A stretch of DNA of 64,000 bases, taken from Bolinopsis microptera. Taxonomy: Eukaryota; Ctenophora; Tentaculata; Lobata; Bolinopsidae. The stretch lies in NCBI RefSeq assembly GCF_026151205.1, contig NC_087077.1, positions 8,857,983 through 8,921,982 of the forward strand, written 5' to 3'. Both the position numbers and the translations under genes were made by a program. Positions 1 through 64,000 of the stretch are shown here, piece after piece (position 1 is the first letter of the stretch; every line of letters begins with the position of its first letter). The notes beneath the pieces are model-generated. The model was not told where the DNA came from. It saw only the letters and a program-made list of their open reading frames with translations, and did not search any database.

Positions 1-1
1 T

Positions 2-3000
2 GCAGAGGTTCCCAAGCGCCGGAGATCAGCAAGGACTTCAAGCGTTTCTGATGTTAGTGACAGTAGTAGATCACCTGCACCTAGAAGATCTAGGAGAATC
101 CAGAACTCAACCAGTCCAGTCAAAGCACTAAAACCAAAGAAGAGTCCCATGAAGAAGGCACTTCCAGAAACATTGACTCCAGAGGAGATGATTGTTGATG
201 AAGTTATCCTAGGTTCTGAAAACAGGAATATCATGATTCCTAGCGATCTTATGGAGCTCAAGAAGTCAATAGACCAAGCACAACTTCAAGAAACCGTTGT
301 CAAAACTCTCGAACAATCTGTGGTCCCTGAAGTTGAAGAGCCCCAAAACATATCAAATGAAGTTCAGAGTATCGTGAAACCAGAACAAAATGACAGTTCT
401 GATAATCTGGAACCTCTCAAAGTCCCTGCCATGGAACTGGCTGTGTTTGCTGAAAACACTCTTGAACCTGCTGCTGAAGACACTCATGGTCCTGCTGTTG
501 AGTCCATTCCAGGACCTTCGCTCCCTCTGAAAACATCTAACACTGACCTGTCTCCTCTTGATTCACCTGTGGCATTGAAATATTCTGATGAAAATAATGG
601 AGCTAAAGCTGTTGACACGGCAAATGATATCAAAGGTCAAGTCCAAGTGAATGCGGTTACCGTACAATCTGATACAGTGAAAACACTGACAAATTTGTCA
701 GAGAAAAGGAAAGTTGCTAAATCTTTACCGTCACCTGCAGTGAAACGTATTCCTCCACCACCTTCGGGAGACTGGCATGCAGTAAAGTCTCTTGATCTAA
801 ATCTCACTCCAGTGTCCAGAAAAGTTGAAGCGAACAATGTTGATGGTCATTTCAACATAACTGCATTATCTAATAAAGGAAAAGTCCAGAAATCTAACAG
901 TGTAGAAAAGAAAAGAGAGAGAAGAAAGAAGAGAAAAGCTGCAAAGGCTGTCTCATCGCTTACAATAAAATCTGTGCCCCCACCTTTATGCAACTGGGAC
1001 TTAGTAAAATCTCTAGATCTAGATCTTACTCCAGTCTCCAGGACGGTACAACCCTTCAAAGAAGCACCAATCCCTGATTCTTCAGATATTTCAGATGAGG
1101 ACTTGATGATTGCTGATACAACTGTTATAAGTCAGGATGTTGAGGATGTTCAGAAGGTTGAGGTTGATATTACGGTTGATGAAGATGAAACCTCTACATC
1201 GGCAGTGCAAGTAGAGAAATCAGATGAAGCTCCAAAACTTATGACTGAGAAAGAAAAGACTGTTAAAGTTGTAGTTCCCCCCTCTTCTGAATGGTTTACT
1301 GCAAAGTCTCAAGATTTCACTTCAGTCGAAAAACTACCATCTTTCAACGCAGCAGCTGCAATAAGTGATCAGTCTGACTCAGAGCTACCTTCCAAAACTA
1401 CAGAATCTAGGAAGAGGAAAAAGACGAAAGGACCAGACCACTACATCTCCCTCGCTCAAATATTTGACATATTTATCCCCAAACCTGCTATCACACTTCT
1501 TGGTTTTAACAAAGACAACGACCATCTCGTCATGGATACAAGTGACTGTGAATCTCAGGTACCATCACCTGCCGCTTTTAGCAGTACTCAAAAACCCATC
1601 GAATCAGTTGATATGAATCTTCTGAGCAATCTAAGAACCATGGCAAAGAAAGGTGCAGAACCTGCGTTACCAGTAGATGATGAACCATTGTACCACCAGA
1701 CATATGAGGACTACACACATTTGGTACCCAACGGAACTACACAGCATCTGGTAGGAATGTTTAGAAGGAATCTCTGTACCAGTGCACCAGATGTACCGTA
1801 CATTGTGGAAACAATAGTGTATAATCATAAGAAAAAGGCACTGCAGAATATAGAAGAAAAGTTGATAATAGCTATCAGAAATGAGATCAGTATTCGAGAT
1901 ACCAGCCCGGCTAACGTCGAGATTCCTCCCATTGATGTTTTGGTGGAATTCTTCTTTGATTTGTTTTCTCAGTTGGTAAATAACGATTACTCATACTTTG
2001 ATGAGAGTACCTGGATGCAGGATGTGTTAAAGAAACTATTTGTCCGAGTCGCAAGTTCGAAAAAGAACTTAACCCAATCCCTTATCAGTCTGCTATCTTT
2101 CTCTATAAAACTATCCCTGAAATGTAAAGATTTGAAATTCCTCCGTGCTCACATCATCAAAACTATCAGTGACATGAACTACACCTACGTCTGTAATCTC
2201 CTCACCAAATGCTTCACCAGCTACAGTATTTTCCTGCTTATCGGAAAGCAACATCTGTGTTTTAGCAAGGACAAGAACTCTATCAAAGACCTGAACTGTC
2301 TGTACCTGGCTGGGCTGGAATTTTATCTACGTTACACACAGTTAAAGTTCCCACCAGTTGAGCAACTAAGCTATATTCATCAGTTTGCGGTTGAGAACCA
2401 CTTGATTAGTGCAGCATTGGATGCTGTTGTTATTAAAGAGGAACTGGGACCAGGGACTGACTACAAGAATCACAACGAACAGGTTGATAGATTTATCTTA
2501 TTTCTTACATGTATTGATTTGAACTTAGATAGGATACAAATTAATTTCCTTTTTGCACATTCAGCCAGTGGCGATCAACAAATTTTTCAAAGTTGGGACC
2601 CGCTCTACACTCTTGCAATATTTATTTTAACCTTATTACCGCAGGGGCTGATATGTATAAAGTTGATGGTGAAATCACAAGGATGGACGTGGTTCACAAC
2701 GACAGTACTACCTCTGATATTTGATAAACTTTCTACCACCACCGAGTTCGGCATTTGCAGGTAAACTATTGTGGATATTTGACTGTCAAATGTCAAACCT
2801 GGAATAGTTCGGGACTTGAATAAGCTTTTTCATTATATGGCAGAGACAGTGTCGAAGTCGTGTCGATTGTTCAGTGATACAAGACATTGATCAACATATT
2901 TCCTTCAGATTAACGGAGTTGATAGTGAATTTGGTTAACTCGGAGATAATCAGTTACAGAGCTGCCGGAAATATCACAATGCTGAAGGAGAAACTTATTC

Positions 3001-3134
3001 CTGCTTTAATTGGATTGCTTTGGACAGGTAATTTACTTAAATTTCTCTAAACAAAAGAGAAACGAAAGCCTGCATAGTGTCAACTATCACGAGTTGATTA
3101 ATTAGATTACATCCTTCATTGTTTTACAGCATGA
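2..3134 (+). CDS. Large unrecognised protein, C-terminal part, open at the window edge
   Basis: The frame is open from the first bases of the window, so the first in-frame ATG (149) is probably internal. The N-terminal ~470 residues are low-complexity, Ser/Pro/Lys-rich and acidic, with basic clusters at ~250-265, which looks nuclear. They hold three copies of a motif of the form PPP..(D/N)W..VKSLDLxLTPVSR, at 748-830, 974-1050 and a weaker one at 1273-1330. From ~residue 515 on the protein looks like a folded helical domain. I infer an in-frame intron 2483-2644 (no stop inside it), a donor after 2760, a next coding exon 2846-3027 (frame open only if the second of two adjacent AGs is used), and a stop reached at 3132-3134 via an acceptor ending at 3129. 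I do not recognise the family. The coding call is strong; the last exons are less certain. Confidence 0.75.
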
Positions 3135-4291
3135 GCAAGCACTCAGCGGGAATCGATTGAGGTCAGTATGTAAATTACACCGAGCCATCGCTACTAGCAA
3201 ATATAAACGGGTTTTGTTGTACAAAGATCATACTCTTGTTGCGCACGTCTCCAAAACTAAGGCCGGCGCGCCGCGCGATCGTTCTACCATGCACTAGCTA
3301 TTACATGTGTTATATCGATGCATGTAGTGCAATCTCAAATTCCAGACGATTAAATTGTCGTGCATAGTGTAAGCAAGCAACGATGAATTGCATGTTCATG
3401 ATAACTAAAACTAAATATTTTCAGCTCCAACTGCAGATATTAAGTTCTCTTTTGCCCGATGTCTTGTCCAACTCAGTCCTTTGAACTCTTCGTACGTCTC
3501 ATCGTCTTTACAGAACTGGGTGAATTGTATTCCCGTACACTTCAAAGAACATCAGCAATATCCTGAGTTATATTATATGATTAGTTTTATTGCTGAGAGG
3601 GAGGGAAAGAATTCCAGGACGTTGTGATCATTGTTTTCTATCAGATTTTTAATTTTAACTTATTATTCACGGCTGCTTTTAAAGCGTTAATTTATTGTTG
3701 TATATTGTTCGATTCAGTATCTTAGATGATGTTATCCCTTAGTTTATTTTGTATTCAATCAATGGACTTGAAAACTGCTCCCAATCGTGTATTCGATAAA
3801 CTTAGGGCTTCCGATTGATTCTCAGCATAACAATTTGTACGGGAGACTTGCTATCCGGTATTTAACTGAAACATGCTTGTAAACGGACCACTTTGGATGG
3901 AAATCATTGGACAGAATAGTAACCAGAAAAGTACAAAATCAAAAACACCATTCATGGGGAAGGTTGGGTGGACTGGGTAATGGAAACGCTCTAGTAATAG
4001 TAAAGGCTGGGGATGGAGTTGACCGCACTCCAGGATCATCAGCCGGGTAAGATCCGCGGCAGTGGGACCTCTAGTTCTTTTATACCTTGCATTATAGCTT
4101 CGCAGGGTTTAACAGAACTGTGAGGCTGGCACGAAGAGCAGATAGTTCAAAACTATCATGCTCCCCCCACTGAGACCGCAAGCACGACGTGTTGCTTGGG
4201 CCTTTAAAATCGTAAAAATGGTCTTTAAAATCCGAGAGATGGTTAGTAAAACGTCTCTTCATACTGGTAGCTGAAGTTGTAGAAATATAAT
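3135..4291. other. Intergenic, no gene seen
   Basis: AT-rich sequence with no convincing exon. It contains a short GC-rich patch at ~3258-3281 (stacked CG dinucleotides) that stands out from its surroundings. Short open frames here have no domain-like composition. Confidence 0.5.
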
Positions 4292-4678
4292 CTACTCTTC
4301 AGGGATGGAGATGGTCACCTCAGCTGGGGCAGGTGCGACCATAACTTGACGAGTCGGGGTACTCTGACACCCCACTGCTCCTCTTCCTTCTTCCATGTCG
4401 ATGATCGTCGACATGTCTTTAACCAGCAGCTTACTAGGAAGACCTGCTGCTTCTTTCTGTAGCCCAGCAGCCACGTTGTTAACAAGGAGGGCGAAGTCCC
4501 TGTACCGTTCACTGGTTCGCTTGTCCAGATCTGCAAGTTCTTCATATAGCTCACGAACTGAGATAAAAGGGAGACCTCGCTCAAATCCGTGGCAGCAAAA
4601 TACCATAGTCCCTCCTCCCATAATAGCAATGCCGAGGAGGACGATGGCAACGAGAATCAAGATTGTACTTGGTTCCAT
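4292..4678 (-). CDS. Small single-pass membrane protein, hypothetical
   Basis: A single-exon 128-residue frame with a true ATG. Residues ~5-30 form a hydrophobic, Gly-rich transmembrane segment directly after a four-residue N-terminus, followed by two Cys and a charged helical stretch (~40-85, Glu/Leu/Lys-rich, possibly coiled coil) and a Pro/Val/Glu-rich tail. This suggests a small type I or III anchored protein with a cytoplasmic or lumenal helix. Overlapping frames on both strands (4315-4650 -, 4395-4682 +) lack such organisation and look like shadows. Flanks on both sides are non-coding. No family recognised. It could also be the last exon of a longer gene, but the ATG directly before the membrane segment argues against that. 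Confidence 0.55.
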   Translation of the reverse strand: MEPSTILILVAIVLLGIAIMGGGTMVFCCHGFERGLPFISVRELYEELADLDKRTSERYRDFALLVNNVAAGLQKEAAGLPSKLLVKDMSTIIDMEEGRGAVGCQSTPTRQVMVAPAPAEVTISIPEE

Positions 4679-4681
4679 TTA

Positions 4682-5315
4682 GATTAGTGTTGTTTATCTT
4701 CACATAAGAGAGATGATTTGAATAGCACTGACCGTTTGCGTGCAAACAAAGGCTCAAAATGCACGTCGTCATGGTTGGAAGCAGCACGCACGTGCAGTTT
4801 TGGATAGATGCCAAATATAGAATAGCGATAGAATATTATTGCATACCTTTTATTTGTGCATCAGCATTTAACAGATATAAGATACTGCAACTGGTCAGGC
4901 CAGTTAGCTACAACTCATGCATTTTCCTTGAATCACTGGCTAGTGAATCAATAGCGATTGCCGGTCAGTGGTGTCACATCAGAGCGGGCTAGCTAATATA
5001 GTTAGCCAGCAAAGCTATGTTGTATGTATACGTACGTATTTAAAGCTACACTAGCTGAGCTGCAGGTACGGTATAGTAGGCGCGCGGCCAGCTAAGCTAG
5101 CTAGCTAGATTATATCTAGATATTATATATTAAATTAAATTAATTTAATTTAATTTAATTTAAATTAATTAGATTAATTAAATTATATCTGTGATTATGC
5201 GCCGACTATACCAGCACAAACTAAAGCGCGTGTTCCAAACAATAAGTTAGGAAGACCCTTTTACAACATGCGATTATTTTACCTGTGATGTTTGTGCCAG
5301 GACTGCCATTATCGG
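4682..5315. other. Intergenic, AT-rich low-complexity core
   Basis: No gene seen. Positions ~5098-5190 are an almost pure A/T tract with repeated TTAAT/AATTA units and self-complementary stretches, typical of neutral low-complexity DNA. Confidence 0.5.
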
Positions 5316-6361
5316 AAACGTTTTTACCATACAGGGTATAATGTTTGTGTACGTATTGTTCATTTCTATTTTTGAGCAACACGATTTAATCATGAGAATC
5401 GATGCTATTGGGATTTGGGTTCATAGAATTTTATGTGTTTGACAAATCAAAGTATGTTTCTTCATTCACAACTGGGTAATTACAAACTGAAAATAAATGT
5501 GAACTCCTCAATATCATATTTTACTTTAAAATAACCATAAACAAATCAATCAAAATATTCAAAAGAATCATTCATTCATTATACATATATAATAGTTGTA
5601 CAACTGATATATCAAAACGCTCAGCTGTTTATAATGTCAATATATAACTTTCACTGGTCTTGCACTGATTTGGCAGCGTCACTTATAGATTTGACCCTGG
5701 TCATAAGAAACACTCCTAAAATTTCGCTTCAAAATTTTTATTAATCGAAACTCAATTAGTTGAACAGTATTAGACATATGAAATATCATATGCATATCTT
5801 AAAAGTTCTTCCTGTGACAATCTTCTAAAGTTAAATTGGGAAAAACGTGGTCCATCTCGTGCGAACTTTCCTAATGACCATTGACCAGGGTCATTTACTT
5901 CTTTGAAATGGTTATAATATGACTATTTTAACTTACGATGTGAATATTATGAAATAAAATCTTTCTTTTATTAATCGAATATAATTTTTTCCACTTGCGC
6001 TTCTATGATGTTATTGATAAAATAAGATTGCGCATTTTATACCAAAATTAATCTAATTTTAATGGTTAATATATATAACAAGAATACGATGTTCTAAATT
6101 ATAGACAAGCCTAAAAGATGTAAACTTCTTATGCGTTCTACCGTAATGTTCAAGAACATGGAGGCTAACGTTAAAATATTGTACGAAAATCTCATTAGAC
6201 ACTAGACAGTGTACAAGAAGTATAGGATTAGATAAACTGCAGACAGAGTGTATCTTGTAAGATGAGAGGAGTTAAACATAACAAAGAACAGCGGAAACTA
6301 TAAATAAACCCTGGAGAAAAGGCATTCCAAATATAAAACTAAATTAACAAACTACAAACTA

Positions 6362-6881
6362 TCATCTTTTCCTGTAATACCGTCTCACATACCACAGCCC
6401 AAGAATTTGAGTTAAAACAGGCCAGGTAACCATGAATATGAGCCACCGCCGCTCCCACACAGACGAGATTGTGCTACTGCGCGACTGTTCGGATAGCAGG
6501 TGCCGTGCCAGGATGTTTTCCAGTGCGTCCATCCTTTTGAGGAGGCCACGTACGTCTTGGCGCATGAGGCGCAAGGTGCGCAGGATCTGTGACTCCACGT
6601 CTATTATCCGCACATCACTGCTACCTGGGGGAAGTGTGTTAATATCCATATCCTATCATTCATATCCTCACGAATTTGGAGATAAAGGACACAGTTTAAG
6701 GATCCACATGTTAATTAAATTACTGCCTGGGCATGTTAATTAATTTCTTGTACAAAATCTTATCTATATGTATATAAGCGACACATACAAGCTTCAGAGC
6801 TTCCGAACGAGTCACTATTCTTCTTGCCCTGTTTCCTTTTCTTTTTACGAGATGTAGCCTGTGTACTGTCTGAGCTGTGCC
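6362..6881 (-). CDS. ACBD5: ACBD4/5-like gene, last two coding exons (tail anchor)
   Basis: Two exons on the minus strand: 6881-6789 and 6624-6362 (stop). The first follows a CAG acceptor, ends at a GTATGT donor in phase 1, and encodes a Ser-rich then Lys/Arg-rich stretch. The second starts after a pyrimidine-rich CCCCCAG acceptor with the matching two bases. It encodes an amphipathic helix of the type QILRTLRLMRQDVRGLLKRM, then a C-terminal hydrophobic segment with W-P...Q and a basic RRYYRKR end. Helix plus WPxxxQ tail is how ACBD4/ACBD5 proteins end. In that family this tail anchors the protein in the peroxisomal or ER membrane with the acyl-CoA-binding domain in the cytosol. Incoming phase 1 matches the exon ending at 34060, so these are probably the 3' exons of the gene at 34060-35259 across a ~27 kb intron. 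They could instead belong to a separate paralogue. Confidence 0.7.
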
Positions 6882-7782
6882 CTGCGTTACTGATATTCCA
6901 AATAAAACTGAAAGCGGGTTCCAAGAAAAATGGTGGAAATTTTAAAATGGTAATATTTTTGTGAGTGTCGGGTTTCTCAATTGAAAATTCCATTTTTCCC
7001 ATACGGTGATAATTTGTTACTATGTATTTTAGTTTTTGACACGAGTTATACTCTAAAATGATTCGTATGGGACTTTTCAAAAATTTTATGTGTCTGACAA
7101 ACAAATATGTTCTTCATTCATACTGGTAATAAACTGAATAATTTGATCTTAAACATTTTTTTTAGAATACCGATTCATATTCAATCAATTTCAAAAGAAT
7201 ATATCATTATATTCTTATAAGTAGTTGTACACGCATTTAAACGTCAGGTTAAATAATGGTTGATATACTTTTCAGATTTGGGTGGCATTATAGATTTGAC
7301 TGGCTGTAAACTACCTGAAATTTCTTAATTTATTATCAAATTCATTAGTTAAAGATAGAATTGTGCAAATCATATGCCTTATCTTAAAAGCGGAAATTAA
7401 GTTAAATGGAAAGAATTTCATTTTAAGCTAGATATTGAGGGATTACTTAAATGGTTAAATAAATTAACTTACCGATAAATTTACTGAAAAAAATCTGTAT
7501 TGGTCAACAAGTTCCAGCTTCGCTCTAGTGAAGTTATTGGAAAAATTCGTTTCCATTTTATATAGCAAATTTTAATTTACATTTTAGTGGATATATTGAC
7601 TTCAAGAATGATTTAAATTTAAGACAATCTAGAGTAAATTCTATGCGGTTTCCTATGTTAGACCCCAATTAAAGCTCAAACGTTAAAATGTAAAATATCC
7701 ATTGACACTAGAAGTTATTTTGAGTTAGATATCAGACAAATTGGATGAGAAGTTAAAACAAAAAAAAAAAAAAAATTCCAAT

Positions 7783-8300
7783 ATAACTTATAACAAACTT
7801 CAAATCTATCATCTTTTTCCATACGTTCTACATACAAGCCAGATTTTGAGTTTAAACATCCTGTAACCTAATTAATATGAGACCGAGTCCACAAACAGAT
7901 TGTTACTTGATCGGTACTTCATAAGTTGATGCCATGATTTAACATTGCTTGCATCCTTTTGAGAGCCAGTAATTTGGGAGCATGGTAGGCTGACAATAAC
8001 TCTAATCACTGAGGGGAATTAAATATATTATCTCATCCAAATTTGGGATAAGAAAATTAGGTCCCAGTTAATTAAATTATGAAGTTGATCGATTTTTTAA
8101 TTTCTTCAAATTTATTTATATGAATTAAAATAGTTTCAGAGCTTCCGACGAATTGGATCTTGGCCTGTTTCACTTTTATCCAACCAGTTTTAGGCCCTCT
8201 AAATCGAAAAATGAAAAGTGGAAGAGGGTATAATGGTGGGTGTGTGAAATGGTAATGGATGTTTTCATGTACCCGTTCTAAATTGTAAAATTATCCACAA
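7783..8300 (-). pseudogene. Decayed duplicate of the ACBD4/5-like terminal exons
   Basis: This is the part of duplication unit 2 that aligns to 6343-6980. The blocks corresponding to the tail exon (7800-8010) and to the Lys-rich exon (8130-8190) are recognisable only as short matching runs. Large internal segments are missing, no open frame survives on either strand, and the splice signals are not preserved. It looks like a dead copy left by the local tandem duplication. Confidence 0.6.
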
Positions 8301-8330
8301 TTTACGAGTTTTTTGATGATATTTTATCAT

Positions 8331-9280
8331 TTTTTTTGACGTGTTTATCTAAACGTTTCGTTATTAACTCAGATTTTGAGGATATAAAGAAAAAATCAAC
8401 ACATGACACCTGTAATAAATTGCTCATCACACGACTCATGTGAAGTTGTCAAGCAAACATTTTTAGTTGAGGCACAGTGACTAGAATAGAAGATATTTCT
8501 ATTCTATTTAGGTGCCCAATACCATGTCTTGTGAGGGCTAAGTAATTAAAGAGAGCCAAATTCTCTTGTACAGACTTTATCACCAACATTCTCAATAGCA
8601 TGAACTTAGAGTTGGAGAGTTTATAAATTATATCGAGCTTTACTTTATAACGCTATATATTAAAAGTCTTTAAGTATTTAACTACCGGGGTCCTGGCCAG
8701 CTTCCTGGAGTTTGAGTTTAAGCACCAGCTAGAGTTCGCCTCATCAATAACATTAAGTTCGGGCTCGGCGAGTTGGAGAGGTTCCAAGTGATGACTTGTA
8801 CAAAGTAACTGCCCTCTTGAGGTTATACTTCTCAATACACGTCTGTTTTTAACTCTTTAAAGTACTGAGCGCAGATAGCAAGAACACTGAGCTATTCGCA
8901 GAGTTCCGGCTTAGTTTGTTATGTTGTTATGAATATTCCTGGATTGTAGCACCGTTTATTTTAGATATTCTATTCTTTTTAACAAAATAATATTATGACT
9001 CGTATATTACGGAGACAAATTCGCTAGATCTTGCTGAATTTCTAACAGTACCAGGGTAAGCACAGGGCTTCAATGCTCTATCTTTTAGTGAAAACCTTGA
9101 CCACAGCCACTACGAAGAAGAAGACAGTAAATGAGAAGCTAAGATGATGTAACCATAATATCCTAAAGGGCCTTGACGGCAAGTTCACCATTGAAACTTA
9201 CGATTTCTCCATTATCTTGAACGTCATTGATATAAGTATGAGTTAAAAGACGCTGGATCTACGTCCTTTGCTCCATGCCA
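8331..9280. other. No gene seen
   Basis: Non-coding AT-rich sequence between the duplication and the gene cluster. Short open frames (for example 8653-8835 -) have no domain or splice support. If the ACBD4/5-like gene is continuous this stretch is intronic. Confidence 0.4.
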
Positions 9281-9550
9281 AGGTCCATCCAGTCAGTATT
9301 CTTAGTGAACAGTAAGTTCATGGCAGTTTGTAATCTGTCAGCGAATGTCATAAAAGACCGTTTAAAAGACCCGTCTTAATGTAACTAATGGCATACCAAT
9401 TTTATTCATGAGCATATTGCAAGAAGAGGGTTCCTGCTTTGTTGTGGCAAGCAAATCCGTTGCTAACTGCCCATCAAATAAGGGTTAAACAAAGGCCATT
9501 ATGCCATTATATGCAGATTATCTTCAGTTATATCGACGCCACGGGAGCTT
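9281..9550 (+). repeat. Cluster 5'-flank repeat, copy 1
   Basis: Shares long matching blocks with 23390-23780, for example CATCCAGTCAGT(A/G)TTCTTAG, CTGTCAGCGAATGT, AAACAAAGGCCATTATGCCA and TATATCGACGCCACG. It lies a few hundred bases before gene A. The other copy lies before the next set of modular genes, consistent with duplication of whole gene-plus-flank blocks. Confidence 0.7.
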
Positions 9551-9908
9551 CAGTGCTTGTTGGATCAGATGCTGCCATCCTGTCCAGGAATCAATTTACT
9601 TGAGCGTCAGTGTGTTATGCGTGCCTTAACCGTCCCATGCTGCAGCGCGATTGCACGTGTGAGACACAGTTGTTCCCGTATTATCAGTATGGGTCTGAAT
9701 ATCGAAGCACGGTAGTTCCCGATAGTTTCAAAATAGTTTCCTATTCATACATTTTTAGAACTATGCAATCGAAGTCGAAAAAACGGATCGTAATAAAAAG
9801 AAATCCTAGAGTAACCGTTGATTTAATGATATATTAAATGTATCAAGTGAAAGACAAGTTTACATCGAAATTTACGAAAAGAGATCAAAGGTGACCGTAG
9901 TTTCTGAG

Positions 9909-12486
9909 ATGGCGCTTAATCTAATCATGATGAAAGCGACAATCTTCCTGATTCTCCTTCAAGTTTCCCAAGGTATTATCATAAAAGATAGTAACTAATA
10001 ACTAATATCAATTACATGCTAATGATTTGAATATGATTTGATGATAATTAGCACTGGCATAAATTGTATCTTTTGAGCGAATTGTATTTAGGGACGAAAA
10101 ATGCAGATACATTCTCGGATAATACAAGGCCAAAAAGAAGAGCGGATTATAGTGAGATGTCTAAACTTTTATCACTTGTATTAGAAATGGCTGAAATCAA
10201 TAACTATGTCCCTATGGTCGCATTTTATTTTGGGCTAATATACTGTTCAATCGCGTATGATATTGTTTCTTTTCTGTAATACATCTAACTTTCAGATTTT
10301 AAACTCATAGATGCTAACGGTAATGCAGTTGGTGCTAGAGTTGTAGGATTACTGATTGTCAATGGTGATTCAACAGTTTGTGACGATAATTTCAGCGACA
10401 ACTCTGCTAATGCAATATGCCGTAAAATGGGTTACATTGGTCAAATGAGATGGAATGTTGGCGACAAATGGGGAATTCAATCGCAATTTCAAATAGGACT
10501 GGATGATATCATTTGCAGCAGTGGTAGTTGGAGTTCTTGCAGCTATGTCGCAGATACACACAACTGCCAGCATCATGAAGATGTGTTTCTTCAATGTGAC
10601 GGAGATGGTAAGATAATGAGTGTTTCCGACTCTGCGCTTACATTTGATTCATGATTCATCTGTTCTTGTCAAATGTTTTACATTATGCTCTTGCTACAAC
10701 TTTAACGTTATAATGTTCAGTTGACGGCGGCTATTCTGACTTTGGAGATTGGTCAGAATGTCCAGTTTCCTGCGGAGGAGGCACCCAAACTAGAACCAGA
10801 AGTTGCACTGAACCTGCACCAGCTAACGGTGGGATGCCGTGTACTGGGGAGAGTTCTGAAGCTAAACCTTGTAACGCTCATCCTTGTCCAGGTACTGGTT
10901 CAGTTCATCTCTTACATAGATACAAGACACTCACTTGATTCTAGAGGAATTAATTATTTGAAATTTGTAGACTCTACAGTCTACAATCTACATTGATCCT
11001 ACAGTTGACGGTGGTTGGAGCGAGTACGGAGATTGGTCAGACTGTTCAGCTGAATGTGGGGGAGGAACACAAACCAGGACAAGGACTTGTACTACCCCTG
11101 CTCCAGCTCACGGTGGTGTAGATTGTGCTGGACCAGGTTCAGTTAGTCAAATGTGTAATTCGCAAAGTTGCCCAGGTAATTGAGGAGGTAAACAGTTGAT
11201 TATTGCCCCGGCGTATTTGTCGTTTTAATTATGATAAAACCGTTCTACCTATCATTAACCCCATGGAAACGTTCTCGATTTCATGGAAGGGGGTTTAATA
11301 GCGGAATGAAACCACGACAAAACATCGTGAATAGAAATCAGTGGATTTAATTTCATTACATTAAATTTATTATTATATCAGGCAAAATGTAATCTTTGAT
11401 GTGCTCTCTGACAGCCGATAATCAAATCGTTCAGTCAACGGTGGATGGAGTGAGTACGGAGATTGGTCAGACTGCTCTGCTAAATGTGGGGGTGGATCTC
11501 ACACTCGAACCAGGACTTGTACCAGTGCTGCTCCAGCTTTTGGGGGCCTGGATTGTGTTGGAGGCGATTCAGACACTCAGTCATGTAACGATTCTCCTTG
11601 TCCAGGTTAGTTTTAACTTTGGTATGAGAGTTGCCAACACTCCTGGTAGTCTCCGAATGTCTTAATTTTAACTTTGGTATCACCCTCGTATCGTGAAATG
11701 AGCTGATATTACTGTTTCACCCGAATAGCGAAATTAAGATATTCCAAATACTTGGTGCTACATTTCCAATCACATTTCAGAGTGCGAGCCTCTGAATGTG
11801 ATGAACGCATATGTTTCACCAGATGGGCAAACAAAGGAGGGTGCAGTTGTCACAGTCACGTGCTTAAAACCAAGAAAATACGTCCTGATCGGTGGAGATG
11901 AGGTCACGTGTCAGTCTAATGAGGAATGGACGGATGAGCCAGAATGCAGAAAATGCGGTAAGGATATAATTATAAATATTGATCTTGATAAAACACGTTG
12001 AGAAAAGCAAACTTCTAGGGCAGTGGTTTGCTTTTTTTCCTGTTTTATCATTTTTATATTTCTCCGTGAACTTTCCAGAAGAGCCACTATTTTTCCTGAT
12101 TATCACAGATCTATTTGGGAGGTTGGAAACTTTTTCACTCTTTTGATTCTTAGTGACGCATGGAATTTGTTCATTTTGTTCACAAATAAACATGACAGTT
12201 CGTTATATTTTCAAGGAAAAAATCCCGCAAAAAAGAAGGATTTCTTCTATTAGACTATCGAGTATCGGACAAAGCACTAGTACTATGAACATGTCAGTTA
12301 CTATGCGCCACAAAATTACTGATCATTATTATTTAAAATATTATGGGACGGAGTGAAAAGTTTCGCAATGACACATCAATCGAGGATAAAATACCAGAGG
12401 TTTGATTTTTAGGATGTCCGAAGAGTTACTGGAGCCTTTGTAATAGAGTATTCATATCGACAGTGGGAAACAGCTGGATGAGATGA
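9909..12486 (+). CDS. Gene A: secreted SRCR - TSP1 x3 - Sushi protein
   Basis: Exons and phases read from the sequence: 9909-9972 (ATG and a ~20-residue hydrophobic signal peptide), 10296-10607 (one SRCR domain with the expected Cys pattern and a CRKMGY core), 10721-10891, 11005-11175 and 11435-11605 (three thrombospondin type 1 repeats of exactly 171 bases, each with W-S-x-W/C-x-x-C-GGG-x-Q/H-TRTR-x-C), and 11781-11957 (Sushi/CCP, four Cys and the conserved Trp). Every exon begins and ends in phase 1 with AG/GT borders. A possible last exon, 12413-12486, adds ~24 residues and a stop, but is weakly supported. The protein should be secreted or on the extracellular matrix, binding glycans or proteins. 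The CCP exon could alternatively splice on into gene B. Domain calls are firm; the 3' end is not. Confidence 0.82.
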
Positions 12487-12894
12487 CAATATTTTTTATA
12501 GCAATCAAAGGATAATTATCAGAACGAAGTATCGGCAAGAGTAAACATAATAAATATTGACTTCTAAATAATTCTAATTATCTAAATTTCTGAAATGGAA
12601 GAATTGAGAAGGCAACAGATGTTAAACTGTCCAACAATAATATTACAGTATAGCTTCGGTGTGGGATAATAACGCATCTTTGGGCTCTCTAAGCTGAGGA
12701 CGCTGTGATAGGTGAGCTTCTATCACGTGATGAACGGTAGGAGCCATGTGACGAAAAGGTAGTGCAGAGTCAATTTCCAAAAGCGAAGTTTCACTTTTCA
12801 GTTCAGTTCAATCATTGTAAAGCTTCGACACTGTACAGAAACCAAAAATAAAAGAGTTTTATTTTCTTAAAGTCAAAGACGGGATCGTCGGAGA

Positions 12895-15155
12895 ATGTTT
12901 TCATTCTACTTTCTTCTCCTCTTTGCAGTGGAGATAACAGCTGCTTCTGTTATCCAAGGTAAGAAATTGAACAAGTCTTCGTGGCTCAAAAAAATGTTTT
13001 TTAAAATTTCTAGCCAGTTGTCACTTGCATGGAACAACTTTCCAATGACTTAAATGAGAAAAGTATATACACTTTTCTCATTTAAGTCATTGGAAAGTTG
13101 TTCCATGCAAGTGACAACTGGCTAGAAATTTAAAAAAACATTTTTTTGAGCCACGAAGACTTGCACATAATATATATATTATGTGCATTCTAGTAGGGAG
13201 GTGAGGCATATTTTTTGGAAATGTGGCATGGCAGCAATTAACCAATCAGCTTCCAATCAAACCTACGTTTCAAAAAATATGCCCTACCCTCCCGTACGTA
13301 CATTTTCAACGACTTTGAACGTTCTGAGGACACCTATTCAAATAAATAGTTACTACAATAGTTCAAAATTTGAGGGCAGTAAGTGTTACACTGACAGAAA
13401 TAAACTCAATATAAAACCAGGCTGGATACCAGTGCAGCGTAGTTCCAGGATAGTGTTCGATCTAGAGAAGCATCCTCTCGAAATAAAGACGAACAGTATG
13501 ATAGGGAGCGAAGATAATAATATGATAGATGTGCGGTTCTACACTTCATCCGGGGACGCTGTAGGAGGAGTCGTCATCTACTTCTACTCTAATCCACAGT
13601 ACAATATTCCCAGCTGCAGCTCATCCTTCACTTACTTCTCAACTATCCTCCCCTCTGCAGCAGACAAGGTTTGGAGGATAACCCTAACCAGGACCTCAGG
13701 TATCAGACTAGCGTTACACTGTAACGAGGAGAAGGTGCTCAACATCCTCATGTCAGACTCAACTTGTAGTCGCGAGGACTGGAACTACTGGAGCAAAGAC
13801 ATAGCCAAGATAAGATTCACTACCGACGATAATGCAACAGATTACTATAGAATATGCAGACTACAAGCAGGTTATTAATTTTGGGTCAAAATAAAAGCAG
13901 GTACTTCTACGATGCTTCATTCTTTGTTTTTAAACCTTAAAATACAAGTTATATTTAATACAGACTTAGTCCAACAATTCATGGTTCAGAATGAACCGAG
14001 CAAGCAAGGACAAAAAGCAAATAGGGGTTTGCTTTTTGTCCTATTGTCAACAATATATGTAGTATTTGTAACTTTGCTATAACATTGTTTTGGAGAGTAT
14101 TTTACATCCCAATATTAACTTTTTAACGTGAATTTACACCAAGAAAAACCACAACCCTAACACCTAATAACTTTCACCTAAAAATCTTGTTGGAAATGTC
14201 AGGACGTGATGAAATGTCCAGGATGATATGTTTGTCTCCAATCTAGTAGCCATTGTACTGGCGAAGATGTCTTTTCAGAATTGAGGAGAAAAATTCATAA
14301 TATATGATCAAGGTACAATATAATGGAAACTCTTGTTTGTCACGGCAAGAAACTTTACTTACTGCTGCCTGATATTTTTATCTTAAAGAGTTGGCGAACT
14401 TTGCTAGTTGATCAAAAGCAACTTTAATTCTAGAACCTATCGTATCATCACTGTATTGAAATTATCATCAATCTCAGAAGTAAGAGAGTCGTCGACGTTA
14501 GCTTGCAGTGGACTGAAGAAAGAAACACTACCAACCAGCTGATCACCACCGATATAATTGAGAACTGGTGTAGTCTAATCAAAATCTATCAACATTCAAC
14601 TTCAGTTGTAACTTGTACTCTTTGGTTTTTATCAATTATGATGATTTTATCAAGATTAAGATAAATTAGTTTATTATTGACATTAATTATATACTTTATA
14701 GTTACTAGCAGGAACCCGTCTAACCCTAAAATGGTGTCAAGACTCAAGAGACTAAAACAATTATTACCTATTTAATTCGCGTTTTTGACACCACTTGGGG
14801 TACCAAATTTTGGGCTCTAAAACTCATATTTCTTGGCCAATTTTTTATTTTTTCATGCTGATTTGAAGGCCATTAAAGCATTTGATCCAGTCAAAAAAGT
14901 TTCAGTTGTATATCTTTGACGGTTTTTGCAGAAATTCGCGTTAAAGTTGATGCCGTGGTGTCAGTAAAATGGCACGGATAAATATATATATCGTCTCGCT
15001 TTATATATAGTAGGATAACTTATAACTACTTTGGTAGAGAAAATTTGTTTCATCTCTCAACCAACAAAAATGCGACAATAAACACAGCAACATTTCATAG
15101 AACAGTGTTATTTTCAGACTGGTACACTGAAGAAGATACAGATATTATGCTTTAG
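12895..15155 (+). CDS. Gene B: secreted FAMeT-type domain protein
   Basis: Exon 12895-12958 encodes a signal peptide (MFSFYFLLLFAVEITAAS) and ends in phase 1. Exon 13421-13870 starts after an ACCAG acceptor and encodes one ~150-residue domain, starting GWIPVQ and containing a PLEIKT motif, KVWRITLTRTSGIRL and a late ATDYYR. This pattern fits the 'farnesoic acid O-methyltransferase-like' (Methyltransf_FA) family, which despite its name is a small beta-rich extracellular domain in many invertebrate proteins with no shown methyl transfer there. A candidate last exon 15118-15155 splices in phase 1 to give an acidic tail (WYTEEDTDIML, stop), homologous to the tail of gene E. The start is fixed by the signal peptide and by near identity with gene C. 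Intron 1 contains a 192-bp palindrome and a short foldback. Confidence 0.78.
12972..13163. repeat. 192-bp near-perfect palindrome
   Basis: Two ~93-base arms around a GTATATAC centre differ at only one or two positions. It sits in intron 1 of gene B. It could be a very young MITE or foldback, or a local inverted duplication. An AT palindrome (13162-13186) directly follows. Confidence 0.85.
13196..13293. repeat. 98-bp foldback (MITE-like)
   Basis: The left end GGGAGGTGAGGCATATTTTT is matched in reverse complement by the right end AAAAAATATGCCCTACCCTC plus CC. The arms are ~26 bases with two or three mismatches. It lies within intron 1 of gene B. Confidence 0.65.
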
Positions 15156-15930
15156 CCGTCCGAGTCCGATCGAAAGTGAAAAGATTACCATCTACATTCT
15201 ACAAGTTATGTCAGCATTAGATATTTAATTAATTTCAGTTTATTACGTCAACGATAATGTTTCGAGATTATTGTTCGACAAAAATTACGGTTAGCTACAC
15301 AAGAACTGCGTGACTTGTGGCAGAAAATAAATCAGTAAACACTTTTTCAGGAAAGACGAATAAACTCGACCAAGTTGTTACAACTAATTCCTAATAGCAC
15401 CAGCAATTCAAGGGGACAGTATTGATCAGGTTGGTAGGAGACTGGAGAACCTTAATATTCTATTAACTTTCCTTCTACTTTTCTATACCCACAGAATTCA
15501 CCTTATGATCACTCAAAACTGACTTAGTAAAAAACTGTTATTGGAACCAGACATTACATGGGTAGATTAACAAAACAATATCTTAAAAACATATTGCCAA
15601 AATCTTATACAGATCTACAAGCTACTCTTTCATAACAATTTTTATTTTAGGGAAAAATCGAGATTCGAGGATGCCAAAGAGTGAAAGTAAGAAATACCAG
15701 TGATTTCTCTCCCAACAGTCATGATGAACAGACAAAACTTGGGAAATTTGTAGCGCAAATTCAGTAAAATGTTTAGTTGTCAGATGAAGAGTGATAAAGA
15801 CAATTGTTGATAACGTTTGAGTTGCATATTCTTATCAGTTTAATTAAGGACGGGAATGTTGCTTTGGTTATTAAACAGATTGAAACATTTATTGACACCT
15901 AGTTTTAAATAAAATATGACTAATTACAAA
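13985..15930 (+). repeat. Cluster 3'-flank repeat, copy 1
   Basis: Shares ordered blocks with ~22030-23300 and ~31540-32350. These are an (A/G)AAATAAGG...TTTTCCT(A/T)T box, the ACACT(G/T)AAGAxGAT tail-exon block, AGTCCGATC, a GATCAGGTTGGTA-like block and TTGAAAC/TTGAAATTG-like stretches. Copy 1 is interrupted by the dispersed repeat at 14729-15016. Apart from the tail exon of gene B no coding is seen. Confidence 0.55.
14729..15016 (-). repeat. Dispersed ~290-bp repeat, inverted copy
   Basis: Reverse complement of 52992-53294, with matches such as TTGACACCA, CCAAATTTTGGG, GGCCATTAAAGCATTTGA, CGCGTTAAAGTTGATGCCGTGG and the end block TCGTCTCGCTTTATATATAG. No coding. The CTATATATAAAGCGAGA end resembles 5' ends of animal Helitrons (see findings). 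Confidence 0.8.
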
Positions 15931-16368
15931 ATTAACATTTATTTCTACATTATGACTGTTTTAGTTTGAGGTTTTGAAAATGTTTGCTTGTGATGTATAT
16001 TATTTTAACTCTAGCTCTTTTCGGGAATGATTATTGTTATTTTTTAATTACAATTTTTTCACGATACATAAAATTGTTTATTTTCTTCTAATTTCAGTTA
16101 CCATGAACATATTAATTTAGCTAATTACCGAGGATAATAAAGCCGAATCAAATAAAGAAAAAGTTATCATCAGGGAACAGATCACAATACAATGTTGCAC
16201 CAATAATCTTGACACGTGTTACTACGGCTGCACGACAAAGGGAGGCCCTCCATTATTAGGGGTCAGATCATATGACGTATAATTAGTGATGTGACGTATA
16301 ATTAGTGATGTGATCCACCAGCTACACAAGTCAATAGACATTTTTTCGTAGGATAATTATTCAAATTT

Positions 16369-16528
16369 ACTGAATACTGAATACTGAATACTGAATACTG
16401 AATACTGAATACTGAATACTGAATACTGAATACTGAATACTGAATACTGAATACTGAATACTGAATACTGAATACTGAATACTGAATAATGAATACTGAA
16501 TACTGAATACTGAATACTGAATACTGAA
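16369..16528. repeat. Heptamer tandem repeat (ACTGAAT), ~23 copies
   Basis: Uninterrupted head-to-tail 7-base units with a single variant (AATGAAT). It is located inside the MULE-type element. Confidence 0.97.
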
Positions 16529-16572
16529 TACATTAATTATAATTTACTACATATCGTGCCCAAAAACTGAGG

Positions 16573-17055
16573 CTATAGAAAACAAATACTCGATCTTGCT
16601 AGAGTATGTGGAGTAAAATTAACAGATATCGTGGAGTTGGGTATGACAATTCCTTCGCCTCTTAGCGGGTACGGTGTCTTGCCAACACTCAACCTGTCGA
16701 TGTGAAAGTCAGTGATGACTTGCTGCTCTTTGATAGCTCTCACATACTCTTGAACAGAGGGCTTTGGGCGATGCACTCGGGATTTAAATCCTCTGTGAAA
16801 GCCCTCAACCATGTTCGTACTCAATCTGAGAGAATCGTCTGAGAGGGATAGATAGCAGAGACACGGACACTTCGTAGGGAGTTTGTGCTTGCAGCACCGC
16901 CAGGAAGATGTGAGGGCTGAATCCTTGTTCTTCTTCCGACAGTAGATGAATCCATCAGAGTCAAGTAGCTGTTGAGATCCTGTCCGACCAAAGATGAATT
17001 TGGAGAAGGTAGGCATGTTGATAGAATGTAAGAATGCGATACTATTGTCTTTCAT
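16573..17055 (-). pseudogene. FLYWCH finger / MULE transposase fragment fusion
   Basis: 160 residues from a true ATG. Residues ~20-75 look like a FLYWCH zinc finger (FIFGRTGSQQLLDSDGFIYC, then a paired Cys and Lys-Cys-Pro-Cys-style end). Residues ~80-125 match the C-terminal region of MULE transposases (LSTNMVEGFHRGFKSR, then a Pro-rich link and a helix with EQQ). The catalytic DDE centre that normally lies between them is absent, so this is an internally deleted, non-catalytic derivative. It is enclosed by the terminal inverted repeats. It could still be translated, but I infer a remnant. Confidence 0.6.
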
Positions 17056-17389
17056 CTTTCAGTATATATACCTAAGAACACTTGATCGGCTCACTCTCCT
17101 TGCATGCCTTTGGCACGTACGTCTCACATCCCTTGATACGAGAACCCCCTTTAGCAAGAGCTCCCGTCCCTTATGTGATCTACGAGTCGAGCAGTCAAAT
17201 CATGTTTACTTCTTAATGTACAGCTATGATTTACAGAATTGACATGTGAACTCTACCCTATATCTAGCTCATTTCTGGGTCTACTGATGGATCACATGGA
17301 TGGATCACATCACTAATTATACGTCATATGATCTGACCTCTAATAATGAAGGGCCCCCCTTTGTCGGCCTCCCTGTTACTACACCGTTA

Positions 17390-18578
17390 AAGAGTTCAAA
17401 GTTTAATGTTAAATTTTCCGGTCCACATAAATCGGTAAAAAGGTTTCCCTCGTAGGGTAAGGATAGTTCGTGTCGGAATCCTGTTTTAGTGATGCCTAGA
17501 GACTGCCACAAAGGTGACGGTCATGACCTTTATTAAGAAAGTCAATTCTGTGCAGAGCGAACACTGAACACATGTTACATAGTGATTTTCAACGGCCGCA
17601 GGAATCGGGATCTACAATATACATGTTTGCCAAACCTATCAAGACGAATTAAATAAGTAATAATTATTTTAAATAATAATTCTTAAAAAAGAAGTTGATC
17701 CCCCCTGATGGGAATTCTGGAGCGTGCTTGAATTAAGATATTCAAAATTGCTTCTGCGGATGTGAGAGCTTATTAAATTAAAAGCAAAATTTGAGTTGAG
17801 TAGATATGACGTCATGCAAACCCTCATAGTGTCAATAAGCAGTTGGAATTATTCCAAGGAATGATAAAGTTAATTACATTTTTACCAAAACACATGCTGA
17901 GTAGATATGACGTCACGTGTGTCCCATCCTGCCATCCCACCCAGAATTGTGTTTTTTATTTGTTAATATTTTATTGATCATTATTTAATTTTCATTTAGA
18001 TTTAGTTTACCTCTTGGTGAGGATGCAGGTACCGAAAGCTTAAGTTAACTTATTATATATATTCTTATTCACCATTATTACAGCAAGCTTCTAGTTTCGG
18101 GATAGCCTGTAGCAGGCAACGCACGATACTAATGCTTCTACAGACCTACACAAGTGTAAGTAAGTAGGTAAATATGTCATGCTAGGCAAGTGGCACCCAT
18201 TACGGTAACATCCAATTAAAATTTATTCACCATTAAATACAAATTGTTTATTGATACGGTCTTGAAATAATCACCCTAACTACTTAACTAGTAGTTTTAT
18301 CAATTTTCGTAACTTTTCGAGAACGAATCCCATAAAAGTGAGATTATTTCAATAAGTAAAGATCTGCCGACCCTGAAACACTGACTAGATGACTCGCCCC
18401 ACATAACTACATAATATCACTATTGCGGTCATTTTGCACACCTGGGTGTCTTTTTGACAGTAGTTGCGAGTTTTTGAAATGCAGTCCTTAGGCACGTGGA
18501 GAAAACTAGCTCTAGCTTTTTCCCCCATAAGATCCAGATTTTTGACACAAAAGCTATGTGTAAAACTGATTACGGAAG

Positions 18579-18609
<31 letters not shown>

Positions 18610-18790
18610 GGGGGGCCGGGGGGTGTGTAAAAAATTGTCAAGAAGTGATTACGTAATATGTGAACGACCCCTAATATTACAAATGAAAGTTATAGGGATT
18701 GTTCGTATGACAGATTGACAGATTTGTAAAGCGTTGACATCGCACAGAAGCAGAATGTACAAGATTTTCTTTCTCTAGAAGACAGGATCA
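17390..18790. other. No gene; contains a 27-base poly-G tract
   Basis: Spacer between the MULE-type element and gene C. Positions ~18580-18607 are a nearly unbroken run of G, followed by a short block (GATTACGTAATATGTGAACG) that resembles the end of the MITE at 21865-21980. Two copies of GAGTAGATATGACGTCA occur at ~17800 and ~17892. The open frame through the G run is compositional. Confidence 0.5.
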
Positions 18791-18797
18791 TCGGAGA

Positions 18798-20908
18798 ATG
18801 TTTTCTTTCTACTCTCTTCTCCTTCTTGCAGTGGAGATAACTGCTGCTTCAGCCGATGACGGTAAATATTTGTACAATTTTCATGAGTTACTGATTCATT
18901 AAAACTGCAAATCAATAACATCATAATATAAACAACCTTATTATTAATATCTATAGAGGAGTTAGTAAGGTACTGTGCAGTGTGCATGTGAACATATTAA
19001 TATTTTTGGTGATCGCCCTGGTTCATGTTGAGTTGATACTAATTTAACGATTTCGTGCAACAATACGAACAAATAAATTTACTAAAATTGCTCAAACATG
19101 TGTCATTTTATACTCATTTTATATCATACACTTATTGTGAGGCTGATGTAAAATTTAACGTTGACACTGAATGTTTACTAGGCTGGATACCAGTGCAAGA
19201 CACTTCGTGGATACAGTTTGATCTAGAGACATGTCCTCTTGAAATAAAGACGGATAGTATGCTAGGGAGCGAAGATAGAGTAGATGTGTGGTCCTACACT
19301 TCAAACGGAGCCTATGGAGGAAAATTCTACATCCAATTCTTCTCTAGTCCACGGTACCATATCTCCTATTGCAGCTCTTCCACCACTAACTTCCCAACTA
19401 CCCTCCCCTCTGCAGCAGACAAGGTTTGGAGGATAACCCTAACCAGAACCTCAGGTATCAGACTAGTCATACACTGTAACGAGGAGGAGGTGCTCAACAT
19501 CCTGCTGTCAGACTCAACATGTAGTTCCAGTAACTGGAACCAGTACTGGAGCAGAAACATAGGGAATATAGTGTTCTCATCTTATGACAATGCGTCAGAT
19601 TTCTATAGAGCTAAACCAGGTGACTGATTATTATAAACCATTACATTTGTGATATAAACAGATACTGTTTTTATAGTTTCTTAAAAGAATTCTAAAGATA
19701 TGACATTTACTATAATTTGGTGTTTCTTGCCCCTCCACAATTAATAGTGTATTGACTTTTAACTGGCCTATCTTTCTGTTTAACTCTTAATTCTTATCCA
19801 ACTCTTCATATCTTTTATTACACTAACAAAACAAAATGTGGTGGGTGTTTACTGTTTGATTATACTTGATGATGAAAACCATGCTCAATATAAACAGTGA
19901 TTACCGTCTAGAATTATACAGCACAATTCACATGTCAATCAATACTGATCGTTCAATTGTTGGCTATATTTTTCTTTTTTTTCGATTTTGTTAGATAGTC
20001 AAGATTGAAATAATATTTTTTTCTCCAGCAAACTTAATTTTACCCTGTTAAACGATTAGAAACATTCTCAGAACAATATTGTGAAGAATTAAGTGTGAAG
20101 AACGGCACAGTTTCACCCACTGGACCTCAGAGAGAAGGAACAGTTGTCACAGTCACGTGTTTAAAGCCGAAACAATATGTCCTGATGGGTAGGAAGCGAG
20201 TCACGTGCCAAGCAAGTGGGAACTGGTCAGAAACACCGGAATGCAGAAAATGCGGTAAATTTTTATTGATATATGCAAATAGTAACACTGTATTTACTTT
20301 ATTATTTGCAATCTATAGGTCAGTATTTTTAACCCTAATAGCTTACCCTTGTAATTTGTCAAGAGTTCAGAAAATCAAACTAGGGGCGTTTGATTTTCAA
20401 GAACTACTTTTCAAATTTCATTTGTGAGTATTTAAAACGTTATTTAAGAATTTTGTATGTTTTTTTGTTATGAAATTAAAATATATTCTTTGTATTGGTT
20501 GCTGTCTGCGGAAAAATCTCCCCAGTTCAGTTGAATTTCAGGCGGAACGCAGTACTTCTCTTCTCACTTAGATTACATCAGCTGTTCAATAATTACTAGC
20601 TGGTATTAGAAAATATTCTGGATAATTCATAATTACAGTAGCTTGTGTGACAATAAACCTATTGTTACTGGAAAGTAGAAGAATCTTGTCAGATCGAAGT
20701 ATACTATTACCGTGAAATTAGATTAAGGAAACGTTGCATGAGATTTTGTAAAATTAGAAGTGGCCGATTTCTAGGTTAAGGTACAGTAATTACTTCCATG
20801 AAAACATAAAGATCGTAGACGTAAAGAAAATACAATGTGAGGAGTAACATCTGCTGCTCCTGAAACTTCTCCCTTTCTCATGGGAATAATAAAAGTCATC
20901 ATTAACAA
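18798..20908 (+). CDS. Gene C: secreted FAMeT-type - Sushi protein
   Basis: Exons: 18798-18861 (signal peptide MFSFYSLLLLAVEITAAS, phase 1 end), 19182-19619 (FAMeT-type domain, GWIPVQ start, PLEIKT, KVWRITLTRTSGIRL), 20072-20254 (Sushi/CCP with [15 protein letters not shown] start and ECRKCG end) and probably 20842-20908 ([10 protein letters not shown] stalk exon, phase 2 end). Gene B is its closest relative at the 5' end. The Sushi exon is almost identical to the second Sushi exon of gene E. In the stalk exon the AG acceptor used by gene E is not conserved, so splicing must use a poorer AG or the exon is dying. No tail exon is found before gene D. Likely secreted. Start fixed by the signal peptide. 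Confidence 0.78.
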
Positions 20909-21177
20909 GTAAGTTTGCATCACATGATTTATCCGCTGATTTACTGTCTCTCATTTCTCGACATCAACCGTGTTTTTCCACTCATCAGTATTTGATTTCT
21001 TTTTACAGCAAAACCCTTAATTACTGTGGTTATTTTCTTTCCCGCAAATGTGGGCTTTACATACATATTATACATAATGTGAACAATCGATACCCCGATT
21101 TACCGCGGATGTTTCCTTTCCCAAACGCTGCTGTAAATCAGGATTTTACGTTATTTTATTTTACAGTAAGACCTGCT

Positions 21178-21823
21178 ATGCAACGAATGACGATTTCCTA
21201 TATCTTCATCCTCCTCTTGGTAGAAATAGCTGCTGCTTCTCCTGATCAAGGTAAGAGTTTGTAAAGATATGTTATGATCCAGAATACGGCTGTGCATTTC
21301 AGTTTCCACACTATAAATGTTTATTAATCACCATACATATCTGGAACAATTATAAATATTATACCGATTTTAGGTTGGGGAGCAGTAAAGCGTGGGTCAA
21401 AGATAAACTTCAGATCTGCCACTTCATCACTTGAGATAAAGACCACCAGCTCTGTCGGGAGTAAGGATCATCTAGCAGTGAAGTTTTTCAGTTCAGCAGA
21501 GTTGGATGCAGGACGAGTTGTTGTCCGATTCAACGATATTGTGCAGCATCGGATCTACAACTGCAACTCTTCCTACACTGACTTCCCAATTATCCTCCCC
21601 GCTGCTAAAGGCAAGGTTTGGAGGATAACCCCAACCAGAACCTCAGGTATCAGACTAGTCATACACTGTAACGAGGAAGAGGTGCTCAACATCCTGTTGT
21701 CAAACTCAACATGCAGTAAAAAGAACTGGATCACGGATTGGAGCCAGGATGTTGCCTGGATACTGTTCTCTTCTTCAGACGATGCCTCAGATTATTACAG
21801 ATTTATACCAAAACCTCCAGCAG
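21178..21823 (+). CDS. Gene D: secreted FAMeT-type protein (3' end uncertain)
   Basis: Exon 21178-21250 begins with ATG eleven bases after a TTTATTTTACAG acceptor-like site and encodes a signal peptide (MQRMTISYIFILLLVEIAAA). Exon 21374-21823 encodes one FAMeT-type domain, diverged at its start (GWGAVKRGSKINF) but close to genes B and C in its second half (RTSGIRLVIHCNEEEVLNIL). Both exon ends are phase 1. Downstream, a homologue of the gene-E tail exon starts at 22322, but a GAA-to-TAA change stops it after seven codons. No Sushi or stalk exon is visible, and a MITE occupies the place where one would be expected. The gene may end by reading into the intron (stop at 21850-21852) or be degenerating. 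Confidence 0.7.
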
Positions 21824-21864
21824 GTGACTATTTTGGGTGGACATTTTGCTAAGTCTCTTTCGAC

Positions 21865-21980
21865 ATGATGGATCATTCACATAATACGTCAGCATTAAAG
21901 GGGCGGTAGGGAGGTTAAGTTTTAGGGAAAATGCTGACGCTAAAACGGTTTTGCTGACGTAATATGCGAACGGTCCTTAA
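21865..21980. mobile_element. Short MITE with imperfect ~25-bp inverted ends
   Basis: The left end ...TTCACATAATACGTCAGCA is matched by the reverse complement of the right end TGCTGACGTAATATGCGAAC. The interior repeats TGCTGACG-type words. It lies just 3' of the gene D domain exon. Confidence 0.6.
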
Positions 21981-22029
21981 GTTTATAGGCACCAATCTTA
22001 ACCTCAAATTCTCGTTAATAAATGTACAT

Positions 22030-23300
22030 TGAAAATAACAATGGAAAGAAAAGGAAATAAGGGCTTTCTTTTCCTTCTATTGTTAACATTTCTGTTAAAT
22101 ACGCTTATATCATATTAACGTTCGTTCAGCTGCCAGTTAGGATGCCTTTAACGAATTCAGGACAAGCTCCATATTTCAAGGTAATAAAAACGTTTTGATT
22201 ATCGATACAATTTTTACCGCGACCAGAGTCATGAACTGTAAAAGTGGTGAAGTATCAATTTCGGTATAAACACAGTAATGCAATCTCAGTACAACATTCC
22301 ATAAAACAGCATCATTTTCAGATGGACGACGGACGTGTACACTTAAGACGATGCAGATATTCTGAAGCCACCAGAGTCCGATCAAAAGACTACTTTCTAT
22401 AAGTTAAGTTGACATTATATATTGCACTTGTTCGAGCACAGTATCATATCAATAATTATTTGTATGACCACTTGCACTGTCTAATTTAAATATTGGCATG
22501 ACGTGTAGCAGAAAAATAAACCAACAAAACACTTTTTCAGTAAAAGCGAATAAACTCAACAACAGTTAGTTGCAGCACTCTCAGCCAGTGAATGAGATCT
22601 ATCAGGTTGGTAAAAATATTACATTATTTCATGGTTACTCGGACTTATTTGATAAAACAGTGTTTTTGGAACCTAGTTATATCTTTATATAATAGTTAGA
22701 ACATCCACAGAACTTTATTTTAAATAGAAACCAGCCACAAAATCTTGAACTGTATAAGCTTTCGCCGAACGTTATAATACATATCATTGAAATTGTAAAA
22801 TTTGACAATTCAGTCTTTCTTTTAAAGTTTTAACGACCTTCTATTACAGGACGGAAATCAAGAAAGCCCATGATAATTTGAAAAACCAACGATATCCCAA
22901 GGCAATGAAAACTTTAGTAAATTGGCGAGTGAACAGATACAAATATGTATGGACATTGGACATTGCATTCGACGGTTTATATTATATTTTCCCTGTATTG
23001 ATATTGCATGAATTAACATTTAACTCGAGTTAATGTACCTAAAATAAATATGTGACATCTAAACCCATTTTGAAATTACATTTTGGATCAATTATTTTCT
23101 TTCAATGACAGTATAAGAAAGTTCTTCGTTAAATACAACATTTTCCTTTTTATATAATTTGAGGTCTCGTCATTTTTTACGAGAGTTAAAGCAAAATACA
23201 GATCATCCTTAATACACTTCCATTACATTATTTTAACCTGTTTATGTTATGATTACACACACTTTGAAAGCAAGCTGTTGCACTTGTTTTAAGAAATTGT
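22030..23300 (+). repeat. Cluster 3'-flank repeat, copy 2
   Basis: Aligns in order with ~31540-32350 (copy 3) and more weakly with copy 1. It includes the stopped tail exon (22322-22346), AGATATTCTGAAGCCA, GTCCGATCA, ACTTTCTATA, TATGGACATTGGAC and the GAGTTAAAGC(A/G)AAATACA block. No intact coding. Confidence 0.7.
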
Positions 23301-23389
23301 ATTAATGACTACTTATACATAATAATACCAATCCGGCTTTAATATCCGGATATTCAACCGGAAATTTAAAAAAAATCTAAATGTTTGCT

Positions 23390-23780
23390 AAGGGGCATCC
23401 AGTCAGTGTTCTTAGTGAACAGTGAATTCATAGTAACTTTTTATCTGTCAGCGAATGTTAAAGACCCGCTCATGTGAGATTTTGTGTAACACAGAGAAAG
23501 GAGTCAAAGCAGGTACCCAGACCAATGACAAAATAATGTTTTATTTAAGAGCATTGCAAGCAGAGGGTTTCTGCTTAATTGTGGTTTGAAAGCAGGTAAC
23601 ACAGAGAAAGGAGTCAAAGCAGGTACCCAGACCAATGACAAAATAATGTTTTATTTATGAGCATTTCAAGCAGAGGGTTTGCTAACTCCCCTTATACCAA
23701 GGATTAAAACAAAGGCCATTATGCCATTACAAATATGTGGGCATTATCCTCGGTTATATCGACGCCACGAACTTATGAGA
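23390..23780 (+). repeat. Cluster 5'-flank repeat, copy 2, with an internal 110-bp tandem
   Basis: Homologous to 9281-9550. Within it a 110-base unit starting GTAACACAGAGAAAGGAGTC is repeated head to tail (23486-23595, then 23596-~23682) with only about two differences over the shared part. Confidence 0.75.
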
Positions 23781-24102
23781 GCTGGATTTTGGGCTTTACT
23801 TCTAGAATTATTTCTACATTTGTGCTACGCAAAACGCAGTGAATTCTTGAAATGTGCGTCTTGATTTTATTCCAACTCGTTTCTAGCTCTGCTCATATAC
23901 AGCAGTAACCTCTGCACTGCAGAGCTCGCACAACATATCAACCAATGCTTGAGTCTCGCAGAGCAGAAAATTGGCTGAATTTTGAGATAGGACATGAACA
24001 CAGTTAGTCGGACTGTAAGCACTGTCTTATTGTGTTCACATGGCTTTAAATATTATAACTGACGAAAACCCACAATCAAGGATTAATTTCAATTTTGTAA
24101 TT

Positions 24103-24666
24103 TAGCTAGGCACAGTTCTAGTTGGGGCACAGTTGGGGCAAAAACAGTTGGGGCACAGCTGAAGTACACTTGGTGCACACCTTGGGCAAAGTTTGGCCTG
24201 AAGCAAATTTAAAACGGAAATTTCAGGCACATTGGCAAAAGTTTACATTTTATGTATTATGCAATGATTTAATTAAAATTAACCTAATTCTTGAGATAAT
24301 GATTTAAACATTATCTTTTGCCCCAACTGTGCCCCAAGACAGTTTAGTTTCCCTAAACTGTGCTTCAGGTCATTTTTTGTCTCAACTGTCAACTGTGCCC
24401 CAAGTGTGCATCAAATGTTTTCGCCCCGACTGTGCCCCAATTAACTTTTTGCCCCAACTCAAGAAAACAGATACATTTTTATTTAAATCAATTATAGCAA
24501 CAATTTTAAATACTCAAAACTTATTCCATTACTCAGGAATGTACAACGGGTATGGTGACTTGGACTATTGAGTTGTTAAGTAGAATAAGATTAGTAAACA
24601 TGCCCTTGCATTGTAGATCTATAAACACTAGCTACACGGTAAAATGGCCCCAACTGTGCCTAGCTA
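24103..24666. mobile_element. Foldback/MITE with TAGCTAGGCACAGTT ends
   Basis: The ends TAGCTAGGCACAGTT and AACTGTGCCTAGCTA are exact inverted copies. Behind them are multiple TTGGGGCACAG words on the left and their complements CTGTGCCCCAA on the right, giving an imperfect foldback with ~150-base subterminal repeat zones. No coding. Confidence 0.75.
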
Positions 24667-24907
24667 GGTTACCAAATAACCTTCAATTTTCCAGCAACTT
24701 CCGGCAGACTCTAATTTGGCAAAATCTGGCAAACCGAAAAATAGATTGATATCCGGTCGTTTCCAGTCCGGCACTCCGGCAGCCAAAATCCCAGACCGGT
24801 CGGTTCCTAAACTCGTGCATTATTTACCTGCTAGAGAGCTAGAGCTAGAGCTTCTTTAATCTTTATAACACAGAACGAGGATGTTACTCTGATATTTCTT
24901 TGCTCTG

Positions 24908-25428
24908 TTGAGGTAAGCACACTCTCTTAAAAATAGTTAGATCCCCAGTTGACTTGGCCATATTATGAGGCTGGGTGAATGGGACGAATATGTTGCAGGT
25001 CTTTGCCAGGGGTCAATATTATCAAGCTGTCTCAATTTTTACACACGTCCTTTACTGGGAAAGTAAGCAGTGGGCTACTAGTTCACTAATGGTATTGAGA
25101 CAGCTGCAATGACACGGTTTACTTGTCTTTTTGAGTAGTGAGCTACTAGTTCACTAATGGTATTGGGGCAGCTGCAATGACACGGTTTACTTGTCTTTGT
25201 GAGTAGTGAGCTACTAGTTCACTAATGGTATATTGGGACAGCTGCAATGATACGGTTTACTTGTCTTTTTGAGTAGTGAGCTACTAGTTCACTAATGATA
25301 TTTTGACAGCTTGGTAATATTGACCCCTACAAAGACCTGCAACGTATTCGCCCCATTCACCCAGCCTCATAATATGGCCAAGTCAACTGGGGATCTAACC
25401 CTTTTTAAGTGAGTGGGCTTACCTCAAC
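24908..25428. mobile_element. Foldback element with ~130-bp inverted ends and internal tandem repeats
   Basis: Left GTTGAGGTAAGC...GGGGTCAATATTATCAAGCT is mirrored on the right by AGCTTGGTAATATTGACCCC...GCTTACCTCAAC with few mismatches. The middle (25070-25305) has ~3.5 head-to-tail copies of a ~70-base unit beginning GTGAGCTACTAGTTCACTAA. No transposase; non-autonomous. Confidence 0.88.
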
Positions 25429-25429
25429 T

Positions 25430-26640
25430 AATGGTATTATAGGTAAGGTAGGTAGCTTGTGGCTGGCGGCAGGAACAATTTTATACCTACTAGTATTTAC
25501 CATGTCCCTGAAAACTCAGGCTCTTTTAGAAATATGATCAATTTGAAGATGTCGTTAATGATCAATTTAAAGATTTTGTCGCGATTTTATTTTGATACTG
25601 GGTGCCGCATAAAACTTCTGGGCTCATAACATAGCCATTTTCCTTGTTTAAGACGTGTCACTTTACTTTGCAAATCGCTGGTCGCATTACCAAACATTTT
25701 ATGTCCACTTTTTTCAAAATTGAGATTTTTGCACGAATCTGCGTTCAATTCAACATATTTAAAGTACTGTTTTAAAAAACAAAATCCAGAAAATTTTTAG
25801 GCCAAACATTGTATCTCTACGTTAACGGTGAGAATTTTTTAAGAGGATTTTTTGTTTTGACAAACATATTATGTGCCTTCACAGACATACAATGTTTTAT
25901 AGAATGGGACCTATTATAAACCATGATAATATTAAAATATACTAGTTTACCCGTGTGTTATAAACTTAAAGTGTCCGTTATGATTACTGAATCACCAGCA
26001 CACCTAAATATTGGTAAACTGGTATAAGATCTCTCTAAAGACGCCTAAATCAAGCAGTAGCCTGTTATACAGATAATATTATTGTTTAAGGAAAAGCATC
26101 ATAGATAATAATTGATAAAGCATTGTTAGCTGACAGACCCTATAATCCGTGACATTATACTCATAGTACGTTCCGTTCAAGCCTTCTGGGCCTGGGTTGC
26201 TCTTAGTGAATAAACATGGTTATCACTTATACCTTGCAGCACATAATATTCATAACCTTTTACAGCTAGGCTTTGACTCCAACATTAAGTTACATATTTG
26301 CCATCTTACAAGAAAAGTACCTAGTTGCGACTTGCGATGCCCATTTCATACACCTCGATAAGTTCGTGTTCACACTAGCAAAGATTCTCGCTCACACTCT
26401 GTTGAAATATCTTTTTTGGAGATTTTAGTACTCTCAGACTACCTTGTCGAGTGTGTACCACAACCTAGCACGTTGCATAAACGTTCGGAACTACTGGACC
26501 TATGTGGCAAGCCTGCTCTCTGAACAAAAAAAGGGAAAAAAGTGCCATCACACGATCAAGTTAAACTGACAAAATTTAGACGACTTTAACACAAGTTTTG
26601 TAATAACTCTTTATGATGCAGAGATCATAACAAAATTTCT
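25430..26640. other. No gene seen
   Basis: AT-rich spacer without supported exons or recognisable repeats. Confidence 0.45.
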
Positions 26641-26651
26641 CGTTATAAGAT

Positions 26652-27053
26652 ATGAAGCTATTTCTCCTCGGCCTACTGCCGGCCCTTATCTACGGATACA
26701 CATGTCCGTCAGCTGCCGGACTCTTCAGGGACCCAGAGGACTGTTCCAAGTATTACTCGTGTTCCTCAGGACAGGCTCATCATATGAACTGTGCCGGCGT
26801 ATTAGTGGTAAGAGACTTATCTTTTTTTATTATTACCTAATTTAAGTGTCGCTTTCAGTTGCTGGTGATTGCACATGTGTAAAAAATAAATTTTTCAATT
26901 TTCAGTTCAACTGGAAACTCAAGATCTGTGTCTGGCCAGAAAATGTGGACTGTACTTCTGGACCCACCCCTAAACCAATACCTAAACCCACTGATCCACC
27001 AGCACAGGCACTGGAACCCAACAAAGAGTCTGAGGCTACATCTAAACCTGACG
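26652..27053 (+). CDS. Signal peptide + chitin-binding (CBM14/peritrophin-A) exons
   Basis: Exon 26652-26807 encodes a signal peptide ([15 protein letters not shown]) and the first half of a type-2 chitin-binding domain (C-x(13)-C-x(5)-C pattern with [15 protein letters not shown]). Exon 26906-27053 completes it ([16 protein letters not shown], six Cys in all), then a Pro/Thr/Lys-rich linker, and ends in phase 1 at a GTTAGT donor. The codons join in phase 0. Peritrophin-A domains bind chitin extracellularly. There is no stop after the linker in the spliced frame, so the gene must continue. The next coding exon downstream with a matching phase-1 start is the FAMeT-type exon of gene E, so this may be the true 5' end of gene E. 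It could instead be a separate gene whose last exon I did not find. Confidence 0.8.
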
Positions 27054-27096
27054 GTTAGTTCTTTTGGAAAAAGTTATGATAATAATTAATGTTATA

Positions 27097-27345
27097 TACC
27101 TTACTCGGAGCTCGGGAATATTATGACTGGGATAAAGTGGTGGGTTTTGGAAAATTCCGCCATATTTTTCCCAGTCATTAATTTTCCCAGTCATAAATTA
27201 ACCCGCTATAATGTTCCTGAGTAAGGTAAACTAATAGTAATACATTTTGATGCTTGGTGGAATTTGGAAAATTCCGCCATATTTTTCCCGGTCATTAATT
27301 TTCCCAGTCATAAATTAACCCGCTATAATATTCCCGAGTAAGGTA
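27097..27345. mobile_element. MITE family (TACCTTACTCGG ends), one full and one 5'-truncated copy
   Basis: Copy 1 (27097-27228) has inverted ends TACCTTACTCGG and ...GAGTAAGGTA. Copy 2 (~27250-27345) repeats its right two-thirds (GGAAAATTCCGCCATATTTT..., AACCCGCTATAAT). Relatives occur at 52663-52790 and 60676-60782. Confidence 0.8.
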
Positions 27346-28320
27346 GTAACAATTAATGTTATATGTTATAATATGTAGTAGTATTGCTATAGCACTAGAT
27401 GGCAGTTCATTGTTTACCAAACACCGGGTTCAGATGACCAGTGGACCGGTACCTGTTTACACAGCTAAAAATTGGGATCAGGGGGCCAAAAGAAGCCTAA
27501 TCAATAGTTGGAATAAACTTAATATCTCATATCATTATCACAATCAGACTTGCCAATCGAGTGAAACTTAAGTTAAAACGTTGTTTTTTTTCACAAGAAA
27601 TAGCCAAATAGTGTAAAAGAAACAAGTGCTCGAATGGCGAGAGTTATCTAATAAACATGGTTAATGGTTATCCGTTAGTTAACGAAGTAACTGTGGGGCT
27701 CATTAGACCTTGTTTTGTTTTAACTGGGACCAATCACCAATTTAGTTGTTCGCACATTGATTGGAATAAATTGTGACTAGTAGTATGCAATTTCAGAGAT
27801 ATTTGTGCTTGCAAGGCCAGGTAAATTACAGTCTTCTGAATAATTATCCTGTTATTATCTCTAAACCCCTTTTATGAGGACAGAAAATATATAATGTAGA
27901 AATTAAAGTTCACAATCAAAGATTAGAGCAATCATCTGTCTCAAATTTGCTATCTCCATCACGTATGTTGTTCTGAACGCACTTGTAAAGGTGAACAATA
28001 CTTTGGTCTCTTCGATATCTATTATCAGATCTTAAGTAAAAAGCCAAGGAGGCTGTTAATCGAAAACCATTTCAAGTTGGTTGGAAATTCACCTTAGTTG
28101 AATGTTTTTGTGACTGTCTTCCTCTAGATAACTGAAAGTTTTGTAACATTATAATAGGAAATTTCAAGCTGAAGCAACACCAGGTCATCTTTGTGATCTC
28201 ATTATGGTCTGTGCCTGTGAGCACGACTGAAACTAGAGGTGAGTCATCTTGTTAAAAACTCGTGCTGTTCAGTCGTCTAGTACACAATATAATTGTGTTT
28301 ATCTGTATATTAAATCGGAA
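27346..28320. other. Intron/5' region; one possible small exon
   Basis: Mostly non-coding. Around 28159-28241 a frame preceded by a weak AG (AATAG) encodes a hydrophobic stretch (KQHQVIFVISLWSVPVSTTE) and ends in phase 1 at a GTGAGT donor. It fits as an optional exon before the gene E domain exon but has no in-frame ATG. Confidence 0.35.
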
Positions 28321-28321
28321 G

Positions 28322-31300
28322 ATGAAATTAGGTGTTATTTTGATCATCGCTATTACAGAGTGGCAGACCGTTGAGAAAGGAGTAAAGTTTGACCATGACT
28401 TGGATGAGGTACCACTGGAAATAAAGTCTAACACCGCTAAAGGGACCCCTAGCAAATATGTCTGGATTCAAGGAACCATAGCAGTTCCTATAAGTGGTCT
28501 TGATGTATTCTCGTTGGCAATAGTAATCAAGGACAACAGCGCATGGTTGGCAGATTGTAACGGCCCAGGTGAAGCATTCTTTGACCCGGAACCAGCAACA
28601 ACTGAAGTTGTTTGGACAGTCTTCAAGACATCTAAAGAGTTGATTATTGAGTGTAACGGAGAGTTTTGCTTGAAGTACACTTACAGTGATTCTGTTAAAG
28701 GAGACATCAAATGCACATCGTTCAACCAACCCTCTATTCAGATGTTCTTTGTGGATAAAAGCGCACAAGCTGCTGAGCAGTACAGAGCATCAGGTAAAAC
28801 TACGTTTGACTTTAAGATGACCTCTTTAAGATCAGAATATTTCTAAGATCTTCTTATTATTATACTCCAGTTACTGGTAGCTGTAAAAAGTCAAACTCTT
28901 TTATATGTCCAATCAATCCCTGATATTTAATTTATTCACATCTCAGATTGGACAGCAGCTATATTAAAAGAAGCCGTTAGCTTTGACATAGAAACAACTC
29001 CACTTCAACTTAGAACTTGGGCAGATAACGACGACTCTCAGCTCTGGATTAAGTTCTCTGACGCCTCAAAAGCGGAAGTGTTCTCGATGTCATTCAAGTT
29101 TAACCAGTTCAGTATCTGGTTAGGCCCAGATTGTAATGGTGGATACGGAGAAGACGGCTTCACAATGACCAACGTTCCACCTCATTTCTACAGAACTTGG
29201 ATTATATTCAAAACACCCACTCATCTGAAGATAGAATGTAATAAAGTTGAAGTTTGGAGCTTTGAGTACACAAGTTTCTCAGATACATGTCATGCTGCCT
29301 TCACCAGAGATTCATCTTATCTTATGTTCGAGAGTGGCAGTACTCCTTCACCAACAATCTTCTACAGATCATCAGGTGAAATACAAAAAGGATCTGTATT
29401 AGGGATGGGGCCATTTTTCTATTGTATAGTAGAAGCTCCTGTTCTTGTACTACAAACAGGTCATGTAAAAACTCTGGAATTTCCCTTATTATAATATCAC
29501 ATTCTTTCAGTAACATGCGACAACCCAACGTTTCCAAACACGGACCTTGACCCTGAGTATCCTCCGATCCCTGGAAGTACACTGGAAGTAAAGTGTAAAT
29601 CTGGTCACGTGAACACAGGCTCTCACACTATCACATGTCTGGAGGATGGGACCTGGGACTGGGAAAAGCAACCTACGTGTCAGACAATAGGTAAACTATT
29701 ACTAATCCTTTCGCGACCCCTCACAATTTAGACCCGGCGGTGTTTTATATAATACAATTTTGAAATTTCGATATATCCGGGGACACAGTCCTAACCCTGT
29801 GGCGCAGCCTGATTTCAAAATTAGGTATCATCATGCTGAATTGATTCAACGGAATCTTTTATTTATGAATAAATTGGAACAAAACAAAGTTTTCAATGTT
29901 GACAATACAATAATTGTATTGTCATGAGGTTACCGATAAAATATTTACTACTATTCTTATCTCTCAGTTGATGGCGGTTGGAGCGAATATGAAGACTGGT
30001 CGGACTGTTCTGTAGACTGTGGTGAAGGAACTCAAACTAGAAGCAGATCTTGTACCAACCCTGTCCCATCAAATGGTGGTGTAGAGTGCGAGGGAGATGC
30101 TAAAGAAACAGAATCTTGTAACACTGATATTTGCCCAGGTATTCAATTTGATGTGGTGAAAAAGTCAATAAAATATACGATGTGTCACACATCATGTGTG
30201 CAAATCTTTGTTTGTTCCCAATCTACACTTCTAATAAGGTAATAATTGAACAGAATCCTTTATCTCTTTATTTATTGAAACAAATGCGAGTTTGCAATGT
30301 TGACAATACCTAGGTTACCGATAAAATATTTACTACTATCCTTATCTCTCAGTTGATGGCGGTTGGAGCGAATATGAAGACTGGTCGGACTGTTCTGTAG
30401 ACTGTGGTGGAGGAACTCAAACTAGAAGCAGATCTTGTACCAACCCTGTCCCAGCGAATGGTGGTGCAGCGTGTATGGGAGATGCTAAAGAAACAGAATC
30501 TTGTAACACTGATATTTGCCCAGGTATTACATTTGTTGTGGTTATATAAAAGTCGATCGAATATACGATGTGTGCAAGGAAATGTTGTAATGTGATACGT
30601 ATTTAAACATAATAGAATTGTTTTCTTTTAACCTCTTAAGCAATAAAATATGCTGCTATTAGAATTATCGCACACATTTCAAGCAATATACTGATCATTC
30701 AATTATTTTTTGCTTAAATGATCATATTAATGATAAATAAACATTAAATTATTTAATAAATATCAAAAGATTTAAAATCAATCTCAGAGCAATCTTGTGA
30801 AGAATTGAGTGTAAAGAACGGTACAGTTTCACCCACTGGACCTCAGAGAGAAGGAACAGTTGTCACAGTCACGTGTTTAAAGCCAAAACGATATGTCCTG
30901 ATGGGAAGGAAGCAAGTCACGTGTCAAGCAAGTGGGAGCTGGTCAGAAACACCGGAATGCAGAAAATGCGGTAAATTTTTTTATAAATTATAATGATTAC
31001 ATTATGTAAACAGTAACACTGTATATTTTACTTCAACAGTATTTCAATGGAAAACTCAATACTTTAAACGTAGTATAGTCCTATAATAACTTACCTTTAT
31101 AATTTGTCAAGAGTTCAGAAAAACAAACTAGGGCCGTTTGCTTTTCATGAACTACTTTTCAAATTTCGTTTGTGAGTATTTGAAACGCTAGTTCAGTATT
31201 TTGTGAAGATGTAAAACTGTTACAAGCACTGCAATAAACGATATCAAAACAAAACACAAATGACGTGATTTAGCCAGGTAAGATAAACTCTAGATTTGTG

Positions 31301-31731
31301 CCGTCATCAGCGCAGTTGAATAATTACTGGCTGTTATTTGAAAATGTTTTGGATAAATGATAATTACGGTAGCTTGGAAATAAGATCATTACTGTCAGAT
31401 TATAGTATATAGCGCTCGGTAGTCCATAATGAAATAAGGGAACATTTCTAGCAATTTGGGATGTAACATCTGCTGCTCCTGAAACTTCTCCCTTCCTCAT
31501 GGGAATAACAAAAGTCATCATTAACAAGTAAGTTTGCATCACATGATCTACTGTATTTAACCATGGAAAAGAATAAGGTTTTCATTTTCCTTTTATTACT
31601 AACATTTCTATGTAATCTACATTCCATAAAACAGCACAATTTTCAGATGGACATACACTGAAGACGATGCAGATATTCTGAAGCCATCAGATTCCGATCA
31701 ATTCAAGACCACTTTCTATATAATAAGTTAA
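28322..31731 (+). CDS. Gene E: FAMeT-type x2 - Sushi - TSP1 x2 - Sushi - tail
   Basis: Exons: 28359-28793 and 28947-29375 (two diverged FAMeT-type domains, each with a V(K/S)FD start, a PLEIK or PLQLR-type motif and FKT...L.IECN), 29511-29690 (Sushi), 29968-30138 and 30353-30523 (two near-identical 171-base TSP1 repeats), 30788-30970 (Sushi nearly identical to gene C), 31452-31527 ([10 protein letters not shown] stalk, phase 2 end) and 31647-31731 (acidic tail [19 protein letters not shown]..., stop). Earlier junctions are phase 1 and the last is phase 2 on both sides, so the whole chain reads without a break. An ATG at 28322 gives a short hydrophobic leader ([12 protein letters not shown]) in frame. 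Alternatively the chitin-binding exons at 26652-27053 supply the 5' end. No transmembrane segment is visible, so the protein is likely secreted. Confidence 0.84.
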
Positions 31732-31787
31732 GTTGACATTAACTTAGTGTTTTCGGAACCAGGTTTATATACTACGTAGCTAGATGA

Positions 31788-31793
31788 AATAAA
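31788..31793 (+). promoter_or_regulatory. Polyadenylation signal AATAAA for gene E
   Basis: AATAAA lies 57 bases after the predicted stop at 31729-31731, which supports the tail exon as the true 3' end. Confidence 0.5.
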
Positions 31794-31799
31794 AAGTCC

Positions 31800-34059
31800 A
31801 ACCGTTCGTCGAACGTTATATTAAATAGACATCATTCAAACTGTGAAATTTGACAATCCAGTCTTTTTATAACGAGCTTCAATTACAGGAGGGAAATCAA
31901 GAAAGCTCAAGAGTGATAATTTGAAAAACCAACGATATATCAACGTAATGAAGAGTTTGGGAAATCGTTGAGAGGACTGGTAGAAATATGTATGGACATT
32001 GGACGGTTTTTATGTCTTTCTGCACTGTATTGATTAGGTAAATTTACATTTAACTCGATTTTTCTGATATAATTATGTATGTGACATATAAGCCATTTTT
32101 AAATAACATTTGTATCAAATTAGGATCATTTATTTTCTTACAATGATTGCAGGAGTTTAGTTATCATCTTTAATTGGCCGTTTTATTTCATATTTGAGGT
32201 CGCAATATTTTTACGAGAGTTAAAGCGAAATACAAATTATCCTTTACAAATTCATTAAATAATTGTGAACTGTTATGATTACACCCACTTTGAAAGCAAA
32301 CTGTTGCACTTGTTTTAAGGAATAATTGTATTAATGACTACTTGCCGGAAAATACATTATAAGTAGCCGTCTTTAATCTAGTCGAGCTGTATTGTGCAGA
32401 AAATTACAAACAATAGATAGTCGAAAGCTTTCATCTTGAGTAGAAATTCTAGGCAACATATTTATTTACAACCAATAAAAAATTGATAACTAGTTAGTAT
32501 CAATACTGCAAATGAGTATACATTCAAAATCTATAAATTTTTACCTATTTTATAGAAGGATCCATAAGAATCGAACTCCATCCTCTCCTACTAAGCACAA
32601 ACGGGACTAAGCAAATCCTCAAACAAAATATACCAAGCCTTTTCCTCACACTAATATAATTGAGGATGAGTGAGGGAGAGTCGGGTTACCATGACAACAT
32701 GTAATACAAACTCTGTTATACTTGTAGAATGTAGGTAGACCTTACTTAATATGGCCCATAAAATGTACATATAACCCATAATAATAACAAGACTACATAC
32801 AATATCAAACAATTATTAGTCTCAAAGTTGAGGTATTTAACCTTATAAAGGAGCAGGGACAGAGGTTTAGTGTGTGGGACTAATCTGTTTAATTTTTTTT
32901 GGGAAAAATATACATAGTACATTAATACAATACATACAGTACATGAATATTGAATACAATAATCAAAACAATACTGAATATTTGTATACTAATCTGTATA
33001 ATTGTAATTCTATTATATGTGCTCCTTTATAATTGTAATTGTATTATGTGATGGAAACAAACACGAAGTACCATGTTAGGAGGTTGTGTACAACTGACAT
33101 CCGGTACTAGGGGCATTAAATATTCAGAGATAGCAGAATTTGAAGGTTTAGTAAAAAGTGGACAATAGTCTTTTGTGGACTATAACAGAGTGTTGGGGTT
33201 TGAAGTCAAAATAAGTTGTCCCCTCTTATTTCAGTGAAGTTGTAAACCACAACATTTTCCACAGAAATTAGAATCCTACTGTACATATTTAATATGTATT
33301 CCTCAGAAATGAGAAACTACTCACATTTCAATTTGGTCTGCTTTGAGATCAGATAAAGTGCAATTTGGGAAGAGTTTGACCAATTGGGCATAAACGTTAT
33401 ACATTCAGTTTTGCTACTTTTAATGATGTATATATCTATCAAGTGACCATAAATCAAAGACAGGTACTTAACGTACTAAGACGGAGTTAAATTTGACAAC
33501 TTTCCAGATGAACATTGAGCGAATCAAATAAATAATTGTTTTCACTTCCGTTCATCACGAGGGAAATTGCGCACAAATTGACAGACTCAGATCCTAATTT
33601 TGATGTAATTATAGTGTATAAGCAGTCAACTTGTGTCAACTGGGGGAAAATTTGATTATGAGTTTTAATGTTGACGATACAGGGCAAATCTGTATGGATA
33701 TTCTGTTGAATAAAATGTAATTAACAGAGAGGTTAACGTAAAGCTCAGAGTATAAACACACATTATTTGCTGCAATGTGACATGTTTACACATTAATGTA
33801 GTCTACACAAAAACTAATTAGGCTTGGCACAAAATTTTCCGCATCGCATCAGTGAGATGCAAGATATAGTATGAAATGTGAAATGTGAAATATAAACACT
33901 TTCTGTACATTGGATAATATTGTTTAAGTGTAACATATTGTAAATACCACACCAAAAAAAAGTAGACACATTCAATTTATAACTGTCAAACTTTCAAGAA
34001 ATACTGTACAAAGCCAAATCGCTGCAGATTTGGTGAGTAATACTACAATAGATACTAAC
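31800..34059. other. No gene; flank repeat copy 3, then plain AT-rich DNA
   Basis: To ~32350 this is the third copy of the cluster 3'-flank repeat. From there to 34059 I see no supported exon on either strand. It is part of the proposed long intron of the ACBD4/5-like gene. Confidence 0.45.
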
Positions 34060-35259
34060 CTAAACTGTTATCCAGAAGTTCCGTCTCAGGGTCCAGAAAG
34101 TTAGTGTGTTTATTCTCTGCTGATGGAGGTTTGGTGACCGTGTCAAGGAACTCCTCAGTGTCTGTCTCCGCCTTTCCTTCCATCACCTTTAGAGATAACG
34201 ATATAACATACCATGTAACGTGCACAGTGTATAGTGCACGTTGTTGGTTGTTGTCATTAAGGCAACGACCACCATTCAGTGCAGTAATGTTAATTTAGAT
34301 TGGTAGTGCTGTATACACTTCACAGATAAATCAATAAGTATATCATTGGAAACCAACAAAAATCTATTAGAATTGTTAAAAAATCTCACTTCTACGCACT
34401 CCTGAGACCTGTCAAGAGTTTTGTAACCCTCCTCAACTTGGAACTTATCTCTGAATATTGTGAGGAATGCTAGACTGTCATCTGTTTCCGGGATATTGCC
34501 GACCATTTCCTTCAACTCCAGGACATACTGTCGCATAGCTTCTGTTTTGGCTATGCTACCTAGATCTGTCCAAGCTTTCCATTTGTACCTTATTGAATGG
34601 AGTTGAAAACAAGAGATATGAAACTATTAACATTGCCTTTTGCCAAGAAGTACAGAAGCATATTACGGTTCAATCTCAGCATTTGCAATATCTGAGCAGA
34701 AAGAAGATTGTGTAAATTTATCCAACCTGCCCACTGGGTCCCACATGAAACTGGGCTGCTGAGTTGTGTTAGGGCCCAGCATTGCCTGTTTGTATAGAGC
34801 GTAGAACCTCAGTCTAACATTATCACCTGGCTGAAAGTATAAACTTATCATTGTTTTATTCTTTTGATACTTTTAAAATCCATCCAATATTTAAATTCAT
34901 AACTGATTTTATCGTTGATGGAGACAGGAGAATTATGAACAAAAACCCTCACAACTGTCTGGACTATATCAATATTTATTACAGAAACAAAATCAGCAGC
35001 ATTGGCCACCATTACATAAACTAGGCAAGAATTCCTGAACAGAGCACTGATATACTCTCTTAGCAAGACAATTTATCAGTCAAGCATTACACTATCATTT
35101 AAATACCTTATACTTTTAAATCCTGTAGATTCCACAGTGCATTAATATAAATAAGAAGAAATATAGTTTCAATGTTTTAATTACCTTGTAAGGCCCATCT
35201 TTAGGAAGTTTCTGTACAAGGGAAACAGCATCTTCAAACTCCTGCCGAGTCCCTTCCAT
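34060..35259 (-). CDS. ACBD5: ACBD4/5-like gene, acyl-CoA-binding exons
   Basis: Four minus-strand exons: 35259-35185, 34830-34727, 34588-34390 and 34186-34060. The first three encode an acyl-CoA-binding domain: EFEDAVSLVQKLPKDGPYK, then RLRFYALYKQAMLGP, WDPVGRYKWKAW, then AKTEAMRQYVLELKEMV. These are the helix and binding motifs of the ACBP family (the YKQA and KWxAW Tyr/Lys residues contact the CoA ester). The fourth exon is acidic (ETDTEEFLDTV). Phases match at each join, and the last exon ends in phase 1, fitting the exon starting at 6881. With 6881-6789 and 6624-6362 the reading frame totals 861 bases (286 residues), close to ACBD4 in size. The ATG at 35259 lies just inside an exon that also has an AG before it, so an upstream exon is possible. 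Confidence 0.83.
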
Positions 35260-35270
35260 CGTTTTGAGGC

Positions 35271-36010
35271 TAAAAAATATAAGATAAATGAATGAGTACA
35301 AATGTGCTTGAGAAATTTAAGATAAAAGATACTCCACCATGATGAACTAACTACTGCAATAAAGATAATAAACATAGAAAATAGAAATTTTAAAACTTTA
35401 AGACAATGGAGATAAATACTTGGGTGCAAATATCAAATTGAACAAAATACATCCACCTAATTTGCTTGTGAGCCCAGATATGATTACCCTTTATATTCTC
35501 CGACAACTGACTTAAATGGGCAACCTTTGGCAGGAACTAGGGCCATCACAAACATGCAGACAACATATAATTTTTTCAGATTCATATCAGTTTGTTCACA
35601 AAAATGGGGATTTGCAGTTAGAATTGCTCTTGTGCAGGCAACAAGGTTACTAGGTTAAGGTTTTTCTATACATGATAACAAATACCATGCTGTAAGTTTG
35701 GACTAAGTGGTTCCACAGTACTCGAATTGAGTAAAATACAATTTTAAGTAAATATTGAAAGTGGGTGTTGAGAATTCTCAACTAAACCAAAGATGATGAC
35801 GTAAAGAATATTACATTAGATGGCCTTAGAATAAGCAGGAGAAGCTGAAGGAAAATAAAGTGACAAGAAGATGAATAGGGAGAGCAATGTAATAATGATC
35901 TTTATGATAGGTCACCAATGCCAAGTTGTGCTACACAGCAGAAAGCAATGATGCTGTCATCACTATCATCTCTAAAGATAGACCAGTAGATCATGAACCT
36001 ACAATAAAAA
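35271..36010. other. No gene seen
   Basis: Upstream of the first ACBD4/5-like exon. Its promoter or a 5' UTR exon may lie here but I cannot point to one. Confidence 0.4.
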
Positions 36011-36011
36011 T

Positions 36012-36085
36012 GTTAAGCGTTGTATTGAGGCTGAAATTTCAGCCACAATACAACGCTTAACGCAGTTGTTCTTAAGAACAACTGC
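36012..36085. repeat. Two adjacent palindromes
   Basis: 36012-36060 (arms TTAAGCGTTGTATTG and its complement, centre GGCTGAAATTTCAGCC, one mismatch) is directly followed by a perfect 24-base palindrome, 36062-36085 (GCAGTTGTTCTTAAGAACAA...). Confidence 0.9.
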
Positions 36086-36415
36086 TGCTTTACAGAGACT
36101 GTCTAGGATAGTTGACAACATGATACATATGTTAACATTACAAATATTCCAATTACCCAATGGCAGATGGGAATTGACTAACTACAAAAGTTCAAGTTAT
36201 AGGTGGTGGGAATCAACCAGTGGCTCAAAGGTAAGTTTAGCCGCTGGAATCAACTCAGAAAGATCAGAAAAACCGAATAAAGTCATGTGATACAAAAAAC
36301 ATTACCCACTACCCAGTAATGTGGTAACGAAAATAGTCCAAAATTATTTGAAATCTCTTTATTTTTATTAAGTTTTAATACTTTCAACACTACTATATAA
36401 CAAATAATTTGAGGT

Positions 36416-37387
36416 ATGACACCCGGAGATATGACACGATCAAGAGATGTCATGAAAAGTCCAGTGAAGGTAGATATGACAGCGGATAATGGAGAAATTG
36501 AAGAAGAAGAAGATCGTAGCTGTGAATGTAGAAGATATATTGCGGAGGAGTTTTCTTTGGCATGTGCAACTTGCGACATGTACTGGCACTACTGCTGTGT
36601 TGGGCTTACTGGATTAACGCAGGAAGAAGGTAACCACTTGACTAACTGGCGCTGCCAAAATTGCTTTATCTCTCCCCACATCAAGGGCACAAGAAGCCAG
36701 TCCACAAATCCAGACAGTGAAGAAACCAAGACCCTACGGAATGTTATTAGAGAAGAACTTGGTGCCCTTACTCCGTGTATTAGAGGAATTGTCGAAGATT
36801 CTGTGAGTCATAACAGTTCTTCTAATGATTCATCTGAAAAACCAAAAGAAATCACAAAAATTGTGAACCAGGCTTTCCAAACCTGGGCAGATGTTACTGC
36901 AAATAGTCAGAAGAAAGTTATTGAAGAAATGAGCCTACAGCAAGCTTCTCAAAGTGTTGTCAGTAAAGTTCAGTCAAAGATGCACACTGATGCATATGAG
37001 CGAAATTTAAGAAAGCTCAATCTGTGTGTTTTGAATGTACCAGAGAGCAAGAAAACTAACTCCAAGCTACGCCAGGAAGAGGACTCGAAGTTCTGCAAGG
37101 AGACACTAAAGATTGAAAAAAGTGACTTTATCAGTTGCCATCGTGCAGGTAAAGTGGATCCAGGTAAGCCAGACTCCTGTCGGCCATTGATCATCCAGAC
37201 AGCTGACGAGGAGTCAGTTAACTATTATTCCAACCATGGCAAGGGCTGGAAAGAGTCATCATACTGGATAAATCTGGATCTCTGCAGAGCAGACCGAGAG
37301 ATCCGTTTTTTAGCCAGAGAAGAGAGGAAGAAGAGGCGGGAAGAAGCAGAGAAGGAAAAGACAGAGAAGAAGGTGGAGAAGAAGTAA
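36416..37387 (+). CDS. LINE ORF1 with PHD-type zinc finger
   Basis: 323 residues from an ATG. Residues ~36-85 form a PHD-like finger (CECRRY..., CATCDMYWHYCCVGL, W-R-C-x-x-C). The middle is polar and probably coiled coil (~95-190). Residues ~200-300 resemble the RRM-like RNA-binding module of LINE ORF1 proteins (LNLCVLNVPES, CHRAGKVDPGK, RPLIIQ, NLDLCRADREIRFL). The C-terminus is a Lys/Glu run. In CR1-type elements ORF1 binds the element RNA, and the PHD may guide chromatin binding (inference). The gap to the endonuclease frame is 29 bases. The frame is intact. Confidence 0.8.
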   Translation: MTPGDMTRSRDVMKSPVKVDMTADNGEIEEEEDRSCECRRYIAEEFSLACATCDMYWHYCCVGLTGLTQEEGNHLTNWRCQNCFISPHIKGTRSQSTNPDSEETKTLRNVIREELGALTPCIRGIVEDSVSHNSSSNDSSEKPKEITKIVNQAFQTWADVTANSQKKVIEEMSLQQASQSVVSKVQSKMHTDAYERNLRKLNLCVLNVPESKKTNSKLRQEEDSKFCKETLKIEKSDFISCHRAGKVDPGKPDSCRPLIIQTADEESVNYYSNHGKGWKESSYWINLDLCRADREIRFLAREERKKRREEAEKEKTEKKVEKK

Positions 37388-37416
37388 ATAGCAGTAACAA
37401 AGAATGTAGTCAGCCC

Positions 37417-39958
37417 ATGAATATATTTTATACTAATGCTAATGGACTATTTAATAAAATTGATGAACTAAAATGTATTCTATCAGTTTATAAATCCATT
37501 CATGTAATCTGCATTACAGAAACTCATTTTAATAGTGATATTTTAGATGCTGAAATTTTTATTGAAGGTTTTAGTATGTTTAGAAAAGACAGAGATTTTA
37601 AAATCGATAATTCCACTAGCAACATAAGTGGAGGTGGAGGTTCTATTATTTATATTAAAAACAGTTGTAATGCTTCATTAGTGAGCTCATTTTTAAAAGC
37701 ACCAGACTCTTTAGCTATTAATGTCAATACCTCTGGTGGATTGATTAGTATTTGTTGTATTTATAGGTCTACTTCTTTGAATTTAAAACAGAATAATATG
37801 TTATTATCTTGCATCAAGAACATATCTAGTGAAAAGAATGTTTTTGAAACCATTATCATAGGAGATTTTAACCTACCTAATGTATCTTGGGAAACTGGTA
37901 GTGTAAATAGTGGTATTTCTAGTAAGAATCAGGTTTTAATGATTCAACAAAAGTATATTGATTTATTTAATGACAGTGGTTTGACGTGGTACTTTACTAA
38001 CGAAACAACCAGAAGACGGCTTGTGAAAGATACTCTCCAGGAGAGTCTTCTTGATCAGGTTTTGTATACAAATGATGCTCTTGTCGTATTTGCGTAATAA
38101 ACGTCAAGTCAAATCAAGTGTTGTTTCTTTAGATAGAGGAGATGGTACACGCACAGATAGTTCATCTGAGTCAGCTGAGGTACTTGCTAGTGCCTTTAGT
38201 TCTGTGTTTGTGCGTGAACCACCTGGCCCTCTTCCCCAAAATGAGAGTTATAACAGAGAGGTTATTGATGATATGGAAATTAGCAGTTCTGATATCAAGA
38301 AGCAGCTTTTAAAGCTTAATGTTTTTAAGAGTTCTGGTCCGGATGGCGTTCATCCAAAGTTGTTGAAATCCTTAGCATACGATGAAAAGTTTGTTGAAGC
38401 TGTAACTGAATTATTTGTTAAGTGTTCAGAAACAGGAGTCCTGCCTGACATTTGGAAGACAGCATCTGTTGTAGCATTGTTCAAAAAGGGTGTTAAATCT
38501 GATCCCTTAAATTATAGACCTGTCTCTTTAACTTGTATTTTGTGCAAAGTGTATGAAAAGTTGGTGAGGGCACATTTATTAACATTTTTAGAAGAACGAA
38601 TTTCAAAGCATCAGCATGGATTTGTGAAGGGTAAATCTTGTCTTTCTAATCTCTTAGAGACATTTGATAATATTCTTGATATTTTAGACGAAGGTGCTCC
38701 TGTCGATCTTTTGTATTTTGATTTTAGTAAAGCTTTTGACACAGTCCCCCACTTTAGACTTCTATCTAAATTGGAGGGGTTTGGGGTCAAGGGAAAAGTT
38801 TTAGATGTTATAAAAGACTTTCTGACAGACAGAACCATGAGGGTTTGTGTAGAAGGACAATGGTCTGAGGTGAAACACGTGTTATCTGGTGTTCCCCAGG
38901 GGTCAGTATTGGGTCCTTTGCTATTTATTCTTTATATAAACGATTTACCTGACAATGTTAAAAATAAGATTAAATTATTTGCAGATGATCTCAAGCTAGT
39001 TTGTAATGCAGCTAACCATAGAAGTGTATCTGATGATATTTTAGAACTCGAAATTTGGGAGAGTATTTGGCACTTAAACTTCAATCCTGCCAAGTGTAAA
39101 GTAGTCCATATTAATCTGAATAATAATCCTAACTCGAATTATATTGTAAATGGAGTAGAACTAGAAGTATCTGCACAGGAAAAAGATTTGGGGGTTATTA
39201 CCCATAGCTCCTTGCTTTGGAATGAACAGATAAAAGCATGTATTTCTAAAGCAAATCGTATGATCTGCTGGATTGTAAGAAATTTAGTTATTAGAGAAAA
39301 GGTTGTTATGATAGCTATTTATAAAGCTTTGATAAGACCTCATCTTGAGTATTGTGTCCAATTGTGGAATCCAGTTGCGGCTCATGGAAGTTGGGGGACT
39401 GTTTTGGAGCTGGAGAGCGTCCAGAGGCGGTTTACCCGTCTTATTGATGAGGTGGGTACTCTTCCATACAGCCGCAGACTGGATATCCTCAATTTGACAA
39501 CGCTGGCAGAGCGGCGAATACGTGGGGACCTTATCGAAGCTTTTAAAGTAACTAGTGGTTTGACTGAATATGGATCGGGTTTGTTCAGAATGAGCAGATC
39601 TGGTCTTAATCTAGTTTCAACTAATAGGTGTAATAAGAGTGTAACTAAAGTTAAGAATCTCCAGTCTTCTTTTCTTCCGGAGCGAGTCATTCCTTACTGG
39701 AACAAACTCCCTTCGGATGTCAAGAACTGCTCGACAGTTTTAAGCTTTAAAGTTAGATTGGAAGGATTTAAGAAAGAAATGATTTCTAAAAACAGTGTAA
39801 ATGATTTTTATTTTTGGAATATTTCGAGTGAAGTTTTAGGGAAAATTGAAGGACCCGGTTATTTAAGCAATAAGGAGACACATAATGAATATCTTTGGTT
39901 TCATCCTTTTGTGGCAAAGAAGCGTTTTATAAATCTTTATCCCACTGGGAAGTATTAA
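37417..39958 (+). pseudogene. LINE ORF2 (AP endonuclease + RT), internal deletion and frameshift
   Basis: 37417-38097 encodes an AP-type endonuclease from an ATG, with the N (TNANG), E (ITETH), GGGG(S), IIIGDFNLP and LDQVLYTND motifs. It then breaks off before the SDH catalytic motif. The reverse transcriptase continues in another frame from ~38051 (no ATG at the frame start) to 39958, with motifs DFSKAFDTV, SGVPQGSVLGP and the catalytic LFADD, followed by a normal thumb/C-terminal part. The last third of the endonuclease and the linker are missing, so the copy cannot make a complete ORF2 protein. The remaining RT domain is otherwise open. Confidence 0.88.
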
Positions 39959-40149
39959 TGAATTATTTATAGATAATGTATTCGATTTTATTAATTAATA
40001 AAATTGAATCTGATAAATTATTAATGTTGATGGAAAAATATATTTATTTAAATTATTTTTTTATTTAGTGCAATGATATTTTGTAAATCACTTGTGATGA
40101 TGTTATGTCATAATCTTTACTTACTTACTTACTTACTTACTAATGTCCC

Positions 40150-41700
40150 AAAATAAATATTAAATTCTGCCCGAAACGTAGGTGTTCAAAATATCAAAAA
40201 CAATGTCAACAGTCATTCCATTTACATATTAATGAAAATTAATTAAAATAGTTTACTTTTGCTTGACGGATGTTACTCGTCTAAATTTCTTCGAAGTAGC
40301 GCGCGCCGCTTTCTTCTTGAAATGGCCCGATGGCAAGAGCTACGAAGTAGCGCGCGCCGGGTCAGATCATTAACAATGGTCAAACTTTTGCTTGAGTAAT
40401 TAGTTTTCTTTTGCTTAAGTAAATCTAGATTTAAGAAAATTATTGCGTATGAAAGTAAACTAAATGCTATAATAAATTAAAATTATCATTTATCATCATT
40501 ACACGTACGTCACACATGTCAACAAAATATCATCGCACTATGTGAAAAATATATATTAAATATTTTCCTACCAACATTAATTATTAATTTGATTCACGAT
40601 GCGTAAATCCTTCGCAGCTTGGTGAGGCCCAGTGGTGCATTTCACCGATCTATCTAATCGAAGGTTGCGAGAAGAATTATTTGTTGCACAGCGCGGCCCA
40701 GTAGTGCACTGCGCTACAAATTATTAATCAAATACAATCGATCTGATTTGATTTGATTTAGAAAAAAATTAAAATGGGCCCAACCAGTTTAGGTATTGAT
40801 TTACAATGTCAATTTACCTGGGGACCTCAAGCTATCATGTTTATAAACGAATAGAGATTAGGCGGAATGACAGGCTGAGCGCTGCCCAGTAAGATGTCAA
40901 TCCATCGCATCCCGCCGATCTGCATACTATACGTGGACGTGCGAGAAGCATTATTGGATGCGCGCGCGGCCCAGTAGTACATCGCGCTACAAGTTTAGTT
41001 GTTGATTGTTGATCATTGTGCTTATCATACATTTTTGCAATTGATTAATGAATTGCGTTAGTTTTATTATATTATCAGTTTAACAAACAACATGAATTGG
41101 CAAAAACGGTTTTGGTACCAAAAGTTTCATGTTCATATTTGCCTTAAAATAAAAATTATCAATTATACAAATTTGCCGTCATGAAGGACTATAAGATTGA
41201 GCTGATTTGGACATTTTGATATATTATGTCATTTTTCCCACTCAAAGGCCGTCTGCTACGATTTCTACTCCAATCAAAGCACCCATACATAATAATACGC
41301 GCGGCGCTTCGACGCAACAAAGTCCTCCAATACAATTATTTTAAAAATTGGATAATGTTTATAAAATTATTTTACGCTGTACATAATTTTTTATGTATAT
41401 TATTGTTTGTTTTATCTGATCAGTGTTATATCTTGAAAAATACTCAAAATTCAGCCGTGCACGTTGCCGCTCATACGATTTTTGTTCAATTTATCTCGCA
41501 GTACCTGAATCGAGCGCTATTTACTTAAATCGAGCGTCATACTTGCTAATCTTTGAATTTGATTTCATACTTGTGACCTGAAACTTGACCATTCAAATTC
41601 GTCAAGACATTTTAGTGCCATGTTTATAGTACACTACAGTGTAAATGTATGGAAGGGTTCCCCTAGGTAGATTTTTGATCTTTTGTCAGGGCTTCTTCTC
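40150..41700. other. No gene; CpG-rich tandem words
   Basis: Contains TACGAAGTAGCGCGCGCC-type words at ~40291 and ~40343, and a ~130-base block with GCGCGGCCCAGTAGT(G/A)CA at ~40692 and ~40974 followed each time by CGCTACAA. The GGCCCAGTGGTGCA form (40626) resembles a tRNA A box, so a degenerate SINE is possible. No supported ORF. Confidence 0.45.
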
Positions 41701-41702
41701 GT

Positions 41703-42020
41703 TTAACCCTCAATCAAGTTTCCTATCATCCGGCTGAGTTGATCAAGGAGACATTTAACAAATGTGTAATTTTGCATTGGTCCAATGGATCCTTAGCTAT
41801 AAGCTACTCCAGCTCCCTAGGCTAGGCGACACTGGCCTGGGATTCGAACCCTGGATCTTCAGCAGAAGGCAGATGCTCTAACCACTAGGCCACCTAGCCT
41901 CATTTAACCCTCATTCACGGTTTTCTGATAATTTGGCTGAGTAGCGGGTCGATCGAGGAATCACTCCAGTCCCACATTTGTGTAACTTTGCATAGATCCA
42001 ACGGAGCCAAAGATACATGA
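41703..42020 (-). repeat. tRNA-derived SINE-like repeat, tandem body
   Basis: On the minus strand 41899-41820 resembles a tRNA: ends GGCTAGG/CCTAGCC pair fully, A box TGGCCTAGTGGTTAGAGC, B box GGTTCGAATCC. It has ten extra bases between T arm and 3' stem, so it is not a working tRNA gene. It is followed by a body (41703-41815) that is repeated at 41903-42020 (TTTAACCCTCA, GGCTGAGT, TTTGCAT, ATCCAA/GTCCAA). Confidence 0.65.
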
Positions 42021-43375
42021 TGCTCGAATAGATCGATTAGTCTACTGATTTGACGTTGCAAATATTTTGATAAGAGCTTAAATATCATCAAAGAAACTGC
42101 CTCACATGTTCCAAAACACCACAGAAGGACCTAGACTCGACCTAGATGGTTTAGCACTGAAATCAGCAATTGATCATGCTAAAACCATTGGTGGTAATAC
42201 CTCTGCTCAGCCAATTCCTTGGTGCTTCTAATTCTCTGTAGATTAAAGTTGGACTTTCCCTAGAGTGTGACATTCACGCAAGTGTGAGATGGACTTGTGA
42301 CATTTTGTAATGCAATTCAAGTTCTTTTGTTGCTTGATTGGACTCTCATGCCCATTTATTACTAAAATTTTGGTCAAATGGGCATGGGCATTGCCTTAAG
42401 GGGGCATATACCAAAAATGTCCAACCCAAATGACCTGATAGGAAGTTCAGTAGCCATCTAGCGCACCGTTTCCATACCAACACATTTTTTTGAGAATAGC
42501 TATTTCTGTAATCGATCATTTCCTGGTTAATGTGCATTTTTCGGAAAAGCACGATTTGTTTTGTTGAGAGGCTATAAGTGAATCATTTCTTGTGATGTAG
42601 AGCTGAAATGTTGCACGAAGTTTATTCATATCTTGTTCAAGATGTGTGCAAAATCTTGATATCGTATCTGAAAAGGCTGCGTTTTTATAAATTTTTGAAA
42701 GTCAAAAAGTGGTAATTTTACTTTTCATGCTTGTTTTGACCAAAAATTCCGTCAAGGAACATCAGATTTTTTTGATGCTTAACATGAATTCTGGTGCAGT
42801 TCTTAAAGCCCTAAAAAATGTGTTTATTCAACTGGAAATTTGATCTTTTGGACCTCAAAGTCATACAACAAACTTAGGCATATTTTTCGTTTTTCATATA
42901 TTTACAAATTTTTCTAAAATTTCGATCGGAATGTGCTAGAGACTTCTGGAAGAGTGCAAAATAACCGCAACTAGCACATTTATCTATGAGTTATGAATAA
43001 CAAAACACCTTAAAATGCTTTCTTTTAAAGTTATGGTAGAAAGTGTGATTTTTTGGCTTCGCAGATTTTTTTTTATTGAAAATCTTTTCAAAATAGTACA
43101 TACATCAATGTAATTGCATGAAAATAACACGGTCAAAAAGTGATTTCTATGTACTATAATGACGGGAAACCAGAACGTAGTTCGTGCAAAAATTACACCT
43201 ACAAAATATGGTCCCTAACAAAACATTTTATACAATCGACACATATAAATGTAAGATATATTAGTAATAGAGATGATTGTGCAATAATAAAATACAGCGT
43301 GCATAAAATATCATAATGTTAATAATTTGTTAACTTTTTAATGAAATAGATTATATCATACAATACTTTTAAAAA
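42021..43375. other. No gene seen
   Basis: AT-rich spacer before the second LINE, without supported exons. Short inverted words around 42350-42390 (CCCATTT...AAATGGG) do not build a clear element. Confidence 0.4.
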
Positions 43376-45205
43376 CCCAACCCACAACCCAACCCACCCC
43401 TAACCCCTTAAATAGTTTGGATCGGTTATTTTAGATTAGAGAATTGGCATTGGGAGAAATGAGATGCATCTAATCATTATCAGACAGGTAGAATTCAGCG
43501 TGACTATCGTTTGGATCTGTGGGTAGCATTTCCGACCATAGGTGATCCTTAAGTTTGGCCTTGAAGATATCAGGACAGCTATGGTCTCTTATTTCGAGAG
43601 GAAGTTTATTCCAGAGCAGATGTGTCCGATAAAAGAATGATTTCTTAAGGAGACTGCTATTACACTGTGTTTGAACAAGAGTCGTTACATAACTTAGGCT
43701 GTCATGGTGACATGATCTTAAGCGTGTGCTTCCTTTGTATAGTTGTAAGTAATTAGGAAGCTCTTGTGTGCATACACCATTGACTATTTTGTGAAACAAG
43801 GTCAGGTCATTCAATTCAAACCTCTTGCTGAGAGGAAGGATTTTCAATTGATGACATTTGTAAGTATAGTTTTCAAAGGACTGATAGCTTGTGAATTCCT
43901 CATCAAAAATCCACTTAATACACCTTTTTTGAAAAGCATCCATCTTATCTAGTTGTGTTTTATTAAATGGACGCCAGATTTGGGAACAGTGTTCAAATTG
44001 ACTTCTAACAAGTGCAAGGTATAAATTTCTTCTTCGTCTCTCATCTTGGACAAATGAGCAAGTGCGTTTCAGCAGCCCAAATTTTTGGTTAGCTTTGGAC
44101 AATATTTTAGTTATGTGTTCTTCAAAACGAAAGCCCTGATTTATAACGACTCCAAGATCTGTTTCCGTACTGGTGTAATCTAAGGGAGTATTACCGAGCA
44201 AATATTGAAATCTGATAAATGGAATAGGTAATATCCTACTGCTGAATTTCTTTCCAGGAATAGAGAGGACTTTACACTTTGATGGATGGAATTGCATCTT
44301 ATTTTCTATGCTCCAAGAATTAAGTTCATTTATGTTATTCTGAAGTTTGCAATAATCGTTGTATGATTTAATAGGACTCCATATTTTCGTGTCATCAGCA
44401 TAAAGTACCAAATTTGTGCCTGAACTTAATCTCATGGGAAGATCGTTTATGAATAAGACAAATAGAATGGGACCTAGGACGGAGCCTTGAGGAACTCCAG
44501 ACAAAACAGGTTTGATCTCTGAATGTCTACCATCAACTAAAACACATTGTTCCCGTTCACCAAGATAGTTGGTTAGGAATTTGAGTAGCCTTCCTTCAAT
44601 ATTAAAGACGAGTTTAAGTTTCTTAAGAATAAGATCATGATTTACAGAATCAAAGGCTTTAGCAAAATCAAAGTAAATGATGTCTACACTTATAGTCGAA
44701 CAGTCATTGAGGGATAGCGTGACACTGTCAATAAAGTTAATCATATTTGTGGTACAAGATCTGTCTCCAAGAAATCCATGCTGTCTATCATCAAGAAGAT
44801 GCATTGTTTTATTCAAGAGTTCCTGTTTAATAAGGCGTTCAAATGTTTTCATTATAAGACTAGTTAGGGAAATCGGCCGATAATTCTCAATGTCCTCCTT
44901 ACTACCCTTCTTGTGAACCGGAACTACGTGAGCCAGCTTCCATTCAGTTGGAATAATACCGGAGTTATATGATATCTCAAATAAAATTGAAAGTGGGCAA
45001 GCGAGACTACCAGCACAGTTCTTCAGTATCTTACCATGGATACCGTCAGGGCCGCAAGCTTTGTTAGAATTAATGTTCCTTAAGAGATGTTTTATATTCT
45101 CTGCACAGAAAGTTAAGTCGAATTCAGTATCACTTCTCCAATCAATATCAATATCATACTTAGATTCGTCAGAAAATTGTTCTGAGAAATACTGATTGAA
45201 CATAT

Positions 45206-46657
45206 TTGCTTTGTGATGTCTTCTTGGCCAGTGAGTACTTCAAAAATCTTGAAAAGGACTATTGCGAAGACTTACTGACTGACTCAACGGAGGCACTGAG
45301 ATGGCTTGAAGTATGCAATGAAGTTGAAACAGACAAACGAGCCCTCCGAGCTTTCACTTTCGACTTCAAAGCTCTCTACGACTCATTAAACCCTGAACTT
45401 GTCAAGGAAGCCGTTCATCATGCAATGAATACCACCAGACCAGACTGGACACCAGCACTCTGTGATTGGCTGGTCGACCTCGTTGATATCAGTCTAAGAT
45501 CCTCTATTGGATGCTTCGAAGACAAGTGGTACGTCCAAAAGAACGGAGTGCCTACAGGTGGAAGTCTGTGTGTGCAGTTGGCCAACATAACTGTATTTTA
45601 TGTAATGAACAAATGCGTTTACAGTAACACTGACATGATGAAGAGAGTCAGGACTGTAAGACGGTACATTGACTATGGTGCAGGTTTCTTCTACAGCACT
45701 GAAAGGAAATTTGACCAGTGGATTTCCGATGTAAACAAATCCTTGAAAGAATATGGGCTACTCATTGACGAATCCCAATGGAAGGAAGTTGGCACGCCTG
45801 TGGCTTTTCTAGATATCGAGTTTTGTTTCGACCCTGAGGGAAACTTACAAACTGACCTCCATATCAAGGAAACAGATTCAAGGAGCTATCTACATTTTAG
45901 CAGTGCACATCCAAACCACATCTATAGTGGAATAGTTTACAGCCAGTGTATCAGACTCAGGAGAATAATCAACTCACAAGAACGACTGGAAACCAGATTG
46001 AGTGAATTAAGCCAAGCATTCAAGGCAGCTGCTTATCCCTCAAAAATGGTGAACAACATTAGCAAAAAAGTTCTCAACTCAGAAAGAAACCTTGAACGAA
46101 GACCTCCCAAGGACAACACACTAAAGCCAGAGATCCTACCAATAAGGGTTGTCTCAACCTACGGAAGTGACTCTGACATTGTCACCACAGTGAAAAAGTA
46201 TGAGGAGAACTTAAAGAAGACCAGAAGTTTTTGTAACCTGAGTGACTCAAAACAACAGAGTAACACCCTTGAAGAAAAGAAGAATGGCAAAAAGTTCTTC
46301 CAATTTGTCAAGAAAACAGGAAGCAACCTCAAAAGCCGGTTGGTTAAGGTGAAAGAAATAGCTCTGGGGAATAAGCATGGTCAAACAAGGCCGTGTAGAA
46401 AGAAGAACTGTGCAACGTGTGAGTCTATTGATAGTGCTACACAAATCAGCATCAATGGGAAACGGGTAAAACCAGCACCAGGTACATGCATCACTTACAA
46501 CATCATATATTTGATCAGATGTAAACTGTGTGAGAAACCATACGTAGGCAAATCCACCAGAATGCTACGGGTAAGGTTTGGCGAACACAGAAGAGCATTC
46601 TACAAGATCATCAGTGGGCAAAAGGTTGACACGGATGATGACTCCACCTCCATATAG
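45206..46657 (+). CDS. Penelope-like RT + GIY-YIG endonuclease, 5'-truncated
   Basis: 483 residues, with no ATG at the start: the frame opens with TTG inside the target duplication, because the element is 5'-truncated. Order: RT palm with FTFDFKALYDSL (motif A, first catalytic Asp at ~53), KNGVPTGGSLCVQL (motif B), RRYIDYGAGFF (motif C at ~152-162), thumb (RLRRIINSQERLETRL), a Lys-rich linker, then a GIY-YIG nuclease module (IIYLIRCKLCEKPYVGKSTR, VRFGEH). RT plus GIY-YIG is the hallmark of Penelope elements. The second Asp of the motif C pair is Tyr (codon 45674-45676), which should abolish polymerase activity. Confidence 0.9.
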   Translation: MLCDVFLASEYFKNLEKDYCEDLLTDSTEALRWLEVCNEVETDKRALRAFTFDFKALYDSLNPELVKEAVHHAMNTTRPDWTPALCDWLVDLVDISLRSSIGCFEDKWYVQKNGVPTGGSLCVQLANITVFYVMNKCVYSNTDMMKRVRTVRRYIDYGAGFFYSTERKFDQWISDVNKSLKEYGLLIDESQWKEVGTPVAFLDIEFCFDPEGNLQTDLHIKETDSRSYLHFSSAHPNHIYSGIVYSQCIRLRRIINSQERLETRLSELSQAFKAAAYPSKMVNNISKKVLNSERNLERRPPKDNTLKPEILPIRVVSTYGSDSDIVTTVKKYEENLKKTRSFCNLSDSKQQSNTLEEKKNGKKFFQFVKKTGSNLKSRLVKVKEIALGNKHGQTRPCRKKNCATCESIDSATQISINGKRVKPAPGTCITYNIIYLIRCKLCEKPYVGKSTRMLRVRFGEHRRAFYKIISGQKVDTDDDSTSI

Positions 46658-47098
46658 AGCATGGACTGACTCAGAAGGAAAATTTTAACAATAGTGTTTC
46701 AGTGTGTATCCTAGAAAATTCAAGTCCTAGTAGTTTAGATGTTAAGGAGCACCGATATATACATGCCTTAAATTCCCTCCGCCCCTCAGGAATGAATAGT
46801 ACAAACCCTTTTAAGATTCCTTTATTGCACAATTGATTTTTATTTTGCCTGAGGGGCTTTCCATAAATTATTTTTTAAAAATAATTGGTCCTTTTATTGA
46901 TGTTTCATATTTCACGGCAGTTTCCTTTTCAGAGTTTGAGTTTATATTTAGAAACTAACCATACTATCTTTTAGATTTATGTCACTTATGATGGCTCCGG
47001 CTGAAAGTACTATGACTCATTTTATCTAGAAGATTGTAGTTTCATTGCTTCTGAAGTAGCTATCAGTTCGCCGGTCAATGTTGGGTATAATACTCTTG
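45215..47098 (+). mobile_element. Penelope-like element inserted in the CR1-like LINE
   Basis: Flanked by the 13-base direct repeat ATATTTGCTTTGT at 45202-45214 and 47099-47111, which occurs once in the uninterrupted LINE. The 1,884-base insert contains the RT/GIY-YIG frame and ~440 bases of 3' UTR. It lies antisense to the LINE. Confidence 0.92.
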
Positions 47099-49140
47099 AT
47101 ATTTGCTTTGTCTAATGGAGATTCTCTGTATGTTTCTCTAAGGTACATCCTATCCGGTATTCTTGAATTCTTTGAAGAGGATTTTACATGCGACCAGAAT
47201 TTCTTTGAGATCAATGCAGGGTCATCATCGTTATATAGATTATCGTTCATCTTCTGATCAGATAGATTTTTGAACTGTGTTCTTAGTGAGCAAAACTTAA
47301 AATAATCCTTTTGTTGGCCGGTTAGTTTCCACTTTTCATGAGCTCTTTTTTTCTTCAAGTATGCCTCATGGGCCTCTGAGTCAAACCAGGGATTTCTATA
47401 TGCTAACTTTAAAGTAATAGTTGGGATATGCTTTGAGATACTTTTCGATATTACAGACTTTAAGGCAAGCCAACAATATTCAGGATCTCCTAGCTTTAAA
47501 AACATAGCATTCCAGTCAATAGAATTCAAGTCTTCGTTAATGGCCGTCCAGTTTGCCTTCTTAAAGTTGAGAATCTTTCTTTTAGGACATTTAGAATAAG
47601 TGATTTTTGTAGCAACTTTAAAAGCTATTGGATAATGGTCAGATTTGCAAGCACCGTGACCCTTCAATACCGTAAGATCTCTTACTAAATTTTTACAATT
47701 ACTCAAAAGAAGGTCTAGTATGTTACCCTTAACATGTGTAGAACTACTTATACATTGATCTAGATCAAAGTTATGGAATGTTGTAATGAAGTCCTCTTCA
47801 ATTAAACTAGAAGGTGTAACAATTCCGTCCTCAGAAAACCAATCTACTCCATTGAGATTAAAATCACCAACGATGAAAAGTTTTTTAGGGCGTTTGCTTG
47901 AGTAGAAAGACTTGATTGTACTGGCAATACTTTCATGGTTTACTGTTCCTAAAGTTCCGACTCTGTAAACCACACAAAAAATGTATTTACTTTCACCTAT
48001 GTTTATTTCAATAGCGGCCATTTCGGACCCCTTACGTACAGACAGTCTTTTGATTTCAGCTTGAATATCAGATCTGATTGCTATCAAGACTCCTCCACCA
48101 TTTTTCCTATATTTTTTCGGATTGTTATCATCAGGTGGATGTGATACTTTTGAGCGATCATTTCTAAATACTTCATAGTTAGAGCTTTGAATGACCTCTC
48201 TATCCATTACAGAGTTTTTAAGCCAAGTCTCTGTAAGCAGAATAACGTCAGGATGTGAATCTTCAATATGTGCATTAAGTTCATATATTTTGGATTTATC
48301 AAGATGAGGTTGCTTACTGTTAAGTTGAGAAAACGGTATCAAGCCTTGAACATTCTGATAATAGACTGATATGTGATTAGGGCCGGGATTAAGCATACTA
48401 GGGTTTGATATTGCAATAAGCAAGAAGTTTAAGGTCAATAGAAGTAAAATCGACATACTCAGAACTTGCCTAGATGTGCTAGTTACTGCACCAAACACTA
48501 TATTAGCGGCAGTCAGCCTTTCAACTCGGTATCTCCGACTGAGTCTTTGGTACTGAGTAAAGATGAAGTTCTTAATTGCAAAACCAAAGATATACAGGTA
48601 TGCACAATTAATATGAGACACAAGTGGGAAGGCCTTACTGGTATTAAAGTAGAATCTACTGGGATGAATAAACCTATCAATCTCATTGGACTCTTTCGAG
48701 CTTGTTAAAATCATACCAATTAGACAAAACATGATGAACAAGTGCAGAACATAGATACCAATGTTAGATGGTCTAGAATTGAAGATAAGTGCATCTTCAA
48801 ATATCCTAGTCCTGATATCCGATCCAAACCTAACCCCCCTACCCCAAGCAGAACTATCCACTTGACAGGAATTCTTTGGTGTCAAAAATTTAATTCAAAT
48901 GTAATTTAAAATATGCATACAGCCTACCAGTATGAACCATTGGGTTGCACCCTGGCAATTAAAAATCATTTGTGTTAATGAAAACATATTTCAAAATTGT
49001 TCAACCCTGAATTGACTCCATTACCGCAGCACAGTAGGTATCAAATTTTTAATTGAATTGCGGTTTAGAAACCAAGAGGATTGAACCATTTTGAATGAAT
49101 AATAAATATGTAGAATCTTGCAAGAACACCCATGCCTTTA

Positions 49141-49502
49141 GAGGTCAATATTTCCGGGACTACTACCTCTCTGTCAATGACATATTCGACAACCAACACA
49201 TCTCCACCATTGTCAACTTTACAAACCACACTAAACGCTTAGTGGTGCCAGAGGAGTTGGACCAGACAGGTGTAACATAGCGACTACTTTAACGCCGTCT
49301 TATTTCGCCTCTCTCTTCCACACTCAACCACCACTTAAGCGTTTATCTATGACACACTTACCATCATCCTTGATTACACATCTTGATTCCACTGGCATCC
49401 TCCCACAGGACTGCCATACCCCAGAGGTAGGCAAAGCATTCATATGCTATCCTCTCGTGGGCCTACCAGGCCCAGCCTCTCTTAAAAAAAAAAAAAAAAA
49501 AA
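49141..49502 (+). mobile_element. Poly(A) retrocopy inserted in LINE ORF1
   Basis: A ~360-base insert ending in ~18 A residues, flanked by (A)CCCATGCCTTTA at 49128-49140 and 49502-49514. This is typical of LINE-mediated retrotransposition. Its first ~140 bases read as the last ~46 codons of an unidentified protein (ending ...VVPEELDQTGVT, stop at 49278-49280), so it is probably the 3' end of a host mRNA. A hairpin TGGGCCTACCAGGCCCA precedes the A tail. Confidence 0.82.
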
Positions 49503-50779
49503 CCCATGCCTTTATTATTTGGGTGAATATCAAAACGCTGTTTCTTAGTGTCAAAATGCGGGAAAAGTCTCGTGTTGATGCAGCCCCTAGCATCCAAGAA
49601 AGCAGGAAAGATATCTAAGAAATAATGCCTATACCGGGAGCACATATTGTAAATCAGATTGTTCATTCGAATAACATTTCTCTCAGTAAATTTACAACCA
49701 TTAGGATTAATTGGAGGAACAGATTGAAACCATACTTTTGCAGTTGGAAGTATCAACTTTATGGAACTCATTAAACTAGATACCGCACTTTTAAGATGTG
49801 CTATTCCATTATCACAGTACCGTATATCATTAGTACCAACAGACACAAATAATTTAACAACTTCTAAATTAGGGTTATCTTTCACGAATTTCTCGATATC
49901 TCTCTTGACCTTATCAAGTTTACTGCCTCCAACGGCGATGTTCTTAACTATTTGCTTATTCTTTCCTAACAATTTTTCATCTAATCTAGCAGCAAAAGAG
50001 TCCCCAGCAACAAGAACAATCTTCTGCTTTTTCGTGACTTGTTCATTGACTTGGGATAAATCCACTTGATCCTCTTCAGGAGGTTTAATCTTACGGAACG
50101 AGAGACTAAAACGTACTTGTTCATTTTCACCGACAACATTACCAGAATAAACTGCATGTCTCATTTTAGATTGAGCACCAGGTTTCATAATGTTCATGGT
50201 TTTATCAGTGGCTGGTAGCACATGATCAGGACTATCGCTGTTTTTATTACTATCAAGAACGATTGAAAGTTCTCGTGGTGCACCTAGTGAAACAGTACAA
50301 ATTGAGCTAGTCTGAGATATGAGTGGCTCGTTATCACGATGGAGTCGGAGAGTAGACTTGCTCGATGCATAACGAGTTATCAGGCAGGAGTCCATATCAC
50401 CAGATGTTGAAGGGTGATTGTTAACCACTTCCATGAGCTTGCAAAAATTGGGGTAATCGTTTATAGGAATTGGTTTGTTCATAACATGACCATAGTTATA
50501 AGAATGAGTGGTCGGACTAAGCCACTGAGTAGTGACTGGACGACCCCTCTGTTTTAAGTTAAGAGAGTCAAGCTCTTTTCGGAGGTCATCACAAAGGGTT
50601 TTGTCCAAGTTAAGGTCGTTAACATGTTCAACAAGGGATACAATGTCATCAGACGAGGCAGTAGATTCTGCAGCAGACTCAGAAGCAACGTCGAGGGTTA
50701 GGGCTTCCAACATTGCACGTTTTTCAGCTAGAGTGGCTGTTTTGAGAAGATCGACGAACACTTTGGGTAATTCTTGCAT
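49463..50779 (-). CDS. LINE ORF1: AlkB-like dioxygenase + SGNH esterase fusion
   Basis: 438 residues from an ATG; the last ~12 come from the inserted retrocopy. Residues ~1-75 are helical and acidic. Residues ~85-232 form an AlkB-type 2-oxoglutarate/Fe(II) domain: LRLHRDNEP (metal ligands H147, D149), SLGAPREL (~164-171), RHAVYSG (third ligand H208) and RFSLSFRK (R223 and R229, the 2OG-binding pattern). Residues ~253-420 form an SGNH/GDSL esterase domain: VAGDS (S261), a GG block (~284), VGTND (N317) and DIHP (D417, H419). Esterase-type ORF1s are known in CR1/L2 LINEs. A joined AlkB domain is not an architecture I know as standard. Before the insertion the frame ran on ~18 further codons to a stop at 49067-49065. 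Confidence 0.88.
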   Translation of the reverse strand: MQELPKVFVDLLKTATLAEKRAMLEALTLDVASESAAESTASSDDIVSLVEHVNDLNLDKTLCDDLRKELDSLNLKQRGRPVTTQWLSPTTHSYNYGHVMNKPIPINDYPNFCKLMEVVNNHPSTSGDMDSCLITRYASSKSTLRLHRDNEPLISQTSSICTVSLGAPRELSIVLDSNKNSDSPDHVLPATDKTMNIMKPGAQSKMRHAVYSGNVVGENEQVRFSLSFRKIKPPEEDQVDLSQVNEQVTKKQKIVLVAGDSFAARLDEKLLGKNKQIVKNIAVGGSKLDKVKRDIEKFVKDNPNLEVVKLFVSVGTNDIRYCDNGIAHLKSAVSSLMSSIKLILPTAKVWFQSVPPINPNGCKFTERNVIRMNNLIYNMCSRYRHYFLDIFPAFLDARGCINTRLFPHFDTKKQRFDIHPNNKGMGFFFFFFKRGWAW

Positions 50780-51601
50780 TGTTTGTCGAAGTAGGACGCC
50801 AGGTGATCAAGGGGCAGATCAGGAGTACAGCAGTGTCGGCAGGACAACTATCAGTGATCAGAGACCTGGGAAATAAAAGGGCCGAGCAGATCATGTAAAT
50901 AAAAGGATCAATGACAAAAGAATGAGAGTGAAGGGAGATCTATGTAGAGTAATAGTTAGTAATGAAAACTATCAATCAAAATGTAAGTGAGCTAGAAAAT
51001 TGGAAATTGAATAAATGAAGTTAGAAAACTGACCTTGTTAAGATTTCAGAGATGTCCCAGCCAAGCTGGGACAGAGAATAAAAGACTGCCGTACACCGCT
51101 ACACTGCCTCACTACCCCCGTCTCAACCCGGGACACCGGCTGACTTTACTCCAGCGACATTCTGTCCACGAGTGGACCCATCGTCTTAGCCATGCCTAAA
51201 TTATTTGTTATATAGTAGTGTTGAAAGTATTAAAACTAAGATTAAAATTAAGATACAAATAGAATTATTATTATTATTACTATGGATTAAAATATATATA
51301 CTAATTGTTGCGTGGGAGTGAGAATTCCTCTACCATGCCTGTCATGCTGTGATGGAAGGAGTCAAAATATCCTCCTCGTTGGAAAAACCACTTTGGGCTT
51401 TGACCAATAATTTAATTCATTTTCTGACCCAAGTTAAAAAACTGTCTTGCCTTTTAACCTGTGGTTTAGAGAAAGAAATTATTTGTGCCATAAATTAGCA
51501 ATTGTTTTTTCTTCTAATTAATCAAGACAAATATTTTTTCAATTAAATGCAACTCAATGATTTAGGTAATAGAAAAGTTCTTGAAGTAGGGTCGTAGGGA
51601 G

Positions 51602-54600
51602 ATGCCCCTGGCCCTTTTTAGGTCAGAAAAGACACCTCAGCAAGTAAGTATTAACTAGAGACTATTTTACAGATTAATGATATGTTTCATTGTTTCGGGT
51701 TAGATTAATACTTAATTGGGATGATATCGTTGCAGGTTTTATTCTATTCGACAAGATTTTGATATCATTACTCTTGTGGATAATTAACTTGCTTTGTTGA
51801 TGATTTTATCTCTTTGTTGATGATTTTATCTTTATATTCGAATGTAAAGGATTACATCACCATTTTAAAAATTCTTGAAGTACCATTACTAACGTAGCAT
51901 GTTTTCAGCTTGTGCAAAATTTGAAGTCGGTTCTTACGCAGCTTGTAAAAGAGCATGAGCAAGGTGAACAGGCTAATGCAAAGAAGCTTGAGAAGGTTTG
52001 TTGGATTTATAATTGACACCAAATTTGCCCCTATTCAGATGAATAGAATTGGTATTTTTAGTATACATGATCCAAGTGATCGTTAATCGTTATTACCTAT
52101 ACTAGGATACAAGGATACAAGGATACAAGGATACAATGATCACCTTGAAGTCAACCTTGTCACTTATGTCTTCCCTGTGCACTTGAACCAAGATAATTAT
52201 GTTTAATGAGCATGCTTATAGAAATACATTTAATTTATTTAAGCAGATTTACACTGACTGTAATCATACTGTTACTGTTTAAAATTATTTAAAATTATTT
52301 AAAATCAAAGTTGTAAATTCAAGTTAAGTGTTTATCACATGAATTTCAGTAATGATATAAAGATGGCAAAACATACCAGCTGCTAAGTAACAGTAACATT
52401 ACGTCAAAGGTATTAAAACACTGTTTGTCACATTCTTAATAGCATACACATCTTTCAGATAAACGATGACGTCACAAAGTACCTGTTGAACACGAAACAT
52501 GCTCTCATGGGGACCCCCGGTATGTTGTAACGATATTCTGTGTTTTATGTGCTTAACATTATTATACATAGCTTGCTTGGTGCAGGGCAAGAGGTTCAGC
52601 AGTTGTAAAGGTTACACTTGAATGACTTAAGTTTGTTTGAATCTATAAATAGATATTATGTTTACCTTACTCGGGATTATTACGACGGGTTTATTAACGA
52701 CCGGTTAAAATATGGTTCGGGAAAAATATGGCGAAATTGCTCAAAACCCACCACATTTTCCCGGTCGCCATTTTACCGGTGTCCAACCTTTCAATTTTAG
52801 ATTCAAAAATTTTGTCTCAGATGTAAATTTCCTTATTAGAGATAAGCAAGTTTAAAAATTTTCGCATTGCTAAAACTTGTGAAACAAGTCGAATTATCAA
52901 TAATTGTTGAAAGTAGACAGAAATAATGACTCGTGGTTAATCAAACTAGATGGAAAATAATTTGTAACATTTGAAGCGTAACAACCAGATCTTATCTTAC
53001 TATATATAAAGCGAGACGATATATATATGTGTATATATCCATGCCATTTTACTGACACCACGGCATCAACTTTAACGCGACTTTCTGCAAAAACCGTAAA
53101 AGATATACAACTGAAACTTTTTTGACTGGGTCAAATGCTTTAATGGCCTTCAAATCAGCATGAAAAAATAAAAAATTGGCCAAGGAATAAGAATTTTAGT
53201 ACCCAAAATTTGGACTCCCAAGTGGTGTCAAAAACGCGATTTAAATAGGTAATAATTATTTCAGTCTCTTTTACTTTATACTCTTGACACCATTCGTTAT
53301 TAAGGCAATATTATCTGCACAAATCAGCAGACACAAATGAGTATAAAAACCAATATCTATTTACAAACTACAGCTACTACTATACATGGAAATGTGCCGT
53401 CGCTAATTATTGAATCTTATCTTTTTATACATAGCTGATTAGATTTTCAATGCATGTAAAACTATGCACTTACTGCAGTACAATATTGTTTCGACTCCAA
53501 AGTAGTGTGCTGTTTTTTGCACATGGGGGCCAATTGAAACAAAAATACGATTTAGAACTGGCAGATGCTGCTGCCACTGGCGGAAGCGCTGCCCAAATTT
53601 CAAATTTCACACTTGGTATGACTAAAATGTTTATGGAAATTTGAACTAAAAATGAAAATATAATGCGAGATAATATTCAAAAATTATGTATTGCGTAGTA
53701 AATGTTATTATGAAGCGGAAGAGAGATGGTAATGACACTGAGAGGCCTACTACTCTTATTTTAGAGGAGGAAGACCCACCTATACCGTGCTCATCTAGCA
53801 CACCTCTGCCCCGAAGTGAGGAAGGTGAGCAATATTTGAATTTTTTAATATTACTTTCGTTTTGTCTTTAAGCTGAAGCTTAGACGTTGATTTATAAAAT
53901 GTTAATATAAAAACTGTTCAGGACGAGAGTTCGACTTTCCCAATACGTTAAGTCCTGTCACTGGTACTACTGCTAGAGATCGTCTTAGGGCGAGAGGTCG
54001 CCCCAGAGAAATAAGAGGTCTTCCCGGAACTAGAGGTCGTCCTAGGGGTCGTTCTAGAGGTCGTCCCAGAGGATCAACTACAGCAAGATCTATTGCAGCT
54101 CTGTTATCAGGTTCATAAACATTAAAATAGGGAATATTTTGAAATTTCGTAAAATATAACTCTATAAGTTTATTTTTCTAAGTCAGAAACTGAAAGTATA
54201 TACTGAGTATTTTTTTTCAGACAAAAAGCCTATAAAAAGAAAACGGGAGTCTGATCAGGAACGTGAAAAACGTTTGAGTAGAGACAGAAAGAGGAAGCAA
54301 GAAAAAATCCTGAATGAGTCTCAGGAAGAGCGAGACCACCGGCTGGAGATGTTAAAAAATAGTCAAGCCATCAGAATCCGGAATGAGTCTCAGGAGGAGC
54401 GAGATCATCGGCTGAAGATGAAAGCAAACAGTAAAGCCATCAGAATCCGGAATGAGTCTCAGGAGGAGCAAGACCACCGGCTGGAGATGTTAAAAAATAG
54501 TCAAGCCATCAGAATCCGGAATGAGTCTCAGGAGGAGCGAGACCATCGGCTGGAGATGTTAAAAACCAATCAGGCTGTCCGACTGGCAAACGAGTCCTTC

Positions 54601-57600
54601 GAAGACCGACTTGATAGGCTGTGTCTCTATTCAGACAACCGCGATCATGTAAAGAGAATGGGCCCCACTAAAAGTTTTCATGATAGTCAACAACCTGGTC
54701 CTGCATTCCCGAACCTGCTTACAGTTTCACGTTAGTTCCGATTATATTTGTAGTTCAAAACATTTTTGATATTTTCAACATTTAGGGAACTGGTAAGTAT
54801 AGCTTTTTAATAAGGCTAATAATGAATAAGCCATGATTTGTTTAATGTAGCCTGTAACGTTTTCTCCTTCAGCGGAAAATTGTGAACCTTCCTGCAAGCG
54901 AACTCGGAGAAGCAACGTTTCTATACAGTCAACCGATTCCAATTTAGATCTTACTTTAAATTTTCCTCATCCTGCTCAGCAAGAACGCCCCAACTCTATA
55001 TTAGGTCAGTAATACTGCGTTATATAAACGATGTACTCGAGCAGGTTATTATTAAGTATAACGGTTGTAATTATTACTTGATAATACGTAAATTATCAGA
55101 GATAATTATTTCAGATGACAGTGAAACTACTAATCTGTCCCTCTCTGATGATAGTAGTGATGATAGTAAGCACCCTTCCAAACGTTATCGACGAGATTTT
55201 CCAGTTGCAGTTGATATATCTCCAAATGCTATAAGAGGTGATTTTAAAAGTTTAGTTACTAATGCTTGATTGTCGTATTTTTGAATCATGCTGCAAATGT
55301 AGAAATAGTCGTTCCAAATACCAAAATTTTAAAACTTTTCAACTTTTAGGTCGCCAGAGAACAAGAGGTGGGTTTGGTCGCAAATCCAAACGAAGTCCAA
55401 GCCTTTCTAGAACCCCAAAAAACTCATCGAGAAACCGACCGCGGACCAGGGGAACAAGAGGACGGAGACGCCAACGTCGGGGGTATCCATCACATGCCAC
55501 AAGAGGAATGAACAGATTGGGGTTTAGAGGGCGAACTGGGAGAGCTTGGTTTAATCTAGCGTCAAAAATACCTGTTGACGAGTTCGATGAAACAGAACTT
55601 CCAGAGGAGTTTTGCAACACTTTTGAAGGGTCAATCAGGGATTATACATGTGATCATTGTAATGCATACTTCTGGAATAATGAAAACAAGAACACATGCT
55701 GCAGCGGAGGGAAAGTGAAAATGCCACGCTTACCACCAATTCCAGAACAGTTTCAGTTATTATTTGATGTTAACGGATCCCATTTCCTCAAAAATGCTCG
55801 AGCGTATAATAATCTTTTTGCCTTGGCATCACTTGGTTGTGGGCAAGAAATTAAACATCAGGGGTTCAGCCCGACATTTACCGTTCGCGGTAAAATCTAC
55901 CACAGAATCGGCAGCTTATTGCCACAAGATGGTGAAAGCCCGAAATTTGCTCAACTCTATTTTCATGATACTGACCACGAAACCGGAAACAGGATGGAAA
56001 TTATGAGCTCTTTGGATCAGCAGACGGTTGAGCTTATTCAAGATACGTTACATGAATGCAATCCCTACATCTGCTCATTGAAGTCTGGACTTGAACTAAT
56101 GCGCATTTCGCCTGATGTTAAATTAGTTTTGCATGCCGATGAACGACGACGGCCATCTGATGCCCATGCACGAACATACAACCTGCCAACAGCTTCAGAG
56201 GTCGGTGTACTTTTGCCGGGGGAAATCATTGCGAATATGGACGTTATTTTGCACGAGAGGGGAGGTGCAGTAAGAAGGATCAGTCCAGTTCATCGGTCAT
56301 ATGATCCATTACATTATGTTATTATGTTTCCAAAGGCGATGATGGCTTTCAGGTTGGGCCATGAAAAGATCTGACAATAGGACCTTAACGGCTTCTGATT
56401 TCTACTGTTATCGGATGCAGGTTAGGGACGACTGGAACTCAGTAATGAAATACAGACGTTTGACGCAGCAGTATGTGTGCGATATGTGGGCAAAGATTGA
56501 GGGTAGCCGCTTAGATTGGGTACGGCATAACCAGAAAACAATCACAGGCTGAAAAATATAATGGGCTCATAGATGCTCAGGCGGACAATGATCTGAACAA
56601 TGCAGGAAAGCGCATTATATTACCTCCTTCTTTCTCTACGGGTCGCCAAGGTACTATCGTGAACGCTTCCAAGACTCAATGGGAATTGTTAGAAAGTTAG
56701 GGAAGCCAGATCTGTTTGTAACGTTTTACCTGTAACCCAAAATGGAAAGAAATACAGGAAGCATTGGAACCAGGAGAATCATACACTGATCGGCCCGATC
56801 TTTGCGCTAGAGTTTTTAAATTGAAGTTGAATGCTTTACTCAAAGACATATGCTTAAACAAAGTCTTTGGAGATATACGGGGCTATACTGCTACCGTCGA
56901 GTTCCAGAAAAGGGGATTGCCTCATATTCACATTGTTGTTATTCTCGCAGATGAGTTCAAACCTCGCACACCAGAGGATGTTGATAAGATAGTTTGCGCA
57001 GAGATTCCAGATCCTCAGACTAACCCTCGGCTGCACAAGATTATAACAACCAACAATGTACATGGACCTTGCGAAACATTAACAGGAACTCACCGTGTAT
57101 GGTTGGCGAAGGTGCTGACAAGAAATGCTCCAAGAAATTCCCGAAGGAATTTGTCAGCAGACACAATGCTAACCCAACACAGCCCTCCTGTTTATCGGCG
57201 TCGATCACCAGAAGATAGAGGACAAGTTCATAGGGTGAATATGGGAAGTGAAAGCAATCCGAACTTTTTCCTGCTTGACAATTCTTGGGTAGTACCCTAT
57301 AGTCCACTTTTATCGTTAATTTACGAAGCCCATATAAATGTTGAAGTGGTATATTCAACAAGGTGTGTGAAATACCTTTTTAAATACATCAACAAGGGTC
57401 CAGACAGAGTAGTTGCAGCATTTGAGCAGGAGGATGAAGTTGAGACATATGCCAACGCTCGCTACCTCTCAGCTTCCGAGGCTCACTGGAGACTGTATGG
57501 GTTTTGACCTTTTCCATAGAAGTCCAGCAGTAATGAAGCTTGACTGCCATTTGGAGGGAGAGCAGATGCAGTTATTTGCTGAAGGGGAGGAAGAGGAAGC

Positions 57601-60600
57601 CATAAACCGTGGCCCACGGATTACGAAACTTTTGCATACTTCAGTCAGAACGCAGAGGATCCAGAGGCGAGGGAAATCCTCTATCCAGACTTTCCAGACA
57701 AGTACACCTGGATTGAGAAAGTCAAACGCTGGCGGAGGAGAAAACTGGAGTAACTGTCGGGCGTATTCCAGTGTTTTCTTGCAATGCCAAGCAATCTGAA
57801 CTCTTCTTTTTAAGAATGTTGCTGTATAACAAACCTGGGGCAACTTCTTTTGAAGACTGAGAACGATAAATGGCCACGTTTGTCCGACATTTCAGGAAGC
57901 TTGCCGTAGACTTGGGCTGCTCGAAACAGACGAGAGTTGGACTGTGTGATGGAGGAGGCGAGCACAGTTCAGTTTGGCAACCAACTTAGGGATGTTTTTG
58001 CTAATCTGCTCATCTACTGTCGACCAGCAGACCCTCCATTATTTTGGCAACGTCATCGTGATAAGTTGGTCGAGGATTATATGAGGACAGGAAATGATGA
58101 AGCTCCAACTGAGCTAATGTTTAATCAAGCTCTACTCTATTTAAAAGAAAACGATTTGAGCAGGATGAGTTAGACTTAGTGAAAGATTTCCTTCTTCCTG
58201 CTGTTAGGGAAGACCTTTTGCCACGGGTCTAACGTACCAAGAGTTGTCAGGGATGAAACGTCTTATGATCGAGAGTCTCTTGCTCAATCCTTACAAGGGC
58301 GTATAGCGTCACTCAATAATAAGCAGCACTTATTTTACTCTGCTGTTATGGATTCTGTTGCCATGCTAACAACTCTGGCAAGGTTTTTGCACTTCAGGCA
58401 TCCGGTGGTACGGGTAAAACGTACACCATCAACCTTATCCTCGATACTGTCCGAGCTCAAGGAAAGATAGCCCTGGCAACTGCACTTTCAGGGATAGCAG
58501 CCACTCTGCTAAAACCAAACCCCCGAAACCCCCGCCCAGGTGGGTTTTTTCCCCCCGCTTAAGCTGACCTGAAGTTTTCCCCCCCCCCCCCCTTGGCCCC
58601 CCCTTTTCCCCAAAAAACGGGCCCCCGTTTCTGGCAAAGTTTTAAAGAAACCAGCTGTCCCATTCCCCTTGTGTTTTTAAAGGCAGGGGGGAAAAAAGAT
58701 CTTAGACACTTGACGTTTTTCACTTCAGTTTTTTCAGAGAAACAAAAAAATGTTTGGGGGGAAATAACTTTTTTGGGGGCTATTTGTTTTGGAGCAGAGC
58801 CCCCCCCCGGGTTGTGTGAAAGGGCAGAGGCCCAGTAGGGGAATTTTCATGTTCAAAAATTTTCTTATCTGTGGAAACAGAAAAACCGTTTTCAAATTGA
58901 CTTTAAAATTTGCGTTTTTTTCCAAAACAGCGAAGACAAAAAATTTTCGATTTTTTTTATCTTGGGGTTGTTGGCCTGTTTTCCAATTTCCTCAGGGGGC
59001 CAGTTCAGGGTAAAAAAACCCCGGATAAATTTTTTTTTAAAGGGTGACTTAGAGGGCCTTATTAACTGGGTTTCGAAGCCCTTAAAAATTGTATACAGAT
59101 ACAGCTGGACTCAAGTAGAACTTACTGCCCTACAAACAAAATGTTAAATTATTAACAACAAAGTCTTGGCGATTTTCCCGGGGCGAAGAGAGCTCTAAAT
59201 CCCACGAAAAAAGGTGAGCCCGAAGACAGTTTTGACTTTTTCCCCAAGATTACCCTGAACCTTTTTTCACCAAGGGGAAATTCCCACCCCATCTTTTTGA
59301 AAATGAAAGTGGGTTTTGCCCTTTTTATGCTTCTTGGGAAAACCTCAGCCTCAGAAAGGTATGTAACGGCACCAAATACATCGTTACGGGATTGCTTGAA
59401 AATATCATAGGGGCCGGGTTGCTGGGGGAATTTTTAAAAGGGAAACAAACTTTTTTATTCCTCGCATCCCTAAAAAACCAAGGGAGGGAACTTTTCCCCC
59501 TGGGAATTTGACTGAGGCAATTCCCTCAAAGACCCCCCTTTTGCGATAACGCCCAAAAAGGGGCCCAAGGAAAACGCTAAAAAAGTTGGGGAAATTTTTT
59601 TTGGGGACGGCCATTTTTTCCCCCCCACCCCAAATTATTATGGGGCGAAAAGGGCAGGGTTGGGGAAAAATAAAGCGTTTAGGTTTTGGGCTTTGGTTTA
59701 TTGGTTTGGAGGGGTTTAATGTTTTTTACCCAGAAGTACTGGCAGATAATTGTTAAAGGATTTTTTTTTATAAATTTTGGGTTTGGGAAATTGGATTTCC
59801 CTGACATTTTTTTTTTTTTAAACTTTACAAAAAAGAAGTATAAACTTTTTCATTTTTTATTTTTTAACACTCCCAATCCAAACTGTTCTCCTTTTACTCT
59901 TAAATGGTTCTATACTTCTCAAAAAATTTGTATCCTGTAAATAATTGTACATTATTCTAAGTAGGTATCTATATTTTATACCCACCATACCAATATGCCA
60001 TACTTATAAACACATCAACTTATAATTTATATGCTATGTGTTCTGATTCTTAGAGTTAGTCCTTATTAGTATTACGGGCACTTTGTTAACAGTTTTGACA
60101 GATGTCCTGCACATATTCGAAGCATTTTTTAACTATTACTATTTCTATCGTAATGTTGTGTAAATTTGATTATAATTCTAATTGCAATTCTAATATTTGA
60201 AAATGCTGTCTTTAAATTTGACCCAATAAAGTTAGAAAGCGAAAACGTGGGTGTCAGCGATAGTAAATAATTATTGTCGTCCGGAGGACGGGTACCCTGC
60301 TATTAAGATAAAGGAGAGCTGTTTAGTCTTCCAATAACTCAATAAGTTGTATTCATCCTTCGTTATCTTCAGCTGGATCATCCCAGTTTCATCAGTTTTA
60401 ATTAATTCAAGTTTTATTTAACTGTTACTTTTTACTTTGAGTCCTATTCATTATGTAGAGATAGTCAATACCTAAGAAATTAAAAATTGGCCTATTTAAA
60501 TCAAATTTGACAATAAGATATATGACAAGAATTGGGCAAAAAGGTGAATTTTTTGCAATTTTAGCCAAATGAAGTCGAAAAACCTTCAACAAGTGTCCCA

Positions 60601-63600
60601 ATAGTCTTCTTTAGTGAATATAAGACAACGATTAAAAGATGAGACCCATACCCCTTGGGAACCCTAAAAGCTGAGTAGGCGGGTTTATTAACGACCGGTG
60701 AAAATGTGGTTCGGGAAAAATATGGCGAAATTACCCTAAACCCACCACTTTAGCCCGGTCATAATAATCCCGAGTAAGGTATATTGGTTATATGTCTAAT
60801 GTTATATGTAGTCAAATGGATTCATTAATTAATTTGGTTACATATCAAGTTAGTAATGTAATCCGAGTATAAACTATTGATGAACAGGTTTTTAAAACTA
60901 AATATTATCCGCATTGAATTAATTTTTCATCGATTACATTCAAATTGTTCACCATTTTATTATACTTGATTGGTGTTATTGGTATTTGGGTTCCTCCCCC
61001 TATCAAGGGTTTCCTAAAAAAAGTGCGATGAGATTGGATTTTGAGACTAAAAATGCGATTTCCCCCCCCCCCCCCCCCCCCAGACTGCAAGATTTCTTGC
61101 CCCACAAATTACTTTGTATTTAAAAAGATGTCCCTTTGTAAGCGAAATTGTAAGTATGTCGCTTTATGTCGCTCGATGTTTATTTCTCAGAATTGTAAGT
61201 ATGCCGCTGTAATTTGGATCAATACATAACGAAAAATTTACGTGTGTATTTTTATGAAGTATATAAGGTTACATATTGAAAATCTGATATGCCTCACGTA
61301 GCGCCCCAGTTTAGGGAACGGCCGCTAAGTAGCTGATCCCGGGTTCGAGTCCCGTCGTCGGTCATTCTTTTGGCAATTATTAATTATTTTACTAAAATTA
61401 TCACCAGAGCATCTTGTAATATACTTTATCTGATAAATTATACAGTTCGTACTTCAGCTAGAGAAGACTGGCATTTAAGGATTTGTCCGGGGAAGGCCTC
61501 GTTCATACTGGAACATATCAAATTATGGTGAACGGAGTTATCTGGTAATATTTGTTTTGTTTATGGCTAGAATTTAGAATGGAATCAATGTGATGAGGAT
61601 CCAGAGTTACTTACCTGCTAGGATTAATAAGTCAGGTCTACAGTTGAAGAGACCCTTTTTCAAACTTTTAATGAAGAAATATCCACTGTGCCTATGGTAG
61701 TGTCAAGTATATTCATTATTCTGAGAAAGTCGACTTATTCGATGAGTCGACTGTAGCCAGGAATAGTACCTTGAGATTTCGACCATTACCGGACCTCCTT
61801 TAATGGTAACCATGGTAACTATAGTAACCACTGTGAATCTTGATCTTTTTAACCGATTAATATCGACAACAACTAGTATCCTTTAAGACTTAGTCTTAGA
61901 CAGTACAGAAAATTAAGCCGTCAGAGTAACACAACCAGTAATAATTCAAAACAATCAATACCAAAAGTTCAATGACCATGAAAAGTCGGCTTGATGATGA
62001 AGACGAAAAGGCCAGCAAGTTAAAGAATAGTATGATGGGGCCGTTGCGCGCGACCGAATATGTAGTGCTGAAAGAGGGTGCCGAAATCTCGCAGCTAGAC
62101 TCGCGATATTGGGGTGAGATTTATACTAAACTCGTCAAAATCTCGCACTAATTGCGCGGCTCAAAGTTGTTATACTTTAACCACGTGATCTCACACCGCA
62201 CTAAGTTCCGAATTCACAAAATATAAAGTACATTTTTGTGTCGCTTAAAACTTTTAAATTACATTTTTTCTATTTTCTCACACATTTTGTTGTTAGTTTT
62301 TTTTCTGTGTTTATTTTAAGATTTTGTGCGATGAGCCTGTCTCGCCATCTCGCATGAATCTTGACCTGGGGTTTCCTCAGATTTTAACATAACACTTTTC
62401 CGTTTCCGGTTTCTTTTAAGGTTAATTTTAGATCTGAGCTTATTGAAATGGACACGTGGATATTGTTGAAACGCTGTTACGTAATTAATAATCATAATTC
62501 TAGCAGTCTTCATCCGGTCCCTTACAAGACATTGTCACTTACTGATTACCTGGCATGTATTAACAAATAAACAAGTCGTCAATGTTTTGGTGCCTAGTCC
62601 ATTATAATGTTCATTTACATCAGTACACTGTTAGTAAAGTAAATGGTTCATTTTCCATGAGTACTACCATAAACGGCATAGTGATAGCTAAGATGACCTT
62701 ACTAAATGTTAGATTCTACAACTAATCAACACACGGCTGTACCACTGTACTACTAGCTGCTGTCAGGTACACAGTGACAAGAAGCCACCTCACTGCAACT
62801 GTTATATTGTGTACTGGTGCAGCTGTAGCACCACTGTCAGTACAATTTGAATATGTAAATACCTGTACGTGGGTTTCTGTTAGGTTTGTTGAGTGTCAAA
62901 TAAAGGTACAGAGATGTTTAAACTCTTCAAATAGTAACATGTGTATTTTAATTTGTGTTTTAACATGGATTTGTTCATCGAACATATAGTGACTGAAATA
63001 ATGTTCTGTCAGGTTCGTCTAAAATATTGACAGGATTTCTCATAGATTAACAATTCTGTCGGGAGGAGAAAACATGTGAAGCAGTATACAAAAGTTTCTG
63101 ACCCGTAATGTCGTTGGGTAAAATTTCTGATAATTCCTAAGGTAGAGATTTCATTTTCATTCTATCTGTGTAAAAAATTTGACTGAAAATAGTAAACAGT
63201 TATCTCAAAGACCCAAGAATTGTGCTCTTATCATTAAACTAATTTTTCTGGACAACGAATAGTTCTGAAGTCGCATGTTGATTTTGAATTGATTTTATCG
63301 AGAAAGGTTTCAAATAATTTGACATATTATGATTATAAGGGTGTCCTGGAATATCGACTGTTATTAAAAGTAACAGTCATTTTGAAATCCGTAATATTGC
63401 ATTGTGCCTCTCACTGACTAAACTTAACTACGTAACATTGCTTATATTATATATTTACAATTATATTTATAATGATTTATAAACTAACTTTTACTAATAA
63501 CAATTACTTTACAGGGCAAGAGCCACAGTTGGAGATGATAGTGCAGTTATCAGATGAGATCCACAAGAATGATATCATACTTCTTCTCATCAGATGCCTC

Positions 63601-63618
63601 CGATTTATTGACTTTGAG
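51602..63618 (+). CDS. CAB39: CAB39 (Mo25) scaffold protein, first four coding exons
   Basis: Exons: 51602-51643 (MPLALFRSEKTPQQ), 51909-51995 (LVQNLKSVLTQLV... Lys-rich helix), 52459-52519 (VTKYLLNTKHALMGTP) and 63515-63618 (QEPQLEMIVQLSDEI...LRFIDFE). Introns are GT-AG with phases 0, 0 and 1, and the joined frame is open. The order follows the N-terminus of CAB39/Mo25: MPFPFGKSxKSP, VKNLK helix, EVSKNL..MLYGT, EPQTEAVAQLAQEL, LIDFE. Mo25 is the helical-repeat scaffold that, with STRAD, activates LKB1 and also activates STE20-type kinases in the cytosol. The protein is more diverged than usual. Intron 3 (~11 kb) holds a Helitron. The gene continues past the window; an expected GKKD... exon is not seen before 64000. 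Confidence 0.85.
52663..52790. mobile_element. TACCTTACTCGG MITE, copy 3, right end lost
   Basis: Starts TACCTTACTCGGGATTATTA and shares GGGAAAAATATGGCGAAATT and AAACCCACCAC with copy 4 (60676-60782). Confidence 0.7.
52992..53294 (+). repeat. Dispersed ~290-bp repeat, direct copy
   Basis: Partner of 14729-15016 in the opposite orientation. It begins with CTTACTATATATAAAGCGAG and ends at TCTTGACACCATT. It lies ~400 bases before the Helitron coding region in the same orientation. Confidence 0.8.
53710..58500 (+). pseudogene. Helitron Rep-helicase gene, frameshifted
   Basis: Exons with matching phase-1 junctions: 53710-53824, 53922-54110 (Arg-Gly-rich repeats), 54221-54730 (four ~28-residue repeats with NESQEE(R/Q)DHRLEML), 54873-55004, 55115-55237, then a long exon from 55350. 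That exon holds a Cys-rich motif (CDHCNAYFWNNENKNTCC) and the Helitron N domain. Around 56340-56375 at least two frameshifts follow in quick succession. The Rep part resumes at 56764 with the HUH motif QKRGLPHIHIVV and the Tyr motif KYLFKYINKGPD; the frame shifts out at ~57085 and back at ~57185, and is lost again at ~57505. Rolling-circle replication would need an intact HUH nuclease fused to helicase, so this copy is dead as read. Confidence 0.82.
53710..59690 (+). mobile_element. Helitron, decayed, intron-rich 5' coding part
   Basis: Contains, in order: a multi-exon N-terminal region, a Helitron-like N domain (from 55350), a Rep/HUH domain (~56764-57500), a linker, and a PIF1-type helicase starting at ~58380 (Walker A ASGGTGKT) with recognisable C-terminal motifs at ~59350-59670. 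Termini were not identified with confidence. A hairpin GTCCGGAGGAC at ~60264 is a possible 3' signal. It sits inside CAB39 intron 3. Confidence 0.82.
58500..59700. other. Helitron helicase region with probable base-calling errors
   Basis: Homopolymer runs of C, G, T and A are abruptly inflated (for example long C runs at ~58580, G/C/T/A runs throughout). Yet helicase motifs are still readable in pieces: AKVLKET at ~58636, CNGTKYIVTGLLENII at ~59356, FIPRIP at ~59457 and a QG..LKKLG-like end at ~59560-59600. The pattern suggests a low-quality read or consensus, not a biological low-complexity tract. Frames called here should not be trusted. Confidence 0.65.
60676..60782. mobile_element. TACCTTACTCGG MITE, copy 4, left end lost
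   Basis: Matches copy 3 from GCGGGTTTATTAACGACCGG on and ends with CCCGAGTAAGGTA. Confidence 0.7.
61298..61370 (+). repeat. tRNA-like sequence with intact B box
   Basis: B box GGTTCGAGTCC at 61342-61352 lies in a CCCGGG...CCCG T-arm-like stem, with an A-box-like GCGCCCCAGTTTAGGG ~35 bases upstream and a TTTT run after it. The ends do not pair as an acceptor stem, so I read it as a SINE head or tRNA pseudogene. Confidence 0.5.
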
Positions 63619-64000
63619 GTAAAATATTGAATATTATATCGTATGTATTTATAATACATTTCGTGACCTATGCTATCCTTGTATAATGTATATTGTCCTT
63701 GTATTGTAGTTCAATGTTGAGATACAAAAATGTTCATCCGTCCCGTAAAGATGAAAGCTTTAGAGACATGTTTGTTAACTTAAGTTTTATGGGATCGTTT
63801 GCACATTACTTTAGCAGCCTAAGCTTAATGGAGATGCGTTTGAAAATATTGGCGTGGATTTCGATGCTAACTGGCCTGGATGGCCAGGAAATATGTCGAT
63901 GGTCGAATATGGCATCATTATAATATTTTGGCCTTTTAGAATACTTTGTGGTGAATGTAAATCAAGTTATGGTCTTAGCTTAAGTGTTGTTAAACTCTCA

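Follow-up and report, generated by a model that had tools for sequence, protein, structure and literature searches.

A transposable element in the genome of the comb jelly Bolinopsis microptera raised the question of whether a LINE could carry, within its own first open reading frame, an AlkB-type 2OG/Fe(II) dioxygenase fused to an SGNH esterase, and, if so, what such an enzyme would do for it. The element lies in a stretch of 64,000 nucleotides (contig NC_087077.1, positions 8,857,983 to 8,921,982), which was analysed as a whole and is called the window here. The answer we favour, at a probability of about 0.55, is that ORF1 of this multi-copy LINE combines a predicted AlkB-type dioxygenase with a predicted SGNH esterase, and that the dioxygenase domain would probably remove methyl or alkyl groups from the RNA of the element and from its newly copied DNA. 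If that is true, the control of retrotransposons by RNA and DNA base marks, and element counter-defence, would become directly testable in an animal, with the dioxygenase placed in frame with an esterase.

The fused frame and its damaged host copy

The original prediction of an AlkB and an SGNH domain in a single LINE ORF1 was borne out by the frame at 49463..50779, which lies on the minus strand (a detail the prediction had left out) and as listed encodes 438 amino acids, native to about residue 430 according to the frame listing and the alignment of copies. Its N-terminal region, residues 1-43 (50651..50779, minus strand), contains two helices in the predicted secondary structure, and dimerisation by this region is a guess. 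Residues 44-234 (50078..50650, minus strand) form the AlkB-type domain, in which H147, D149, H208, R223, R229 and the SLGAPREL block were all present at the residues originally quoted; the HxD iron motif, H147-R-D149, is encoded at 50333..50341 and the RFSLSFR motif, running from R223 to R229, at 50093..50113, both on the minus strand. The SGNH/GDSL esterase domain follows at residues 249-432 (49484..50035, minus strand), its last few residues altered by an insertion, and here the expected blocks were recovered in part: GDS (259-261) and GTND (315-318) are present, and the final block, announced as DxxH, reads DIH (D417, H419), i.e., DxH.

Pfam recognised the GDSL domain alone in the window ORF1 (PF13472, 1e-11), and the Pfam AlkB family, PF13532, had no match in that sequence. 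PF13532 was above its cut-off in nine of the ten relatives given to Pfam, and also in 8/8 other frames of the same genome, the latter having been chosen beforehand by a PF13532 search. The AlkB domain as a single sequence produced a weak match to ALKBH3 (E = 0.0056), and a profile search produced a strong match (5.7e-15). Structure prediction, the check that the original prediction had proposed, yielded the double-stranded beta-helix of the AlkB fold for a sequence with the HxD...H residues; the nearest solved folds were those of the DNA-repair enzymes ALKBH2 and ALKBH3. The ORF1 profile also matched the esterase structure of the zebrafish element ZfL2-1 (4c1b) at 2.2e-6, and for both domains, AlkB and SGNH, the folds are predicted ones.

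The whole LINE copy occupies 43066..51237 on the minus strand, with its 5' end at 51237 and two later insertions inside it, as delimited by blastn against the sister copies L010, L011 and L013; identity to these was 98.8-99.8% in the main blocks, and 93.9% in one 214-bp 5' block of L010. The sister copies are likely young, since they are nearly identical. A cellular gene lying near a LINE was considered for the frame and rejected, and because it sits inside repeat copies that are about 99% identical, ORF1 can be assigned to the element itself.

The window copy is disabled, with ORF1 ended early, the start of ORF2 deleted and ORF2 split. An insertion of 361 bp at 49141..49501, headed by poly(T)/poly(A) at one end and marked by a 13-bp target duplication, clips the C terminus of ORF1, and the last residues of the listed frame (GFFFFFF...) derive from this insertion and are foreign to the element. 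This insertion looks SINE-like, and no tRNA or Rfam match was found for it. The endonuclease part of ORF2 (47026..48885, minus strand; PF14529 1.1e-9, PF03372 6.7e-8) follows a deletion, identified by global alignment, that removed 57 bp from the beginning of ORF2, and is separated from the reverse transcriptase part (43470..45203, minus strand; PF00078 1.1e-30) by a second insertion, of 1.9 kb, at 45215..47098, again with a 13-bp target duplication. This overlaps a Penelope-like RT frame at 45206-46657 on the plus strand (RVT_1 1.7e-4, under the cut-off; by visual inspection its tail looks GIY-YIG-like). The claim that the ORF2 motifs were intact was, accordingly, wrong for this copy taken as a whole, in which ORF2 is in two frames and short of 57 bp, although endonuclease and reverse transcriptase are both recognisable.

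A family of elements under purifying selection

Searching the genome with the window ORF1 gave at least 106 matches, a lower bound given that 96 of the 773 candidates were scored, and AlkB matches numbered at least 151. At least eight same-family copies, the window copy included, are 97% or more identical, and six of the family (again including the window) align across residues 1-432 or more. The sister copies carry the fused ORF1, with ORF2 downstream, as the original prediction had anticipated of a genuine family: in L010, L011 and L013, ORF1 (445-446 aa) and ORF2 (1142-1189 aa) are both open, as are the two frames in members of other families (L016, L020, L021, L025, L026 and L027), and the ORF2 of L011, L020 and L025 was shown to contain endonuclease and RVT_1 domains. 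Neither of the two outcomes named beforehand as refuting the prediction, another fold or sister copies lacking the domain, was observed. These elements have the LINE order of ORF1 followed by an endonuclease-RT ORF2, are multi-copy, and have A-rich 3' ends; the esterase domain in ORF1 places them with the Type IV form.

The AlkB and SGNH pairing recurs across distant LINE lineages. The reverse transcriptase region of the window copy is 31% identical to that of a PHD-type LINE in the same window. Two further loci, L040 and L046, have a LINE-like ORF1 that opens with AlkB and, after a long intervening stretch, closes with an SGNH-like part; at L038, the frame next to ORF1 matched no Pfam family, and at L043, where the stretch is cut, the next frame gave only zinc-finger matches. 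In an AlkB tree of 25 rows, the family of the window ORF1 formed one clade (99/99) and Helitrons a separate one (100/99), both apart from three host-like genes, with the deepest forks weak (32/32). L040 joined the host-like genes (92/87) on a long branch, and its AlkB domain may be a separate capture. The AlkB piece as sole query found 16 relatives at 50-97% identity, none of them named as a cellular AlkB, and alignment scans confirmed no relatives among 35 pattern matches in genome contigs and 45 in viral contigs.

Database searches found 147 relatives of ORF1, and conservation was read from a wide alignment of 139 proteins, made up of the window ORF1, 120 database relatives and 18 ORF1s from the same genome (L012 and L014, in which ORF1 is cut, were omitted). 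Two smaller alignments, A1 and A3, held the window ORF1 with 65 of those 120 database proteins, and 51 of 71 rows, respectively. H147, D149, H208, R223 and R229 were all intact in 126 of the 139 rows, changed in nine and partial in four; by position, and counting lettered rows, H147 was kept in 133/136, D149 in 135/136, R223 in 133/138 and R229 in 138/139. The conservation of these five iron/2OG-site residues, 0.964-0.993, compares with a mean of 0.555 for the AlkB domain and 0.20 for the linker, their columns rank 3, 5, 7, 10 and 17 of 191, and the same high conservation was seen in a second lineage. None of 100,000 random five-column sets equalled them, so the match to the AlkB motif goes beyond chance, and a chance motif was ruled out by this test. 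In the esterase, S261 (138/138 lettered rows), N317 (137/137) and H419 (126/129) are kept, and S261, G285, N317, D417 and H419 are together intact in 95 of the 139 rows, changed in 34 and partial in 10, with most changes at D417, which is kept in 97 of 130 lettered rows.

Both domains are under purifying selection. For ORF1, dN/dS is reported for pairs between 55% and 97% identity, and in L020 versus L021 (80% amino acid identity) the linker gave 0.35, as against 0.17 (AlkB), 0.11 (SGNH) and 0.10 (ORF2). In the group of L015-L019 and L027, the AlkB values (0.28-0.45) exceed those of SGNH (0.06-0.24), and constraint on AlkB is therefore weaker there. In another lineage (L034 versus L035), AlkB gave 0.17; dS was too high for an SGNH ratio, and dN was greater for SGNH (0.436) than for AlkB (0.239).

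The domain pair was not confined to LINEs, since L045, L047 and L048 proved to be stretches of long Helitron frames with AlkB. In L045 and L047 the order is the reverse of that in the LINEs, SGNH first and AlkB second, and the L048 stretch spans the AlkB part only. The L045 frame matched PF13532 (4.2e-21), DUF6570, Helitron_like_N (1e-7) and, under the cut-off, PF13472 (7.5e-6). Among the AlkB matches listed, 6 of the 41 Helitron_like_N matches of the genome share contig, strand and open-frame length with an AlkB match; the Helitron frames with SGNH and AlkB are at C10:16875843-16880669 and in five further frames. Between L045 and L047, dN/dS was 0.18 for AlkB and 0.16 for SGNH, and 0.59 and 0.94 in neighbouring stretches of the frame, a contrast that gives the clearest indication that the AlkB stretch is maintained for the protein it encodes. 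The Helitrons also provide an independent comparison for the LINE case. The window itself has Helitron remains at 54274-57507 on the plus strand (PF14214 2.1e-19 at 56764-57507); upstream, a ESQEERDHRLEM segment occurs repeatedly, and among the matches listed there is no AlkB match near these remains.

Host spliced leaders at the 5' ends

The LINE copies start with AGTTTTAATACTTTCAACACTACTATATAACAAATAATTT and a short tail ending in AG. At the 5' terminus of the window copy, ahead of its 5' UTR, this is a copy of the host spliced leader SL1 (51196..51237, minus strand), scoring 40/43 against the SL1 exon, with 14 the best of 30 shuffles. Of 20 copies examined (L014 was left out), 17 begin with SL1 or SL2: SL1 in 14, at scores of 32-43 of 43 (shuffles at most 18), and SL2, as an exact 28-mer, in L010, L022 and L024. 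Both occur within the window family, SL2 in L010 and SL1 in L009, L011, L012, L013 and the window copy. The 5' sequence of L019 (AGTTTTAAACTATTTTCACAACTACAATTAAATACATTTATTTAG) resembles a third leader, that of L017 is close to it, and no leader was found at the 5' end of L018.

The exon that corresponds to SL1 belongs to a tandemly arranged gene that has a GT donor, repeats every 591 bp and, on inspection by eye, has an Sm-like site; its Rfam match to SmY was under the cut-off of that family, and a second array is linked to 5S rRNA. SL2 precedes a GT donor in another tandem array, with a 434-bp period. The leader arrays are at C3:13511055-13533415, C5:21341875-21352049 and C1:14490812-14549183, the SL1 26-mer matches the genome exactly at 1268 sites (the reversed control at none), and the leader is similar to the one described for the comb jelly Hormiphora (PMC8527503). 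In 12 pairs picked by hand among the matches listed, further AlkB frames had SL1 or SL2 on the same strand 711-768 bp upstream.

Because the LINE copies carry the leader at their 5' ends, the sequences imply that it would be trans-spliced RNA that is reverse-transcribed, and the leader thus points to the RNA form being copied. At the 5' junctions of L009, L011, L016 and L025-L028, the leader ends in TTTTAG, versus TTTGAG in the SL gene, a form with 38 exact places in the genome; TTTTAG|G at the junction could itself provide the splice acceptor in a following round. Several LINE families, the PHD-type included, begin with a host leader copy; the PHD-type LINE at 36416 has its own at 36385-36410 on the plus strand.

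Precedents and the likely role of the dioxygenase

The likeness to known systems is partial in each case. Esterase ORF1s are established as Type IV LINE ORF1s (PMC4120745), which the 2014 survey, in the passages cited, placed in two vertebrate groups only. As in the window LINE, ZfL2-1 has an SGNH domain in an ORF1 preceding an endonuclease-RT ORF2 (PMC3905857, PMC4120745), with esterase activity or lipid binding shown (PMC3905857); it has an N-terminal coiled coil and an arginine-rich motif, the passages describing it name no dioxygenase, and the words AlkB and dioxygenase occur in neither paper. The closest retrotransposon precedent is in orchids, where Ty3/Gypsy elements have their own 2-ODD/AlkB frame, reported to demethylate m6A RNA in vitro; these are, however, plant LTR elements in which an AlkB of m6A type is a separate extra ORF, and no SGNH fusion is mentioned in the part of the account cited (PMC9289625). 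Fungal DNA transposons have TET/JBP enzymes, likewise 2OG dioxygenases of mobile elements and proposed to counter silencing, but of a family other than AlkB (PMC12730594). Several plant-virus polyproteins were among the structure matches of the element AlkB. Plant RNA viruses carry AlkB domains, and so likewise place a 2OG dioxygenase in an RNA replicon, albeit a different one. No AlkB domain in a LINE ORF1 was found among the best-ranked matches in the titles and abstracts of the open-access literature, in keeping with the original statement that the architecture was not known as a described one. The AlkB-SGNH ORF1 is a real and, within that literature, new form of esterase-type LINE ORF1.

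ORF1 proteins coat LINE RNA in other LINEs, and ALKBH2 and ALKBH3 have substrates of m1A/m3C type. In the sequence of events that we propose, the element would be transcribed, host trans-splicing would add the leader to its RNA, and ORF1p would coat that RNA; as part of the coat, a 2OG demethylase would be delivered to the element RNA and nascent cDNA, where the AlkB domain, with Fe(II), O2 and 2-oxoglutarate, would demethylate bases of the bound single strand. The SGNH domain would possibly anchor the ORF1p particle to membrane lipids, as proposed for ZfL2-1 (PMC3905857).

As for substrates, the element AlkB shares with ALKBH2 and ALKBH3 its fold, HxDxE, the downstream H and RxxxxxR, and since E151 after the HxD matches these enzymes, the sequence favours m1A/m3C-type substrates, with m6A also possible. 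ALKBH2 and ALKBH3 are cellular genes, unlike the element frames, and have RVNLTFR where these have RxSxxxR: the central position of RxNxTxR holds N in ALKBH2/3 and the three host-like genes, but the 21 element frames with the motif, and 124 of the 139 rows of the wider set, have S there. This S for N, the changed catalytic residue in nine of 139 rows and the weaker AlkB constraint in L015-L019 and L027 count against a demethylase. The m6A eraser ALKBH5 is described as suppressing L1, so that element RNA could also gain from m6A. Seven matches to MT-A70 (m6A-writer-type) genes were noted in the genome, on three chromosomes.

That AlkB acts mainly on DNA, repairing alkylated single-stranded intermediates or removing a mark (6mA or another) at the element or its target site, is on balance unlikely. 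In its favour, the nearest solved folds are DNA-repair enzymes, the pair is also present in Helitrons, whose transposition proceeds through single-stranded DNA, and TET/JBP dioxygenases occur in fungal DNA transposons, among them Helitrons (in the account of PMC12730594). Against it, the LINE domain is located in ORF1, whose product coats RNA in other LINEs, and not in ORF2. ALKBH3-like enzymes, moreover, act on RNA too. An RNA-only role looks too narrow in turn, because Helitrons, without an RNA genome, have the pair, and these cases point to a function on single strands or DNA that extends past RNA. It is improbable that AlkB is a non-catalytic nucleic-acid-binding module that takes the place of the RRM found in other types of ORF1, as the iron/2OG residues are conserved so far above the domain mean, in the second lineage likewise. 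Certain relatives of AlkB have tRNA or proteins as their targets, and the element RNA would bear the leader cap, since LINE copies carry the host leader; an enzyme modifying protein or host RNA (tRNA or leader cap) in place of element nucleic acid is nevertheless very improbable, given that no result points to such a target and that E151 matches ALKBH2/3. A one-off chimera or dead fusion without function would suit the broken window copy and has practically no chance, in view of the genome-wide matches, the six same-family copies, purifying selection and the 147 database relatives.

Demethylation of element RNA and new DNA by an ORF1-borne AlkB domain is thus the reading that we retain, and it admits a wider, tentative extension that we hold to be possible and somewhat less than an even bet: that AlkB plus SGNH is a general survival cassette of mobile elements in comb jellies, put together on two or more occasions (as AlkB-SGNH in several LINE lineages and as SGNH-AlkB in Helitrons), which would clear the single-stranded nucleic acid of RNA- and DNA-borne transposons of methyl marks set by the host or arising from damage, in elements whose RNA hijacks the host trans-spliced leader. 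Elsewhere in the window, three plus-strand frames at 13183-13878, 19055-19627 and 28262-28846, of which the two tested (at 13183 and 28262) had no Pfam match, share a PLEIK pattern, and two of the three also share GWIPV.
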